IMG/VR virus record: IMGVR_UViG_3300032333_000234
Location: 1-48,302 of that record
Strand: one strand, 5' to 3'
DNA: 48,302 nucleotides
Origin: a virus
Below the pieces are notes generated by a model. The model saw nothing but the letters and a program-made list of their open reading frames with translations. It did not search any database and was not told the origin of the DNA. Of the stretch, positions 1 to 48,302 are shown one piece after another (position 1 is the first letter of the stretch; each line of letters starts with the position of its first letter). The position numbers were made by a program, and so were the translations under genes.

Positions 1-123
1 AGAGAGGAAGGAATGGTCCCCAGGCACGACCTTCGGGATGGTCCAGACCCTCTCCATCGACAAGAACCTTGAGACGATGCCTAAGCTGGACTTCATCGTC
101 ATCGACGAAGCCCACCACGTCGC
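1..123. repeat. Terminal direct repeat, left copy
   Basis: These 123 bases recur exactly at 48180-48302. The repeat lies inside the helicase coding sequence and the frame is continuous when the ends are joined. It is therefore best read as the overlap of a circular or circularly permuted assembly, not as a packaging repeat. The unique genome length is 48,179 bp. Confidence 0.95.
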
Positions 124-1456
124 CGCGCACAGCTACAAGAAGATCGTGGACAGGGCCATCGAGCTCAATCCGGCCGTCAGACTCCTCGGTGTCACCGCGA
201 CTCCAGGGCGAGGTGACGGCAAGGGCATGGTAGACATGTTCTCCAACGTCGCCGACATAATCAAGCTCGGCGAGCTCGTGGCGGGAGGCTTCCTTGTGAA
301 GCCCAGGTTCTATGTGATCGACTGCTGCATACGCGATGAACTCAGCAAGGTCCGCGTGACCGCGAGCGACTTCGACATGGAGCAGGTCGCCGCAATCATG
401 GATCAAAGCCCCGTAACGCAGCGCGTGATAGACGAATGGCGCTCAAAGGCCGGCGACAGGCGTACGGTCGTGTTCTGTTCGACCGTTATGCACGCCCAGC
501 ATGTATGCTATGCGTTCCAGGTCGAGGGCATCAAGGCCAGGTGGATATCCGGCGACATGCCGATGGGCGACAGGACTTCCATCCTGCGCGACTTCGACAA
601 GGGCGAGATACAGGTCATCGTGAACGTGGCCGTTCTCACGGAGGGCTGGGACTGCCAACCCGTGTCCTGCGTTGTGCTGCTACGGCCATGCTCCTACAAG
701 AGCACCATGATCCAGATGATCGGGCGCGGTCTGCGCAAGGTCGACCCGGAGATGTATCCTGGCGTGGTCAAGGACGACTGTGTTGTCCTTGATTTCGGGT
801 ACAGCCTGGTCAAACACGGCTCGATAGAGGCCGGCGCCAACATCAACGGGAGCTGCGATGAGGACGAATTCCAGACGTGTCCCGAGTGCTCCAAGCTCGT
901 ACCGGCCAAGGAAGAGTTCTGTCCGTTCTGCAACCACCAGCTGATCATCGTCGAAGCCCCCAAGGAAGAGGAGGAAGACGAAGAAAAGAAGATGCCTCTC
1001 AAGGAGGAGACGCTCTACGACTTCAAGCTGCGTGAGGTTGAACTGCTCGAAGCCTCACCCTACAAGTGGCAAGACATGTTCGACGGCATGGTCACGGTGG
1101 CCAATGGAATGAGCGCCTGGGCCGTGATCGTCTACTACAACGACAAGTGGGTGGCCATCGGCAAGGTCGAGGACTCCCCGGTCGGGAAGCAGCCTGCGAG
1201 ACTCCTGGCCGTATCTGGCAAGGAAAATCGCCCGGCAGCCCTCGCGTCGGCAGACGACTTCCTCCGTGAAAACGGGGATGCGGACGCCTCAAAGAAGACC
1301 AAACGCTGGCTTACACAGCCGGCCACAGAAAAACAGCTTCAACTCCTGGGCTATGAGCAATTTTCCGCCTTCGGAGTCACGAAGTATCTTGCCTCATGCC
1401 AACTTACTTGGCAATTCAATGAGCGCGAGATCCAACGTCTCGTATTGAAATCATGA
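2..1456 (+). CDS. DEAD/DEAH-box (SF2) helicase, C-terminal part (5' end lies at 47941-48179)
   Basis: Joined across the circle, the protein has 564 residues (47941-48179 followed by 1-1456). It is an ATP-driven nucleic-acid helicase of superfamily 2. Walker A (APTGAGKT, residues 28-35) is in the right-hand fragment. This fragment holds the DEAH box (115-118, VIDEAHH), motif III (TATP) and motif VI (MIGRGLR). After the helicase core comes a four-cysteine zinc ribbon (CPEC...CPFC), an acidic E/K stretch and a C-terminal domain I do not recognise. The stop overlaps the next gene, a PD-(D/E)XK nuclease, by four bases (ATGA), so the two are probably translationally coupled and act together in replication or recombination. 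The first codon here (base 2) is internal, because the window cuts the gene. Function in phage DNA metabolism is inferred from motifs and neighbours. Confidence 0.92.
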   Translation, partial: ERKEWSPGTTFGMVQTLSIDKNLETMPKLDFIVIDEAHHVAAHSYKKIVDRAIELNPAVRLLGVTATPGRGDGKGMVDMFSNVADIIKLGELVAGGFLVKPRFYVIDCCIRDELSKVRVTASDFDMEQVAAIMDQSPVTQRVIDEWRSKAGDRRTVVFCSTVMHAQHVCYAFQVEGIKARWISGDMPMGDRTSILRDFDKGEIQVIVNVAVLTEGWDCQPVSCVVLLRPCSYKSTMIQMIGRGLRKVDPEMYPGVVKDDCVVLDFGYSLVKHGSIEAGANINGSCDEDEFQTCPECSKLVPAKEEFCPFCNHQLIIVEAPKEEEEDEEKKMPLKEETLYDFKLREVELLEASPYKWQDMFDGMVTVANGMSAWAVIVYYNDKWVAIGKVEDSPVGKQPARLLAVSGKENRPAALASADDFLRENGDADASKKTKRWLTQPATEKQLQLLGYEQFSAFGVTKYLASCQLTWQFNEREIQRLVLKS

Positions 1457-2247
1457 CCGACATGTTTAAGCCCGAAACAGTCAATCTGTTCTGCGAGGCG
1501 TTCGTATCCCAAGTCGATAAGGCACTTATCAACAAGAGAGCGAGCCAACCGAAGCGACAGTATCTGGGCGCCTCCCTCTGGGGAGAGACTTGTGAGAGGA
1601 AACTTGGATACATCTTCCATCAGCACCCCGAGGACGAAGGTTCCGGCTTCACGGCCAACACCCTTCGGATCTTCGACATGGGACACGACTGCGAAGACCG
1701 TGTTGCCGAATACGTCAAGGTGGCAGGCTTCGAGCTGATCACCCACAAGGCTGACGGAGGACAGTTCGGGTTCGAGGCCGCCGAAGGCAAGCTGAAGGGG
1801 CATATCGACGGAGTTATAACATCAGGGCCGGCGTTCGCTCAGTTCGAGTATCCCGTCTTGTGGGAGAACAAAGGACTCAACAACAAGAGCTGGAACGACA
1901 CGCTCAAGAAGGGCGTCAAGTCGTCCAAGCCCCTGTACTACTCCCAGGCACAGACATACATGGCCTACATGGAGCTCACCAACGGATGTATCTTCACGTT
2001 CCTGAACCGCGACAGCGGCGAGCTCGCCTCCGAGTTCCTGCCCTTCGATGCGAGGCAAGCCCAGGAGTCGAGCGACCGCGCCGTGCGCGTCATCAAGAGC
2101 TCCAACCCCGCAGAGCTGAGCAAGTGCACCAACGATCCGGCGGACTTCCGCTGCAAGTGGTGCAACTTCAAGAAGACATGCTGGGACTCCGGCATCACCA
2201 CCGTAACCACCGAGGACACCCTGCCCCTATGGCTAAGAAGAAAGTGA
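1453..2247 (+). CDS. PD-(D/E)XK nuclease with Fe-S cysteines (Cas4/RecB-like)
   Basis: A 264-residue protein with the core of the PD-(D/E)XK nuclease family: GHIDG (D119) followed by WENKG (E138, K140), the expected metal-binding and catalytic residues. One early cysteine (C47) plus three near the C-terminus (C234-x2-C237-x5-C243) match the iron-sulfur pattern of Cas4 and RecB/AddB-type nucleases, which use it to hold the nuclease domain together. It starts in an ATGA overlap with the DEAH helicase, and primase-helicase and recombination genes are close by. A 5'-3' or end-processing exonuclease in phage recombination is the likely role. No Cas1 or CRISPR array is present, so a CRISPR role is not supported. 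The substrate cannot be told from sequence. Confidence 0.85.
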   Translation: MTDMFKPETVNLFCEAFVSQVDKALINKRASQPKRQYLGASLWGETCERKLGYIFHQHPEDEGSGFTANTLRIFDMGHDCEDRVAEYVKVAGFELITHKADGGQFGFEAAEGKLKGHIDGVITSGPAFAQFEYPVLWENKGLNNKSWNDTLKKGVKSSKPLYYSQAQTYMAYMELTNGCIFTFLNRDSGELASEFLPFDARQAQESSDRAVRVIKSSNPAELSKCTNDPADFRCKWCNFKKTCWDSGITTVTTEDTLPLWLRRK

Positions 2248-2558
2248 ACAAGAAGGGCAAGAAGGGCATCACCCTTGTCCGGAAAGTCCTGGACAACTAC
2301 GTCGACGTAATCGGAGACGAAGAGATGCTCGTCGCTGACGGCTTCGATGAAGCCATCATCGGCATCACGTTCGGATACGGAGATCAGGTCGTCGTGTACG
2401 ATTGGGACAAATGCATCGAGATACTCCGCAAGGACATGACCCATGAAGACGCGCTCGAACACATGAGCTACAACGTGACCGGAGCTTACGTCGGAGAACG
2501 CACGCCGCAGTTCGTCCGCTTCATGGACTCAATCGAAGAAGAATATGGACCAAGATAA
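2229..2558 (+). CDS. Hypothetical protein, lysine-rich N-terminus
   Basis: A 109-residue protein starting with a strongly basic tract (MAKKKVNKKGKKG) followed by an acidic, mixed alpha/beta-looking body. The chosen ATG at 2229 overlaps the end of the nuclease gene by 19 bases; longer in-frame extensions would run through the nuclease frame. The stop overlaps the next gene by 14 bases. I do not recognise a family. Similar short proteins are common in phage replication operons, but no function can be given. Confidence 0.75.
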   Translation: MAKKKVNKKGKKGITLVRKVLDNYVDVIGDEEMLVADGFDEAIIGITFGYGDQVVVYDWDKCIEILRKDMTHEDALEHMSYNVTGAYVGERTPQFVRFMDSIEEEYGPR

Positions 2559-2943
2559 CAAACATAAGCGAGCGCGCTTCGAGTACAAGGGCGTCAAAAT
2601 GTCGTACTTCCGCATGGAGCGCATCAAGGAGATCACTCCCTTGCTCGACAAGGCCAACCAACAACGCATGACCATCCCGCAGGCAGCCAAGTGGATGGGA
2701 TGGTCGACTTCCGCCCTGCGGAATTGGATCAAGATCATCGGCGTGCATTGGCACGCGAGGCCGAAGCGCAAGGTCTACCGCTTCGACAAGCAGGGCTGGG
2801 ACGAGAAGATCAAGGCCATGCGCGAGCAGAAGATCCCCATCCCCAAGATAGCCATAGCCCTCAACGTTGGGCCTTGGAACATCTCCAGGTACATCCGCGA
2901 CCACGGCCTCCAGGCACGTTTCAAGAAAGGCGAGCAGCAGTGA
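2545..2943 (+). CDS. Helix-turn-helix DNA-binding protein
   Basis: A 132-residue basic protein with two helix-turn-helix-like segments. The first is around residues 36-58 (TIPQAAKWMGWSTSALRNWIKIIG), the second around 95-118 (IPIPKIAIALNVGPWNISRYIRDHG). The pattern resembles small regulatory or replication-initiation DNA-binding proteins with tandem HTH units. It lies directly upstream of the primase-helicase, whose possible GTG start overlaps this stop codon (GTGA). It could be an initiator or loader acting with the primase-helicase, or a transcription regulator. Sequence alone does not separate these. Confidence 0.75.
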   Translation: MDQDNKHKRARFEYKGVKMSYFRMERIKEITPLLDKANQQRMTIPQAAKWMGWSTSALRNWIKIIGVHWHARPKRKVYRFDKQGWDEKIKAMREQKIPIPKIAIALNVGPWNISRYIRDHGLQARFKKGEQQ

Positions 2944-5201
2944 ACGACATGAAGATAGGCAAGGAAGCCCTCATGCTTCACATGCACGTCATATTCGGCA
3001 AGATGCCAAAGTATGGCTACATCAACGTGCGAGGCATCGGCGAAAAAGGCACGGACGGAGAGGGCGAGTTCCGCGAGGACAAGTTCATCGACCTGGCAAA
3101 TTGCAGCGACCCGATCGCAGAAGTGTGGCGTCATGTCGAAAGATGGAGCTCCTACAACCGCGCGTCATTCATCGTGCCGGCGATCCTGTCGCAACCGAGA
3201 GGGACGAGCGAGAACATCGCGGAGTTCCGTTCCATAGTGGTCGACCTTGACTCAGGGGATATCGACGCGAAGCATTGCTTCCTCGAGAAGCTCATGGGAG
3301 AGCCGACAGCCGTGGTGATGTCCGGCGGAGAGATAGACGGCATGCGCAAGCGGCACCTCTGGTGGTCGCTCATGGACCCGTGCAAGGACGTCGCATCGTT
3401 CATCAAGCTCAGGGATGAGGTGGCCCGCAAGGGAGGCGGAGACATGCAGTTCGGCCTGGGCGTGGAAGGCAATCCGTTCGGAAGGGCTCACCAGCCGGTA
3501 AGGCTCGCAGGCTCTACGCACGGCAAGAACAATGTCATCAAGCCCGTGGCGATCAAGATAGTCCCCGAGACGGCGCAGGCGTATGGCATCGACCTGATAC
3601 GCGAAAGGGTCATCGTCAGCCCGACCGCCTTCGACGGAAGCACCGTGGAGGCGAGCGAGCCGATCTTCCGCGCCGAGCGAGCCCAGGTCGACCTGAACGA
3701 GAAGGTGTACGAGGGAGGTGATGATGAGAAGAACCGCTTCAGCCAATTCACCCGCGTATGCGGCTTCTACATCAGCACCGTGCGGAAGGGCGAGAAGACG
3801 CTCGATGAGGCAAAGGAAGCCCTGTTCGGATGGATGGAGGTGAACATGGTCCCGCCGTGGCCCGTCCAGCGCGCCGAAAGGGAGTGGAACGCCGTCCTGT
3901 CCAGGGATATCGCAAACCACGGCCCGATGCCGGAGCCCGTCAAACCCATGATCGCGGACGGAGACGGACTCGAAGTATGGGCTGCCCACCGCTGGTCCAT
4001 GACCGAGAAACCGAAGCGCCGATTCCTCGTGGACAACCTCATCCTCGCCGGCAAGCACCAGCTGCTCGTCGCCGAAGGCGGCGCCGGCAAGACGTTCCTC
4101 ATGCTGGATCTCGCCATCAAGATCGCGTCCTATGAGCCAGGAGAGAAGCTCGAATGGTGCGGCTCGCGCATCAGTGAAGGTGGAACGGTCGTCATCCTGA
4201 CCACCGAGGACGACAAGGATGAGCTTCATATCCGACTGCATGACATTGACCCTGGCAACAGACGCGAGAAGGCCGGCGACAAGCTGATCGTCTTCCCGAC
4301 CATCAACTCCGGCGGATCATTCGCCATCACCGAGGTCGACGCAAGGACAGGCGAAGCCAAGCCGTCCCGCCGATGGGCCGAGTTCATGGCCCTCCTCCGC
4401 AGGCTGCCCGACCTCAAGCTCGTCGTAGTGGACACCCTCAACAGCACCCTGCACGGCGAGGAAAACTCAGCCACCGTAATCAATGAGTTCGTCCGCGTAG
4501 CATCCCAGGTGTGCGGCGACCTTGGCGCAGCCCTCATGCTCACCCACCATATCCGCAAGCAGGGCGATGAGCCCATCCGGGGCGTGGAGGACATGAAATC
4601 AAGCATCCGAGGCTCGTCTGCGCTCCCGGCTGCCTTCCGATCCGTCATCGGCATCTGGCATTGCTCAGACTACGACCGCCGGCTCACCGCCATGGGACTC
4701 GCCCCGAAGCGAGGCCTCCTGTGGAAGCTCGCCGTCGTCAAGGCCAACAACCCGGAGATGTTCGACGGTGAACGCACCCTCCTGCGGTCCGACTCAGGCC
4801 TGCTGCTGGATGTGAGCGACAAGGATCAGTTCTCCGTGGTCAACATCGGGGAACGCCACGCCTGGCTGGTCCTCGCGATCGAACAAGCGGCCCTCAACGG
4901 CCACCCTTACTCGATCGAAGGAAAGAACGCCAAATCCGGCCTCTACCGCAGGCGGAACGAGCTCCCGCAGGTGCTCAAACAGGTCGGCCCGAGCGAATTC
5001 CAGCACCTTGTGGACGATATCATGGCCAAGAACCTCATCGTCGCCGCATCCGCCAAGGGCGGAAAGGAGAAGAAGTGGCTGGATGTCCCCACCGGGCCTA
5101 TCGCGCGGGATACGGACGGCGCGGAGCTCACCTCCGGCGCCTACCGCCCCCCGAATTGGGATCAATGGGAGTACGACCCCGTGATGAACGTATGTATCTG
5201 A
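2940..5201 (+). CDS. Primase-helicase: RepB-like primase domain fused to RepA-like (AAA_25) ATPase
   Basis: A 753-residue protein if started at GTG 2940 (GTGA overlap with the HTH gene); ATG 2949 is the alternative start. The N-terminal part looks like an archaeo-eukaryotic-type primase of the RepB_primase family: VVDLD (D102, D104) for metal binding, then a histidine-containing segment and the RLAGSTHGKNN signature near residue 190. The C-terminal part is a RecA-fold hexameric helicase like RepA/AAA_25: Walker A GGAGKT (380-385), Walker B VVVDT (D498) and LTHHIRKQ after it. Such fusions unwind DNA and make primers at a replication fork. No DNA polymerase gene is present, so it probably recruits the host polymerase. 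Assignment is by motif. Confidence 0.88.
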   Translation: MNDMKIGKEALMLHMHVIFGKMPKYGYINVRGIGEKGTDGEGEFREDKFIDLANCSDPIAEVWRHVERWSSYNRASFIVPAILSQPRGTSENIAEFRSIVVDLDSGDIDAKHCFLEKLMGEPTAVVMSGGEIDGMRKRHLWWSLMDPCKDVASFIKLRDEVARKGGGDMQFGLGVEGNPFGRAHQPVRLAGSTHGKNNVIKPVAIKIVPETAQAYGIDLIRERVIVSPTAFDGSTVEASEPIFRAERAQVDLNEKVYEGGDDEKNRFSQFTRVCGFYISTVRKGEKTLDEAKEALFGWMEVNMVPPWPVQRAEREWNAVLSRDIANHGPMPEPVKPMIADGDGLEVWAAHRWSMTEKPKRRFLVDNLILAGKHQLLVAEGGAGKTFLMLDLAIKIASYEPGEKLEWCGSRISEGGTVVILTTEDDKDELHIRLHDIDPGNRREKAGDKLIVFPTINSGGSFAITEVDARTGEAKPSRRWAEFMALLRRLPDLKLVVVDTLNSTLHGEENSATVINEFVRVASQVCGDLGAALMLTHHIRKQGDEPIRGVEDMKSSIRGSSALPAAFRSVIGIWHCSDYDRRLTAMGLAPKRGLLWKLAVVKANNPEMFDGERTLLRSDSGLLLDVSDKDQFSVVNIGERHAWLVLAIEQAALNGHPYSIEGKNAKSGLYRRRNELPQVLKQVGPSEFQHLVDDIMAKNLIVAASAKGGKEKKWLDVPTGPIARDTDGAELTSGAYRPPNWDQWEYDPVMNVCI

Positions 5202-5207
5202 CTTGCC

Positions 5208-5495
5208 ATGTTCGATAGCAAATACAAACTGATAAAGACCACCATGTACCGAGATATCAAAACCGAAGAGCTGTACCTTCGTATCAACGAGCTGTTCGAT
5301 GAGGTCGTCACCTTGCGCGTAAAGATCGCGACCAGGGACGAGCAAGTCAGCGGCGAGATCAGCGAAGTAGTCCAGGAGAACACCAAGCTGCGCGAACGCC
5401 TCAAAGAAGCGAACCACGAGATCCTCGCGAGAGGACAGCGTATCATCGACCTTCAAGAGCAGATTGAGCGCATGGACAAGGAGGCCGGACGATGA
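5208..5495 (+). CDS. Small coiled-coil protein
   Basis: A 95-residue protein, almost entirely helical. From about residue 25 to the end it has heptad-like spacing (INELFDEVVTLRVKI, then VQENTKLRERLKEAN and IIDLQEQIERMDKEA), so it should form a coiled coil. It starts six bases after the primase-helicase stop and ends in an ATGA overlap with the next small gene. No family is recognised. A role as scaffold or partner for the neighbouring small proteins is possible but unproven. Confidence 0.72.
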   Translation: MFDSKYKLIKTTMYRDIKTEELYLRINELFDEVVTLRVKIATRDEQVSGEISEVVQENTKLRERLKEANHEILARGQRIIDLQEQIERMDKEAGR

Positions 5496-5674
5496 GAGCA
5501 ATCGCCGTCAAGCGCTCCAAGCAGAAGGAGATCAAGGAGCTCGAGAAGCACCTTGTCCGCCTTCGCGAAAAGGCCATGCACCTCGTCCATGTCGCCGAGA
5601 TCCGCGAGTACCTCAACAGGGTCGCCGAGATCCGCATGCGTATCGCAATCCTACGCGGAGAGATCGAGTTCTGA
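5492..5674 (+). CDS. Small basic helical protein
   Basis: A 60-residue protein, rich in lysine, arginine and glutamate and predicted helical throughout (KEIKELEKHLVRLREKA, then EIREYLNRVAEIRMRIAILRGEIEF). The start overlaps the previous stop (ATGA) and the stop overlaps the next start (TGATG), so it is tightly coupled to both neighbours. No known family is recognised. The overlap spacing and conserved frame support a real gene despite its size. Confidence 0.68.
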   Translation: MRAIAVKRSKQKEIKELEKHLVRLREKAMHLVHVAEIREYLNRVAEIRMRIAILRGEIEF

Positions 5675-6132
5675 TGAAATACCTCAGCTACCTCGCCGTC
5701 ACCGTGGCATCCGTCAACGCCAACCCCGTCCCCGAAAAGTGGATCGACGCCATCCAGATCGTAGAGTCCGGAGGCGAAGCCAACCCTGACGCGGCAGTAG
5801 GGGACGGGGGCAAGGCCAAGGGCCGATTCCAATTCCACAAGTCGGCCTGGGAGGACTGTTCCAAGGTCCGCAAGGCCAACAAGGAAAGGGTCTACCCCTA
5901 CTCCAAGGCCAAAGACCCAGCCATCGCGCGGGAATACGCCCGAACCTGGCTCACCCACCTCAGGCGCCGCCTTACCGCCCAGATCGGCCGTCCCGCGGAC
6001 GCTGCCGAGACTTGGCTGCTGTATAACCTGGGGTGGACGGGCTTTGAGCGCTTCGGCTTCCACTACGCCCTGGTCCCGCCGGCCAAGTTCGAGAAGGCAA
6101 TGACCGTCCTCAACCTTTCCCATGAGCGATAA
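5674..6132 (+). CDS. Lysozyme/transglycosylase-like muralytic protein (endolysin candidate)
   Basis: A 152-residue protein. A short hydrophobic N-terminus (MKYLSYLAVTVASVNA) resembles a signal or signal-anchor sequence. It is followed by IQIVESGGEANPDAAVGDGGKAKGRFQF, the pattern of lytic transglycosylase/lysozyme-like domains in which the glutamate of VESGG (E31) is the likely catalytic acid. It probably cleaves peptidoglycan; with the exporting N-terminus it could be a SAR-type or signal-dependent endolysin. It overlaps the preceding small gene at TGATG and the terminase small subunit by 11 bases. The spanin and holin candidates are elsewhere (44-45.4 kb), so lysis functions are split. A virion-associated role is the alternative. 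Confidence 0.72.
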   Translation: MKYLSYLAVTVASVNANPVPEKWIDAIQIVESGGEANPDAAVGDGGKAKGRFQFHKSAWEDCSKVRKANKERVYPYSKAKDPAIAREYARTWLTHLRRRLTAQIGRPADAAETWLLYNLGWTGFERFGFHYALVPPAKFEKAMTVLNLSHER

Positions 6133-6718
6133 ACCCGAACCCCTCCCCCTGAAATTCAAGGAAAAGGAAAAGCTATGGAAAGGCCCTCTCAAGGTCGTTT
6201 CCGATGGCGCTTCCGAGCTGACCGAGAAACAGGCCGCCTTTGCCCGACATTACGCCTCAAATGGCGGAAACGGGGCTCAGGCAGCCCGTGATGCCGGCTA
6301 TTCCGAGTCAAACGCCAAGGACCAGGCAAGCGAGCTCCTGGCCATGCCCAAGATCCGCGAGGCCATTGAGATCAGCCGAGACGTCTCGATCAAGACCTCC
6401 GGCGCGTCAAAGGCCTGGTCGGTCATCGACGCCCTCATGACAGACCCTGCCGCGCCTGCCCAGGTTCGCTTCCAGGCTGCCAAGTGGACCTTGGAGGCCT
6501 CCGGGCATGGCCTGAGCGCCGTGGCGGCCTCCCTGCACCTGGGCATGAAGCGCAGCGGCAAGCCGCTGTCCGAAATGTCCGTGTCCGAGCTGGAAGAGTT
6601 CATCAACCGTGGACGGGCGACCTTCGACCACATGAAGACGACAGTAAGCACCGTGATGAAGGCCCACGAGGCCGAACATGCGGCGATCGAGCTGCCGAAA
6701 GAAACAGGGGATCAATAG
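6122..6718 (+). CDS. terS: Terminase small subunit
   Basis: A 198-residue protein carrying the terminase_2-type N-terminal DNA-binding domain: LTEKQAAFARHYASNGGNGAQAARDAGYSESNAKDQASELL, residues about 38-78, followed by KIREAIE. It recognises viral DNA and regulates the large terminase during packaging. It overlaps the lysozyme-like gene. The large subunit is not adjacent: terL lies about 10 kb away at 16881, with the minus-strand accessory cluster between. The stop overlaps by seven bases the stop of a convergent minus-strand gene. The family call is by motif, and the separation from terL is unusual for phages of this size. Confidence 0.85.
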   Translation: MSDKPEPLPLKFKEKEKLWKGPLKVVSDGASELTEKQAAFARHYASNGGNGAQAARDAGYSESNAKDQASELLAMPKIREAIEISRDVSIKTSGASKAWSVIDALMTDPAAPAQVRFQAAKWTLEASGHGLSAVAASLHLGMKRSGKPLSEMSVSELEEFINRGRATFDHMKTTVSTVMKAHEAEHAAIELPKETGDQ

Positions 6719-7098
6719 ATCCCCTTTTTCTTGTCCGCCTTGACCTGCCTCGCCACCTTTCGCTTGTCCCCCTTGGCCTTCTCCCGCGCTATGAAGCCAT
6801 TGCAGTCCCAGGACATGATATCATCGAGCTCCTTCTTGATCTTGGTCCTATATGTCCGCATCCAGTCCCTTTTTTGCCGTCTCTTGTGCCGTGTGCTGCT
6901 GGACTTGGGCTTGCCGGCGTACCAATTGTTGTTGGTTTGGCGCTGATTTTTGATGCGTTCGACCATCCATAGCACCAGCTTCGACATGGGCAAATCGGGC
7001 ATTTTTAGCCGTTTTAGCACGGCCGGGATCGAGGAAGGTCCGGAATCATCCTTTGAGGATGAATTGGGGTTTTTTCGGAGTATTGCCATTGCACGCAT
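6712..7098 (-). CDS. Basic hypothetical protein
   Basis: A 128-residue protein (119 if started at the ATG at 7089). It is rich in lysine and arginine, especially in the second half (RHKRRQKRDW, REKAKGDKRKVARQVKADKKKG), suggesting nucleic-acid binding. It converges on terS with a seven-base overlap of stops. A perfect TTGACA box at 7122-7127 (minus strand) lies just upstream, giving independent support that the frame is expressed. No family is recognised. Confidence 0.6.
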   Translation of the reverse strand: MRAMAILRKNPNSSSKDDSGPSSIPAVLKRLKMPDLPMSKLVLWMVERIKNQRQTNNNWYAGKPKSSSTRHKRRQKRDWMRTYRTKIKKELDDIMSWDCNGFIAREKAKGDKRKVARQVKADKKKGIY

Positions 7099-7100
7099 AC

Positions 7101-7127
7101 AAAATACTCCGAGGGCTCAGTTGTCAA
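7101..7127 (-). promoter_or_regulatory. Sigma70-like promoter for the basic minus-strand gene
   Basis: On the minus strand, TTGACA (7122-7127) is followed after 15 bases by TATTTT (7101-7106). The -35 box is perfect; the spacer is short and the -10 box is imperfect. Transcription would begin close to the ATG at 7089, so the mRNA would be almost leaderless. Confidence 0.4.
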
Positions 7128-7240
7128 TCCCCAACATCATCAGCCACTTGCTGCATGTCTGTAGAAGTCTGAAATTTTTGAGGAAGGTCATCCTCATCCC
7201 CTCTACCACTTTTAACCAATAAAATCAGCCGGGCCGTGAG

Positions 7241-7312
7241 GATTCCCTACGGGAAGGATTATAGTCCCTAACGGTACTCTTAATCCCTTACCCCCGTCAA
7301 AGGGGGAGGGAT
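7241..7312. promoter_or_regulatory. Structured control region: three TCCCT repeats and two hairpins upstream of rusA
   Basis: Between the divergent basic gene and rusA lie three spaced copies of a TCCCTWAC-like motif (7244-7250, 7265-7272, 7284-7290, about 20 bases apart). Hairpins form at 7243-7255 (TTCCC/GGGAA) and 7283-7312 (ATCCC..CCCCC / GGGGG.GGGAT, loop GTCAAA). No poly-T follows, so a simple terminator is unlikely. Regular spacing suggests an operator or iteron-like site. This is inference. Confidence 0.4.
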
Positions 7313-7356
7313 AAAGACTAATCGCTTCCTGCGTAGCCAGCCACCAAACTCTCAAC

Positions 7357-7818
7357 ATGATCACAACAGTTTTTACAGTCAACGGCGCCCCGCGCCCTCA
7401 ACCCCGCCCCCGCTTCATCAAGGGCCATGTCGTATCCACCGCCGACAAGGAGACGCGCCTGTGGCGCGCCAAGGTCGTCGCGGTATGCGCCGAGCTACCC
7501 AAGCTGCCCGACAAGACCCCCCTCTCCGTTGAGATGGTCTTCCGCATGCCCACCCCCAAGTCCAACCGCACCAACCTGCCCCACCTCTTCACCCCGGACG
7601 TGGACAACCTGGCGAAGCTGATCCTGGATGCCATGCAGGACGCGAACATGCTGCCGAACGACTCAGCCGTCTCCCGCCTCACCGTGCTGAAAAGGTGGGC
7701 GTTGCCAGGGGACGCCGGCGTGTCGGTCCAGGTGTCGGACGACCTGCCATCGGGAAATGGCCCGCAGACCCCTCCAAGATGGCTTACAGGCGGTTCTGAT
7801 CCCGATGACGGGGAGTAA
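7357..7818 (+). CDS. rusA: RusA-type Holliday junction resolvase
   Basis: A 153-residue endodeoxyribonuclease of the RusA family, which cuts Holliday junctions symmetrically during phage recombination and before packaging. The hallmark is FTPDVDNLAKLILDAMQD: acidic D81, D83 and D91 with N84 and K87 match the metal-binding active site, and the N-terminal FTVNGAPRPQPRPRF matches the family start. Length is close to the usual 120-150 residues. The leader is C/A-rich (CACCAAACTCTCAAC before ATG) with no Shine-Dalgarno sequence. It is the only plus-strand gene between terS and 14 kb, and it ends facing the terminator of the minus-strand cluster. Confidence 0.92.
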   Translation: MITTVFTVNGAPRPQPRPRFIKGHVVSTADKETRLWRAKVVAVCAELPKLPDKTPLSVEMVFRMPTPKSNRTNLPHLFTPDVDNLAKLILDAMQDANMLPNDSAVSRLTVLKRWALPGDAGVSVQVSDDLPSGNGPQTPPRWLTGGSDPDDGE

Positions 7819-7832
7819 CCCCATGAAAACAA

Positions 7833-7854
7833 GAAGCCCCATTCCTGGGGCTTC
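7833..7854 (-). terminator. Rho-independent terminator of the minus-strand accessory cluster
   Basis: GAAGCCCC (7833-7840), loop ATTCCT, GGGGCTTC (7847-7854) is a perfect 8-bp stem. On the minus strand it is followed by TTGTTTTC, a U-rich tract. It closes the minus-strand operon, which faces rusA. Its stem is symmetric, so it may weakly act on rusA transcripts too. Confidence 0.75.
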
Positions 7855-7876
7855 GTAGACCGTCTTGCCGGGGGCT

Positions 7877-8074
7877 CTATCTCGTCCCGAGCGTATGCCC
7901 GGCGACCGAGGCGTCCACCGTGCGCTTGCCACCATTGTGTTCGGCGGCTGCGCGACGGACGGCCCTCTCGACGTAGGCATCCAGGGCCATGAGAAACTCC
8001 TTGGCGGTGCGCTTGTCTGCGACCTCCTTGATCAGTCTCTTCACGGCGGCGGGTTTGATGTATTGTGTCTTCAT
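7877..8074 (-). CDS. Small basic protein with possible histone fold
   Basis: A 65-residue protein. A short helix (about 8-20, PAAVKRLIKEVAD), a long amphipathic helix (about 23-46, TAKEFLMALDAYVERAVRRAAAEH), a loop HNGGKRTV (46-53) and a short helix start (DASVAGH) follow the helix-strand-helix order of a single histone fold. In archaeal histones the loop before the last helix has a similar GRKT-type sequence. It would be a DNA-packaging or DNA-bridging protein. It is the last gene of the minus-strand cluster and has a C-run leader (TTTCCCCCC before ATG). The fold is my inference from pattern; the gene itself is well supported. Confidence 0.65.
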   Translation of the reverse strand: MKTQYIKPAAVKRLIKEVADKRTAKEFLMALDAYVERAVRRAAAEHNGGKRTVDASVAGHTLGTR

Positions 8075-8083
8075 GGGGGGAAA

Positions 8084-8308
8084 TTACGGGCTGTAATAGT
8101 ATTCAAGCTCCCATCCGAGCTCCTTGTAGTACCAATCTTCCATGTCCCAGCGCGCCTTACACAACTTGTAGTAAAGCGCCACGTCCTCCTCTTCGGATGC
8201 GGCGTTCATCAGGGCGGTGTAATGCTCCGAGGCGCAACGGAAACTCTTGTCGTCCGCCCAGATCTTCCAATCCACCCGGAGCAACTTCGCGGCTTCGCTT
8301 CTGTTCAT
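8084..8308 (-). CDS. Small hypothetical protein
   Basis: A 74-residue protein (MNRSEAAKLLRVDWKIWADD...), acidic and rich in tyrosine and tryptophan near the C-terminus (DMEDWYYKELGWELEYYYSP). The start was chosen at 8308 because it forms an ATGA overlap with the upstream gene's stop (8305-8307), a pattern repeated through this cluster; longer frames would overlap that gene extensively. The first 15 residues resemble an HTH entry helix but this is weak. No family is recognised. Confidence 0.65.
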   Translation of the reverse strand: MNRSEAAKLLRVDWKIWADDKSFRCASEHYTALMNAASEEEDVALYYKLCKARWDMEDWYYKELGWELEYYYSP

Positions 8309-8556
8309 ACGGGTCGGATCGGGATGCTCCTGGGCTCGTCCTTGTTCGGCACGGTTCGCGAGTGGGTCAGCCAGCCTTTGCCGGCGACATAGGCGCTGAC
8401 CGTGTAGACCGTCTCGCCTGCGTAGCGGTCGCAACGGACGGAGACGGACTTGCCTTCCATGTGAAGGGCGAGGTTCTCCATCATGTTGACCACGAGGTTG
8501 TCGGCCCAGGCCTCGAAGCCCAGGCGGTCGACGCTTTCCGGTGTGGGGTCACTCAT
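8305..8556 (-). CDS. Small hypothetical protein
   Basis: An 83-residue protein with a helical first half (RLGFEAWADNLVVNMMENLALHMEG) and a beta-rich second half (KSVSVRCDRYAGETVYTVSAYVAGKGWLTHSRTV). It overlaps the following gene by four bases (ATGA) and the preceding one by eight. No family is recognised; the amphipathic pattern and overlap chain support coding. Confidence 0.65.
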   Translation of the reverse strand: MSDPTPESVDRLGFEAWADNLVVNMMENLALHMEGKSVSVRCDRYAGETVYTVSAYVAGKGWLTHSRTVPNKDEPRSIPIRPV

Positions 8557-8695
8557 CGTTGTAGTCGCTGATCTCCTGTTTCAAGTCCTTGGGCTTGTAT
8601 TCGCCGTTCGCAATGTCCGCGAGGATATGCGCGACGTCATCCATCGTGGCGTCATCCCCGAGCCAGCGAAGCACCTGGTAGGCATCGACCCTCAC
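8549..8695 (-). CDS. Very small acidic protein, GTG start
   Basis: A 48-residue protein reading (M)RVDAYQVLRWLGDDATMDDVAHILADIANGEYKPKDLKQEISDYNDE. The GTG at 8695 overlaps the stop of the upstream gene (GTGA), like the ATGA overlaps around it; a longer ATG frame would run 75 bases into the neighbour. It is acidic and helical. No function is recognised. Confidence 0.55.
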   Translation of the reverse strand: MRVDAYQVLRWLGDDATMDDVAHILADIANGEYKPKDLKQEISDYNDE

Positions 8696-8976
8696 GGCTG
8701 CTTGCCCTCCTTGGCCGCGATCCACGCAAGCGCGCAGTTCTTCTTGTGCTGCTCCGGGCAGTCCCCGCAATGGATGAGGACAAGCGCGTCGCCGGCATTG
8801 GTCAGCAGCGCGACCTTGTTGAGCGCCTGGGCGTAGAGCAAGGACAGTCTCGCCACGTCATCTTTCAGCTCATCGTAGTCGGAAGACCGGACGAACTCCT
8901 TGCGCTTGTCTTCGTGATTACCGCAGGCGAGTCCGATCTGGCCTCCGATGTAGACGAAGGTTTCGACCTGCTTCAT
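8692..8976 (-). CDS. Small cysteine-containing hypothetical protein
   Basis: A 94-residue protein with a helical centre (DYDELKDDVARLSLLYAQALNKVALL) and a C-terminal cysteine group C70-x2-C73 ... C81 (HCGDCPEQHKKNCALAW) that could bind zinc together with a histidine. The start at 8976 makes an ATGA overlap with the stop of the upstream gene. No family is recognised. Confidence 0.65.
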   Translation of the reverse strand: MKQVETFVYIGGQIGLACGNHEDKRKEFVRSSDYDELKDDVARLSLLYAQALNKVALLTNAGDALVLIHCGDCPEQHKKNCALAWIAAKEGKQP

Positions 8977-9275
8977 CGCGCGTCCTCCTTCTCTTCGGCG
9001 TAGGCCGACGGAATACGGTGGGCGGTCTTGTGGCAGCAGAAGAGATGCGGGTCTTCCCAATTCACTTCGACCGCGACAACGTTCCACCCGCCCAAGCGGT
9101 TCGTGTCCTTCTCCGCGATCGCCTCGCGGATGAGGCCGGCGTTCTCCGACGCGGCCTCGTAGGACAACGGCTCGAAGTCGGAAAGGACGAAGTAGATGGG
9201 ATAGCCCCCCGGCCAAGCCCATGGGCCTGCCGAGAGGTATCTGTCGAAGTCCGCGGTGGTTTCGATCTTAACCAT
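8973..9275 (-). CDS. Hypothetical protein
   Basis: A 100-residue protein (MVKIETTADFDRYLSAGPWAWPGGYPIYFVLSDFEPLSYEAASENAGLIREAIAEKD...VVAVEVNWEDPHLFCCHKTAHRIPSAYAEEKED). The segment YFVLSDFEPLSYEAA with VVAVEVNWED resembles small accessory proteins common in phage and plasmid gene clusters, but I cannot name a function. It overlaps the next gene by four bases and the previous one by eight. Confidence 0.7.
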   Translation of the reverse strand: MVKIETTADFDRYLSAGPWAWPGGYPIYFVLSDFEPLSYEAASENAGLIREAIAEKDTNRLGGWNVVAVEVNWEDPHLFCCHKTAHRIPSAYAEEKEDAR

Positions 9276-9627
9276 TGTTGTCTTCTCCGATCGAGGCCAC
9301 GCGGTGGGGTTCGAGGATGTGCTGCTCGAACAGGGCGAGGAGGTTCTTGGCGCGAGGGCCGGCCTTCACGCCCTTGTCGTTCAGCATCTGCACGACCATC
9401 TTCTTGGTCGCGGAGGTATGTCGGAACATCAGGCCCTTCTGGGCCAACTGCAAGACCCCTCTGATCGAGAGGAGGCGGTAGTGCTCGATGCCCATCTTGC
9501 CGGTGATCATCTGCCCTCCGTGTTTGTCCTGCTCGATGCGCGAACCGTCCACCAGCGTCCGGACGGTCGTGCCGTCCGCGTTGGTGGTCAGTCCTGGGGT
9601 TGGTTTGTTTTCTTCGGGTGCGTTCAT
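9268..9627 (-). CDS. Hypothetical protein
   Basis: A 119-residue protein. The N-terminal 35 residues are polar and probably flexible. The rest is helical and basic (GIEHYRLLSIRGVLQLAQKG, then TSATKKMVVQMLNDKGVKAGPRAKNLLALFEQHI). The leader is a clear case of the C-rich pattern in this cluster: CCTTTCCCCCCACACAAAAA just before ATG, with no Shine-Dalgarno sequence. No family is recognised. Confidence 0.7.
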   Translation of the reverse strand: MNAPEENKPTPGLTTNADGTTVRTLVDGSRIEQDKHGGQMITGKMGIEHYRLLSIRGVLQLAQKGLMFRHTSATKKMVVQMLNDKGVKAGPRAKNLLALFEQHILEPHRVASIGEDNNG

Positions 9628-9648
9628 GTTTTTGTGTGGGGGGAAAGG

Positions 9649-9984
9649 TTAGTAGTTTTCGATTACGCCGTCCTTGGCGAAGCGGTAGGCGCGGATCAGC
9701 TGCTCTTCGAGGGGCATCTTGTCGTCGCCGTCCACGAAGAGGAAGCTGTTTCCTTTTCGTCCGACCGCGCAAAAATATCCATCGCCAACCTGGATGAAGA
9801 CCTTGCCGGCCTTCATGGAATACTCTCCGCCCAGGTGCAGCTCGTCGTCGGTGCTCTCCGCCTCGTTACGGCGTTCGTGCTTCGCGATCGGTATGCCACG
9901 GTCGACCAGCCAATCGCATACACGGCGCAGGACGAGCGAGTGCCGCAGTTTCTTGACCGTGCTGTTGGTGAGACTCCTGGGCAT
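9649..9984 (-). CDS. Hypothetical protein
   Basis: A 111-residue protein. A basic helical N-terminal third (STVKKLRHSLVLRRVCDWLVDRGIPIAKHERR) is followed by a beta-rich core (KAGKVFIQVGDGYFCAVGRKGNSFLFVDGDD) and a C-terminal helix (PLEEQLIRAYRFAKDGVIENY). It begins one base after the stop of the upstream gene. No function is recognised. Confidence 0.7.
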   Translation of the reverse strand: MPRSLTNSTVKKLRHSLVLRRVCDWLVDRGIPIAKHERRNEAESTDDELHLGGEYSMKAGKVFIQVGDGYFCAVGRKGNSFLFVDGDDKMPLEEQLIRAYRFAKDGVIENY

Positions 9985-9985
9985 G

Positions 9986-10387
9986 TCAGACTTCCTCCGA
10001 ATAGTAGAAGTCGATGAACTCGAAGGTGGGCCGGCTTTCGTAGCCGTCCAGCCAGAACATCAAGCCTTTCATGACCTCATCGCGCATCATCTCCTTCGTC
10101 ACGTCAACGGCGGGGCAAGACACGTCGACGTAGAAGTCAAAGACGAGCTCGTCGTAGACGTAGACCGTGCTCCCATTCTTGTCTCTGCTGGGACGCATCT
10201 GCATCTTCACGTTGCCGGCGATGAGGTCGAGCAGATCGAGCTGAATGTCGGGCAAGGCCTCGTCCAGCGTGATGTTTTCGAGCACGTCATTGCGGTGCGG
10301 GATGGCGACCCCGGGAGCGCCGGGGGATCGGGCGACGTAGTGACCAGCGTAAGGCGCGGTCAGTTTGTAGTGTAGTTTCGTTCTCAT
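9986..10387 (-). CDS. Hypothetical protein
   Basis: A 133-residue acidic protein with a beta-rich centre (GSTVYVYDELVFDFYVDVSCPAVDV) and helical flanks. It has a C-rich leader (CCCTTTCCCCCACACACAA before ATG) preceded by a stable hairpin at 10409-10426. No family is recognised. Confidence 0.7.
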   Translation of the reverse strand: MRTKLHYKLTAPYAGHYVARSPGAPGVAIPHRNDVLENITLDEALPDIQLDLLDLIAGNVKMQMRPSRDKNGSTVYVYDELVFDFYVDVSCPAVDVTKEMMRDEVMKGLMFWLDGYESRPTFEFIDFYYSEEV

Positions 10388-10408
10388 TTGTGTGTGGGGG
10401 AAAGGGGT

Positions 10409-10426
10409 CGGACGCTTTCGCGTCCG
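10409..10426 (-). other. Intergenic hairpin with GAAA tetraloop
   Basis: On the minus strand CGGACGC, loop GAAA, GCGTCCG forms a 7-bp stem with a GNRA tetraloop in the 45-base gap between two accessory genes. It is followed directly by GACCCCTTTCCCCC, nearly the same sequence that follows the hammerhead ribozyme at 12998-13047. It may protect or separate cistrons. Confidence 0.6.
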
Positions 10427-10432
10427 GGCTTG

Positions 10433-10615
10433 TCATTCATCAATCTCCGTCGCTTCCGTGTCGCTATCGGAGTCGACGATTGCCCAGGAGTGCCACTCCG
10501 GGTCTTGCATCAGTTGCTCGAATTGTTCGAGCGCTTCTTCTTCGCTCTTAGCTTCAATGTCGACGCTGATGTAAATCGTGTGTGACACGATAAACTTTTT
10601 TAGTTTCTTAGCCAT
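10433..10615 (-). CDS. Small acidic hypothetical protein
   Basis: A 60-residue protein: basic start (MAKKLKKFIVSHTIYISVDIEAKSEEEALEQFEQLMQDPEWHSWAIVDSDSDTEATEIDE) and strongly acidic end. The beta-strand, helix, beta-strand arrangement with SEEEALEQFEQLM resembles small single-domain proteins found in mobile elements, but a name cannot be supported. The leader is CAAACGCACAA before ATG. Confidence 0.65.
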   Translation of the reverse strand: MAKKLKKFIVSHTIYISVDIEAKSEEEALEQFEQLMQDPEWHSWAIVDSDSDTEATEIDE

Positions 10616-10629
10616 TTGTGCGTTTGGTT

Positions 10630-10995
10630 TTACTGCTTGTTGTATTCCTGTCGAGCGCCGATTGCGCTCTCCCGGAGTTTTGTCTCGCGGTAGACGAGCG
10701 CGCTGCTCGCGTCGCCCGTCTCCTGTTGGAGTCCGATCCGCCTCATCTCTTGGGCGAAGTGGACGGCCCTTTGTGCGCTCTTGTCGGAAGAGGCGACCAG
10801 GAGCGAAAGCAAAAGGTTGTTCATCTCCTGCGACCCCTTGATGCTCGAATGAACCCCGGAGTATGCCAGGGACAGGCGAGCAAGGTCTTCGAGGTCTACG
10901 GAGGCGAACGAAAGCTTCCCGTCTACGGCGACCCGCAAGGCCTTTCCCAAGGCCTTGGCGAGTCGCTCGGCTTCGAGGCGCGGTGACTTGCTCAT
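10630..10995 (-). CDS. Hypothetical helical protein
   Basis: A 121-residue protein, predicted mostly helical (PRLEAERLAKALGKALRVAVDGK, EDLARLSLAYSGVHSS, MNNLLLSLLVASSDKSAQRAVHFAQEMRRIGLQQ). The ATG at 10995 forms a four-base overlap with the upstream stop (10992-10994). No family is recognised. Confidence 0.65.
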   Translation of the reverse strand: MSKSPRLEAERLAKALGKALRVAVDGKLSFASVDLEDLARLSLAYSGVHSSIKGSQEMNNLLLSLLVASSDKSAQRAVHFAQEMRRIGLQQETGDASSALVYRETKLRESAIGARQEYNKQ

Positions 10996-11168
10996 TCTTC
11001 GGTGTCGCAGCCGAACATGGCCCGGAGGGTTTCGAGCCCCCTGCATGCTTGTCCGTTGGTCAGGTGTTCGGGGTGCTCCTCGAAGAATTGGATCACTTTG
11101 AAAGCGTCCTCTTCGTCTTCAATCGGACGCATGCCAAGGACAAGCGCCATTGCTTTGTGCGGAGTCAT
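10992..11168 (-). CDS. Small hypothetical protein
   Basis: A 58-residue protein (MTPHKAMALVLGMRPIEDEEDAFKVIQFFEEHPEHLTNGQACRGLETLRAMFGCDTEE). The start at 11168 overlaps the upstream stop at 11165-11167 (ATGA), and its own stop overlaps the next start in the same way. It is acidic and helical; no family is recognised. Confidence 0.6.
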   Translation of the reverse strand: MTPHKAMALVLGMRPIEDEEDAFKVIQFFEEHPEHLTNGQACRGLETLRAMFGCDTEE

Positions 11169-11446
11169 TGCCACACCTCCATGCAATCGGTGCAAACCGC
11201 GAAGGTCGGCCGCATCACGACCGAGCAAGACCGCCAAGCCTTGCCCCCTTCGATGTGTCTGCTTATCCAATTCGCGCGCCGCCTTCCCTTGCGGATCGCC
11301 TTGACGAAGTAACGAGCGCCGGCGAGATGATTTCCGCAACAGTCGCAAGGGCGCTTGCTAAACTCGTCACGCTCTACGTCCCCGGTGCTGCCGACCGGGA
11401 TGGTCGACAGCACTTCGAGCCTGGGGTGAATGTTGTTTTTCCTCAT
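11165..11446 (-). CDS. Putative zinc-binding protein
   Basis: A 93-residue basic protein with two cysteine pairs, C34-x2-C37 (CDCCGNH, with C36 and H40 nearby) and C85-x2-C88 (CTDC), the arrangement of a zinc ribbon or zinc finger. The middle is arginine-rich (AIRKGRRRANWISRH). It could bind nucleic acid. Start and stop are both in ATGA overlaps with neighbours. Confidence 0.65.
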   Translation of the reverse strand: MRKNNIHPRLEVLSTIPVGSTGDVERDEFSKRPCDCCGNHLAGARYFVKAIRKGRRRANWISRHIEGGKAWRSCSVVMRPTFAVCTDCMEVWQ

Positions 11447-11742
11447 TTGGAGCGTGGGCCAATCGTGCGAAGGATTGCGAAGCCCTTGCGCGCTTCCTCG
11501 ATCGCCTCGATGCGTCCGCGGTTGGCGTGGTGTCGCAGGTCGGACGTCATATCATCGGCCGTCTTGCCGTTCGTGGGGCGGTCTGCCCCCGCCTCGATGT
11601 TGTTGGCCCATTCGGCCATTTCCTTCGAGCTTTGGCAGGCCCTCCGGGCTCGCTCCAAGTGCCGGAGCGCTTCGTCGATGTGGGCGACGTGCTCGGGCGT
11701 GAAGCGGTAGGCCTTCGGCGTTTTCTTATTTTGTGTGTCCAT
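11443..11742 (-). CDS. Hypothetical protein
   Basis: A 99-residue, mainly helical protein (FTPEHVAHIDEALRHLERARRACQSSKEMAEWANNIEAGADRP..., then RGRIEAIEEARKGFAILRTIG). The leader is CCACCCACCCAAAAA before ATG. The stop forms an ATGA overlap with the zinc-binding protein gene. No family is recognised. Confidence 0.65.
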   Translation of the reverse strand: MDTQNKKTPKAYRFTPEHVAHIDEALRHLERARRACQSSKEMAEWANNIEAGADRPTNGKTADDMTSDLRHHANRGRIEAIEEARKGFAILRTIGPRSK

Positions 11743-11759
11743 TTTTTGGGTGGGTGGAA

Positions 11760-12347
11760 TTAGTTGTTTTTCGGATCAGTTTCGGGCGGAGGGGTGTCGT
11801 CATCCTCGTCCTCGTCTTCGTCATTGTCGAAGGGTTCAAGGATTTCCTCGCGAACCTTCTCGCCGGCTTTCCATTCGGCTTCGTATGTCTCGAAGAGTCC
11901 TCCCTCTTCCTCGAATGACGCGGTGAAGGTTAGTCCTGGGTGCTGCTTGCTCATTTCGAGCAGGACAGGTTCGGCCGGACTCCAAGCCGTGTTAAAGGAG
12001 TAGAAAAGGGAGAAGGTCTTTCCCTCCTTCGTGATGCCTCCGCAGTCGGGGTCGCATGCGTCCCATTTCGTCCCCCATATCTCGCAATGAAAGTCATAGG
12101 CGCTTGCAAAGCCATATTTCGAGATCAACTCGGCTTCCCTTCTCTTGTGGTCTTCATCGTCCTTGCCATAAACCTTTGCGCCGCCGTTCCATTCGTCCAG
12201 CTCCTTCGGGCAGGGCAGGAAGTTCTCGAAGGTCAAACAGGTTTCGCCGTGGCCGTCCTCGTCTTTCCCCTTGGCCTTCTTTTGGAAGGCTTCGAGGTCG
12301 CGGCGCTTGCCGGTGATCGTTAGTTGAGTGTAAGTCCAATTAGGCAT
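11760..12347 (-). CDS. Api92-like protein with ferredoxin-like fold
   Basis: A 195-residue protein. The start MPNWTYTQLTITG and the internal EIWGTKWDACD are the two most conserved stretches of the Api92/YubB family, whose members have a ferredoxin-like domain and occur in phages, plasmids and integrative elements; their biochemical role is not established. The last 25 residues are an acidic, disordered tail (DNDEDEDEDDD). It overlaps the upstream gene by eight bases. A GGAGG nine bases upstream of this ATG falls inside that gene's codons and is probably chance. Confidence 0.75.
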   Translation of the reverse strand: MPNWTYTQLTITGKRRDLEAFQKKAKGKDEDGHGETCLTFENFLPCPKELDEWNGGAKVYGKDDEDHKRREAELISKYGFASAYDFHCEIWGTKWDACDPDCGGITKEGKTFSLFYSFNTAWSPAEPVLLEMSKQHPGLTFTASFEEEGGLFETYEAEWKAGEKVREEILEPFDNDEDEDEDDDTPPPETDPKNN

Positions 12348-12711
12348 TTTCGTTTTCCTCCGTGTGTTCGGTGATGGTCAAGGTCTTCGCCTCTTCCGCG
12401 TCGGAAGCGTTGCAGATGGCGACGCAATAAGCGCCGTCTCCGAGGTAGGTCGTCAAGAGGGCTTCGGCCTTTTTCGGGCGGTTGTATCCCATCGCTCGAA
12501 GGGCGACAATCAAGGCGAGCGCTGCCTTGATTGCGTTCCCCTCTCCTTCCGTCTCGTAATCCCAAGCGCTCCAAATGTTCGGGCGCTTGTCTTCGTCGCC
12601 AGCGAGCCAGGCGCGAACCCTTGCCCCTCTCCTGTTGGTCGGGCCGTGGTATTTGGTGAAGATTGCGCGCCCGGCGTGGGCATGCTTCAATTCGGTTTGT
12701 TTGGTTGCCAT
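12340..12711 (-). CDS. Hypothetical protein
   Basis: A 123-residue protein. Residues 15-45 (RAIFTKYHGPTNRRGARVRAWLAGD) are basic and conserved-looking, followed by an alanine-rich helix (AIKAALALIVALRAMGYNRPKKAEALLT) and a short acidic end. The start at 12711 was chosen over an upstream ATG because it follows the cluster's C-rich leader (CCCCTCACCCCCGCCCACA). No family is recognised. Confidence 0.65.
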   Translation of the reverse strand: MATKQTELKHAHAGRAIFTKYHGPTNRRGARVRAWLAGDEDKRPNIWSAWDYETEGEGNAIKAALALIVALRAMGYNRPKKAEALLTTYLGDGAYCVAICNASDAEEAKTLTITEHTEENENA

Positions 12712-12730
12712 TGTGGGCGGGGGTGAGGGG

Positions 12731-12973
12731 TTAGAGGTTGCTCTTGATGCTGTCAAGGTTCGCCTCAATCGCGGCGCTCAAGCCGGACGCTTCGCGGATC
12801 GCGTCGGCGTGGTGCGCCAACTCGCTTGCCGCAATCGACAGTTCAACCGCCGTCCCTTCATCGCTCGTCACGGCGAGCGCTTCGAGGCCGGCCGCAATGC
12901 GTTCGAGGGCGTTTGCGGTCTGGGTGAACGTGAAGAGCCTTTGACGGCTCGGGGTGTTGTTTTGGTTTTGCAT
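12731..12973 (-). CDS. Small alanine-rich helical protein, first gene after the hammerhead ribozyme
   Basis: An 80-residue protein with an alanine- and leucine-rich helical body (TANALERIAAGLEALAVTSDEGTAVELSIAASELAHHADAIREASGLSAAIEANLDSIKSNL), likely a coiled coil. Its leader (CCCCTTTCACCCCCGCACAAA before ATG) begins just past the 3' end of the hammerhead ribozyme. After self-cleavage its mRNA would carry a 52-base 5' leader with a 5' hydroxyl end. No function is recognised. Confidence 0.65.
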   Translation of the reverse strand: MQNQNNTPSRQRLFTFTQTANALERIAAGLEALAVTSDEGTAVELSIAASELAHHADAIREASGLSAAIEANLDSIKSNL

Positions 12974-12997
12974 TTTGTGCGGGGGTGAAAGGGGTCT

Positions 12998-13047
12998 GGA
13001 CTCGTCAGCGCAGGCAGCACCTGCGGACGCCTCACGGCGTTTCGTCC
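12998..13047 (-). ncRNA. Hammerhead ribozyme (type II topology)
   Basis: Read 5' to 3' on the minus strand from 13047: GGAC (stem II, 5' strand), GAA plus the A starting stem III, stem III ACGCC-GUGA-GGCGU, cleavage-site C, stem I CGCAGG-UGCUG-CCUGCG, core CUGACGA, then GUCC closing stem II. Every conserved core position is present: CUGANGA, GAAA, the A15.1-U16.1 pair and C at position 17. Stems III, I and II have 5, 6 and 4 perfect pairs, and stem III carries a GNRA loop. Cleavage is expected between minus-strand bases opposite 13026 and 13025. It sits 5 bases after the radC stop and 24 bases before the next ATG, so cutting would separate the two messages. Hammerheads are known in phage genomes; activity here is untested. 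Confidence 0.93.
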
Positions 13048-13052
13048 TTGGG

Positions 13053-13736
13053 CTAAATCAAGCCGGCCTCGCCAAAGCTAAACCAGCCTTTGCTTGCGGG
13101 GTCGGCCTCCTGCGTTCCAATTATGACGTGGTCGAGCAACTCAATACCCATTACTTTTCCGGCGTCATTGATTTGCTTTGTGATGGCACGATCCGCAGGG
13201 GACGGGGTAGGGTCGCCGCTGGGGTGGTTGTGGCATATGATGACGGCGGACGCTCCGGCGGAAACGGCAAACTTGAAAACCTCCCTTGGGTGCATCAAGG
13301 CAGAGGTCGCCGTGCCGATGCTTATCATCCCATGCCGGAGCAGGCGGTTGCGGCGGTTTAGTGCCAGGACTAAACAGGCTTCTCGGTCGAAGGGGAACAG
13401 GCCTTTGCAATACTTCCAAACCTTCGAGGGTTCGTCGAGTTTCTCGGGGAGAGTCCTTCCAGCCGTCTCAATCCGTCTTGCGACCTCAAAGACGGCAGCA
13501 AGGCGCAAGGCCTTTGCCCTCGGCAGGTGGGCTTCGAGCTCCTGTAAGGTTGCGTTTGTCAGGCTCGGGGCGGTGATGCTTCCGAAGGCTTCCAGCAGGC
13601 CGGCCAAGTCGGCAGACTCGGCAGGCAGGCCGGAGGCGACGGCGAGCAATTCGGAGTCGAGCAAGGCGGACACGCCGCGAGACGCAAGGCGCGTCTCGGG
13701 CTTGTCTTCGTGCAGAATGAAAGAGGGCTTTTTCAT
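13053..13736 (-). CDS. radC: RadC-like JAB/JAMM domain protein
   Basis: A 227-residue protein with the full RadC architecture: an N-terminal helix-hairpin-helix-like region (about 10-85) and a C-terminal JAB/MPN domain with the zinc signature H169-N-H171-P-S-G-D-P-T-P-S179-x2-D182. RadC proteins are frequent on phages and mobile elements. A DNA repair role is traditional but doubtful, and anti-restriction or accessory functions have been proposed. It is co-transcribed with an upstream zinc-finger gene (ATGA overlap) and followed immediately by the hammerhead ribozyme. The family call is secure from the motif. Confidence 0.93.
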   Translation of the reverse strand: MKKPSFILHEDKPETRLASRGVSALLDSELLAVASGLPAESADLAGLLEAFGSITAPSLTNATLQELEAHLPRAKALRLAAVFEVARRIETAGRTLPEKLDEPSKVWKYCKGLFPFDREACLVLALNRRNRLLRHGMISIGTATSALMHPREVFKFAVSAGASAVIICHNHPSGDPTPSPADRAITKQINDAGKVMGIELLDHVIIGTQEADPASKGWFSFGEAGLI

Positions 13737-13969
13737 TCGGCGTCTTCCTCGCTTTCGATGATCTCAATCTTTCCGCAAATCATCAATTCCTCGATGCCAA
13801 AAACCTGCTTCGCTCCGCAGGCTTCGCAGGTGTAGTTCCTGGCATCCGGTTCGCATCCTCCGTCTTGTATCTCGCCGCAGGCAAGACAGCCGCCGTCGTT
13901 GCTGTTGTTGTGCATGTGATAGTCTTCCTCGGTCATTCGGAAGACGACCGGGCGGGAGGGCTTGCTCAT
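13733..13969 (-). CDS. Small zinc-ribbon protein
   Basis: A 78-residue acidic protein with cysteine pairs C28-x2-C31 and C48-x2-C51 (plus C39 and C65), typical of a zinc ribbon. The second knuckle reads YTCEACGAKQVFG. It lies in ATGA overlaps with radC downstream and the 57-residue gene upstream. It may bind nucleic acid or a protein partner; no specific family is recognised. Confidence 0.7.
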   Translation of the reverse strand: MSKPSRPVVFRMTEEDYHMHNNSNDGGCLACGEIQDGGCEPDARNYTCEACGAKQVFGIEELMICGKIEIIESEEDAE

Positions 13970-14139
13970 CGCTTGCCCCCTTTCGCCTTCGGCTTCGTCT
14001 TCGTCACGCGGCGCGCCTCGTTGATGAGGTCGGCCAACGTTTCGACGTGCTGCCGGAGGGCGTCGAGATGGTCAGCGATTGAGCGTAGGGAGGCGACCGC
14101 ATAGGGCGGGCGGCCTCTGTGTTTTTGTTTGTGTTTCAT
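13966..14139 (-). CDS. Small basic protein, first gene of the minus-strand cluster
   Basis: A 57-residue frame: MKHKQKHRGRPPYAVASLR, a central helix (IADHLDALRQHVETLADLINEARR) and a lysine-rich tail ending KGGKR. The stop (13966-13968) overlaps the next start as ATGA, and the leader (CCCTTCCCCCCGAT before ATG) matches the cluster's C-rich pattern. The RGRPP stretch resembles an AT-hook core (RGRP), suggesting DNA binding. It is short but both junctions fit the cluster. Confidence 0.65.
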   Translation of the reverse strand: MKHKQKHRGRPPYAVASLRSIADHLDALRQHVETLADLINEARRVTKTKPKAKGGKR

Positions 14140-14238
14140 ATCGGGGGGAAGGGTTTAATTTCTGGCCGCTCCTTCCGCTATTGGCAAGCGCAATTTAGGC
14201 TTGTGCTGTTCGAGCTCCTGGGCATGTTCGGTTGTCCT
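14140..14238. promoter_or_regulatory. Divergent intergenic region
   Basis: These 99 bases separate the minus-strand cluster from the plus-strand gene at 14239 and should hold both promoters. TTGGCA (14181-14186, plus) and its complement TTGCCA (14182-14187, minus) are possible -35 boxes, but neither has a convincing -10 box at normal spacing. The call is positional. Confidence 0.35.
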
Positions 14239-14703
14239 ATGTCATACCTAAACGAAACTCAAAAACGGATTGCCGAAGTCTTCGGCTCATGCCCCGCCCT
14301 GCTGTCCTTCGACGAAGCAAACAAGCGGGCGAAGGCGGCGACATTCGAGCACGACTCGAAGGATCTCGAAGCCGACCCAGCCGCCTGTTTGCTTTGGCAG
14401 TCGACCGCCTTCGTCGACGCCGGCGAGTGCCTCCGCTGGCTGCTTACGCTGTCGCCGGAGTTGCGCGCCGAAGCGGTCGAAGGTGAATGGGTTTTTGGCT
14501 GGTTTGTCGAAGACGACGACCGCGAACCCTCCGACCCGGAAGGTGAGTTTGTCTCTTCGCTGTCCGTGTCCGACATTGAAGACCGCGAAGACCTCCGGCA
14601 CGCGGTCGAGCACGCTTCGCGGTTCGGCTGCTTGTTCTTCGAGGTATGGCCGGCACGGCCTCCCGGCTGCGGCCCGGTCTTTGACGGCGACAAGCGAGAC
14701 TGA
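14239..14703 (+). CDS. Acidic hypothetical protein
   Basis: A 154-residue, strongly acidic protein (MSYLNETQKRIAEVFGSCPALLSFDEANKRAKAATFEHDSKD..., then WFVEDDDREPSDPEGEFVSSLSVSDIEDREDLRHAVEHASRFGCLFFEVWP). ATG 14239 is preferred over 14224 because the recognisable helical body begins there; neither start has a Shine-Dalgarno sequence. It stands alone between the divergent region and the GC-rich block. Its acidity would suit a DNA-mimic or inhibitor protein, but that is speculation. No family is recognised. Confidence 0.65.
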   Translation: MSYLNETQKRIAEVFGSCPALLSFDEANKRAKAATFEHDSKDLEADPAACLLWQSTAFVDAGECLRWLLTLSPELRAEAVEGEWVFGWFVEDDDREPSDPEGEFVSSLSVSDIEDREDLRHAVEHASRFGCLFFEVWPARPPGCGPVFDGDKRD

Positions 14704-15060
14704 CAAACGCACGGCAGGGGGTCGACCGCCCCCGCTTTGCCCCCCGCGACCCCGACCGCCTCGCATGCGCTCGGGGTCGCTTCGCTTTGGGGTCTGGCTG
14801 CCTTCCTGCGGGGGCTTCGCCCCCTCCCCCTTCCCTACCCCTTCCCCTCCCCCTTGCGGCCTTCCTGGGGCTTCGAGCTGCCCAGGGCGCAAGCGCCCCG
14901 GACGGCATGCCCAGGTCGAGACGCGACCCCGGCCTGCACGATCGGCGGGGCGGCTCGGGGCGACGTCGGGGCGGAGGCTGGGAGGCGACGCAGGGGGCGA
15001 CAGCCCCCCATTAAGGGGACTCGAACCCGACCCCCCACCCCCCCAAACGACTTCCATCTT
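14704..15060. other. GC-rich, hairpin-rich non-coding block
   Basis: About 360 bases made of alternating C-runs and G-runs. Hairpins: 14717-14733 (GGGGG/CCCCC), 14810-14824 (GGGGG-CTTCG-CCCCC), 14885-14898 (GGGCG/CGCCC) and 14993-15008 (GGGGGC-GACA-GCCCCC). At 15016-15027 the minus strand reads like a tRNA T-arm (GGTTCGAGTCC), but no tRNA can be folded. Open frames exist on both strands but have low-complexity P/R/G compositions and look non-coding. No poly-T follows any hairpin. It separates the accessory region from the late operon and could be an origin, a packaging site or a transcription barrier. Confidence 0.6.
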
Positions 15061-15151
15061 TTTGATCCCTCTCCGCGCGGAAAAATCTGTGTAGTTTAAA
15101 AACTTTGTGCTACATTATGTTCTGGCTTGCGATAATCGTTTTTAAGTCATC
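15061..15151 (+). promoter_or_regulatory. AT-rich probable late promoter region
   Basis: Base composition switches abruptly to AT-rich before the 28-kb late operon. It contains a 10-base palindrome TCCGCGCGGA (15072-15081) followed by AAAAA, TTGTGC (15105-15110), CATTAT (15114-15119) and GATAAT (15131-15136). The best -10 box is GATAAT but the spacer to TTGTGC is 20 bases. The position makes it the expected late promoter; the exact boxes are uncertain. Confidence 0.4.
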
Positions 15152-16876
15152 ATGTTGTGCATGTCGCAGCAGCCATCCCCATACGAACGAAGCTTCAATT
15201 TCACAGCGCACTCCGTTCAAAACCCAGCTGTGCCTCAGCCCGGAGACTCTCTCGACATTGAATTCAACAACGTCAAGAGCACGCTTAACAACACGCTGTC
15301 TCGACTTAATGAAATCCAGCGAGACGACGGAAAGATTAGATCGACCGCAATCGACCCCAGCGGCCTGATTCAAGGACCGCAAGGACCGCAGGGGCTGCCA
15401 GGCGCAACAGGCGAGCGAGGTGAAAAAGGCGAAAAGGGTGATCAGGGTGAACATGGGCCTGTCGGTCCAGCTGGAGCTCAAGGAATTCAAGGGCAGCAAG
15501 GCATTCAGGGTGTTCAAGGAAACCAAGGTGTGCCTGGAGATAAGTTTGCTACCGCCTCGACTAGCAGCCTTTTGGTAGGAAACGGAGAAAAGATTTTGAT
15601 CGTAGGAAGCGATCTCGGATACACCATTCAGCAGTCCGTCATCCTGGCGCACGACAACTCCAATCACATGCACGGAGACGTGACGTTCTATGACCCTCAG
15701 ACGGGCGATATGGTTGTCCAGGTTCATGGCCACACGGGTTCTGGAGAGTATTCGTATTGGACGGTCAACCTGGAAGGCGCAGCAGGCGTCCAGGGGCCTC
15801 AAGGAATTCAAGGAGAACAAGGTCCGCCCGGCATTCAGGGCGAGCAGGGGCCTCCCGGAATTCAAGGCATTCAAGGCATTCAGGGTCCAAAAGGAGACAA
15901 GGGCGACCCTGCGGACGACACTACGCTCCTAAAAGTTGCCAACAACCTTTATGACGTACAGGATCCGGTTTCTGCGCTATCAAACATTGGCGGTTTTCCT
16001 TCTTTTGGTGGAACGATAACCGGAGCCGTGCGCGTGGAGTATCCATATTCACCGCAAAAGTTTGTAGAGATTAATCCTGACCTTCTTGGATCTCCGTCAA
16101 TTTTAACGACCAACGCCCAGGACAACAGGGCTGCGTACATGACGTCTTCCGGCTTTCAGGTTTCTGGTCCTGCCGGATTTGTAAATGTTCAGGATAACGG
16201 AATTCTTTTCAATGACGGATCTTTTCAATCCAAAGCCTTTTCGGAAGAAAAAAGCCTCTTTGAGAGATTTGACCCAAGGGAAATCATTGTCCCGCTTCAA
16301 GGCACAGGGTGGGGTTCTTCGAGCTCTGCTTCTGGAGGGTCGCAGGTCGTAGATCCGATTTCAATCAAGATCAATGGACCTTATTCCGGGGCTGGATTCG
16401 CGCAAAGAACTCTTGATATTTCGCTCCTTCAACGTGGTGTATATCAATCTCCGTCAAACGTAATGAGATGGGATCGAAGGATCATTTTCTCGTTTAGGTT
16501 AATGCTTCACGAAATGACGTCCAATCCGAATGTCCGCATGAAAATTCATGTTGGTACGGCAGGTGGAACCGGTGTTGGAATCCAGAAGTGGGGGCATCAA
16601 AACTTCACTCTTCTTACGCACGATGGTACTACTGAAAGAACGTTTGATTCATCTGTTAATGCAGGATTTGCCACGCCTTTGGACTTCTTGATTGATTGTT
16701 CTCCAGGAAACGCAAAGCTCTACATCAATGGCGCGTTGCAAACTCAGTGTTTCAACACTCCTTCAGCTGGGAGCTCTTGCAGGATTCAGATAGCTTCCTA
16801 TTCAAGCGCCGCGGTAAACCAATGGGAGGCCATGACTTTTAGTGTTGCAAACTTCAAGTTTAAGTCGTTCGACTGA
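15152..16876 (+). CDS. Collagen-like tail fibre / receptor-binding protein
   Basis: A 574-residue protein (571 if started at the ATG at 15161). Residues about 10-60 (YERSFNFTAHSVQNPAVPQPGDSLDIEFNNVKSTLNNTLSRLNEIQRDDGKI) resemble the N-terminal attachment domain of podoviral fibres. Two Gly-X-Y blocks follow, about 71-131 (GPQGPQGLPGATGERGEKGEKGD...) and 212-256 (GIQGEQGPPGIQGEQGPPGIQG...), separated by a beta-rich module of about 80 residues. NLYDVQDPVSALSNIGG follows, a stretch common before fibre tips, then a beta-rich C-terminal domain that may bind the receptor. It would form a trimeric shaft. It sits first in the late operon, upstream of terL, and looks AT-richer than its neighbours, suggesting module exchange. 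Confidence 0.85.
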   Translation: MLCMSQQPSPYERSFNFTAHSVQNPAVPQPGDSLDIEFNNVKSTLNNTLSRLNEIQRDDGKIRSTAIDPSGLIQGPQGPQGLPGATGERGEKGEKGDQGEHGPVGPAGAQGIQGQQGIQGVQGNQGVPGDKFATASTSSLLVGNGEKILIVGSDLGYTIQQSVILAHDNSNHMHGDVTFYDPQTGDMVVQVHGHTGSGEYSYWTVNLEGAAGVQGPQGIQGEQGPPGIQGEQGPPGIQGIQGIQGPKGDKGDPADDTTLLKVANNLYDVQDPVSALSNIGGFPSFGGTITGAVRVEYPYSPQKFVEINPDLLGSPSILTTNAQDNRAAYMTSSGFQVSGPAGFVNVQDNGILFNDGSFQSKAFSEEKSLFERFDPREIIVPLQGTGWGSSSSASGGSQVVDPISIKINGPYSGAGFAQRTLDISLLQRGVYQSPSNVMRWDRRIIFSFRLMLHEMTSNPNVRMKIHVGTAGGTGVGIQKWGHQNFTLLTHDGTTERTFDSSVNAGFATPLDFLIDCSPGNAKLYINGALQTQCFNTPSAGSSCRIQIASYSSAAVNQWEAMTFSVANFKFKSFD

Positions 16877-16880
16877 TAGC

Positions 16881-18446
16881 ATGTCAGAAGACCAAGATCT
16901 AAACCGACAGATCACGGCAGCCGAACGGTTGCTAAGGTTGAAAAAGTCGAAAAGCAGCCTCCTTGGGTTCACGCAGTTTACGATGCCTGACCACGAGGAG
17001 CCTGATAATCACTTGAAATCAAGGTATTCTCCGGCAAGACACCACGAGGTAATCGCTGCTGCGCTTGAAGAGTGTGAGGCAGGCAGGATGCCGCGGTTGA
17101 TCATAACGATGCCTCCAAGACACGGGAAATCTGAGCTGGCAAGCCGAAGATTCCCGGCCTGGTTTATGGGACGTGACCCGTATCGGCAGATGATTTTTGC
17201 CACATATAACCAAGAATTTGCCCAGGACTTTGGCAGGTCTGTGCGTGAAACTATGCGAATGCCTGTCTATCAACAGGTTTTCCCGGGCTGCAAGCTTAGG
17301 GCTGGGTCTGCTGCGGCAGACCGAATTCAGACGGACGAAGGAGGTTTGGCGGTATTTGTGGGAACGGGAGGATCCCTGACAGGTCGAGGCGCAGACCTTC
17401 TTATTATCGACGACCCTATCAAAGACCGCGAGGAAGCCGATTCTAAGACATTCAGGGACAAGCTTTGGTCTTGGTTCACGGAGGTGGCAATGACGCGCCT
17501 TATGCCTGGAGGAAGGGTGGTAATCATCATGACTCGCTGGCACGAGGACGACCTGATCGGCAGGCTTACAGACAAGTCAAACCCGTGCTTTAACCCAGAT
17601 GAGGCTGTAAATTGGAAGGTTCTTGCGCTGCCGGCCATCGCCGACGAGGACGATCCTATGGGTCGAAAGCCTGGCGAAGCACTGTGGCCTGAGCGATTTC
17701 CACTTGAGTCCCTTGACCAGATCAGGCGACTGAACTCCAGGGGCTTTTCTGCCCTGTACCAAGGCAAGCCAACGCCAGATGACGGCGACTACTTTAAGCG
17801 CGAGTGGATAAAGACTTACACGCCCGACCAACTACCCAAAAACCTTAGATACTACGCGGCCTCAGACCATGCCGTATCTATTGCGCAAGACGCTGATAAG
17901 ACGTGCCTTATGACTGTCGGGCTCGACGAAGACGACAATATATGGGTGCTTCCAGACGTTTGGTGGCGAAGAGCCCAGACCGACGTTGTTTGCGACGGGA
18001 TGCTCGACCTGATGAAGCGCCATCGGCCTATGCTGTGGTGGGCTGAAAAAGGCCACATTTCAAAGGCAATTGGACCGTTCTTGCGCAAGCGCATGCAAGA
18101 GGAGTCTATCTACTGCGCCATTGACGAGGTGAACCCGGCCAAGGACAAGCAGACTCGAGCTCAGGCAATTCGTGGCCGAATGGCCATGGGCAAGGTTTAC
18201 TTTCCTAGATTTGCCCATTGGTGGCAGGACGCCATGAATGAAATCCTGAAGTTCCCGTCCGCCCGTCACGACGACTTTGTTGACACTCTGGCGCACATCG
18301 GGATGGGGCTTTCTCTGCAGATTTCGGCCAATAAGCCGGCAGAAAGCAACGATATTGGTCCTAAGACGGGAAGCATAGCCTGGGTGAAATACTCGTCCAA
18401 GATGAAAGAATGGCGAGAAAACAGGTTGAAATCTTTTTGGAGTTAA
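16881..18446 (+). CDS. terL: Terminase large subunit
   Basis: A 521-residue packaging motor. The ATPase domain has MPPRHGKSELASRRFPAWFMG (Walker A-type loop, residues about 77-84) and LLIIDDPIKDREEA (Walker B with catalytic acid), then VVIIMTRWHEDDLIGRL (coupling motif). The C-terminal half contains the RNase H-like nuclease acids, with YYAASDHAVSIAQDADKTCL and the late FPSARHDDFVDTLAH. It translocates DNA into the prohead and cuts it. The start at 16881 is four bases after the fibre stop. The stop overlaps the portal start (TAATG). Circular permutation of the genome fits headful cutting, as in P22-like phages. Confidence 0.95.
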   Translation: MSEDQDLNRQITAAERLLRLKKSKSSLLGFTQFTMPDHEEPDNHLKSRYSPARHHEVIAAALEECEAGRMPRLIITMPPRHGKSELASRRFPAWFMGRDPYRQMIFATYNQEFAQDFGRSVRETMRMPVYQQVFPGCKLRAGSAAADRIQTDEGGLAVFVGTGGSLTGRGADLLIIDDPIKDREEADSKTFRDKLWSWFTEVAMTRLMPGGRVVIIMTRWHEDDLIGRLTDKSNPCFNPDEAVNWKVLALPAIADEDDPMGRKPGEALWPERFPLESLDQIRRLNSRGFSALYQGKPTPDDGDYFKREWIKTYTPDQLPKNLRYYAASDHAVSIAQDADKTCLMTVGLDEDDNIWVLPDVWWRRAQTDVVCDGMLDLMKRHRPMLWWAEKGHISKAIGPFLRKRMQEESIYCAIDEVNPAKDKQTRAQAIRGRMAMGKVYFPRFAHWWQDAMNEILKFPSARHDDFVDTLAHIGMGLSLQISANKPAESNDIGPKTGSIAWVKYSSKMKEWRENRLKSFWS

Positions 18447-20605
18447 TGAACATATCAAAAATGCAATACGAGAACGAACCAGGAGAAGGCCCTACCCACG
18501 AAAAGATGGAGGGGCAGGATTTTGAAAAAATGGAAGACAAGCTCGAGGGCGAACAAAAGCCGTTCAGTGGCATCATTCGCGAGATCTCTGCCGAGCAAAC
18601 CGTTGCCCGAAGGGCTCTTGTACGCGAATGGCAGGATCGTGTTATCCGTGCTAAAAAGCATTGGGAAGCCCCCCACAAGCGCATGCGCGAGGACATGGAC
18701 TTCCTGATGGGAAAGCAATGGCCATGGCATTCTGAGAGTGATGACCGATATGTCGCGAACCTGGTTCAACGCCACGTCCAGCAGCGCGTTGCGTCCTTAT
18801 ATGCCAAGAACCCCAAGGCAGTCGCAAAGCGCCGGGACACGCTTGATTTTACGCTTTGGGAGGGTGACGCGAGCCAGCTTCAATCGGCACAGGTTGCCAA
18901 TGACATAGCCCTTCAGAACACCGGCATGCCAGACCCCAATGCGGTCGCATTGATGCAGGATGTGCAGCAGGGCTTTGAGCGCCGTCGCGTCATGGACAAG
19001 ATCGCAAAGACGATGGAAATCGTGTTCCATCACATCATGGAGTCACAGAACATCAAGGATCAGATGAAGCAGCTTGTTCGTCGCACTTGCGTCACGGGCG
19101 TTGGCTTCGCCAAGATCGGATTCCATCGCGTCATGGGCAAGCGGCCGGAGGACGTGGAAAAGATAACCGATATCACCGAGCAGATGCGCAAGCTGGAACG
19201 GCTCATGGCCGACAGCCAGGACAATATTTTCGACGAAAACAGCATCAAGTACGAAGAGCTCAAGATGCTCTTCAATGAATACAGCGAAAAGAATGACGCC
19301 ATCGTAGACGAAGGACTTGTCTTCGACTTCCCTCCTTCTGCAAACATCATCGTAGATCCGCGCTGCCGGCAGCTCAAGGGCTTCATCGGAGCCGAGTGGG
19401 TGGCCCAGGAATTCATCCTTACGACAGATGAGGTCAAGGAAGTCTACTCCGTCGACCTTGGTACGAACTACACCAAGCAGGTCGAAGACTCTAAGCGCCA
19501 CTCTGAAGATGAAAAGAGCGACAGCGAGCTGGTTCGGGTGTGGGAAATCTACTCCAAGAAAGATGGCATGAAGATTGTCGTCGCCGACGGATACAACGAA
19601 TTCCTGCAAGAACCTGGACCTCCCGAGGTCAAACTCAAGCGTTTCTGGCCCTTCTTTGTCCTTGCGTTCAACGAGGTCGAGAACGACAAGGAAATCTACC
19701 CTCCTTCTGACGTCCGGCTTTTGATGCCGATTCAAAAGGAATACAATCTTGCCCGTCAGCGCCTGCGCGAACACCGAAACGCCAACCGACCGCTGTACGT
19801 CACTCCTGTCGGCATGCTGTCGGAAGGCGACGTCAGAAAGCTGATGGACCGTTCCCCGAATGAAGTGATCCAGCTAAACTCACTTCAGCCAGGCCAGAAG
19901 GTCGGAGACATTCTTCAGCCTGTGCAGCCGATCGGCATTGACCCGTCCTTGTACGATACGTCCATGTTGATCGAAGACCTGATGCGCGTTGTCGGATCTC
20001 AGGAGGCCAACATTGGCGGAACCTCAAACAGCACGGCTACCGAAGTATCCGTATCTGAGTCTAGCCGCCAGACAGCGCTTGGATCCAATGTGGACGACCT
20101 TGACGGCTTCCTTAGCGAGCTTTGTCGCGCGTGCGGCCAAATGCTCTTGGTCATGATGGATCCTGAGACTGCCAAGAAGATAGCCGGCCCTGGTGCCATG
20201 TGGCCTACGATTTCAGCCATGGACGTGTCAGAGGAGCTGCTTCTTACGATTGAGGCCGGAAGTTCTGGACGCCCCAACAAAGCCTCCGAAATCGCCAACT
20301 TTGAACGACTTGCCCCCACGCTCATCCAGATCCCTGGCATCGACCCAACCTGGCTTGCCAAGGAAGCCATCCGAAGGATGGACGACGGCCTAGACCTTAC
20401 GGAAGCCGTACGCGCGACCTTGCCGTCTATTGTGGCCATGAACTCCCAGAAGAACCTTACCGGCCAAGGGCCTGGTTCTGATCCTACCGCTGCTGCTGCA
20501 ATGCAGCCTCCAATGGCGGCAGGAAACCCTGGCGGAATGGCGAGCGAGGTTTCTGCCCCTAACATGGCCGGAGGTATGCCACAATCCGTGGGTAACGCCA
20601 TTTAG
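18446..20605 (+). CDS. Portal protein (P22-like size)
   Basis: A 719-residue protein beginning in a TAATG overlap with terL; an in-frame ATG at 18410 inside terL is less likely. The N-terminal HKRMREDMDFLMGKQWPW and the long, acidic/basic helical body, then DVRLLMPIQKEYNLARQRLREHRNANRPLYV and the C-terminal SNSTATEVSVSESSRQ, match the large portal proteins of podoviruses with short tails. It forms the ring at the capsid vertex through which DNA enters and leaves, and it binds TerL and the adaptor. The C-terminal 60 residues are Gly/Ala/Pro/Met-rich. Identification is by motif and position right after terL. Confidence 0.9.
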   Translation: MNISKMQYENEPGEGPTHEKMEGQDFEKMEDKLEGEQKPFSGIIREISAEQTVARRALVREWQDRVIRAKKHWEAPHKRMREDMDFLMGKQWPWHSESDDRYVANLVQRHVQQRVASLYAKNPKAVAKRRDTLDFTLWEGDASQLQSAQVANDIALQNTGMPDPNAVALMQDVQQGFERRRVMDKIAKTMEIVFHHIMESQNIKDQMKQLVRRTCVTGVGFAKIGFHRVMGKRPEDVEKITDITEQMRKLERLMADSQDNIFDENSIKYEELKMLFNEYSEKNDAIVDEGLVFDFPPSANIIVDPRCRQLKGFIGAEWVAQEFILTTDEVKEVYSVDLGTNYTKQVEDSKRHSEDEKSDSELVRVWEIYSKKDGMKIVVADGYNEFLQEPGPPEVKLKRFWPFFVLAFNEVENDKEIYPPSDVRLLMPIQKEYNLARQRLREHRNANRPLYVTPVGMLSEGDVRKLMDRSPNEVIQLNSLQPGQKVGDILQPVQPIGIDPSLYDTSMLIEDLMRVVGSQEANIGGTSNSTATEVSVSESSRQTALGSNVDDLDGFLSELCRACGQMLLVMMDPETAKKIAGPGAMWPTISAMDVSEELLLTIEAGSSGRPNKASEIANFERLAPTLIQIPGIDPTWLAKEAIRRMDDGLDLTEAVRATLPSIVAMNSQKNLTGQGPGSDPTAAAAMQPPMAAGNPGGMASEVSAPNMAGGMPQSVGNAI

Positions 20606-20631
20606 TTGACTTTCCACCAACACCCAACACC

Positions 20632-21702
20632 ATGAGTAATGTGAACGAGACGCTAAACCAGCCTGAATCCGCTTCGTCGGCAGATTCTTCACCCGCGACC
20701 GAGGCCGCCATCCAGCAGCCTCTTGAGGCCAACCCTGCGCCACAGGCAGCGCAGGCTCCGGAACCTAGTAATGACGCTAAAGATAGTGCCGTAGAGTCGT
20801 CGACTACGGACGACAAGGACGCTAATAAGAAGGCCACCCTGCTCGACGTCGTGAAAGCGGCGTATGAAAAGGATAAGCCTGACTCGAACTCGTCCGACGA
20901 GGGGGACCACAGTGCAACCGCTGATAGCAGCGATTCCGATGCGAAGCTAGTCCAGGACGATAGCAAGCAGAAGGATAACAGCAATCAGCAGGCCGAAAAG
21001 CTGCCGTTCCATAACCACCCGCGATGGAAGGAGATGATCTCCGAGCGCGAGGCCCTGAAACCCAGGGCCGAGCAATACGACAAGATCACCAACTTCATGC
21101 ATACCAACGGCCTCACGCCAGACGAGATGGCCGAGGGGATGCACGTCATGGCCTTGATGAAACAGAACCCGGTTGACGCTTACAAGCAGCTCCAGGGTTA
21201 CATCGAAAAGCTTGCGCCTTACACCGGAGAGGTTCTTCCTCCCGAGATCAAGGCCAAGGTCGATGAAGGTTTCGTCGATGAAGAGACTGCCAAAGAACTA
21301 GCTATGCTCAAGGCACAGCGTGATCTTTCGGAGTCCCGCCAGAGACAAGCGGATGAACAAAGGCAACAGCAGGAGATCATGAACCGTCAGCGCAGCATCC
21401 ACGATGCCGTAGCTAATTGGGAACAGATCGAGAAGGCCAAGGATCCTGATTGGTCCGCGAAATACGAAATGGTGATGGAGCGTGTGAACACGCTTCTTGT
21501 CGGCAATCGGCCTCAAAGTCCCGATCAGGCGATCGAGATCGCACGACGCGCTCTCTCTGACGTGAACGCAAGGCTTCGACCGCTGGCAGGACGTAATAAC
21601 ACCATCAAAACCCCCACCAGCTCGCTGTCGTCCAATCAAGCCCGTTCGGCGCCCCGTTCTTTGGATGAGGTTATCCGCATGGGCCTTCAGTCAAACCGCT
21701 AA
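20632..21702 (+). CDS. Head scaffolding protein
   Basis: A 356-residue protein with a long, acidic, low-complexity N-terminus (Ser/Asp/Glu/Ala-rich, residues 1-125). It is followed by a helical, coiled-coil middle (PFHNHPRWKEMISEREALKPRAEQYDKI; EETAKELAMLKAQRDLSESRQRQADEQRQQQEIMNRQ) and a short basic end. This composition and the position between portal and major capsid protein are characteristic of scaffold proteins that direct prohead assembly and then leave. The leader is CCACCAACACCCAACACC, a C/A-rich non-SD leader. No protease is evident. Confidence 0.85.
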   Translation: MSNVNETLNQPESASSADSSPATEAAIQQPLEANPAPQAAQAPEPSNDAKDSAVESSTTDDKDANKKATLLDVVKAAYEKDKPDSNSSDEGDHSATADSSDSDAKLVQDDSKQKDNSNQQAEKLPFHNHPRWKEMISEREALKPRAEQYDKITNFMHTNGLTPDEMAEGMHVMALMKQNPVDAYKQLQGYIEKLAPYTGEVLPPEIKAKVDEGFVDEETAKELAMLKAQRDLSESRQRQADEQRQQQEIMNRQRSIHDAVANWEQIEKAKDPDWSAKYEMVMERVNTLLVGNRPQSPDQAIEIARRALSDVNARLRPLAGRNNTIKTPTSSLSSNQARSAPRSLDEVIRMGLQSNR

Positions 21703-21714
21703 ACTACTACTACA

Positions 21715-22785
21715 ATGGCCAACTCTTTCTCTATTCTCGAGAACACCATCGCCTCCGCCCTTGATTTCCACATCAAGAGCGATGCGTTCGCTCAGTCCAT
21801 CCAGGAGAAGCCCCTTCTCAATCTTTTCACGAAGAAGCAGAAGACTTTCCCCGGCGGCAAAGGCGAAATCACCATGCCCGTCGTCTTCGACTACACGACC
21901 ACGATCCAGGGCTACGAAGGTGACGAATCCGTCAACTACGTCAACCCGCAGAACACCAAGCGCGTCTCGTACCCTTGGAAGGAAATCCACTCCGGTATCA
22001 CCGTCACCCTGACGGAACTGAAGGTCGACGGCATCTCCGTCACCGACAGCCTCACCGGCGAGAACACCTCCAAGCACTCTGGTCGTGACGCGACCGTCCT
22101 CACTAATATCCTCAAGGCTAAGCTTGACGATATGACCGAAGGCTGGTCCCGAGGCTTCAATCAGATGTTCTGGGGTGACGGCTCCGACTCCAAGAAAGTC
22201 GCTGGTATCCAGGCCTTTATCAAGCCTGCCGCCACCAATGACCTTGGCACCACCGGCGGTATCGCCCGTAACACCGTCTTCCAGGGCGGCAAGAAGCTCT
22301 GGCAGAACCGCACCGAAACCTTCAACTACCAGGCCGGCCAGACCAACATCATCGAAGGTCTGCGCAAGGAAGTGCGTCAGCTGAAGCGTTACGGCGGTAA
22401 GCCCACCGTGATCCTCTGTGGTTCCGGCTTCCTCGAGAAGCTCGAAGCCGAGATCACCTCGAAGGGTATCTTCACCCAGACCGGTTTCTCGAAGGGTACC
22501 GATATCTCTATCGGCGTCCCGTCGCTGCTTGGCCTTGGTGAGTTCGTGTACGACCCGACCCTGGACGACCTGCTGCCCCCTGGCCAGCTGACCGGTTCTC
22601 AGACCAACTACGCCTACATCCTCGACATGGAAGCCCTGTGCCTCTATACGATGGAAGGCGAAGACAAGAAGGTCCACAACCCGGCCCGTCCCGAAAACAA
22701 GTATGTCATCTACAAGGGCATGACTTGGACGGGTGGCATGGCTTGCAAGCGCCTCAACAGCTCCGGCCTCTATATCGCCAACTAA
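21715..22785 (+). CDS. Major capsid protein
   Basis: A 356-residue protein with HK97-fold-like features: a helical N-terminal arm (NTIASALDFHIKSDAFAQSIQEKPLLNLFTKKQ), beta-rich E-loop-like segment (FPGGKGEITMPVVFDYTTTIQGYEGDE) and a long helix-rich centre. It lies directly after the scaffold and is followed by a strong terminator, as expected for the most abundant virion protein. Codons are visibly biased to C-ending forms compared with the flanking tail genes, consistent with high expression. The leader is ACTACTACTACA before ATG. Assignment is by position and pattern, not by a named family motif. Confidence 0.85.
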   Translation: MANSFSILENTIASALDFHIKSDAFAQSIQEKPLLNLFTKKQKTFPGGKGEITMPVVFDYTTTIQGYEGDESVNYVNPQNTKRVSYPWKEIHSGITVTLTELKVDGISVTDSLTGENTSKHSGRDATVLTNILKAKLDDMTEGWSRGFNQMFWGDGSDSKKVAGIQAFIKPAATNDLGTTGGIARNTVFQGGKKLWQNRTETFNYQAGQTNIIEGLRKEVRQLKRYGGKPTVILCGSGFLEKLEAEITSKGIFTQTGFSKGTDISIGVPSLLGLGEFVYDPTLDDLLPPGQLTGSQTNYAYILDMEALCLYTMEGEDKKVHNPARPENKYVIYKGMTWTGGMACKRLNSSGLYIAN

Positions 22786-22810
22786 GCGATACAGGGCTGG
22801 TTTCAGACAA

Positions 22811-22835
22811 AGGGCCGGATTTTCCGGCCCTTTTT
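22811..22835 (+). terminator. Rho-independent terminator after the major capsid gene
   Basis: AGGGCCGGA (22811-22819), loop TTT, TCCGGCCCT (22823-22831), then a T-run (TTTTTG). Nine perfect pairs plus U-tract. It would lower expression of downstream tail genes relative to capsid. Confidence 0.85.
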
Positions 22836-22874
22836 GTTTGCATTTGGGTAAGCCGCTGGGAGACTGTCTTGACC

Positions 22875-23180
22875 ATGGAATATGCAAACATCGAACTTCG
22901 TCTGAGCAATAGCATGCTCAACACGATTACCAAGACCGTTACCGCGCCTGAGGCCAGAATCCTTGAGCATCTCAACGGCGAAGGATCCGTCATCATCCTG
23001 AACGTCAACGGTACCGTAGGCAACACCGACCGCGTTGAGCGCGAGCGCATCACCATCCTGTATGGCAAGGAAGGACTCGATCGTTGCTATCCTGGTGCGG
23101 CGCCCTTGCACAAGACCTTCCTGGAAGCCGGCTTTGAAGGCCGTATCCCCGAGGTCAAGAAATCCAAGACCCTGAACTAA
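22875..23180 (+). CDS. Small structural-region protein, unknown
   Basis: A 101-residue protein (MEYANIELRLSNSMLNTITKTVTAPEARILEHLNGEGSVIILNVNGTVGNTDRVERERITILYG...). Position between the capsid gene and the tail adaptor suggests a head-completion or decoration role, or a conserved accessory protein, but no motif decides. It ends one base before the adaptor gene begins. The upstream terminator leaves its expression to readthrough or to a promoter I could not see. Confidence 0.7.
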   Translation: MEYANIELRLSNSMLNTITKTVTAPEARILEHLNGEGSVIILNVNGTVGNTDRVERERITILYGKEGLDRCYPGAAPLHKTFLEAGFEGRIPEVKKSKTLN

Positions 23181-23181
23181 C

Positions 23182-23880
23182 ATGGCGCGCGGAACGACTC
23201 TACTCGAATTGAGGGCAATGCTCCGAAGCGAGATCGGGGCGTCTCCGAACGTTGCCATGGGCGTCAACACCATCAACCAGATGGATCAGACGCTTCGCCG
23301 CGTGCAGGACAGGCTTTGGACCGAGCATGATTGGGACTTCGGTTACATTGAGCGCGACGAGCAGCTCATGACCAACCAGAAGTATTACACGTTTGACCCC
23401 CAGGTCGATTACGACCGGATCGTCTGCACTCATGTGAGTTTCTCAGAGATCTGGCATCCCGTCGACTACGGCATCGGCCCGAACGAATACAATCAGTTCG
23501 ATTCAGACCGAGGACAGGCTACGGAGCCTGTCCTGCGCTGGCGCCATTACGAAGATAATCAGTTTGAGGTATGGCCCGTGCCTACCACGAACAACCAGAA
23601 GCTTCGCTTCAAGGCGATCAAGCGACTGCCCCCGCTTATCGCTGATGACGACAAGGCCGTGCTGGATGACAATCTGATCGTCCTGTATGCTGCTGCCGAA
23701 TTCCTGGCACGATCCAAGGCCGAGGACGCACAGGCAAAGCTTGCACAGGCTACGTCTCTTTTAAACCGCCTTAAAGGAATGGGGCTTAAGCGCGACAGGT
23801 TCATTTACGGCGGCGGTATCGACCGTAATGAGCGACTTCGCATCGTCGGAGGTCGTTTCGTGCGAGACGATCGCTTCTAA
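23182..23880 (+). CDS. Head-to-tail adaptor (tail tubular protein A / P22 gp4-like)
   Basis: A 232-residue protein. The N-terminal ARGTTLLELRAMLRSEIGASPN, NQMDQTLRRVQDRLWTEHDWDF and the YYTFDPQVDYDRIVCTHVSFSEIWHPVDYGIGP segment are typical of podoviral adaptor/tail tubular A proteins, with APxVLxW-like QATEPVLRWRHYEDNQFEVWPVP. It forms the ring below the portal. The stop overlaps the start of the nozzle gene (TAATG). Identification is by pattern and synteny. Confidence 0.85.
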   Translation: MARGTTLLELRAMLRSEIGASPNVAMGVNTINQMDQTLRRVQDRLWTEHDWDFGYIERDEQLMTNQKYYTFDPQVDYDRIVCTHVSFSEIWHPVDYGIGPNEYNQFDSDRGQATEPVLRWRHYEDNQFEVWPVPTTNNQKLRFKAIKRLPPLIADDDKAVLDDNLIVLYAAAEFLARSKAEDAQAKLAQATSLLNRLKGMGLKRDRFIYGGGIDRNERLRIVGGRFVRDDRF

Positions 23881-26672
23881 TGCCATACACAATCGTAGAC
23901 AACTTTTCAGCCGGGCTCGACAGCCGCAGGCACGTCCTAAACTCAAAGGCTGGAACGCTTGCCAAGATCTCAAACGCTCACATCACGCGAGGCGGCGAAA
24001 TCGAGAAGCGCAAGAAGTTTGAACTCTTTGACTCAATCCCCGACTACTCATCCGTATTCTACGGCCTAGAGTCAGCATCGGACGGCATCTATTGCTTTAC
24101 ATATGTAGATGAAAACAATCTTTGGTCGTCAAGTCCGATAAACGGAAAGATCAAGGTACAGCGCCTAATGGTTCCGCCGCTTGACGTCCCAGGGCCGGGT
24201 GTTGCTGCAAACATATTTTCATTCAGTGGCGTAAAGAAGATCAAGAATCACCAAAGCCCGGCAATTTCTACTGTGTTTGGAGGTAAGATTTTCGCCATCA
24301 ACAAATATTCGGCACCAAGCAACGAAAATGGTGATTCGTTCTGCTTGGCGTTTTTTGACGGAGTTGCCATCCCGGATTGGTACAGGGGCATCGGCGATAA
24401 TTTTACAAGCGGATACGAAATGGGGCACCAAATGGTTTCGTATTTCTCCGCAAAGGATACGCCTGGTTATTCTGCTGAATTCTATGAGCCGGAAGTTTTC
24501 AATGACCCGTTCGCCCCTGACGGATGGGGTTTTACCGTAACAGGCAAGCCGGCCGTAGCCTTCGACGTGACCCACGTTGAAGACACCAAGAAGTACTTTG
24601 ATATCAAGATCACAGAGGTCCAGAAGAAGGAGAGCTTCGTCCCGTCAACTCCTGCAACCTGCGAAAAGAACCTGATCGGCGGATACGAGGTTAATGCACA
24701 GGTCAAAAGAGGTTCAAGGTACATGGATGCCAGGTACCTTCCAGGCATCAGGAGTATCAGGGTTGGCGCAAGCTCTGCGACCGCAAACGACGGACTAGAC
24801 CTGATTGGCTGGACGGCATCGACTGGCCTTAAGTACAACACTTTCCCCGCGAGCGGAGTAGGTTCGCCGGCAGGCGAGTTGTTCTGGAACATCCGAAAGG
24901 CTATCAATGACAACAGCTATGCAAACCTAAACCATAAATACACGGCAAAGATGGCGTCTTATGGCGGCTGGTCAGGATGGGATCCGGCTGACTTATGGAT
25001 ACTTGCTCCGTCTGATTTTGCCGACAAGGCAAATGGAGAACTTGTCCAAATTGAGTTTGATTCAGACCCGAGAGTTGTCGTCGGAAAGCTTGGCGATTTT
25101 ATCGACGTAAGCACTGTGGCCGAAAGCCCGTACAATCCTGGCAAGTTTATTGCCACCATGGGGACTTTTAGCGGAGGCGCAGTAAATGCCGTCACTGAGA
25201 TAAGAATCGACGGCGTTGACATACTTGGGGCGCCAGTCTCATGGGAGCAGTCGCATAGCTTCACGGTCAACAAGATCAAGACGCAGATCGACAGTTATGC
25301 GTCCAACACGGAATACGATATCACGGTTTCAGGGCCTACCATGACGTTCAAAGGAAAGCCTGGAACGGGCAGGGAGGTAAATAACAGGTCTGTGGCCATC
25401 GTTGTGGAAGGGAACATGCTGTTCGCCGGAGCTGCCGTCTTTTCCGGCGGTGTCAGCGCGGTTCAGGAGCGACCTCAGATAACCAGGATTGCCTACATAC
25501 CCAAAGAGAACACCATTCCTGTCCGCGGCTTTAAGTTTGGCATTACAATTACACCGTCTGACAGCCCGACAAGTCCGCTTATCATTGGCGCAACCAGAAT
25601 GGCTGATGTGTTCGGCAAGGATCCGTCCTTTGTGTTTACCTACAAATCTAAGGTTTATGTTGGGTTTGGGTCCGTAGTTTACTTCTCAGCGCTCAATGAC
25701 TGCACCAAGTGGGGCATGTACGACCTTGGTTCGGGGTTCATCGACATGTCCAACAACTTCGGTGGCCGCGAGGAAATCACGTCCTGCGGCGTCTATCAGG
25801 ACAAGATGGTATTCTTCACCAACAGGAGCCTTCAGACTTGGTACATGGATCCAGACCCGTCCCTGAACCGCCAAGGGCAGGTAATTGAGAACTCAGGGTG
25901 CATTGCGCCAAAGACAGTTATTTCAATCGGTTCAACGGACCTGATTTACCTTAGCGATAATGGAATCAGGTCGGTCAGGGCGAGAGAAAGCACAGACTCT
26001 GCATACACCAACGATATTGGCTCCGCCATCGACGAGACGGTAATCCACGACATGTATGTCGCAGATCAAAAGGTGGCAAATAACGACCAGATATTCATCG
26101 AAGGCGGCATCTCGAAGAACACGGCAAAGTGCGCCATTGATCCTATTGACGGCAGACTTATCGTCGTGATGGCCGGAAACATCTATGTCCTTTCGATGTT
26201 CGCTGGCGCAGGCATCACAGCGTGGTCAACCTATGATTCCGAAGAGATCAAGTATGCGGTCGGCATGGTTCAGTACAAGGACAGGCTATATGTGTCTTCG
26301 ATATATGGAAACAATTACAACATTTACTGTTACGGTGGCGTAGACGGCCAATCTTACGACTCATGCCTTGTTGACATCGAAATGCCATATCTTGATGCGT
26401 CTAAGCCGGCTACGATCAAGGAGGCCAAGGGGGTAGAAATCGCAGCTGAGGGGATCTGGTCGATATACATGGGGTACGACCACACGGCTCCTACCGTGCG
26501 CGACCACCTTGCCAATGTAACTCAGTCAACTTTTGCCTTTGGGCGAGTCATGGCAACGGGTTATGGCACGCATTTCGGCCCTAAATTCACTAACCAAGCG
26601 CCAGGTAAGGCAAAAATCGCAAACTTCATCGTTCACTTTGATGAGCGCCACTCTAAACACGAAGCAGGATGA
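23880..26672 (+). CDS. Tail nozzle / tail tubular protein B-like protein
   Basis: A 930-residue protein. The start MPYTIVDNFSAGLDSRRHVLNSKAGTLAKISNAHITRGGEIEKRKKFELF is the hallmark of podoviral tail tubular B / stabilisation proteins, which form the beta-propeller nozzle of the short tail. The central part is beta-rich, and the last third (DPSFVFTYKSKVYVGFGSVVYFSALNDCTKWG, then TSCGVYQDKMVFFTNRSLQTWYMDPDPSLNRQGQVIENSGC) matches the conserved nozzle domain with its DLIYLSDNGIRSVRARE strand. Start overlaps the adaptor stop and the end overlaps the next gene by four bases (ATGA). Confidence 0.85.
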   Translation: MPYTIVDNFSAGLDSRRHVLNSKAGTLAKISNAHITRGGEIEKRKKFELFDSIPDYSSVFYGLESASDGIYCFTYVDENNLWSSSPINGKIKVQRLMVPPLDVPGPGVAANIFSFSGVKKIKNHQSPAISTVFGGKIFAINKYSAPSNENGDSFCLAFFDGVAIPDWYRGIGDNFTSGYEMGHQMVSYFSAKDTPGYSAEFYEPEVFNDPFAPDGWGFTVTGKPAVAFDVTHVEDTKKYFDIKITEVQKKESFVPSTPATCEKNLIGGYEVNAQVKRGSRYMDARYLPGIRSIRVGASSATANDGLDLIGWTASTGLKYNTFPASGVGSPAGELFWNIRKAINDNSYANLNHKYTAKMASYGGWSGWDPADLWILAPSDFADKANGELVQIEFDSDPRVVVGKLGDFIDVSTVAESPYNPGKFIATMGTFSGGAVNAVTEIRIDGVDILGAPVSWEQSHSFTVNKIKTQIDSYASNTEYDITVSGPTMTFKGKPGTGREVNNRSVAIVVEGNMLFAGAAVFSGGVSAVQERPQITRIAYIPKENTIPVRGFKFGITITPSDSPTSPLIIGATRMADVFGKDPSFVFTYKSKVYVGFGSVVYFSALNDCTKWGMYDLGSGFIDMSNNFGGREEITSCGVYQDKMVFFTNRSLQTWYMDPDPSLNRQGQVIENSGCIAPKTVISIGSTDLIYLSDNGIRSVRARESTDSAYTNDIGSAIDETVIHDMYVADQKVANNDQIFIEGGISKNTAKCAIDPIDGRLIVVMAGNIYVLSMFAGAGITAWSTYDSEEIKYAVGMVQYKDRLYVSSIYGNNYNIYCYGGVDGQSYDSCLVDIEMPYLDASKPATIKEAKGVEIAAEGIWSIYMGYDHTAPTVRDHLANVTQSTFAFGRVMATGYGTHFGPKFTNQAPGKAKIANFIVHFDERHSKHEAG

Positions 26673-27154
26673 CTCAATTTGCTAAGATAAACAGGGAAGA
26701 CCTACTTTTTGTCGTAAAAAACATGCGACAAAGCGACAGGTCTGAGGTTTTTGCCACAAGATGGGACGATTCCGATGAAAATCTGACCAACGACCTGCTG
26801 TCCTGCGGTGAATTTGCATGGGTAGCCGGCGTGCCTGGCAAGCCCGTGGCGGCCTTTGGAGCTTGCCCGACATGGAATGGGGTTTGGGGCGTATGGATGG
26901 TCGCTACGGACGATTGGCACGAGGTTTCCCTTGAGGTTACAAGGTTCATCAAGAGGGTCATGATCCAAACGCTCAAAGACATGGGAGCCCACAGGGCCGA
27001 ATGCAGGTCTTGGGAGAAGCACGCGCAAGCCCACAGATGGCTTGAGATGCTTGGAGCCAAGAAGGAGTCTGAGATCGAGAATTTCGGCAGAAACGGGGAA
27101 AGATTCTACCTTTACTGCTGGACTAAGGAGGTCACTAGGCCATACTCAACTTAA
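26669..27154 (+). CDS. GNAT-like internal virion protein (T7 gp13-like)
   Basis: A 161-residue protein. The layout FAKINREDLLFVVKNMRQSD...EFAWVAGVPGKPVAAFGACPTWNGVWGVWMVATDDWHEVSLEVTRFIKRVMIQTLKDMGAHRAECRSWEKHAQAHRWLEMLGAKKE follows a GNAT acetyltransferase fold (beta strands, then helix, then the H-RWLE-LGA motif). Phages carry such proteins next to nozzle genes as internal virion or scaffold proteins. Whether it acetylates anything is unknown. It is coupled to the nozzle gene by an ATGA overlap. Confidence 0.75.
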   Translation: MTQFAKINREDLLFVVKNMRQSDRSEVFATRWDDSDENLTNDLLSCGEFAWVAGVPGKPVAAFGACPTWNGVWGVWMVATDDWHEVSLEVTRFIKRVMIQTLKDMGAHRAECRSWEKHAQAHRWLEMLGAKKESEIENFGRNGERFYLYCWTKEVTRPYST

Positions 27155-27166
27155 CCCAATACGACC

Positions 27167-27793
27167 ATGTGCTCAGGAGGAGGAGGATCAGATACATATG
27201 CGAGGCAGGCGCGTGAAGACGAAACTGCCAGGCAGGAGCGTATCAAGACCGGCACGGCCGATGTTAATGCTAAGTTTGCCGGCTTTAACGACTCATTTTA
27301 CAAGCAAAGGGAGCAGGAATACAAGAACTACGCCGAACCCCAGCTGCGCGAGCAGATGAAAGGCGAAAGCAATAACCTGGCCTTTAATCTTGCGCGGTCT
27401 GGGTTGACCGACTCCAGCGAACGATCGCGCAATGAAGGAGAGCTTCAGCGCCAATTCAGTCAGGCCAAGGCAGACATTGCCAACGCCGCGCTGGATCAGT
27501 CGAATCAAGCAAAGCAAAGAACTGAACAGAACCGCGCAGACCTGCTCGCCCAGCTCAATGCAACGGGTGACGCGGCTTCGGTCGGAAGCCAGGCCGTAAA
27601 TCGAGCCGGGCTCCTGGCGTCTCAGCAGGCATTTTCTCCAATCGGTCACATGTTCAGCGCAACCACGGGGCTCCTTGGCAATGCCGCCAGGGCAGGCTAT
27701 TATGACCGTAATGCCCCAGGTATTGGCGCATACACGGGACTCTTTAGGGGTAAATCCTCGGGCGGAGACGCCTCAAGAACCGTTAAAACTTAA
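27167..27793 (+). CDS. Internal virion protein candidate
   Basis: A 208-residue protein starting with MCSGGGGSDTYARQAREDETARQERI, a Cys followed by a glycine run, then long helices rich in Gln, Ala, Arg and Glu (AEPQLREQMKGESNNLAFNLARSGLTDSSERSRNEGELQRQFSQAKADIANAALDQ) and a glycine-containing end. Similar helical proteins occur in ejection-protein blocks of podoviruses. The leader is CCCAATACGACC before ATG. The exact counterpart is not identified. Confidence 0.7.
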   Translation: MCSGGGGSDTYARQAREDETARQERIKTGTADVNAKFAGFNDSFYKQREQEYKNYAEPQLREQMKGESNNLAFNLARSGLTDSSERSRNEGELQRQFSQAKADIANAALDQSNQAKQRTEQNRADLLAQLNATGDAASVGSQAVNRAGLLASQQAFSPIGHMFSATTGLLGNAARAGYYDRNAPGIGAYTGLFRGKSSGGDASRTVKT

Positions 27794-27798
27794 CTAAA

Positions 27799-28563
27799 AT
27801 GTGCGAACTTACCACGGCAACGCTTGCTGCAACGTCCCTCGGCCTGACTGCCGCAGGTACGGCTGCTCAATACGCCGGAAACCAAAAGGCCAAAAAAGCA
27901 GCTGATGCTGTAGCTCATGCGGAAAAACTCAGGCAAGACAAGTTCAAGGCGGAAGCCAAAGCGCTGTTTGACTCGTCGCTCGGCGAATCGGGCGCGGACG
28001 TCGCGAACAAAAACATCGGTGATGCTGTCGCTAAAAGAGACGCCGCAACCGATGCTGCTGTTCAAGAAGTTGCTCCTAGCTCTGTCGCATCTACGGGCAA
28101 TGCTACCTCTAAAACGGTGAGCGATGAGACTGCCACCAGGACTGCCGCCGGAAGCAAGGTCGCATCGATTTATAGCAAGAACAAGAACCCGCTTAGCGCC
28201 ACCAACGACGTCAACATCCTGGACGCGATCCGAAATGGACGATACCTCCAGGATCAGGGACGAATCGCCAACTTCATGTCAGGATCTGCTGGCGTAGTTC
28301 CGATCGAACTTGAAGCCGCCAAGGAAAAGGGCGCAGGGCTCAAGGCGCTCGGACAAGGCCTTAACACCGCTGGTTCGCTTGTTGGAATGGGAGCCGCGTC
28401 CGGAATGGGCGCCGCAGGCGACGCTGCCGCCAAGGCTGCTGCTGCTGCAACCATCCCCGGCACAACTAATATCCCCGTCCTATGGAATGCGGCCAGGGTC
28501 TACAAGCCCGACCCCAACCTGCTATGGGGCGCCGGAGGATCAATGTCAGAATTCATACAATAA
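27799..28563 (+). CDS. Internal virion protein candidate, Ala-rich with hydrophobic segments
   Basis: A 254-residue protein. A hydrophobic start (ATLAATSLGLTAAGTAAQYAGNQKAKKAADAV) and a glycine/alanine-zipper-like stretch near residues 190-220 (GQGLNTAGSLVGMGAASGMGAAGDAAAKAAAAATIPG) are suited to insertion into or crossing of membranes, as in ejected proteins. The rest is helical and Ala/Lys-rich. It follows the 208-residue protein by five bases and precedes the 697-residue ejection protein. No named family. Confidence 0.7.
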   Translation: MCELTTATLAATSLGLTAAGTAAQYAGNQKAKKAADAVAHAEKLRQDKFKAEAKALFDSSLGESGADVANKNIGDAVAKRDAATDAAVQEVAPSSVASTGNATSKTVSDETATRTAAGSKVASIYSKNKNPLSATNDVNILDAIRNGRYLQDQGRIANFMSGSAGVVPIELEAAKEKGAGLKALGQGLNTAGSLVGMGAASGMGAAGDAAAKAAAAATIPGTTNIPVLWNAARVYKPDPNLLWGAGGSMSEFIQ

Positions 28564-28567
28564 AAAC

Positions 28568-30661
28568 ATGGCTAACGACTACTCCTGGATCGAACCTCTT
28601 GGTAAAAACGCAATCAACCTCTTTGGCCTGAACCCTGAGGACAAGGCAAGGGGTGCGCTTTTGCAGCAGCAGAAGGAAGCATCTCTTGCTGACACGGATT
28701 TTACCCGCGCACGCACGTCCCTCATCCCTACTCAAAAGGCGGAAATCGAGGCCAGGACCGCAGGCCACAACGCCAAGACGAGAAAGACGACCGAACAGCT
28801 TGATGCAAACCAAAGACTTGCGCGCATCTTGTCGAAATACGTCTACACAGATGATCGCGGTGAAATGTTTTTTGACCCTGCCGGAATGTCTGAAATCGCA
28901 TCGGAGGTTCCTCATGTCAATGTAGACCTTAAGAAGTTTGCCGAAGGCCTGGCTCAGTTGAACCTAAACGCCAGATCCAGGGGCGCTCAGGCAACCCCTG
29001 CTGCCCCCGTTCCCACTGCTACCAAGAAGCCGGAGCCGGCCACCATTGGCGAGATCACGGCTGCACCGGCTCCAGGCCAGCCCCTTAATCTTTCTGCGGG
29101 TCTTTCGGCTCTAATGTCAAATGTCCCAAGCGAGCCGCAAAGTCTTGATGACTTCAACAGGGCTGCGAGGGGTGCGGAAATCGACGAAATCCGAAGCAGG
29201 GTTGAAAACCCTAACAACGCCCAGAAGGTAGACCTTACGGGCGTGGCGCAACTCCTTAGCGGTCAACCGCAGGCTGGAATTCCAGACAATATCATGCGCG
29301 AGCGCCTTGCGCGAACGGGAAAGACGCTGAGCATCAATGAGGCCGTAAGTGAGGCTGAAGCAGCCAGAATCAGGGATCAGAACGCCCAAAATGAAATTGC
29401 CGTCAACCGCGACAAGCCGATCGTTCTCAACGCAGGCGACCAAGCTTTTGACAGAAACGGTAAGGCCATAGCAACCAGCAGTGTTCCAAGGGCTCTCGCC
29501 GGCGGTGCAAGCTTTGTGAGCAAAGACGGAGAAATCATCGTCACTGCTCCCAAGGTTGGAGGAGGCGGTTCAGGCTCTTCTGGAACTTCTGGCGGTTCTG
29601 GCGCTGACGGATCGGCCAGCACTCTGGACGTCAACCGTTCTAACGAATGGATCACCAGGGCCAAGGAAGTCGTTGCTGAATGGGCTCAGTCCACGCCAGA
29701 TTTCCCGATCAACCCAGGAACGGCCTCTCAGCTGGCAGCGCACGCTTACAGGGAGTACTTTGGTACGGGCATGCCGAACAGAAACCCCGACGAGGTTATG
29801 CGCGAATACCTTGCCAAGTCAGGCCTGAAGGTTGACAATACGGCTGGAAATTGGAGCCCAGCATCAAATAGGACAGAAATCAGCCAAAACGGGAGGGTGA
29901 TTAGCGGCGGATCAGATAGCCCAATCCAGGTACAGGCCCAGGCGGGTAGTGCTCCTGCGGCCGCAGGTACGGGGATTAAGGCAAACGGCAAAAATCTGAT
30001 GCCGTCTCCAGATGGGAGCAGCCCAGATATGCCACATTCGCTTGGTGCGCTGAAGCCTGGCGGCGGTATTTGGACTCTTGAAGACCTGAAGCCAGGCATG
30101 TTCTTTACGGCCTCAAATGCTGAAAATGGAAGATTTTATGTCTTCCAGAGACAAGCCAACGGGACGAACATCACCGTCGGTGATGCAACCGAAAGGGGGT
30201 TGATCGACATTCAGATAGCTGACCTTATGTCCTCTGGATTTACTGCCTTCGGGAGCGACATGCCGAAGAACAACAAGTACTCTGAAAATGGACAAGTTAA
30301 GGAGTATAAGCCCTATGAAGCGGTCAATGTCCGTCACCTCCTGGCAAGGCCTACCGGCCTTGGCGTGTCAGAGTGGGGAATCGTTAATAGGATTGGAACG
30401 TTTGGCCAACTCCAGAACATGCTTAGGTACATTGCAAAGAGCGAAACCGGAGACGGAACAGTTCGTGGACTTGGCCTTAGTAGTACGGTAAAGAGGTATT
30501 ACGAGCTAAAGGGCGATCCGAACAAGCAAATGGATCTTTTGCAGACATGGCTTAACAATAGGGTTGCTCCGATCAGGAACTACTATCAGCGTGAGTTAGA
30601 AGCAAGCAGGGCTCAAAAAAAGCCTGAGAGCTTAGCATCTAATCTATCTGATACCAAATGA
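28568..30661 (+). CDS. Large internal/ejection protein
   Basis: A 697-residue protein beginning at ATG 28568 (MANDYSWIEPLGKNAINLFG), five bases after the previous stop; an in-frame extension upstream would run through the preceding gene. It is a chain of helical segments, a Pro/Ala linker (about 140-170), a Gly/Ser hinge (about 331-352) and a mixed C-terminal domain (VWTLEDLKPGMFFTA-like, then MLRYIAKSETGDGTVRGLGLSSTVKRYYELKG). Position and layout match the middle ejection protein of short-tailed phages. It ends in an ATGA overlap with the giant gene. No catalytic motif is visible. Confidence 0.75.
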   Translation: MANDYSWIEPLGKNAINLFGLNPEDKARGALLQQQKEASLADTDFTRARTSLIPTQKAEIEARTAGHNAKTRKTTEQLDANQRLARILSKYVYTDDRGEMFFDPAGMSEIASEVPHVNVDLKKFAEGLAQLNLNARSRGAQATPAAPVPTATKKPEPATIGEITAAPAPGQPLNLSAGLSALMSNVPSEPQSLDDFNRAARGAEIDEIRSRVENPNNAQKVDLTGVAQLLSGQPQAGIPDNIMRERLARTGKTLSINEAVSEAEAARIRDQNAQNEIAVNRDKPIVLNAGDQAFDRNGKAIATSSVPRALAGGASFVSKDGEIIVTAPKVGGGGSGSSGTSGGSGADGSASTLDVNRSNEWITRAKEVVAEWAQSTPDFPINPGTASQLAAHAYREYFGTGMPNRNPDEVMREYLAKSGLKVDNTAGNWSPASNRTEISQNGRVISGGSDSPIQVQAQAGSAPAAAGTGIKANGKNLMPSPDGSSPDMPHSLGALKPGGGIWTLEDLKPGMFFTASNAENGRFYVFQRQANGTNITVGDATERGLIDIQIADLMSSGFTAFGSDMPKNNKYSENGQVKEYKPYEAVNVRHLLARPTGLGVSEWGIVNRIGTFGQLQNMLRYIAKSETGDGTVRGLGLSSTVKRYYELKGDPNKQMDLLQTWLNNRVAPIRNYYQRELEASRAQKKPESLASNLSDTK

Positions 30662-33600
30662 GCTCCGTACCTGATCGCGAAATTGTTAAAGACGAAGACC
30701 TCCTTCCAATCTCGTATGGCGTAGGGTCTGTTGTAAAAGACAACAGAATCCTTGCCGCGAGCGATATCCCTGACGCTGGTTACGCGACTACGGCAGCTAC
30801 TCTTAGAAGCTTCATTCCTGGCGTTGCCGGTTGGCTCGGAAGTCGCGCGGGTGGAGCCCTGGGCGGAACGGCTGGTACATTCATTTCGCCTGGCGCTGGA
30901 ACGATTGCGGGAAGCTTTATTGGCTCCACTGCAGGTGGTGGCGCGCTTAGTTCAGGCGCTCAATATCTTCAGAACCTTGTGGCTCCGGTTGGAGCGAAGG
31001 AACTGTATGCCATGCGCAAATATCCGAAGCTTACGATGGCTGGAGGCTACCTGGCATCTGCTCCATTCCTTCGCGCATCCGGCATCGACGAGTGGTCGCG
31101 CGATCCATCTGGAAGACTTAAGAATGCAGCCGGCGAATTCGCTGGTGAGTTCGCTGGGTCGGCGGCCATTCATGCTGCCACAGGCCAGAAGTGGAGGGAC
31201 TTTGACTTTGGCGGCGAAGTAATCGGCGCAGCGATTGAATCGGTCCTTCAGAATGAAGAAACAAAGCTTGGGCGCACGATCGCAGGAGCCGTTGGTCTTG
31301 GCGGAAGCTCCATCCCTCCGCCCGTAATCGTAAACCAAGGAAGGAATCAGGTGCCTGGTGTTCAGAGCGAAATCGTGTCGGAGGCGCAAGGCGCAAGGAC
31401 CGTTGTTCCGCCCGTTCAGCAGCCCGGTGTTTCCACCCCCACTGCCACAGCGGCTCCTATTGCAACCACAACCCCCGCTTCTACTACGGTTCCTACGGCT
31501 CCTGCAGCCCCTGTCGCTCCTGTCGCGCCTGTCGCAACAACTCCTGCTGCCCAGGTTCAGCCGGCTGGGCAAAGCCAGCCTGCTGTTCCTGCTGCAACCC
31601 AGACCAATCAGCCTGGAGTCCCCGCACCCGTCGTCACGCCAACGGCTGCCAACGCCGAAGCTGCCGCAAGCGCGCAGGCCCCAGCCATCGAAGAGGAAGA
31701 CTTTAACCCGGTTCAGCCACGCCCTGCCAACAGTGATGTTCTTGCCGCCAAATGGGACGAGCTATATGCCGATACTCATAATCCGGACGGCAGACCCAAG
31801 ACCTATGTTGAGCGAAGGCCGGAAAGCTGGGTAGATAAGAAGAACGATCCTGAGTATAAGCCAGAATTCGATACACCTGGAAGGGGTACCGGGAACATGC
31901 CTTCGGTTCCTAGGCCAAAAATTATTCCTGAAAGCGTGGCAAAAAACTCAGCTCCTGACCTGGTGGATGCACGCACGGCTAATGATCTCAATGCATGGAT
32001 CGAAATGGGCATCAAGGATAATGCAAAGGTCGCGGAGTACGTAAAAAACAACAAGGCAGCCGTAGACCAGGCAGCTCAGGCCTACCTGGAATGGATGAAG
32101 AAGTATGGTGACACGAACTTTAGAGATGGATCCGTTAAGCCTAGCGATGCAGAGCGCGCCTTGATCCAAAAGTATGACCAAAAGAAAAATCCTGCATATG
32201 CGGCAGACTTGCTAAGAAGGCAGCAGGAGTGGGACGCTAAGCATGGCGAAAATTCCCCCATGCCTGCTACTCCTTACGATGGTCGCCCGAAGGACAACAA
32301 GAGGGCTAGTCGACTTCTTCGCGAGGGAATCGATCTAAAAAAGGCAGGATTCAAGCAAAGCGTGCAAGGCAAGTCTCAGGTCGCCGTATGGCAGAATGAT
32401 AAAGGCGACTCCATTCAGCCAAAGGACATCAATGGTAAGCGAGCATACGCGGTCTATCTTCACGGCAATAATGGAACCATGAACGGCAAGGGGATCAATG
32501 AAACGAACGCAGCTGCGATTGTTCAGACCATCCAGGAGGCGCTCGAGGTTATCGATGCGCACAACAAGCCCAAGGCGCCGACTCCTACGGCAACCCAGCC
32601 CCAGGCTGCTACAGAAGACAAGGACACCAATGACCAGGGTAAGCCAAAGGATACGGAGAAAGACAACAAGGATCAGCCGGCCGCCCAGGCTCAGACCCAG
32701 GCTCAAGCAGAAGACCTGAACCCCGCCGAGGTAACTCCCGAACAAGCCGCAGAGCTCGCAAAAATCTTCAACTCCATCCCGCAGTACAAGTGGGCAAGCC
32801 CCGCAGGGGATGCCTATTCCAAGTTCCGAATGGAGGTAATGAAGGCGCTTGGAGCCCAGAACGTCACCAGATCCAACTCTGGCGTCAACGCCTACCGCGA
32901 CCTGATCATCGACAAGTTCGGCATCGACCGAAAGCAGACCATCTCTAAGATCGACAAGGATATCCAGGATTTCCTGAAAAAGCTATTCAAGGGCAGCTCT
33001 GGCAGCCTGGACAACGACGACGGATCTACCGGCGAGGTCAACACTTCTGAGCTCACCAAGAAGCCAAAAGGCAATCAGCAGGCCGGCGGCAAGCCTGGCC
33101 CTTCGAGCGTTACCAATCCAATTACCGAAGACGAGAAGGCCAAGCTGAAGGAGCTAGACCTTGAGCAGATCAGGCAGGATAACGAGGACGCGGAAGACGA
33201 AGACGCTGATGTTAACGAGCCTTTCCATAGCATCTTTACGGATATCGCTGAAAGAAATGGGTACATGAACAAGGCCGAAATGAAGGCATACCTTGAAGGC
33301 GTATTTGGAGCGAAGGAGTTTGCCGACATGGATGCAGCCAAGGCTTTGGCCAAGTGGACGCCTGCTCCTAAGCCGGTCAAGTGGGACGGGAAGAAGACGC
33401 CAATCAGCGGCACGAGCCACAGCGTATCAACTGTTCCGAACTCGACACCAAAGAAAAAAGGAGGCCACGGAGGCAGGGAAAGGGCGGCTGTTGTGATCTT
33501 TGACAAGGACGGTAAAGCCGTTCTGATCGCAAGATTCAACGAATGGAAGAATAGGTATAGCGGAACATCTACGATTGGTCCTAACCTCTTCGATGGCGGT

Positions 33601-36600
33601 ATTGCATCTAGAGAAGGTTTTAACGGCATGGTGCCTAAGTATGAAAGCTTTGAGGATATGGTTGCCGATATTGGCAAAGAAGAAGCCATCAAGGTCTATG
33701 ACGAGTTCATTAAGGCGCAGATCGCCGAAATGAGGAAGATGGCGAAAGATCTGAAGTTCAACCCAAAGGAAGACGCGTCCGCAGTCAGGGTAAGCTTCGA
33801 GCGTTTCAATAGAAACTCCCTCGATCTTGAGTCCGGGAAAGGGCTAAGCTTGGACCCTCTTAACGAGATTCTTGGACTTACCGGAAAAGAGTCTGACATT
33901 GATTTCGCCGCAGCCGTTGAGAAGCGATACGGAGTGACCTTTGACGATGCCGGTAGGGGGTATGGATCCGGGTGGAACAAGGCGGAGAAGTTCAGAAGGC
34001 ATTACGAATTTAGCTTCAACATCAATGTCCCAGGACTGCCTAAGCAAGAGCGCGGTAAGAACTGGATGTTCGACCTAGACAATCACGACTGGATTCAGGC
34101 AGTAAAGTATGAGGCGCTTGCCAGCCGCATAAAGGACCCGTCCAAGGAAGCGTCCGACCTTCGCAAGAAGATCCCTGATCTCGCATGGGAAGGTTCGGCA
34201 CGAAAGAAGGCTGAAGCCAAGCTAGAGGCGATGAATGAGGCATATGCCAAGAAGGTATTGGAGGACATGAAGGTATATAGCCCTGAGGACAGTCGATACG
34301 TCAAAGGTTCTGTCATTCCCGACTACTTCCCTGGTCAGACGGACATGACCTTTAACGAGGGCGAGATCGAAGAACTTGCTACGATTTATAAGCCTGATCC
34401 GATTGAAACAATACCGGACCCGAACTCGAGCGAGAAGCCTCCGGAGAACGCCAGGGAAAACCTGGCCTTTATCGAAAAGAATGACCGCGAGCTTTACACC
34501 TTGCTGCAAGAGCACTCAATGATCTCAAAGAAGATCAAAGCCATCTCTGAGTCCCTGCAAAAGGGTGAGTCTGATGACATTGACGCAGATATTAGCAAGC
34601 ATGCAGAACTGACCAGGAAGCTTCTTAAGGCAAAGCTGGATATCGTCATTCAGACGAACAAGCTCGAGAAGGAGTACGAAGCCGAGCGAGACAAAGCCGT
34701 AGAACAGCAGAACAGGGCTGACAAGAAGTTCCCGGTAGGAAAGGACTCCTACATCTCTTTCGACACAGCTTCCACGAAGGAGGCAAACAATATTGAAATC
34801 GACGAGAGCGCAGACGAAAACATCAAGGAGATCGACAAGGAGATTCGTGGCCTTATGGCCGAGAGAAACGACCTAGACGATGACAATTCTGCGGATAAAC
34901 CCAAGATCAAAGATGTTGAGGCAAGGATGGAGGACGCGGAACGAAGAAAGAACGCCATTTCTTCGATCAAGAAGAAGACGATTAAGGCGTCTATTACTTC
35001 TGCCGATGGTACAAGCAAAGGTTCTGTTCAGATCAACATTGGAGAACCTCTCCCAGACTACGCTCGCGAAGAAGACTCTTACATGGAGGAGGGTGAATCG
35101 TCTACGCATGTCAAAATTGACGTAGACTGGAAGTCGGTAAGCCAGGATGAGATTAATGACATTGTTGAAAACGTTGTCATCAGGATGCTGTCGATGCGCG
35201 TAAAAACGGATACGAGAAGGCATGACAATCTTACTGAAGCCGTATTGTTCTCAACTGAGGGACTTGATGAGAACTCCGTCAAGATGCTCAAGAAGGCCGT
35301 TGGAGAAATCCAGTCAAAGGAAACGAAATATGAAAAATCGACTTACTCAAAGGCGATAAAGGAAGGTAATGCTATTCTTTTTAGCCTTACAGACTCTACA
35401 ATCGGAAGCATGTCTGACGACGGAATGACTGCCGAGTCGGCTGAATACGCTGGTCTGGAGAAAGAGGATGGAAGTTGGACCAGAGAGGCGATTCGAAATC
35501 TCGTAGTTGAAGCCGAATCATCGCTACCCATGTTCGATCGGCGCAAGAAAGACATCATAGAAGAGCTTGTTGACGACACAGACGAACAGCTTGATATCGC
35601 AAATCTTAAGATCAAGCAGATGGTAGACGATGCCATCAAGGGCATCGGTCCTGAATCGTACAAGGGCCTTAAGGAGCTGGTACAGGCCATGAAGGACTTC
35701 AAGTCCGGCAAGATGTTTGGTGACAAGGGTCAGGCTCAAGCCAAGCCCGTCAAGCCCACCAAGCCGGCAGCAACCGAGGCGCAGCCGACGACGCCTGCGA
35801 TGGACAGCGTAACCGCCATTGCGCAGGAAAAGCCTGACGACTCTGCGTCCCTTAAGGCAGCCAGGACGAAGCTTCGTTCCGTCATCGATAAGCTTGGCGC
35901 CGACAGCGACAAGGCCAAGGCCATGGCAAAGAATATCGAGCAGGCTGAAAAGAAGCAGGCCGGCTTCAACACGGCTTCCGACGAAAGACTGAAGCCGTAC
36001 GGATCCGTCCAGGAGCCGTCGAAAGTAACCGAGGCAAGGCAGGTAATTTCACAGGAACTAAAGAAGGGTCGCGGTAAGAGCCTGGCCTACAACAAGGCAT
36101 TGGCAACGATCGACCAATACGAGAACGAGTACGACCTGTTTACCGGGAACGTAACCGAAGAGGGCATCCAGAGAGTCTCAGACAAGGTTCTTAGTGACTT
36201 CCTTGAGATGGCGCAGGATGCCGTAAACTCAGGCAACGAAGTTAAGCCCGAGCTTAGCGAGATGTTCAGGATGGCGCAGGCCGAGTTCATGCGCCGTACA
36301 AAGGAGGATGAGCGTCGCGAAGACTACGGCGACCTCCTGGCTGACATTGCGTCCATCGTGAATAGCAGCAAGGGGCAGATCGCAATCCCCACCCTTCCGC
36401 AAGCACTTGGTTCCAGCTATTCAGAAACATCTCAGATGTTCGATAAGGGCCTAACGACCGGTAAAAACAGCATCCTGCGCCAGCCAGCCTTCGGAATCGA
36501 CGTGGCCAGGTACAAGTCCGACAAGGACTACAAGAACAGCATCAACAGCCAGGCCGAAGCGATGATCGAAAAGCTCGCCATGCGCCTGAATTCGCTTGGA

Positions 36601-39600
36601 TGGACTCAGTTCGACCCGACGAACGTGTCCAGCAGCGAGCTGATGGCCGCGCTTGTCGAGGCCGGCATGGGCAAGCCACTTGTTCCTATGGGCGGAGTCA
36701 ACGGAGCCAAGTGGAAGGGTGACGTTGGAAGCGTTGCCAGCTTGACCGAAACTAACACTGCCTCCTTGCCTGGGGATATCTTCAAGACGGCCCAGAAACC
36801 AAAGCAGCTTGGAGGAAAGCCCTCTGGCGAGCTCATTGACGAATCCGAAACCTTCAGCCTGTCTGGAGGGACTGTTTCGCAGGCAACCAGCCGGGCTGCT
36901 AATGACGACCAGACCCAGGATCTAGCCCCCGAAACCGAAGAGCCTGCCTATGTGGCCCAGGCCAGAGTTCAGCTGGCAAAGCTTGAGAAGTCTGGCAAGA
37001 ACCCTGAACAGCAGCGCACGCTTCGGGACACCATCGAGCAGTACGAAGCCACCAAAAAGCAGCCCCAGCCCCAGCAAAACGAGGCTGCCGATGACCAGCC
37101 TACTGTCGTGTCAGCCACGCAGGAGCAAATCGATCAGTTTAACAACCTTGTTTCAGAGGCAGAATCCACGATGGACGACCTTGAAAGCACGGCAGGGGGA
37201 ACTGCTGCGTCCGACAAGGAGGTCAACGGAAAGAGGGGGGTTATTGCAATGGCAAGGGAAGCCATTGAAAATTCCTCATTCAGAAACAGCTCTATCTCCA
37301 GCCAGGAGTCCGCTGACATGTTGCGCGCTGCTTCTACAAGGGCCGTCGAAATCCTTGAGTCTCACCAGGAAAAGGCGAGTAACATTGAAGACATGGGACG
37401 GGAAGACCCGTTTTCCGAGCGAGAGGACATGATTGACCAGCTTCAAGACCTCGCAAATCAGCTTGATATACTTGCCGACATTATCGAAGAAGCCGCCGGC
37501 AACCAGAATGACCAGGGCGCCGCCACTGAAAAACGTGGTCCGACCCAGATCATGAACGAAATAAACGCGCTTCGAGAGCAGCGTCGCGAGGAAACCGATG
37601 CTATTCTTGATTCAAAGCTTGGACTAAAGGGGACTGACGAGGCTCTTACCGCCATCGCGAAGAAATACGACCCTCAGTTCAAGAAGCTCAACGCCGAGTT
37701 CAAGAAAGCCACCAAGAACTCTCCTGGCGGAACCCTTGGAATCGAGAGGTCCATCGAGCTGGATAACGATAAGGCTAAAACGATCCTGAAATACAAGAAG
37801 CAGCTTGATGCCGGCATCATCACCCAGGAGCAGTATGACCAGATGGAGGCCACGATTTTGGGCAAGGATAAGTCCAAGCAGCCTCCCGTCGTCGATGAGA
37901 CGGGTGTGAGAATCAAAGGACTAGACATTTCGGCGCCACTTCCTGTCTCGATTACGAGCCAGAAGGACAAAGATGCGGTCGCAAGGTCAATCATCCAGGA
38001 AATCGGCAATCAGATCAGGGGTCAGAACGGAGTTCCTCTTTCTACGTTCGGAGATCTGAAAAAGATCAGCGGAGCTGAGGCTTATGTCATCCAGGAGATC
38101 AAGGCCTTCCTGGACAAGAATCCTGAAGCAAGCTACCTTGAGGTCGTTGCAAACCTGAAGGAAGCAAGCCTTCCGATCAATAGCAAGCTGAAGGGCAATA
38201 ACGACAAGAAGTATTCCGTTTACGCAATAATGCAGGACGCATACAGGTCTGCGGTGTGTGACCTGAGGTTGGCCCAGCTGGCCCAAGGAATGTCTGTCAG
38301 CGAGGTCGTCTCCGGGGACATTAAGTCCTTAAGGACGAACGCGGTAAACGGATACTACATCATGGAGCAAGCAGGGTTGTCCGATCCGATACTGAGATAC
38401 CTAAACACAAGTGGTGCGCCCTATGTATCCGGAGAGATCAGCACGGACACAAGCAAGGGAGGGCCTAAGGACGACGCAGACCGTCTTCTTGGAAATACCG
38501 CGTTTGGGATGGCTCGCATGTTCAATGATGCCGTAGACAAGTTTGTTGGAACGGGGAAATACACCACCACAACCAGCCTTCTTGACGCAGTAATCAAGGA
38601 CTTAGAGGCACGGGTAAAGGGCGGAACTGATACTGATATCGAGAACCAGATTCTAACAAAGATAAAGGCTCAGGTTAACAGCAATAAGTCGTCAGACCCG
38701 TTCTCCAGGTTCGACCGTCTTGCGGACGACAACGACAAGGCTCGAGAGCTCGACAAGCGCATCGACCGAAACGCCAAGAACCGTCGGGGCGACCCGGACG
38801 CCCGAAAGGGTTTTACGGGCATGATTGCAAGAGCTCTTGATGAACTTCGCCTGCGCGGAGAGATCACGGCCAAGGAAGCCGAAGGTCTTACGCGCATAAT
38901 GAATTACATCGGTTCTCAGTTCTTCTCCGGCGAGAAAATGTCGATCAAAAACGACAACGAGAGGGGCTATTACGGCATGTATTCCTGGGGCGACAATGTG
39001 CTTACCATCTTCCGAGACGCCGTGCGCGACGGTCGGTTCGAGTATACGGCTGCCCACGAAATCGCTCACCTTCTGACGAAGTACCTCCCAGAGAAGGACC
39101 GAATTGACCTGATCAACGAGTGGCGCAGCGCCAGAAAGAAGTACCTTAAGGAGAACCCAGGCATCGCTGCCGTATTGAAAGACCCGTATATTGACTTCAA
39201 CTCCACACACTTCAGCTCGCTCGACGTCCAGAAGGCCGAGTCTATCCAGCCAGGAGCCTCAAAGCTGTTCGTCCAAAAGGTGATCCCGGTTGGCCTTATG
39301 GGGAAGACCAAGACGGTCTATGTCATCGCTGCGCACGAAGGAGTGTACCAAATCTTCAACGCCGACGAGTTCTTCGCCGAGAACTTCGCCCGTATCGTGA
39401 TGAAGCGCCTCAATTCGGACCCTGCCTACACCGGCAACCCGAACACCTGGCGCGAGAAGCTGGCGTCCCTGTGGGACATGATCAAGACGGGCTTCCGTCA
39501 GATGTTCGGCAAGGACGTGACTGCCAGAATTCTGGCAGACTTCGCCAAGGGCAAGATTACGCCAGACATGAAGGGCAATTACGGCCTTGATGCGCTCCAC

Positions 39601-42600
39601 ACCGTCACCCCGTCTAAGACAAAAAATGTCGACAAGATCGAGGCAATGTCAAGGGATCAGCGCATGGGCGAAGACAAGCTTGTCGTGACCGAACAGAGCG
39701 AAAGAGAGCTCGCGCAGAATCTCGCAAAGGCTGCCAACAAGAGCATGACCATAAAAGACGCCGTTCATATGGTCCTGAGAGGCGCGACCGGACCTAAGGC
39801 TGACCTGATCAGACTGCTTACTGCCAAAATCGACAAGAATTACAGGGTTCAGTTTTCAGACAAGAAGTATTCCGAGCTGTATAAAGACGGCCTTGAGACT
39901 TCCGAGGGAAACCCTATTCCGTCAGACAAGGTTCTTGGCCTGCATTCCGCCAGCGGACAATACATCCGAATCTTCCTTCCTATGATGACTGCCAAGGAGG
40001 CAAAGCTTCGTGGACAGGCAAGCCTTGCCGACGTTGTATCATACGTCCTTACGCATGAGGTCATCCATTCTTACACCAAGAAGGTGATCGATGGTGACAA
40101 AGTCCTGAGAGCCCACGCACAGGCCCTGGTCGACGAGATCAGGGAAGAGCTGAGCCTTACAATGTCAGACATGCACATCGACGAAAAGTTCTATGGACTC
40201 ACCTCTCCGGCTGAACTCCTTACGGAGTGCCTTATAGACCCGAAACTTCGAGAAATCGCGAACTCGATCCAGAGCAAGACAAAGAGGCTTTCTGAGCTGA
40301 GGGGTCAAACCGTCCTTGAGAAGATCGTATCGCTTTTCCAGAGCGCTCTTGAGGGCGTAGGCATCAAGGTCAACCGTGACAGCGTACTTGATAGGGTGTC
40401 TGAAATCATCGCCATTGAAAGGGATGCAACGTTCGAGCGCAGCAAGGGGCAGCAGCATCACCTCATCTTTGTGATGCGCGGAACCGTAATGAAGGAAGCC
40501 AATTACAAGCAGACCGAGGACTACTCATACTCACCTGACAGCCCGACAGCAACGAACATTAGGGCGGGAATCACGCGCGGAACAAAGCTCTTTAACGAGC
40601 GCAAGAACCGAGAGCTCGAGAGGGCCAAGAGGTACCGCGATCAGGGGCTTCAAGACATGGCTGACACCGTTGAAACGGATGCCAACGACATGCAGGCTCA
40701 GTTTGATGCGTGGCTCAGAAGCGAAGAGGCCAGGATTAGGGGCGTAATGCCCATGCTCGAGCAGGCCGTTCCGGACCTTAGCAAGATCGACGGAAACGAC
40801 AGCCCGAGCGCGCGCGAAACCCTGCTTGGAATCCGTGATGACGTCATGCCGTCGATCGGACCGGCAAACCGCCAGCCCGTCAGAAAGACCGAAGAAAAGA
40901 GCATCGGCCAGATCGCGTGGGACGTTGTTTCTGGACGATACTTCTCAGGCATCAGCACAAAGGCACATCAGAATGCAGAACGTCATGATTACAGTCAGAC
41001 GGTAAAGGATGTTGCCAACATGATCCACTCCAGGCCTGGCGTGGACTCCAAGTCGACCGAGCGCGACATTCCTACGGCGATGATGACCAGCCGTATCAAG
41101 TACCAAAACCGTTTCCAGGAGATCATTTCACCCCTTCGCGACACCCTGGCTGCATTCAAGGACGGCGCCGCAGGAACGGCCCAGGAGCAGCGCGAAATCG
41201 TCTATCGTGCGCTGCACGACATGATTCGAGGAGAGAAGCCCATCACCAAGGGCAAGCTTGGCGATGTTGCTACGAAACTGAAGGGTCTTTTTGAAGAGCT
41301 CAGGCAGTACCGCACCGAAGCCGGCGAGAAGCTTGGCGAGATCCAGGACTACTTCCCGGCTGTATACGACTCTCCCAGAATCTCAAAGGAGCGTAACGCA
41401 TTCACCAAGGATGCAACAAACGCATACTACATCACGCTGTCCAACATGAGCAGCGAGGATCTGGCCAAGGAGCTTGGTGTATCCAAGAAGGAGGTCGAAT
41501 CCGGCATTACCAAGGATGGTCGTGCAATCGATCAGATGATCAAGGAAGCGTCAGTAGGGAAGGCCCTTGAGCTTTTCAACATGCACCTTCGAGGCATGGG
41601 TTCCGACGAGTTCGACAGCATTTTCGGAGGCAGCCAGGGTTCCGACCAGGAGAACACTAATCTCTCCAGAAAGTTCAAGGGGGACGCCCAGAAGATCATG
41701 TCCAAGTGGCAGGTTGCCGACCCGTTCCGTGTCGTAAGCTCTTACATCACGTCTTCTGTCAAGAAGGCCGAGGTCGTCAGGAAGTTCGGATCTGAAGGTG
41801 AAATCTGGAAACAGTACGCCGAGCAGATGGAGGCGGACGGCGTTCCTTATGAGGTGATATCCGAGATGCGCGAGCTGGTCCGTGTCGCAGCCGGCTATGG
41901 TGTTGCGCCCAAGAACAAGGCATCACAAACCTACGTCGACTCGATCACCATGATGACGGCGGCTTCGGCGATGGGACGAGGATTCCTGAACAACCTGGTA
42001 GAACCGGTCACTATGGGCATCCGCGCAGGAAACCCGCTGTCCGCGCTCCGTGGTCTTGTTGAGACTTGGGGCAGGTTCATTCGCGAGGTGGCAAGCCTGT
42101 CTCCGGCCATCAAGAATAAGCTTGGTGATACCTTCTGGGGTGAATACGGAAAGGAAATCGGAACTATCCATAGCAGCATTGAAGACGCATGGATGGCCAC
42201 GCACTCCATGGACCTTGATGCAGACCGGGCCGACCCGAGGTTCCGCTGGATCACGAATCGCATCTACCAGGCCAACCTGATGGACGCCTCAGAGGTGGCC
42301 AAGCAACAGGCTTCGCACGCGATCGGCTACAGCTTTATCATGGGTCTTGCCAAGCTTAAGCAGGGCAAGAGCTGGATGAACAAGCTTGGCATGGACACCA
42401 AGCAAAGCACCACCGACCAGCTCAACGAGCTTGGCATCCCGGAGGACCAGCATGATCAGTTTGCTCAGTTCGTCATCGACCTGGACAAGAAGAACGGCGT
42501 GGACCGAATGAAGGCCATGACGGATAACTCCGATATGGCCAAGCTTCACCAGGAAGCCATGATTCGCTTCTCGTATCAGTCTTCGGTCAGATCCAACCGA

Positions 42601-43287
42601 GCCCATAAGCCCGTGTTCCAGGATGACCTGTTCGGAAAGACCGTGCTGCAGCTGATGAACTTCAGCTATTCTTTCGCGGCCGAGGTCAACTCGCGCATGT
42701 TCAGCATGACCAAGCAGGCCTTTTCGAGCTCTCCGGATGGCAAGAACTACAGCATCGGCGACCGCATCAGGATGGCCTCCCCGGTCATGTCTGGCCTTCT
42801 GGCCGTCATAGCCTACAAGATGCTCTTCAGCCTTAAGGATGAGCTTTACCCGACCGAAGGCACCGAGCGCCGCAAGAAGGATCCCGAGTTCCTGAAGTGG
42901 GTCAATGCCACCTCATACGCAGGCTTCCTTGGCCCGAAAGCCGAGCAGCTCATCAAGATCGTCAAGCGCGACCAGGCCCCGGGCGGCCCTGTCGGCCAGA
43001 GCCTCGTCAATGTCGTCCGAGCTGCCACCACGGGCGTCGAAGCCGCCGTCCAGGGGAAGGATATGTCTGGCGCCAAGAGGCAGGCCGCCAAAGCCGCAAT
43101 TCCGATTATCAAGGGCTCCATCAATGCCGGCGCCTCCGCGATCAACCCAATAGCCGGAGCCTTTGCAACGCAGGCCACGAACACTACGGGCTGGGCCAAC
43201 GAGATGACCGAAGAAGATAAGCCCAACAAGGGTATCGGTGACGCACTCTTCGCAAAGCCAATTAAGACCAAGAAACTTGAAAAGTGA
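30658..43287 (+). CDS. Giant polyvalent ejection protein with two HExxH metallopeptidase motifs
   Basis: A 4,209-residue protein filling a quarter of the genome. The N-terminus (about 50-105) is Gly/Ala-rich and hydrophobic. Pro/Ala/Thr/Gln linkers at about 235-345, 635-670, 1692-1715 and 2133-2155 separate modules, and a coiled coil lies near 1269-1361. The first metallopeptidase site is HEIAH at 2800-2804 with a downstream DEFFAENFA glutamate; the second is HEVIH at 3133-3137 with SPAELLTE after it. The last 800 residues are helical with one membrane-like segment (about 4040-4055) and resemble the large polyvalent-protein C-terminal regions seen in phages. Bcep22-like podophages also carry one enormous virion protein. 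It is likely packaged and injected with the DNA. Its start overlaps the previous stop (ATGA). Enzymatic targets are unknown. Confidence 0.85.
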   Translation: MSSVPDREIVKDEDLLPISYGVGSVVKDNRILAASDIPDAGYATTAATLRSFIPGVAGWLGSRAGGALGGTAGTFISPGAGTIAGSFIGSTAGGGALSSGAQYLQNLVAPVGAKELYAMRKYPKLTMAGGYLASAPFLRASGIDEWSRDPSGRLKNAAGEFAGEFAGSAAIHAATGQKWRDFDFGGEVIGAAIESVLQNEETKLGRTIAGAVGLGGSSIPPPVIVNQGRNQVPGVQSEIVSEAQGARTVVPPVQQPGVSTPTATAAPIATTTPASTTVPTAPAAPVAPVAPVATTPAAQVQPAGQSQPAVPAATQTNQPGVPAPVVTPTAANAEAAASAQAPAIEEEDFNPVQPRPANSDVLAAKWDELYADTHNPDGRPKTYVERRPESWVDKKNDPEYKPEFDTPGRGTGNMPSVPRPKIIPESVAKNSAPDLVDARTANDLNAWIEMGIKDNAKVAEYVKNNKAAVDQAAQAYLEWMKKYGDTNFRDGSVKPSDAERALIQKYDQKKNPAYAADLLRRQQEWDAKHGENSPMPATPYDGRPKDNKRASRLLREGIDLKKAGFKQSVQGKSQVAVWQNDKGDSIQPKDINGKRAYAVYLHGNNGTMNGKGINETNAAAIVQTIQEALEVIDAHNKPKAPTPTATQPQAATEDKDTNDQGKPKDTEKDNKDQPAAQAQTQAQAEDLNPAEVTPEQAAELAKIFNSIPQYKWASPAGDAYSKFRMEVMKALGAQNVTRSNSGVNAYRDLIIDKFGIDRKQTISKIDKDIQDFLKKLFKGSSGSLDNDDGSTGEVNTSELTKKPKGNQQAGGKPGPSSVTNPITEDEKAKLKELDLEQIRQDNEDAEDEDADVNEPFHSIFTDIAERNGYMNKAEMKAYLEGVFGAKEFADMDAAKALAKWTPAPKPVKWDGKKTPISGTSHSVSTVPNSTPKKKGGHGGRERAAVVIFDKDGKAVLIARFNEWKNRYSGTSTIGPNLFDGGIASREGFNGMVPKYESFEDMVADIGKEEAIKVYDEFIKAQIAEMRKMAKDLKFNPKEDASAVRVSFERFNRNSLDLESGKGLSLDPLNEILGLTGKESDIDFAAAVEKRYGVTFDDAGRGYGSGWNKAEKFRRHYEFSFNINVPGLPKQERGKNWMFDLDNHDWIQAVKYEALASRIKDPSKEASDLRKKIPDLAWEGSARKKAEAKLEAMNEAYAKKVLEDMKVYSPEDSRYVKGSVIPDYFPGQTDMTFNEGEIEELATIYKPDPIETIPDPNSSEKPPENARENLAFIEKNDRELYTLLQEHSMISKKIKAISESLQKGESDDIDADISKHAELTRKLLKAKLDIVIQTNKLEKEYEAERDKAVEQQNRADKKFPVGKDSYISFDTASTKEANNIEIDESADENIKEIDKEIRGLMAERNDLDDDNSADKPKIKDVEARMEDAERRKNAISSIKKKTIKASITSADGTSKGSVQINIGEPLPDYAREEDSYMEEGESSTHVKIDVDWKSVSQDEINDIVENVVIRMLSMRVKTDTRRHDNLTEAVLFSTEGLDENSVKMLKKAVGEIQSKETKYEKSTYSKAIKEGNAILFSLTDSTIGSMSDDGMTAESAEYAGLEKEDGSWTREAIRNLVVEAESSLPMFDRRKKDIIEELVDDTDEQLDIANLKIKQMVDDAIKGIGPESYKGLKELVQAMKDFKSGKMFGDKGQAQAKPVKPTKPAATEAQPTTPAMDSVTAIAQEKPDDSASLKAARTKLRSVIDKLGADSDKAKAMAKNIEQAEKKQAGFNTASDERLKPYGSVQEPSKVTEARQVISQELKKGRGKSLAYNKALATIDQYENEYDLFTGNVTEEGIQRVSDKVLSDFLEMAQDAVNSGNEVKPELSEMFRMAQAEFMRRTKEDERREDYGDLLADIASIVNSSKGQIAIPTLPQALGSSYSETSQMFDKGLTTGKNSILRQPAFGIDVARYKSDKDYKNSINSQAEAMIEKLAMRLNSLGWTQFDPTNVSSSELMAALVEAGMGKPLVPMGGVNGAKWKGDVGSVASLTETNTASLPGDIFKTAQKPKQLGGKPSGELIDESETFSLSGGTVSQATSRAANDDQTQDLAPETEEPAYVAQARVQLAKLEKSGKNPEQQRTLRDTIEQYEATKKQPQPQQNEAADDQPTVVSATQEQIDQFNNLVSEAESTMDDLESTAGGTAASDKEVNGKRGVIAMAREAIENSSFRNSSISSQESADMLRAASTRAVEILESHQEKASNIEDMGREDPFSEREDMIDQLQDLANQLDILADIIEEAAGNQNDQGAATEKRGPTQIMNEINALREQRREETDAILDSKLGLKGTDEALTAIAKKYDPQFKKLNAEFKKATKNSPGGTLGIERSIELDNDKAKTILKYKKQLDAGIITQEQYDQMEATILGKDKSKQPPVVDETGVRIKGLDISAPLPVSITSQKDKDAVARSIIQEIGNQIRGQNGVPLSTFGDLKKISGAEAYVIQEIKAFLDKNPEASYLEVVANLKEASLPINSKLKGNNDKKYSVYAIMQDAYRSAVCDLRLAQLAQGMSVSEVVSGDIKSLRTNAVNGYYIMEQAGLSDPILRYLNTSGAPYVSGEISTDTSKGGPKDDADRLLGNTAFGMARMFNDAVDKFVGTGKYTTTTSLLDAVIKDLEARVKGGTDTDIENQILTKIKAQVNSNKSSDPFSRFDRLADDNDKARELDKRIDRNAKNRRGDPDARKGFTGMIARALDELRLRGEITAKEAEGLTRIMNYIGSQFFSGEKMSIKNDNERGYYGMYSWGDNVLTIFRDAVRDGRFEYTAAHEIAHLLTKYLPEKDRIDLINEWRSARKKYLKENPGIAAVLKDPYIDFNSTHFSSLDVQKAESIQPGASKLFVQKVIPVGLMGKTKTVYVIAAHEGVYQIFNADEFFAENFARIVMKRLNSDPAYTGNPNTWREKLASLWDMIKTGFRQMFGKDVTARILADFAKGKITPDMKGNYGLDALHTVTPSKTKNVDKIEAMSRDQRMGEDKLVVTEQSERELAQNLAKAANKSMTIKDAVHMVLRGATGPKADLIRLLTAKIDKNYRVQFSDKKYSELYKDGLETSEGNPIPSDKVLGLHSASGQYIRIFLPMMTAKEAKLRGQASLADVVSYVLTHEVIHSYTKKVIDGDKVLRAHAQALVDEIREELSLTMSDMHIDEKFYGLTSPAELLTECLIDPKLREIANSIQSKTKRLSELRGQTVLEKIVSLFQSALEGVGIKVNRDSVLDRVSEIIAIERDATFERSKGQQHHLIFVMRGTVMKEANYKQTEDYSYSPDSPTATNIRAGITRGTKLFNERKNRELERAKRYRDQGLQDMADTVETDANDMQAQFDAWLRSEEARIRGVMPMLEQAVPDLSKIDGNDSPSARETLLGIRDDVMPSIGPANRQPVRKTEEKSIGQIAWDVVSGRYFSGISTKAHQNAERHDYSQTVKDVANMIHSRPGVDSKSTERDIPTAMMTSRIKYQNRFQEIISPLRDTLAAFKDGAAGTAQEQREIVYRALHDMIRGEKPITKGKLGDVATKLKGLFEELRQYRTEAGEKLGEIQDYFPAVYDSPRISKERNAFTKDATNAYYITLSNMSSEDLAKELGVSKKEVESGITKDGRAIDQMIKEASVGKALELFNMHLRGMGSDEFDSIFGGSQGSDQENTNLSRKFKGDAQKIMSKWQVADPFRVVSSYITSSVKKAEVVRKFGSEGEIWKQYAEQMEADGVPYEVISEMRELVRVAAGYGVAPKNKASQTYVDSITMMTAASAMGRGFLNNLVEPVTMGIRAGNPLSALRGLVETWGRFIREVASLSPAIKNKLGDTFWGEYGKEIGTIHSSIEDAWMATHSMDLDADRADPRFRWITNRIYQANLMDASEVAKQQASHAIGYSFIMGLAKLKQGKSWMNKLGMDTKQSTTDQLNELGIPEDQHDQFAQFVIDLDKKNGVDRMKAMTDNSDMAKLHQEAMIRFSYQSSVRSNRAHKPVFQDDLFGKTVLQLMNFSYSFAAEVNSRMFSMTKQAFSSSPDGKNYSIGDRIRMASPVMSGLLAVIAYKMLFSLKDELYPTEGTERRKKDPEFLKWVNATSYAGFLGPKAEQLIKIVKRDQAPGGPVGQSLVNVVRAATTGVEAAVQGKDMSGAKRQAAKAAIPIIKGSINAGASAINPIAGAFATQATNTTGWANEMTEEDKPNKGIGDALFAKPIKTKKLEK

Positions 43288-43321
43288 TTGAGCAAACACA
43301 ATCCAGCCAGAGCATCGTGAA

Positions 43322-43939
43322 ATGACCAACCAATACCGAAAGAGTCTGATCATGGTTTCTGGGTTCGCAGGTTCAGGCAAGGACACCCTTGCCGACCTGA
43401 TAATGGATGCCGTTCCGGAGGGCAGGAAGAGCCACTGGACTGACAAGTTCAAATTTGCGGACCAGCTCAAGAACGCCCTGCAGGACTCCCTGGCATCCAT
43501 TGGGGTTGACGTTGACGTGTTCACCGAAGACCGGGACGAGAAGGCCAAGATGCGGCCACTCCTGGTCGAGTTTGGACGCTTCGCGCGGTCAAAGAACAAG
43601 GATGTTTTCGTTAACATGATGCTGGCCGACCTGGACAGGCACACGAAATGGGTAACTGAGTTTGAGGGCATGGGTTGGCGGTTCAACGAAACCCTGGTCA
43701 TATCAGATCTGCGCTACCTGAATGAGCTGACCATCACGGCCAAGTGGTGCAAGGACAACTACTACGACCTGCACACCGTCTATATCGAGAAAAACGGGTG
43801 CGAGCCGGCCAATGACGAAGAGTGCGACAGTTTGGAGGAACTCCTCCGTAACCACTCTTTCAATACCTACGTCAAGGCGCCACCGGGTGTCATCGAACCC
43901 ATAAAGCTTGCGGCCGAAAAAATCTACCATTCACTCTGA
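43322..43939 (+). CDS. Deoxynucleoside monophosphate kinase (P-loop)
   Basis: A 205-residue kinase. The P-loop is GFAGSGKDTLADL (residues 14-26), whose Asp after the Lys is typical of phage dNMP kinases. ISDLRYLNEL carries the conserved DxR motif of that group. It would phosphorylate dNMPs to dNDPs using ATP, raising nucleotide supply for replication. It stands after the giant gene and before the lysis genes. Substrate specificity cannot be told. Confidence 0.85.
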   Translation: MTNQYRKSLIMVSGFAGSGKDTLADLIMDAVPEGRKSHWTDKFKFADQLKNALQDSLASIGVDVDVFTEDRDEKAKMRPLLVEFGRFARSKNKDVFVNMMLADLDRHTKWVTEFEGMGWRFNETLVISDLRYLNELTITAKWCKDNYYDLHTVYIEKNGCEPANDEECDSLEELLRNHSFNTYVKAPPGVIEPIKLAAEKIYHSL

Positions 43940-43942
43940 CCC

Positions 43943-44077
43943 ATGATCTACATTGCTGTATTCCTCGCCGGCTTCGTCGTCGGCGCTCTCGTGTTCAGGA
44001 AGAACTCTGCCAAAGGTGACGCTGCCGTCTCCTGGGGCAAGGTGATGCTGGACAATCTGAAGAACCGTGCGAAGTGA
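43943..44077 (+). CDS. Very small single-pass membrane protein
   Basis: A 44-residue protein: MIYIAVFLAGFVVGALVFRKNSAKGDAAVSWGKVMLDNLKNRAK. An N-terminal membrane helix (about 3-18) is followed by a basic stretch. It overlaps the GTG start of the spanin candidate by four bases (GTGA) and lies three bases after the kinase stop. It may belong to the lysis cassette, for example as a regulator or a small holin-like protein. Confidence 0.65.
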   Translation: MIYIAVFLAGFVVGALVFRKNSAKGDAAVSWGKVMLDNLKNRAK

Positions 44078-44772
44078 GGACGTTCCTTTCCATCCTTTTC
44101 CTCGCCTTGTCTGCCGGTTGCGGCACGACAAAGCAGGAGCCAGCGCCTGCCCCGCAGGGGCTGGATCTGGAAAAGGTTGGAAAGGGATTAGATCAGGTAG
44201 ACTCCCGCGTAGCCGCCTCCGTGATAGTCGCAAGGGAGTCCAACAAGGAAGGCAAACCTGAGAAGGTAGAGTCTGAGCTTTCAGTTGCGTCAGCATACCT
44301 TCCGAAGCCCAAGCCTGAAGACCTGGAGTACGCAAGACGAAGAGCCCTTACGGGAGACGCTGCCGCGTATGAAGCGCAGCGAAAGAAGGCTGAGGCAAAG
44401 CAGAAAGAGATAGAAGCTTCGTGGTCTAAGCTCGAAGAGCAGGTGGAGGCGAACAAGCGACTGATAGAGTCAAAGGACAAGAAGATCAAACAGCTCGAAG
44501 ATGACCTTAAGCAGTCCAATAAAAGTGTGTGGGCTCTTGCTGGTGCTGGTTTGATGGTAGGAGGAGCCTTGTGCTGGGCTCTGTTAGGATGGAAAGTGGG
44601 AGCGCCGTTGATAGCGTGCGCCCCGATCGCCGGATCGGTTCCGGTCATGTATGAGTCTCCGTATTTCATCATCATAGTGCTTTCGGCCATAGCTGTTGCG
44701 TGTCTATTCGGGCTCTGGAGGCTGTATGATTATATCAAGGACAAGAACAATGAGCCCCCCTCCGACGTCTGA
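44074..44772 (+). CDS. Unimolecular spanin candidate (lipoprotein with C-terminal membrane segments), GTG start
   Basis: A 232-residue protein starting at GTG 44074, in a GTGA overlap. The N-terminus (MRTFLSILFLALSAGCGTTKQEP) is a lipoprotein signal with a lipobox-like LSAGC, so C16 would be lipidated and anchored in the outer membrane. A long charged coiled coil follows (about 90-150, RKKAEAKQKEIEASWSKLEEQVEANKRLIESKDKKIKQLEDDLKQ). Two hydrophobic segments follow (about 151-170 and 194-213), the last near the C-terminus. Lipoprotein start plus coiled coil plus C-terminal membrane anchor is the plan of u-spanins, which join outer and inner membranes at lysis. The presence of two rather than one C-terminal segments is a deviation. 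It implies a Gram-negative-type host. Confidence 0.65.
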   Translation: MRTFLSILFLALSAGCGTTKQEPAPAPQGLDLEKVGKGLDQVDSRVAASVIVARESNKEGKPEKVESELSVASAYLPKPKPEDLEYARRRALTGDAAAYEAQRKKAEAKQKEIEASWSKLEEQVEANKRLIESKDKKIKQLEDDLKQSNKSVWALAGAGLMVGGALCWALLGWKVGAPLIACAPIAGSVPVMYESPYFIIIVLSAIAVACLFGLWRLYDYIKDKNNEPPSDV

Positions 44773-45091
44773 TCCAGAGAACATCAACGCGATACTGAAA
44801 GACTCAGCTGTCAGCGGGGCTCTCGGCGGAATGGCCATGGTGGCGCGCCTTCTGATGAGCACCGAAAAGGCCACCTGGGGATACGTCGCAAGGCGCATAA
44901 TCATAGCCTTCATCGTCGGCTTCTTCGCATCGATGGTCGTGAAGGATTACATCTCTTCGGTTAAGCTTCAATTCGCAGCAGTGGGCGCGCTTTCTTACTC
45001 AGCACCGGAAGTTTGCGACTTTGTATTACGTTATGTACGCGCAAAAACAGAAAAAGAGATCCAATCCGTCAAGCGCGCCAAGCGTTCATGA
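44750..45091 (+). CDS. Holin-like membrane protein
   Basis: A 113-residue protein with an N-terminal polar region and membrane segments around VARRIIIAFIVGFFASMVV (about 46-65) and LQFAAVGALSYSAPEVCDFVLRYV (about 72-95). The ending APEVCDFVLRYVRAKTEKEIQSVKR resembles phage holin families in which a last helix is followed by a basic tail. It would form the membrane lesion that releases or activates the muralytic enzyme. It overlaps the spanin candidate by 23 bases and the next gene by 59. Confidence 0.7.
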   Translation: MSPPPTSDPENINAILKDSAVSGALGGMAMVARLLMSTEKATWGYVARRIIIAFIVGFFASMVVKDYISSVKLQFAAVGALSYSAPEVCDFVLRYVRAKTEKEIQSVKRAKRS

Positions 45092-45380
45092 GGACAATCT
45101 CGTCATCGCGATCGTGATAATGATCACGATAACAGCGCTGTGCTCCGTGGTGACGGCCTTCATACTCCAGGAGACGCTCGACACGTTCCAGGACAGCAAC
45201 GCCATGGTTATGCTGATCACGGACTCGGGCATCAAATCAGATGACAAGGATACGGAGCGCAGGCTTTCGAGCGCGACGATGGCCATGATCCACACCAGGG
45301 ACGTGTCCATAGCCATGTTCGTAGGCATCCTAATGGCCGCTGCTGGAATGACTTACAGATTTTTCAAGGGTAAGCGCTAA
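45033..45380 (+). CDS. Two-pass membrane protein, possible second holin or antiholin
   Basis: A 115-residue protein: basic, polar N-terminus (MYAQKQKKRSNPSSAPSVHED), membrane segment LVIAIVIMITITALCSVVTAFIL (about 23-46), a soluble loop (about 47-88) and a second segment VSIAMFVGILMAAAGMTYRFF with a basic end. It overlaps the holin gene by 59 bases in a different frame, as paired lysis genes often do. A holin partner or antiholin is likely, but no family motif is visible. Confidence 0.6.
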   Translation: MYAQKQKKRSNPSSAPSVHEDNLVIAIVIMITITALCSVVTAFILQETLDTFQDSNAMVMLITDSGIKSDDKDTERRLSSATMAMIHTRDVSIAMFVGILMAAAGMTYRFFKGKR

Positions 45381-45387
45381 AAACCTG

Positions 45388-45415
45388 TTGACGGAGCAGG
45401 CCGTGCGGGTATCTT
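45388..45415 (+). promoter_or_regulatory. Sigma70-like promoter for the early/replication block
   Basis: TTGACG (45388-45393), 16-base spacer, TATCTT (45410-45415). Transcription would start about seven bases later, only a few bases before the ATG at 45429, so the mRNA would be nearly leaderless. It reads into the HTH regulator and the genes that follow it. Confidence 0.6.
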
Positions 45416-45428
45416 GCTATTAACCGAC

Positions 45429-45680
45429 ATGCAGAAACTTGACGTAAAGGCCGTAATCAGCCGCTTCGGAGGGCGTTCAACCCTCTGGCGCAAGCTGTCG
45501 GCTGCTGGTCACAAGATCAACGTCAGAGCCGTAGATCAGTGGGTAGCTCGCGGAAACATCCCTACCGTTTGGATCATCCGCCTGCTCGAACTCGCCGGTA
45601 ACGAAGGCTGGAACTTCAGCATCAAAGACTTTCTATCCCCCACCAACAATGGACTACATCAAGACCAAGACCACCGCTGA
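45429..45680 (+). CDS. Small HTH regulator (Cro/YdaS-like)
   Basis: An 83-residue protein. DVKAVISRFGGRSTLWRKLSAAGHKINVRAVDQWVARGNIPTVWIIRLLELAG contains a helix-turn-helix with the recognition helix around VRAVDQWVARGNIP, the arrangement of YdaS/Cro-type regulators. It sits immediately after a sigma70-like promoter, so it may autoregulate the replication block. There is no integrase, so a lysogeny role is not indicated. The 3' end overlaps the next gene by 32 bases. Confidence 0.75.
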   Translation: MQKLDVKAVISRFGGRSTLWRKLSAAGHKINVRAVDQWVARGNIPTVWIIRLLELAGNEGWNFSIKDFLSPTNNGLHQDQDHR

Positions 45681-46068
45681 CCTTCGCAAGATGGTCGCAG
45701 AAATCAACGAAGTGAGCGCCTTGCACAAGGCGACCATCGAGGCAATCTACGCAGAGCTCCTGGAGCGATACGGCAGCACGTTCCAGAGGGAACTCGCTGA
45801 GGCCGGCAAGCAGGACGGCGAGATGACCCGCGAGATCGACGGCCAGCGCCTCACCTTCGCCATCAAGTCCAAGGTCAAGTGGGACTCCACCAAGCTCCAG
45901 GAAGTCGCCGCAACCATGGACCCCAACCTGGTCTACAAGGTGTTCAAGATCGAGTTCTCCGTGCCTGAGCGCACCTTCAAGGCCATGACCGACGATAAGT
46001 TGGTTAAGCAGTTGACCGAAGCCCGGACGGTCGAATACACTTCCCCCAAGATCGTCTTCTCCAACTGA
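45649..46068 (+). CDS. Conserved phage hypothetical upstream of the Sak4/SSB pair
   Basis: A 139-residue protein. A helical N-terminus (TTADLRKMVAEINEVSALHKATIEAIYAELLERYG) is followed by a beta-rich middle (MTREIDGQRLTFAIKSKVKWD) and a mixed end. The leader is ATCCCCCACCAACA before ATG. The position directly upstream of the Sak4-like ATPase and ssDNA-binding protein suggests a role in the recombination module, but no family name can be supported. Confidence 0.72.
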   Translation: MDYIKTKTTADLRKMVAEINEVSALHKATIEAIYAELLERYGSTFQRELAEAGKQDGEMTREIDGQRLTFAIKSKVKWDSTKLQEVAATMDPNLVYKVFKIEFSVPERTFKAMTDDKLVKQLTEARTVEYTSPKIVFSN

Positions 46069-46076
46069 CAAACTTT

Positions 46077-46160
46077 GGGGAGGCCAGGATAGAACGGGTG
46101 CAGTAATGCCTCGCGAGCCTTTTATTCGTTTTGGGCTTTGTTGACTCCCACGGCCTCCCC
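46077..46160 (+). other. Long-range inverted repeat in the leader of the Sak4 gene
   Basis: GGGGAGGCC (46077-46085) and GGCCTCCCC (46152-46160) are perfect inverted repeats with 66 bases between them. A smaller palindrome CTCGCGAG and a possible AGCCT/GGGCT stem lie within. In RNA this would close an 84-base domain ending 22 bases before the Sak4 ATG. TTGACT (46140-46145) lacks a -10 partner. Possible structured leader. Confidence 0.45.
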
Positions 46161-46182
46161 TCCACTCTCCCCCACAACCGAC

Positions 46183-47037
46183 ATGATTAAGATCATCAAA
46201 GCCGACGACAGGCTCAAAGTCGTACCCAAGATCAACATCGCCCTCTTCGGCCCGTCCGGAGTCGGCAAGACCACGCAGGCTCGCACCCTCGACCCTGAAA
46301 CCACGCTGTTCGTGGACCTCGAAGCAGGCACTCTCGCCGTCCAGGATTGGGCCGGCGACGTCCTTGACGTCCGCGCTACCGCCCAGGCTCTCGGCGCCCA
46401 TCCTTGGGAAGTCGCTCGCGCGATCGCCGTGTTCATCGGCGGCCCCGATCCCTCCGACCGCGACGGCAGCTATTCCTCCGCCTCCTACCAGAGCGTGTGC
46501 GAGCTGTTCGCCGGATCCATCGACCTCAAGAAGTACAAAACCGTCTTCGTGGACTCCATCACCGTCGCCTCGCGCGAGTGCTTCAAGTGGGCTCAGCTCC
46601 AGCCTGAAGCCCTGTCTGAGAAGACCGGCAAGCCCGACACCCGTGGCGCCTACGGCCTCCTCGGACGCGAGATGATCCGCTGGCTTACCCACCTTCAGCA
46701 CGCCCCCATGTCCATCGTCGTGGTCGGCATCCTTGACGGCGAAAAAGACGACCTCAACCGCCTCACCTGGACTCCCCAGATCGAAGGTTCCAAGACCGGA
46801 CGCGAGCTGCCTGGCATCTTTGACCAGGTTGTCACCATCCAGAACTTCAAAGCCGAAGACGGCACGCAGTACCGCGCCCTCGTGTGCCAGCAGCAGAACC
46901 CCTGGGGCTATCCCGCCAAGGATCGTTCCGGCCGGCTCGAACTGATCGAAGCTCCTGACCTCGGAGCCCTCATGGCCAAGATCCGTGAAGGCAAGCGCGT
47001 CGATACGACCATCACCACCACTCTGCCCAAGCAGTAA
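46183..47037 (+). CDS. RecA-fold ATPase, Sak4-like (AAA_24) recombinase
   Basis: A 284-residue protein. Walker A is GPSGVGKTT (residues 23-31), followed by FVDLEAGT (about 43-50) and a Walker B strand KTVFVDSIT (about 123-131). The size and the order of motifs fit the AAA_24/Sak4 group, short RecA-like single-strand annealing/recombination proteins of phages. Sak4 proteins work with a phage ssDNA-binding protein, and the next gene is one. It would promote annealing and recombination-dependent replication. The start at 46183 follows a CCCCCACAACCGAC leader. An upstream TTG in the same frame is unlikely. Confidence 0.85.
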   Translation: MIKIIKADDRLKVVPKINIALFGPSGVGKTTQARTLDPETTLFVDLEAGTLAVQDWAGDVLDVRATAQALGAHPWEVARAIAVFIGGPDPSDRDGSYSSASYQSVCELFAGSIDLKKYKTVFVDSITVASRECFKWAQLQPEALSEKTGKPDTRGAYGLLGREMIRWLTHLQHAPMSIVVVGILDGEKDDLNRLTWTPQIEGSKTGRELPGIFDQVVTIQNFKAEDGTQYRALVCQQQNPWGYPAKDRSGRLELIEAPDLGALMAKIREGKRVDTTITTTLPKQ

Positions 47038-47075
47038 CCAACCCAACCCAACCCAACCCAAACCCAAATAACATC
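47037..47075 (+). promoter_or_regulatory. ACCCA tandem-repeat leader of the ssDNA-binding protein gene
   Basis: The 39 bases between the Sak4 stop and the next ATG are made of five near-perfect AACCC units followed by AAATAACATC. There is no Shine-Dalgarno sequence. An extreme case of the A/C-rich unstructured leaders in this genome. Confidence 0.7.
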
Positions 47076-47729
47076 ATGTTCTCCTCATCCTCCGGAGCCT
47101 CCGAAAAGAGCAACTCCCTCATCCCCAAGGACACGCTCGCCTTCGGCATCGTCAAGGTGCTCGAAGTCAAGCGCAGCCAGAAGACCAACGGCGAGTACGC
47201 TCGCATCGAACTGATCATCACGGAAGGCGAATACGCCAACCGCCACATCTGGTCGATCATCATGAACCCCCTCGACCGCAACAACGTCAACGAGGCCAAC
47301 CGCAAGGAAGGCAAGGCTGACGGCGCTAAGATGGGTCTTGTCGCCCTGACCCGCATGTTCGAGGCCGCAGGCCTTGTCGACTACACCAAGGAGGGCGAAT
47401 ACCCCCAGATGGTCGGCAAGACCTTCCAGGAGCTGCTCTCGATGCTGGACGGGAACACCGTCGCATTCAAGATCAAGATCGCCAAGGGCAGCGAAGGCTA
47501 CGAAGACAAGAACGAGATCGCGGAGTACCTCTCCCCGAACCCGGGCTCCGGTAGCGTCTCCGGCTGGCGCAAGCTCGCCGCTGACGGCGCCGCCCAGATC
47601 GGTCATCAGATCGAGAACACCCCCGTCGCTAAGCCCACGTTTGTGGCAGGCCCTGGTCAGAATGCCGCCCCCAAGGTCGGCTCTTCCGGCCCTACCTGGC
47701 TGAAACGTCCCGGAGGCAACCCGTTCTAA
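47076..47729 (+). CDS. OB-fold ssDNA-binding protein (DUF669-like)
   Basis: A 217-residue protein. Residues about 15-150 (IPKDTLAFGIVKVLEVKRSQKTNGEYARIELIITEGEYANRHIWSIIMNPLDRNN..., then TVAFKIKIAKGSEGYEDKNEIAEYLSP) match phage DUF669/OB-fold ssDNA-binding proteins. The rest is a Gly/Pro/Ala-rich tail ending GGNPF, similar in place to the SSB C-terminal tip, though less acidic. It would coat single-stranded DNA and pair with Sak4. It is followed by a structured intergenic region. Confidence 0.82.
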   Translation: MFSSSSGASEKSNSLIPKDTLAFGIVKVLEVKRSQKTNGEYARIELIITEGEYANRHIWSIIMNPLDRNNVNEANRKEGKADGAKMGLVALTRMFEAAGLVDYTKEGEYPQMVGKTFQELLSMLDGNTVAFKIKIAKGSEGYEDKNEIAEYLSPNPGSGSVSGWRKLAADGAAQIGHQIENTPVAKPTFVAGPGQNAAPKVGSSGPTWLKRPGGNPF

Positions 47730-47738
47730 AAAACGCCT

Positions 47739-47814
47739 GCCAGCGTCCAAGGACGTTCACCGAAGGTTTGACGGACTTAAAAAAACCGTCAAACCTTCTT
47801 TCGTCTAAGCTGGC
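47739..47814 (+). terminator. Structured intergenic element: 13-bp hairpin inside a possible three-way junction
   Basis: GAAGGTTTGACGG (47762-47774), loop of 11 (ACTTAAAAAAA), CCGTCAAACCTTC (47786-47798): thirteen perfect pairs, followed by TTTCGTCT. It is flanked by a small hairpin CGTCC-AA-GGACG (47744-47755), and both are enclosed by GCCAGC (47739-47744) and GCTGGC (47809-47814). The T-tract is weak, so it is either a terminator after the SSB gene or a structured RNA/cruciform. The remaining 126 bases up to the helicase ATG show no clear promoter. Confidence 0.5.
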
Positions 47815-47940
47815 GATCTTTAAGATTTTGAAACGTGGCGTGGGTATGTGGCCAAAAGTGGCGTCGGTTCCATTCCGGCAGCAATACCCTTTGTGCGTGA
47901 TGCTCCGTTGGTAGCCTCTCCGCAAGCCCATCTTAAAAAC

Positions 47941-48302
47941 ATGCAACTAAGACCCCGACAAAGGGAGTTCGTAGACAAGTGCCTGAGGGCTCTTGATAAG
48001 CACGGAAACACCGTAGGCGTGGCGCCGACAGGCGCCGGCAAGACGGTGATGCTTTCCGCCATAACCAAGGAGGTCGGAGGACGATCCCTTGTTCTTCAGC
48101 ACCGCGTCGAGCTCGTCAGCCAGAACCGCCGCACGTTCGGCAGGATGGCCCCAGGCGTGTCGACCGACCTATACACCGCAGAGAGGAAGGAATGGTCCCC
48201 AGGCACGACCTTCGGGATGGTCCAGACCCTCTCCATCGACAAGAACCTTGAGACGATGCCTAAGCTGGACTTCATCGTCATCGACGAAGCCCACCACGTC
48301 GC
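47941..48302 (+). CDS. DEAD/DEAH-box helicase, N-terminal part (continues at base 2)
   Basis: Starts at ATG 47941 (MQLRPRQREFVDKCLRALDKHGNTVGVAPTGAGKT), with the Q-motif-like RPRQREF and Walker A at residues 28-35. It runs off the window end inside the repeated 123 bases, which contain residues 81 onward and reappear at base 2. The leader CCCATCTTAAAAAC has no Shine-Dalgarno sequence. Only 47941-48179 is unique to this fragment. See the entry at 2-1456 for the rest. Confidence 0.92.
   Translation, partial: MQLRPRQREFVDKCLRALDKHGNTVGVAPTGAGKTVMLSAITKEVGGRSLVLQHRVELVSQNRRTFGRMAPGVSTDLYTAERKEWSPGTTFGMVQTLSIDKNLETMPKLDFIVIDEAHHV
48180..48302. repeat. Terminal direct repeat, right copy
   Basis: Identical to bases 1-123. 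See left copy. Confidence 0.95.

Follow-up and report, generated by a model that had tools for sequence, protein, structure and literature searches.

The minus strand of the window, i.e., the whole analyzed stretch of 48,302 nucleotides (virus record IMGVR_UViG_3300032333_000234), carries a complete hammerhead ribozyme (HHR) between a gene for a RadC-family protein and a small downstream gene. Judged from its sequence, this segment is a true hammerhead of type II and falls into a compact subclass found in phages, and we put the probability that it is active and cuts the message between the two cistrons, thereby separating and insulating radC and the small gene, at roughly 0.7. The element comprises 50 nt, the segments of which follow one another from 13047 to 12998 in the order given in Table 1. 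All parts of the hammerhead core are present, namely C3-U4-G5-A6-N7-G8-A9 and G12-A13-A14 as well as the pairs C11.1-G10.1 and A15.1-U16.1. The cleavage-site residue H17, which must not be G, is C in the window element, as it is in 171 of 194 relatives, the others featuring A (15) or U (8). Stem II is open and stems I and III are closed by loops, which is the type II layout. In agreement with the first-pass annotation of this DNA, which had described all hammerhead elements in type II order with three perfectly paired stems, these are present letter for letter on the minus strand. The cut that it had predicted at 13026/13025 fits the position of C17. Structure, conservation and placement at the junction are demonstrated by the analysis; cleavage of this sequence is predicted from its intact core. 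Neither a structural scanner nor a covariance model detected a second hammerhead within the 48.3-kb window.

Table 1. Features at and around the hammerhead element. Coordinates refer to the window except for the last row, which refers to the loci named there.
Feature	Position	Strand	Evidence or remark
Complete type II hammerhead ribozyme (HHR)	12998..13047	minus	Sequence, isolated fold, held-out covariance model, group alignment
A directly 5' of stem II	13048	minus	Same base in 197/199 compact relatives
Stem II, 5' strand GGAC	13044..13047	minus	Compensatory change A-U to U-A in L001 and L287
Core G12 A13 A14 (GAA)	13041..13043	minus	Invariant in 61 relatives
Stem III hairpin ACGCC-GUGA-GGCGU, with A15.1-U16.1	13027..13040	minus	Sequence and covariation
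C17, predicted cleavage between 13026 and 13025	13026	minus	Cleavage inferred
Stem I hairpin CGCAGG-UGCUG-CCUGCG; would be 5'-OH end of downstream message	13009..13025	minus	6/6 pairs covary
Core CUGACGA (C3-A9, N7 = C)	13002..13008	minus	CUGANGA invariant in 61 relatives
Stem II, 3' strand GUCC	12998..13001	minus	Sequence and group alignment
A directly 3' of stem II	12997	minus	Same base in 152/199 compact relatives
Predicted 52-nt leader on downstream message after cleavage, C/A-rich	12974..13025	minus	Inferred
Upstream gene, RadC-family protein, 227 aa	13053..13736	minus	Pfam PF04002, E=6.8e-38
Downstream gene, 80-aa protein (function unknown), ribozyme-linked	12731..12973	minus	Protein search and locus comparison
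Next gene in same-strand run, PHROG 3199 (function unknown)	12340..12711	minus	
Gene after PHROG 3199 gene, Api92-like ferredoxin-fold domain (PF18406)	11760..12347	minus	
Intrinsic terminator directly after radC, homologous junction	L002 3684-3701; L003 3675-3692		

Folding of the isolated 58 nt yielded the three-stem junction as minimum free energy (MFE) as well as centroid structure (-23 kcal/mol, z = -1.95). In a 191-nt context, stems I and III are retained and the 4-bp stem II is replaced in an MFE structure of low frequency. With regard to detection, the Rfam covariance models that the first-pass annotation had proposed as a check did not return the element: no hammerhead family matched at the site, neither at the gathering nor at a permissive threshold (E<=10), and the element stays below the gathering cut-off of 37 bits of RF02276 (Hammerhead_II). 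In control scans the same models found many Hammerhead_II copies in the Streptomyces phages R4 and Spernnie and in several viral contigs, and missed those in the sister phage L001, in L004 at 2504 and all three copies in L008. Matches listed for compact-class loci in the permissive scan mostly scored 27-39 bits vs. the cut-off of 37. The compact subclass therefore appears to sit at or below the RF02276 cut-off, and we read the miss as a limit of that model because a model specific for the subclass matches strongly. This covariance model, R1, was derived from 61 other compact (class B) phage hammerheads with the window and L001 left out; it matched the window element with 70.6 bits (E=1.3e-18) and L001 with 71.7 bits (E about 1e-18), the runner-up in the window reaching 12.2 bits. 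On Markov-simulated sequence, the structural scanner produced 1.2 matches per 1.16 Mb, most of them weaker. The exact 50-mer was not encountered again in a scan of viral contigs.

In the sister phage L001, which is colinear with the window, the ribozyme occupies the corresponding junction and shares 34 of its 50 letters with the window element; its stem I is largely rewritten yet paired, and an A-U pair of stem II is swapped to U-A. Among homologous phages, where the first-pass annotation would have expected conservation of core and stem pairing, both are indeed conserved, with compensatory changes. In a group alignment of relatives, both partners have changed in 6 of the 15 pairs, with pairing at 100%. 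Across the 61 class B sequences this applies to 12 pairs out of 15, a level attained by none of 500 shuffles; the 100% pairing among these 61 is not independent evidence because they were picked by a scanner that requires the stems. Among pattern matches unfiltered for pairing, each stem I pair is present in 85-96% and each of the two inner stem II pairs that the pattern leaves free in 87-95%, as compared to 41-63% when partners are re-dealt. Three stems with covariation thus surround the core, as is characteristic of hammerheads. The missing Rfam match could be taken to mean that the segment is a chance resemblance, a DNA-level feature or part of a protein-coding feature. Chance origin is at odds with the rarity of simulated matches. 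The held-out E value and the compensatory changes in RNA pairs refute this reading, the intergenic site speaks against it as well, and we give it practically no credence.

A blastn search of annotated phages with a 2-kb query matched the ribozyme alone, in otherwise unrelated Streptomyces phages. Recent transfer from these phages was considered as the source of the matches and is unlikely, as the shared letters are those of the core and stem III and stem I differs freely. A degenerate pattern with stems I and II left free occurs in at least 120 stretches in viral contigs and in 33 stretches of bacterial and archaeal genomes (257 Gb searched). In 271 loci, the structural scanner recorded 368 type II copies, 350 of which are unique; single loci contain as many as nine. 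Simulated versions of these loci yielded one copy. Copies of types I and III are rare (11 and 10, respectively) in the real loci, which had been gathered with a type II pattern. The copies of multi-copy loci all reside on one strand in 60 of 61 cases.

Type II copies fall into two classes. Class A mostly combines a 3-bp stem II with a stem I of 20-24 nt and a pseudoknot between loop I and the tail, at least four Watson-Crick pairs being possible in 86 of 109 sequences vs. 27 expected. Class B, the compact subclass, is characterized by a 4-bp stem II and mostly a 17-nt stem I. The window element belongs to this class, as indicated by its 4-bp stem II, 17-nt stem I, A at position -1, U...G loop and match to R1. 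Loop I of class B mostly reads G-U-N-A-N-G-C; part of this motif was contained in the second search pattern, and matches to the first pattern show the same loop. A pseudoknot between loop I and the 3' tail (at least 4 bp) was rejected for the compact subclass because its frequency (21 of 238) is close to expectation (16), and in the window element loop I and tail can form 3 bp at most. It is through this pseudoknot that type II hammerheads cleave fast when Mg2+ is low. Since the subclass does without it and only 3 bp are possible in the window, cleavage in the cell could be slow unless another contact takes its place; our guess for class B is a non-Watson-Crick contact between the U of loop I and the A residues flanking stem II.

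Part of the compact subclass features an additional element. The tail N'UCAG follows stem II directly in 29 of 238 class B ribozymes vs. 2.7 expected. Scanning the collection with core position N7 and the tail base left free returned 86 intact ribozymes (T-A 52, C-G 33, T-G 1), in all of which the two bases can pair vs. 45 Watson-Crick pairs expected. In a merged set, N7 and the tail base pair without exception in 107 ribozymes with UCAG (Fisher p = 9e-28, a value not to be taken literally as the sequences are related to an uncertain degree), and no such relation exists in 253 ribozymes without UCAG (p = 0.32). In two loci, ribozymes with the T-A pair and ribozymes with the C-G pair occur together. 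Loci with N'UCAG include L009, L013, L031, L039, L059, L065 and L099, next to about 100 other compact hammerheads. The covariation between N7 and the tail implies an alternative hairpin, CUGAN-GAGNNN-N'UCAG, that would lock the core and be incompatible with its active form. According to energy models that ignore the tertiary fold, this hairpin is the MFE structure of all cleaved products and of 105 of the 107 uncleaved RNAs. Its function may be to switch off the ribozyme or, once the cut is made, to lock the product. In the window element, the tail reads AGACC and N'UCAG is absent. That the compact class as a whole represents very common, unmodelled makers of RNA ends at gene junctions, part of them equipped with an N'UCAG lock for an irreversible cut or for switch-off, is a broader proposal to which we assign slightly less than even odds.

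To which of its two neighbors the ribozyme is tied can be read from the comparison of loci. A search with the downstream 80-aa protein returned seven loci. The ribozyme is located directly upstream of the 80-aa gene in five loci, i.e., the window, L001, L289, L290 and L291, its 5' neighbor being radC in the first two and another gene in the latter three. In L287 and L288 it lies directly downstream of the 80-aa gene and ahead of another gene, and in L286, likewise a locus of the 80-aa gene, it is absent. In L002 and L003, a more distant radC homolog is followed by an intrinsic terminator, and the gene that comes next is a different one. A link between ribozyme and radC was rejected, since radC of L002 and L003 has no ribozyme and the small gene has one under other upstream genes; on the basis of these gene arrangements, the ribozyme is to be seen as part of the junction, and the gene with which it is associated is the small downstream one. 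From its company with the 80-aa gene family under different upstream genes, it might be concluded that the active ribozyme mainly serves as a 5' leader device for the small gene, affecting translation or RNA stability, and not as a means of cistron separation. We consider this unlikely given its position downstream of the gene in L287 and L288, its absence from L286 and the occurrence of ribozymes ahead of many unrelated genes across phages. The sister contig L283 is colinear with window positions 45414-48302 and then with positions 38 onward, and the window probably represents a circular or permuted, near-complete genome.

Across phages, 229 of 318 ribozymes begin close to a same-strand stop codon and are followed by a start codon with an RBS ahead of it, upstream same-strand ORFs of at least 60 codons being taken into account, vs. 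42 of 318 at random places and 15 of 318 on the opposite strand. The median distances are 1 nt from the stop to the ribozyme and 23 nt from the ribozyme to the start. Varying presence among relatives and the switch from one side of the gene to the other would be compatible with a neutral or selfish passenger motif of no benefit to the phage, yet core and pairing are under strict purifying selection, which together with the strand bias and the precise distances to stop and start renders such a motif highly improbable. At least nine type II hammerheads occur on one strand within one gene run in L171 (IMGVR_UViG_3300038412_000035, positions 167-5156); most begin no more than a few bases away from the stop codon of the upstream gene, and the full contig contains 11 model matches. 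In Streptomyces phage Spernnie (L007), two back-to-back hammerheads are situated between two genes (2434-2555), and this double cut site would free a very short RNA. In Streptomyces phage R4 (L006), hammerheads occupy positions 3912-3969, 2113-2165 and 2796-2848; the annotated CDS gp75.1 largely overlies a hammerhead and gp79 and gp77 are annotated as starting within hammerheads, so these three annotations are probably wrong. As the compact subclass is common (the counts from several collection scans being lower bounds), poorly detected by the standard Rfam model and mostly located between stop and start codons, the number of phage operons cut by ribozymes is probably underestimated, and ribozymes probably overlap some of the annotated starts and small genes.

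In the window, 5 nt separate the radC stop codon (TAG, 13055-13053) from the ribozyme and 24 nt separate the ribozyme from the next ATG (12973-12971). These coordinates agree with the spacings, the 52-base leader and the inter-cistron placement originally proposed. A Shine-Dalgarno motif is present neither in the window leader (12974-12997) nor in the leaders of L001, L289 and L287, which are C/A-rich, too; such leaders suggest that the host is not reliant on Shine-Dalgarno initiation. No sigma-70-type promoter was found in 7000-14300, and a polycistronic transcript is thus assumed. On such a minus-strand transcript, the ribozyme would fold once made and self-cleave at 13026/13025, a site that has a closed hairpin on either side owing to the type II layout. 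This would leave the radC message with the stem III hairpin and a 2',3'-cyclic phosphate at its 3' end, and the small-gene message would start with a 5'-OH on the stem I hairpin, which is located at the extreme 5' end of the downstream product in its predicted fold, with the leader mostly open. 5'-OH ends are poor substrates for 5'-monophosphate-dependent decay. With a hairpin on both new ends and no 5' phosphate, the cistrons would be separated and insulated, and each gene would gain its own mRNA half-life and leader. The lack of the loop I/tail pseudoknot, the loss of stem II from the MFE structure in the 191-nt context and the promoter result count against this reading. Alternatively, separation might let one half degrade faster and lower dosage, akin to the terminator after radC elsewhere, and the intrinsic terminators and different downstream genes at the homologous position in L002 and L003 would fit such a destabilizing cut. 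We regard it as quite improbable in view of the constrained distance at which the downstream ATG is kept, the hairpins on both new ends, which argue for protection, and the increase in transcript levels caused by the hammerhead-based insulator RiboJ. Separation of the cistrons with protection of both ends is favored because of the hairpin ends, the 5'-OH and the RiboJ effect, and any effect on stability or expression would follow from known hammerhead chemistry and the RiboJ precedent.

Type II hammerheads with clustered copies flanking phage genes were reported by Perreault et al. (2011; PMC3088659), who proposed that they cut long phage transcripts into gene-length mRNAs and already noted members without pseudoknot; the clustered phage hammerheads cleave in vitro and in E. 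coli (PMC3088659). The role of prokaryotic hammerheads was called an open question by De la Pena et al. (2017). The inter-cistron role, which the first-pass annotation considered not routinely described, had been proposed in 2011 (PMC3088659). The window element is therefore real and not a new type of thing, and with its inter-cistron role being prior art, its novelty is modest. The purpose of phage hammerheads has been open since 2011, and the locus offers a clean test case with one ribozyme, one junction, defined spacing and relatives with the ribozyme, without it or with a terminator.

With the type II hammerheads of phages and prophages (PMC3088659; RF02276), the compact subclass shares the core, the permutation with open stem II, the intergenic location in gene runs and the presence of multiple copies per operon. 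It is distinguished from them by its 4-bp stem II, 17-nt stem I and UNANG-type loop, and it lacks the loop I/tail pseudoknot of the Perreault consensus. RF02276 leaves the window element undetected. Synthetic RiboJ, based on the sTRSV hammerhead, is similar in that its hammerhead gives the message a defined 5' end that bears a hairpin; it raises transcript about twofold, and its authors suggest that the terminal hairpin may explain this (PMC6206723). RiboJ originates from a plant virus satellite RNA and is engineered after a promoter, whereas the window ribozyme is natural and lies between two genes. The HDV-like theta ribozymes of gut phages (PMC10879173) are likewise small self-cleaving ribozymes with which tailed phages process their own transcripts, but they adopt another fold and are postulated to function in tRNA 3' end processing. 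Finally, the terminator of L002 and L003 occupies the homologous junction and sets the 3' end of radC mRNA; it does so by halting transcription, whereas the ribozyme would cut the read-through transcript.
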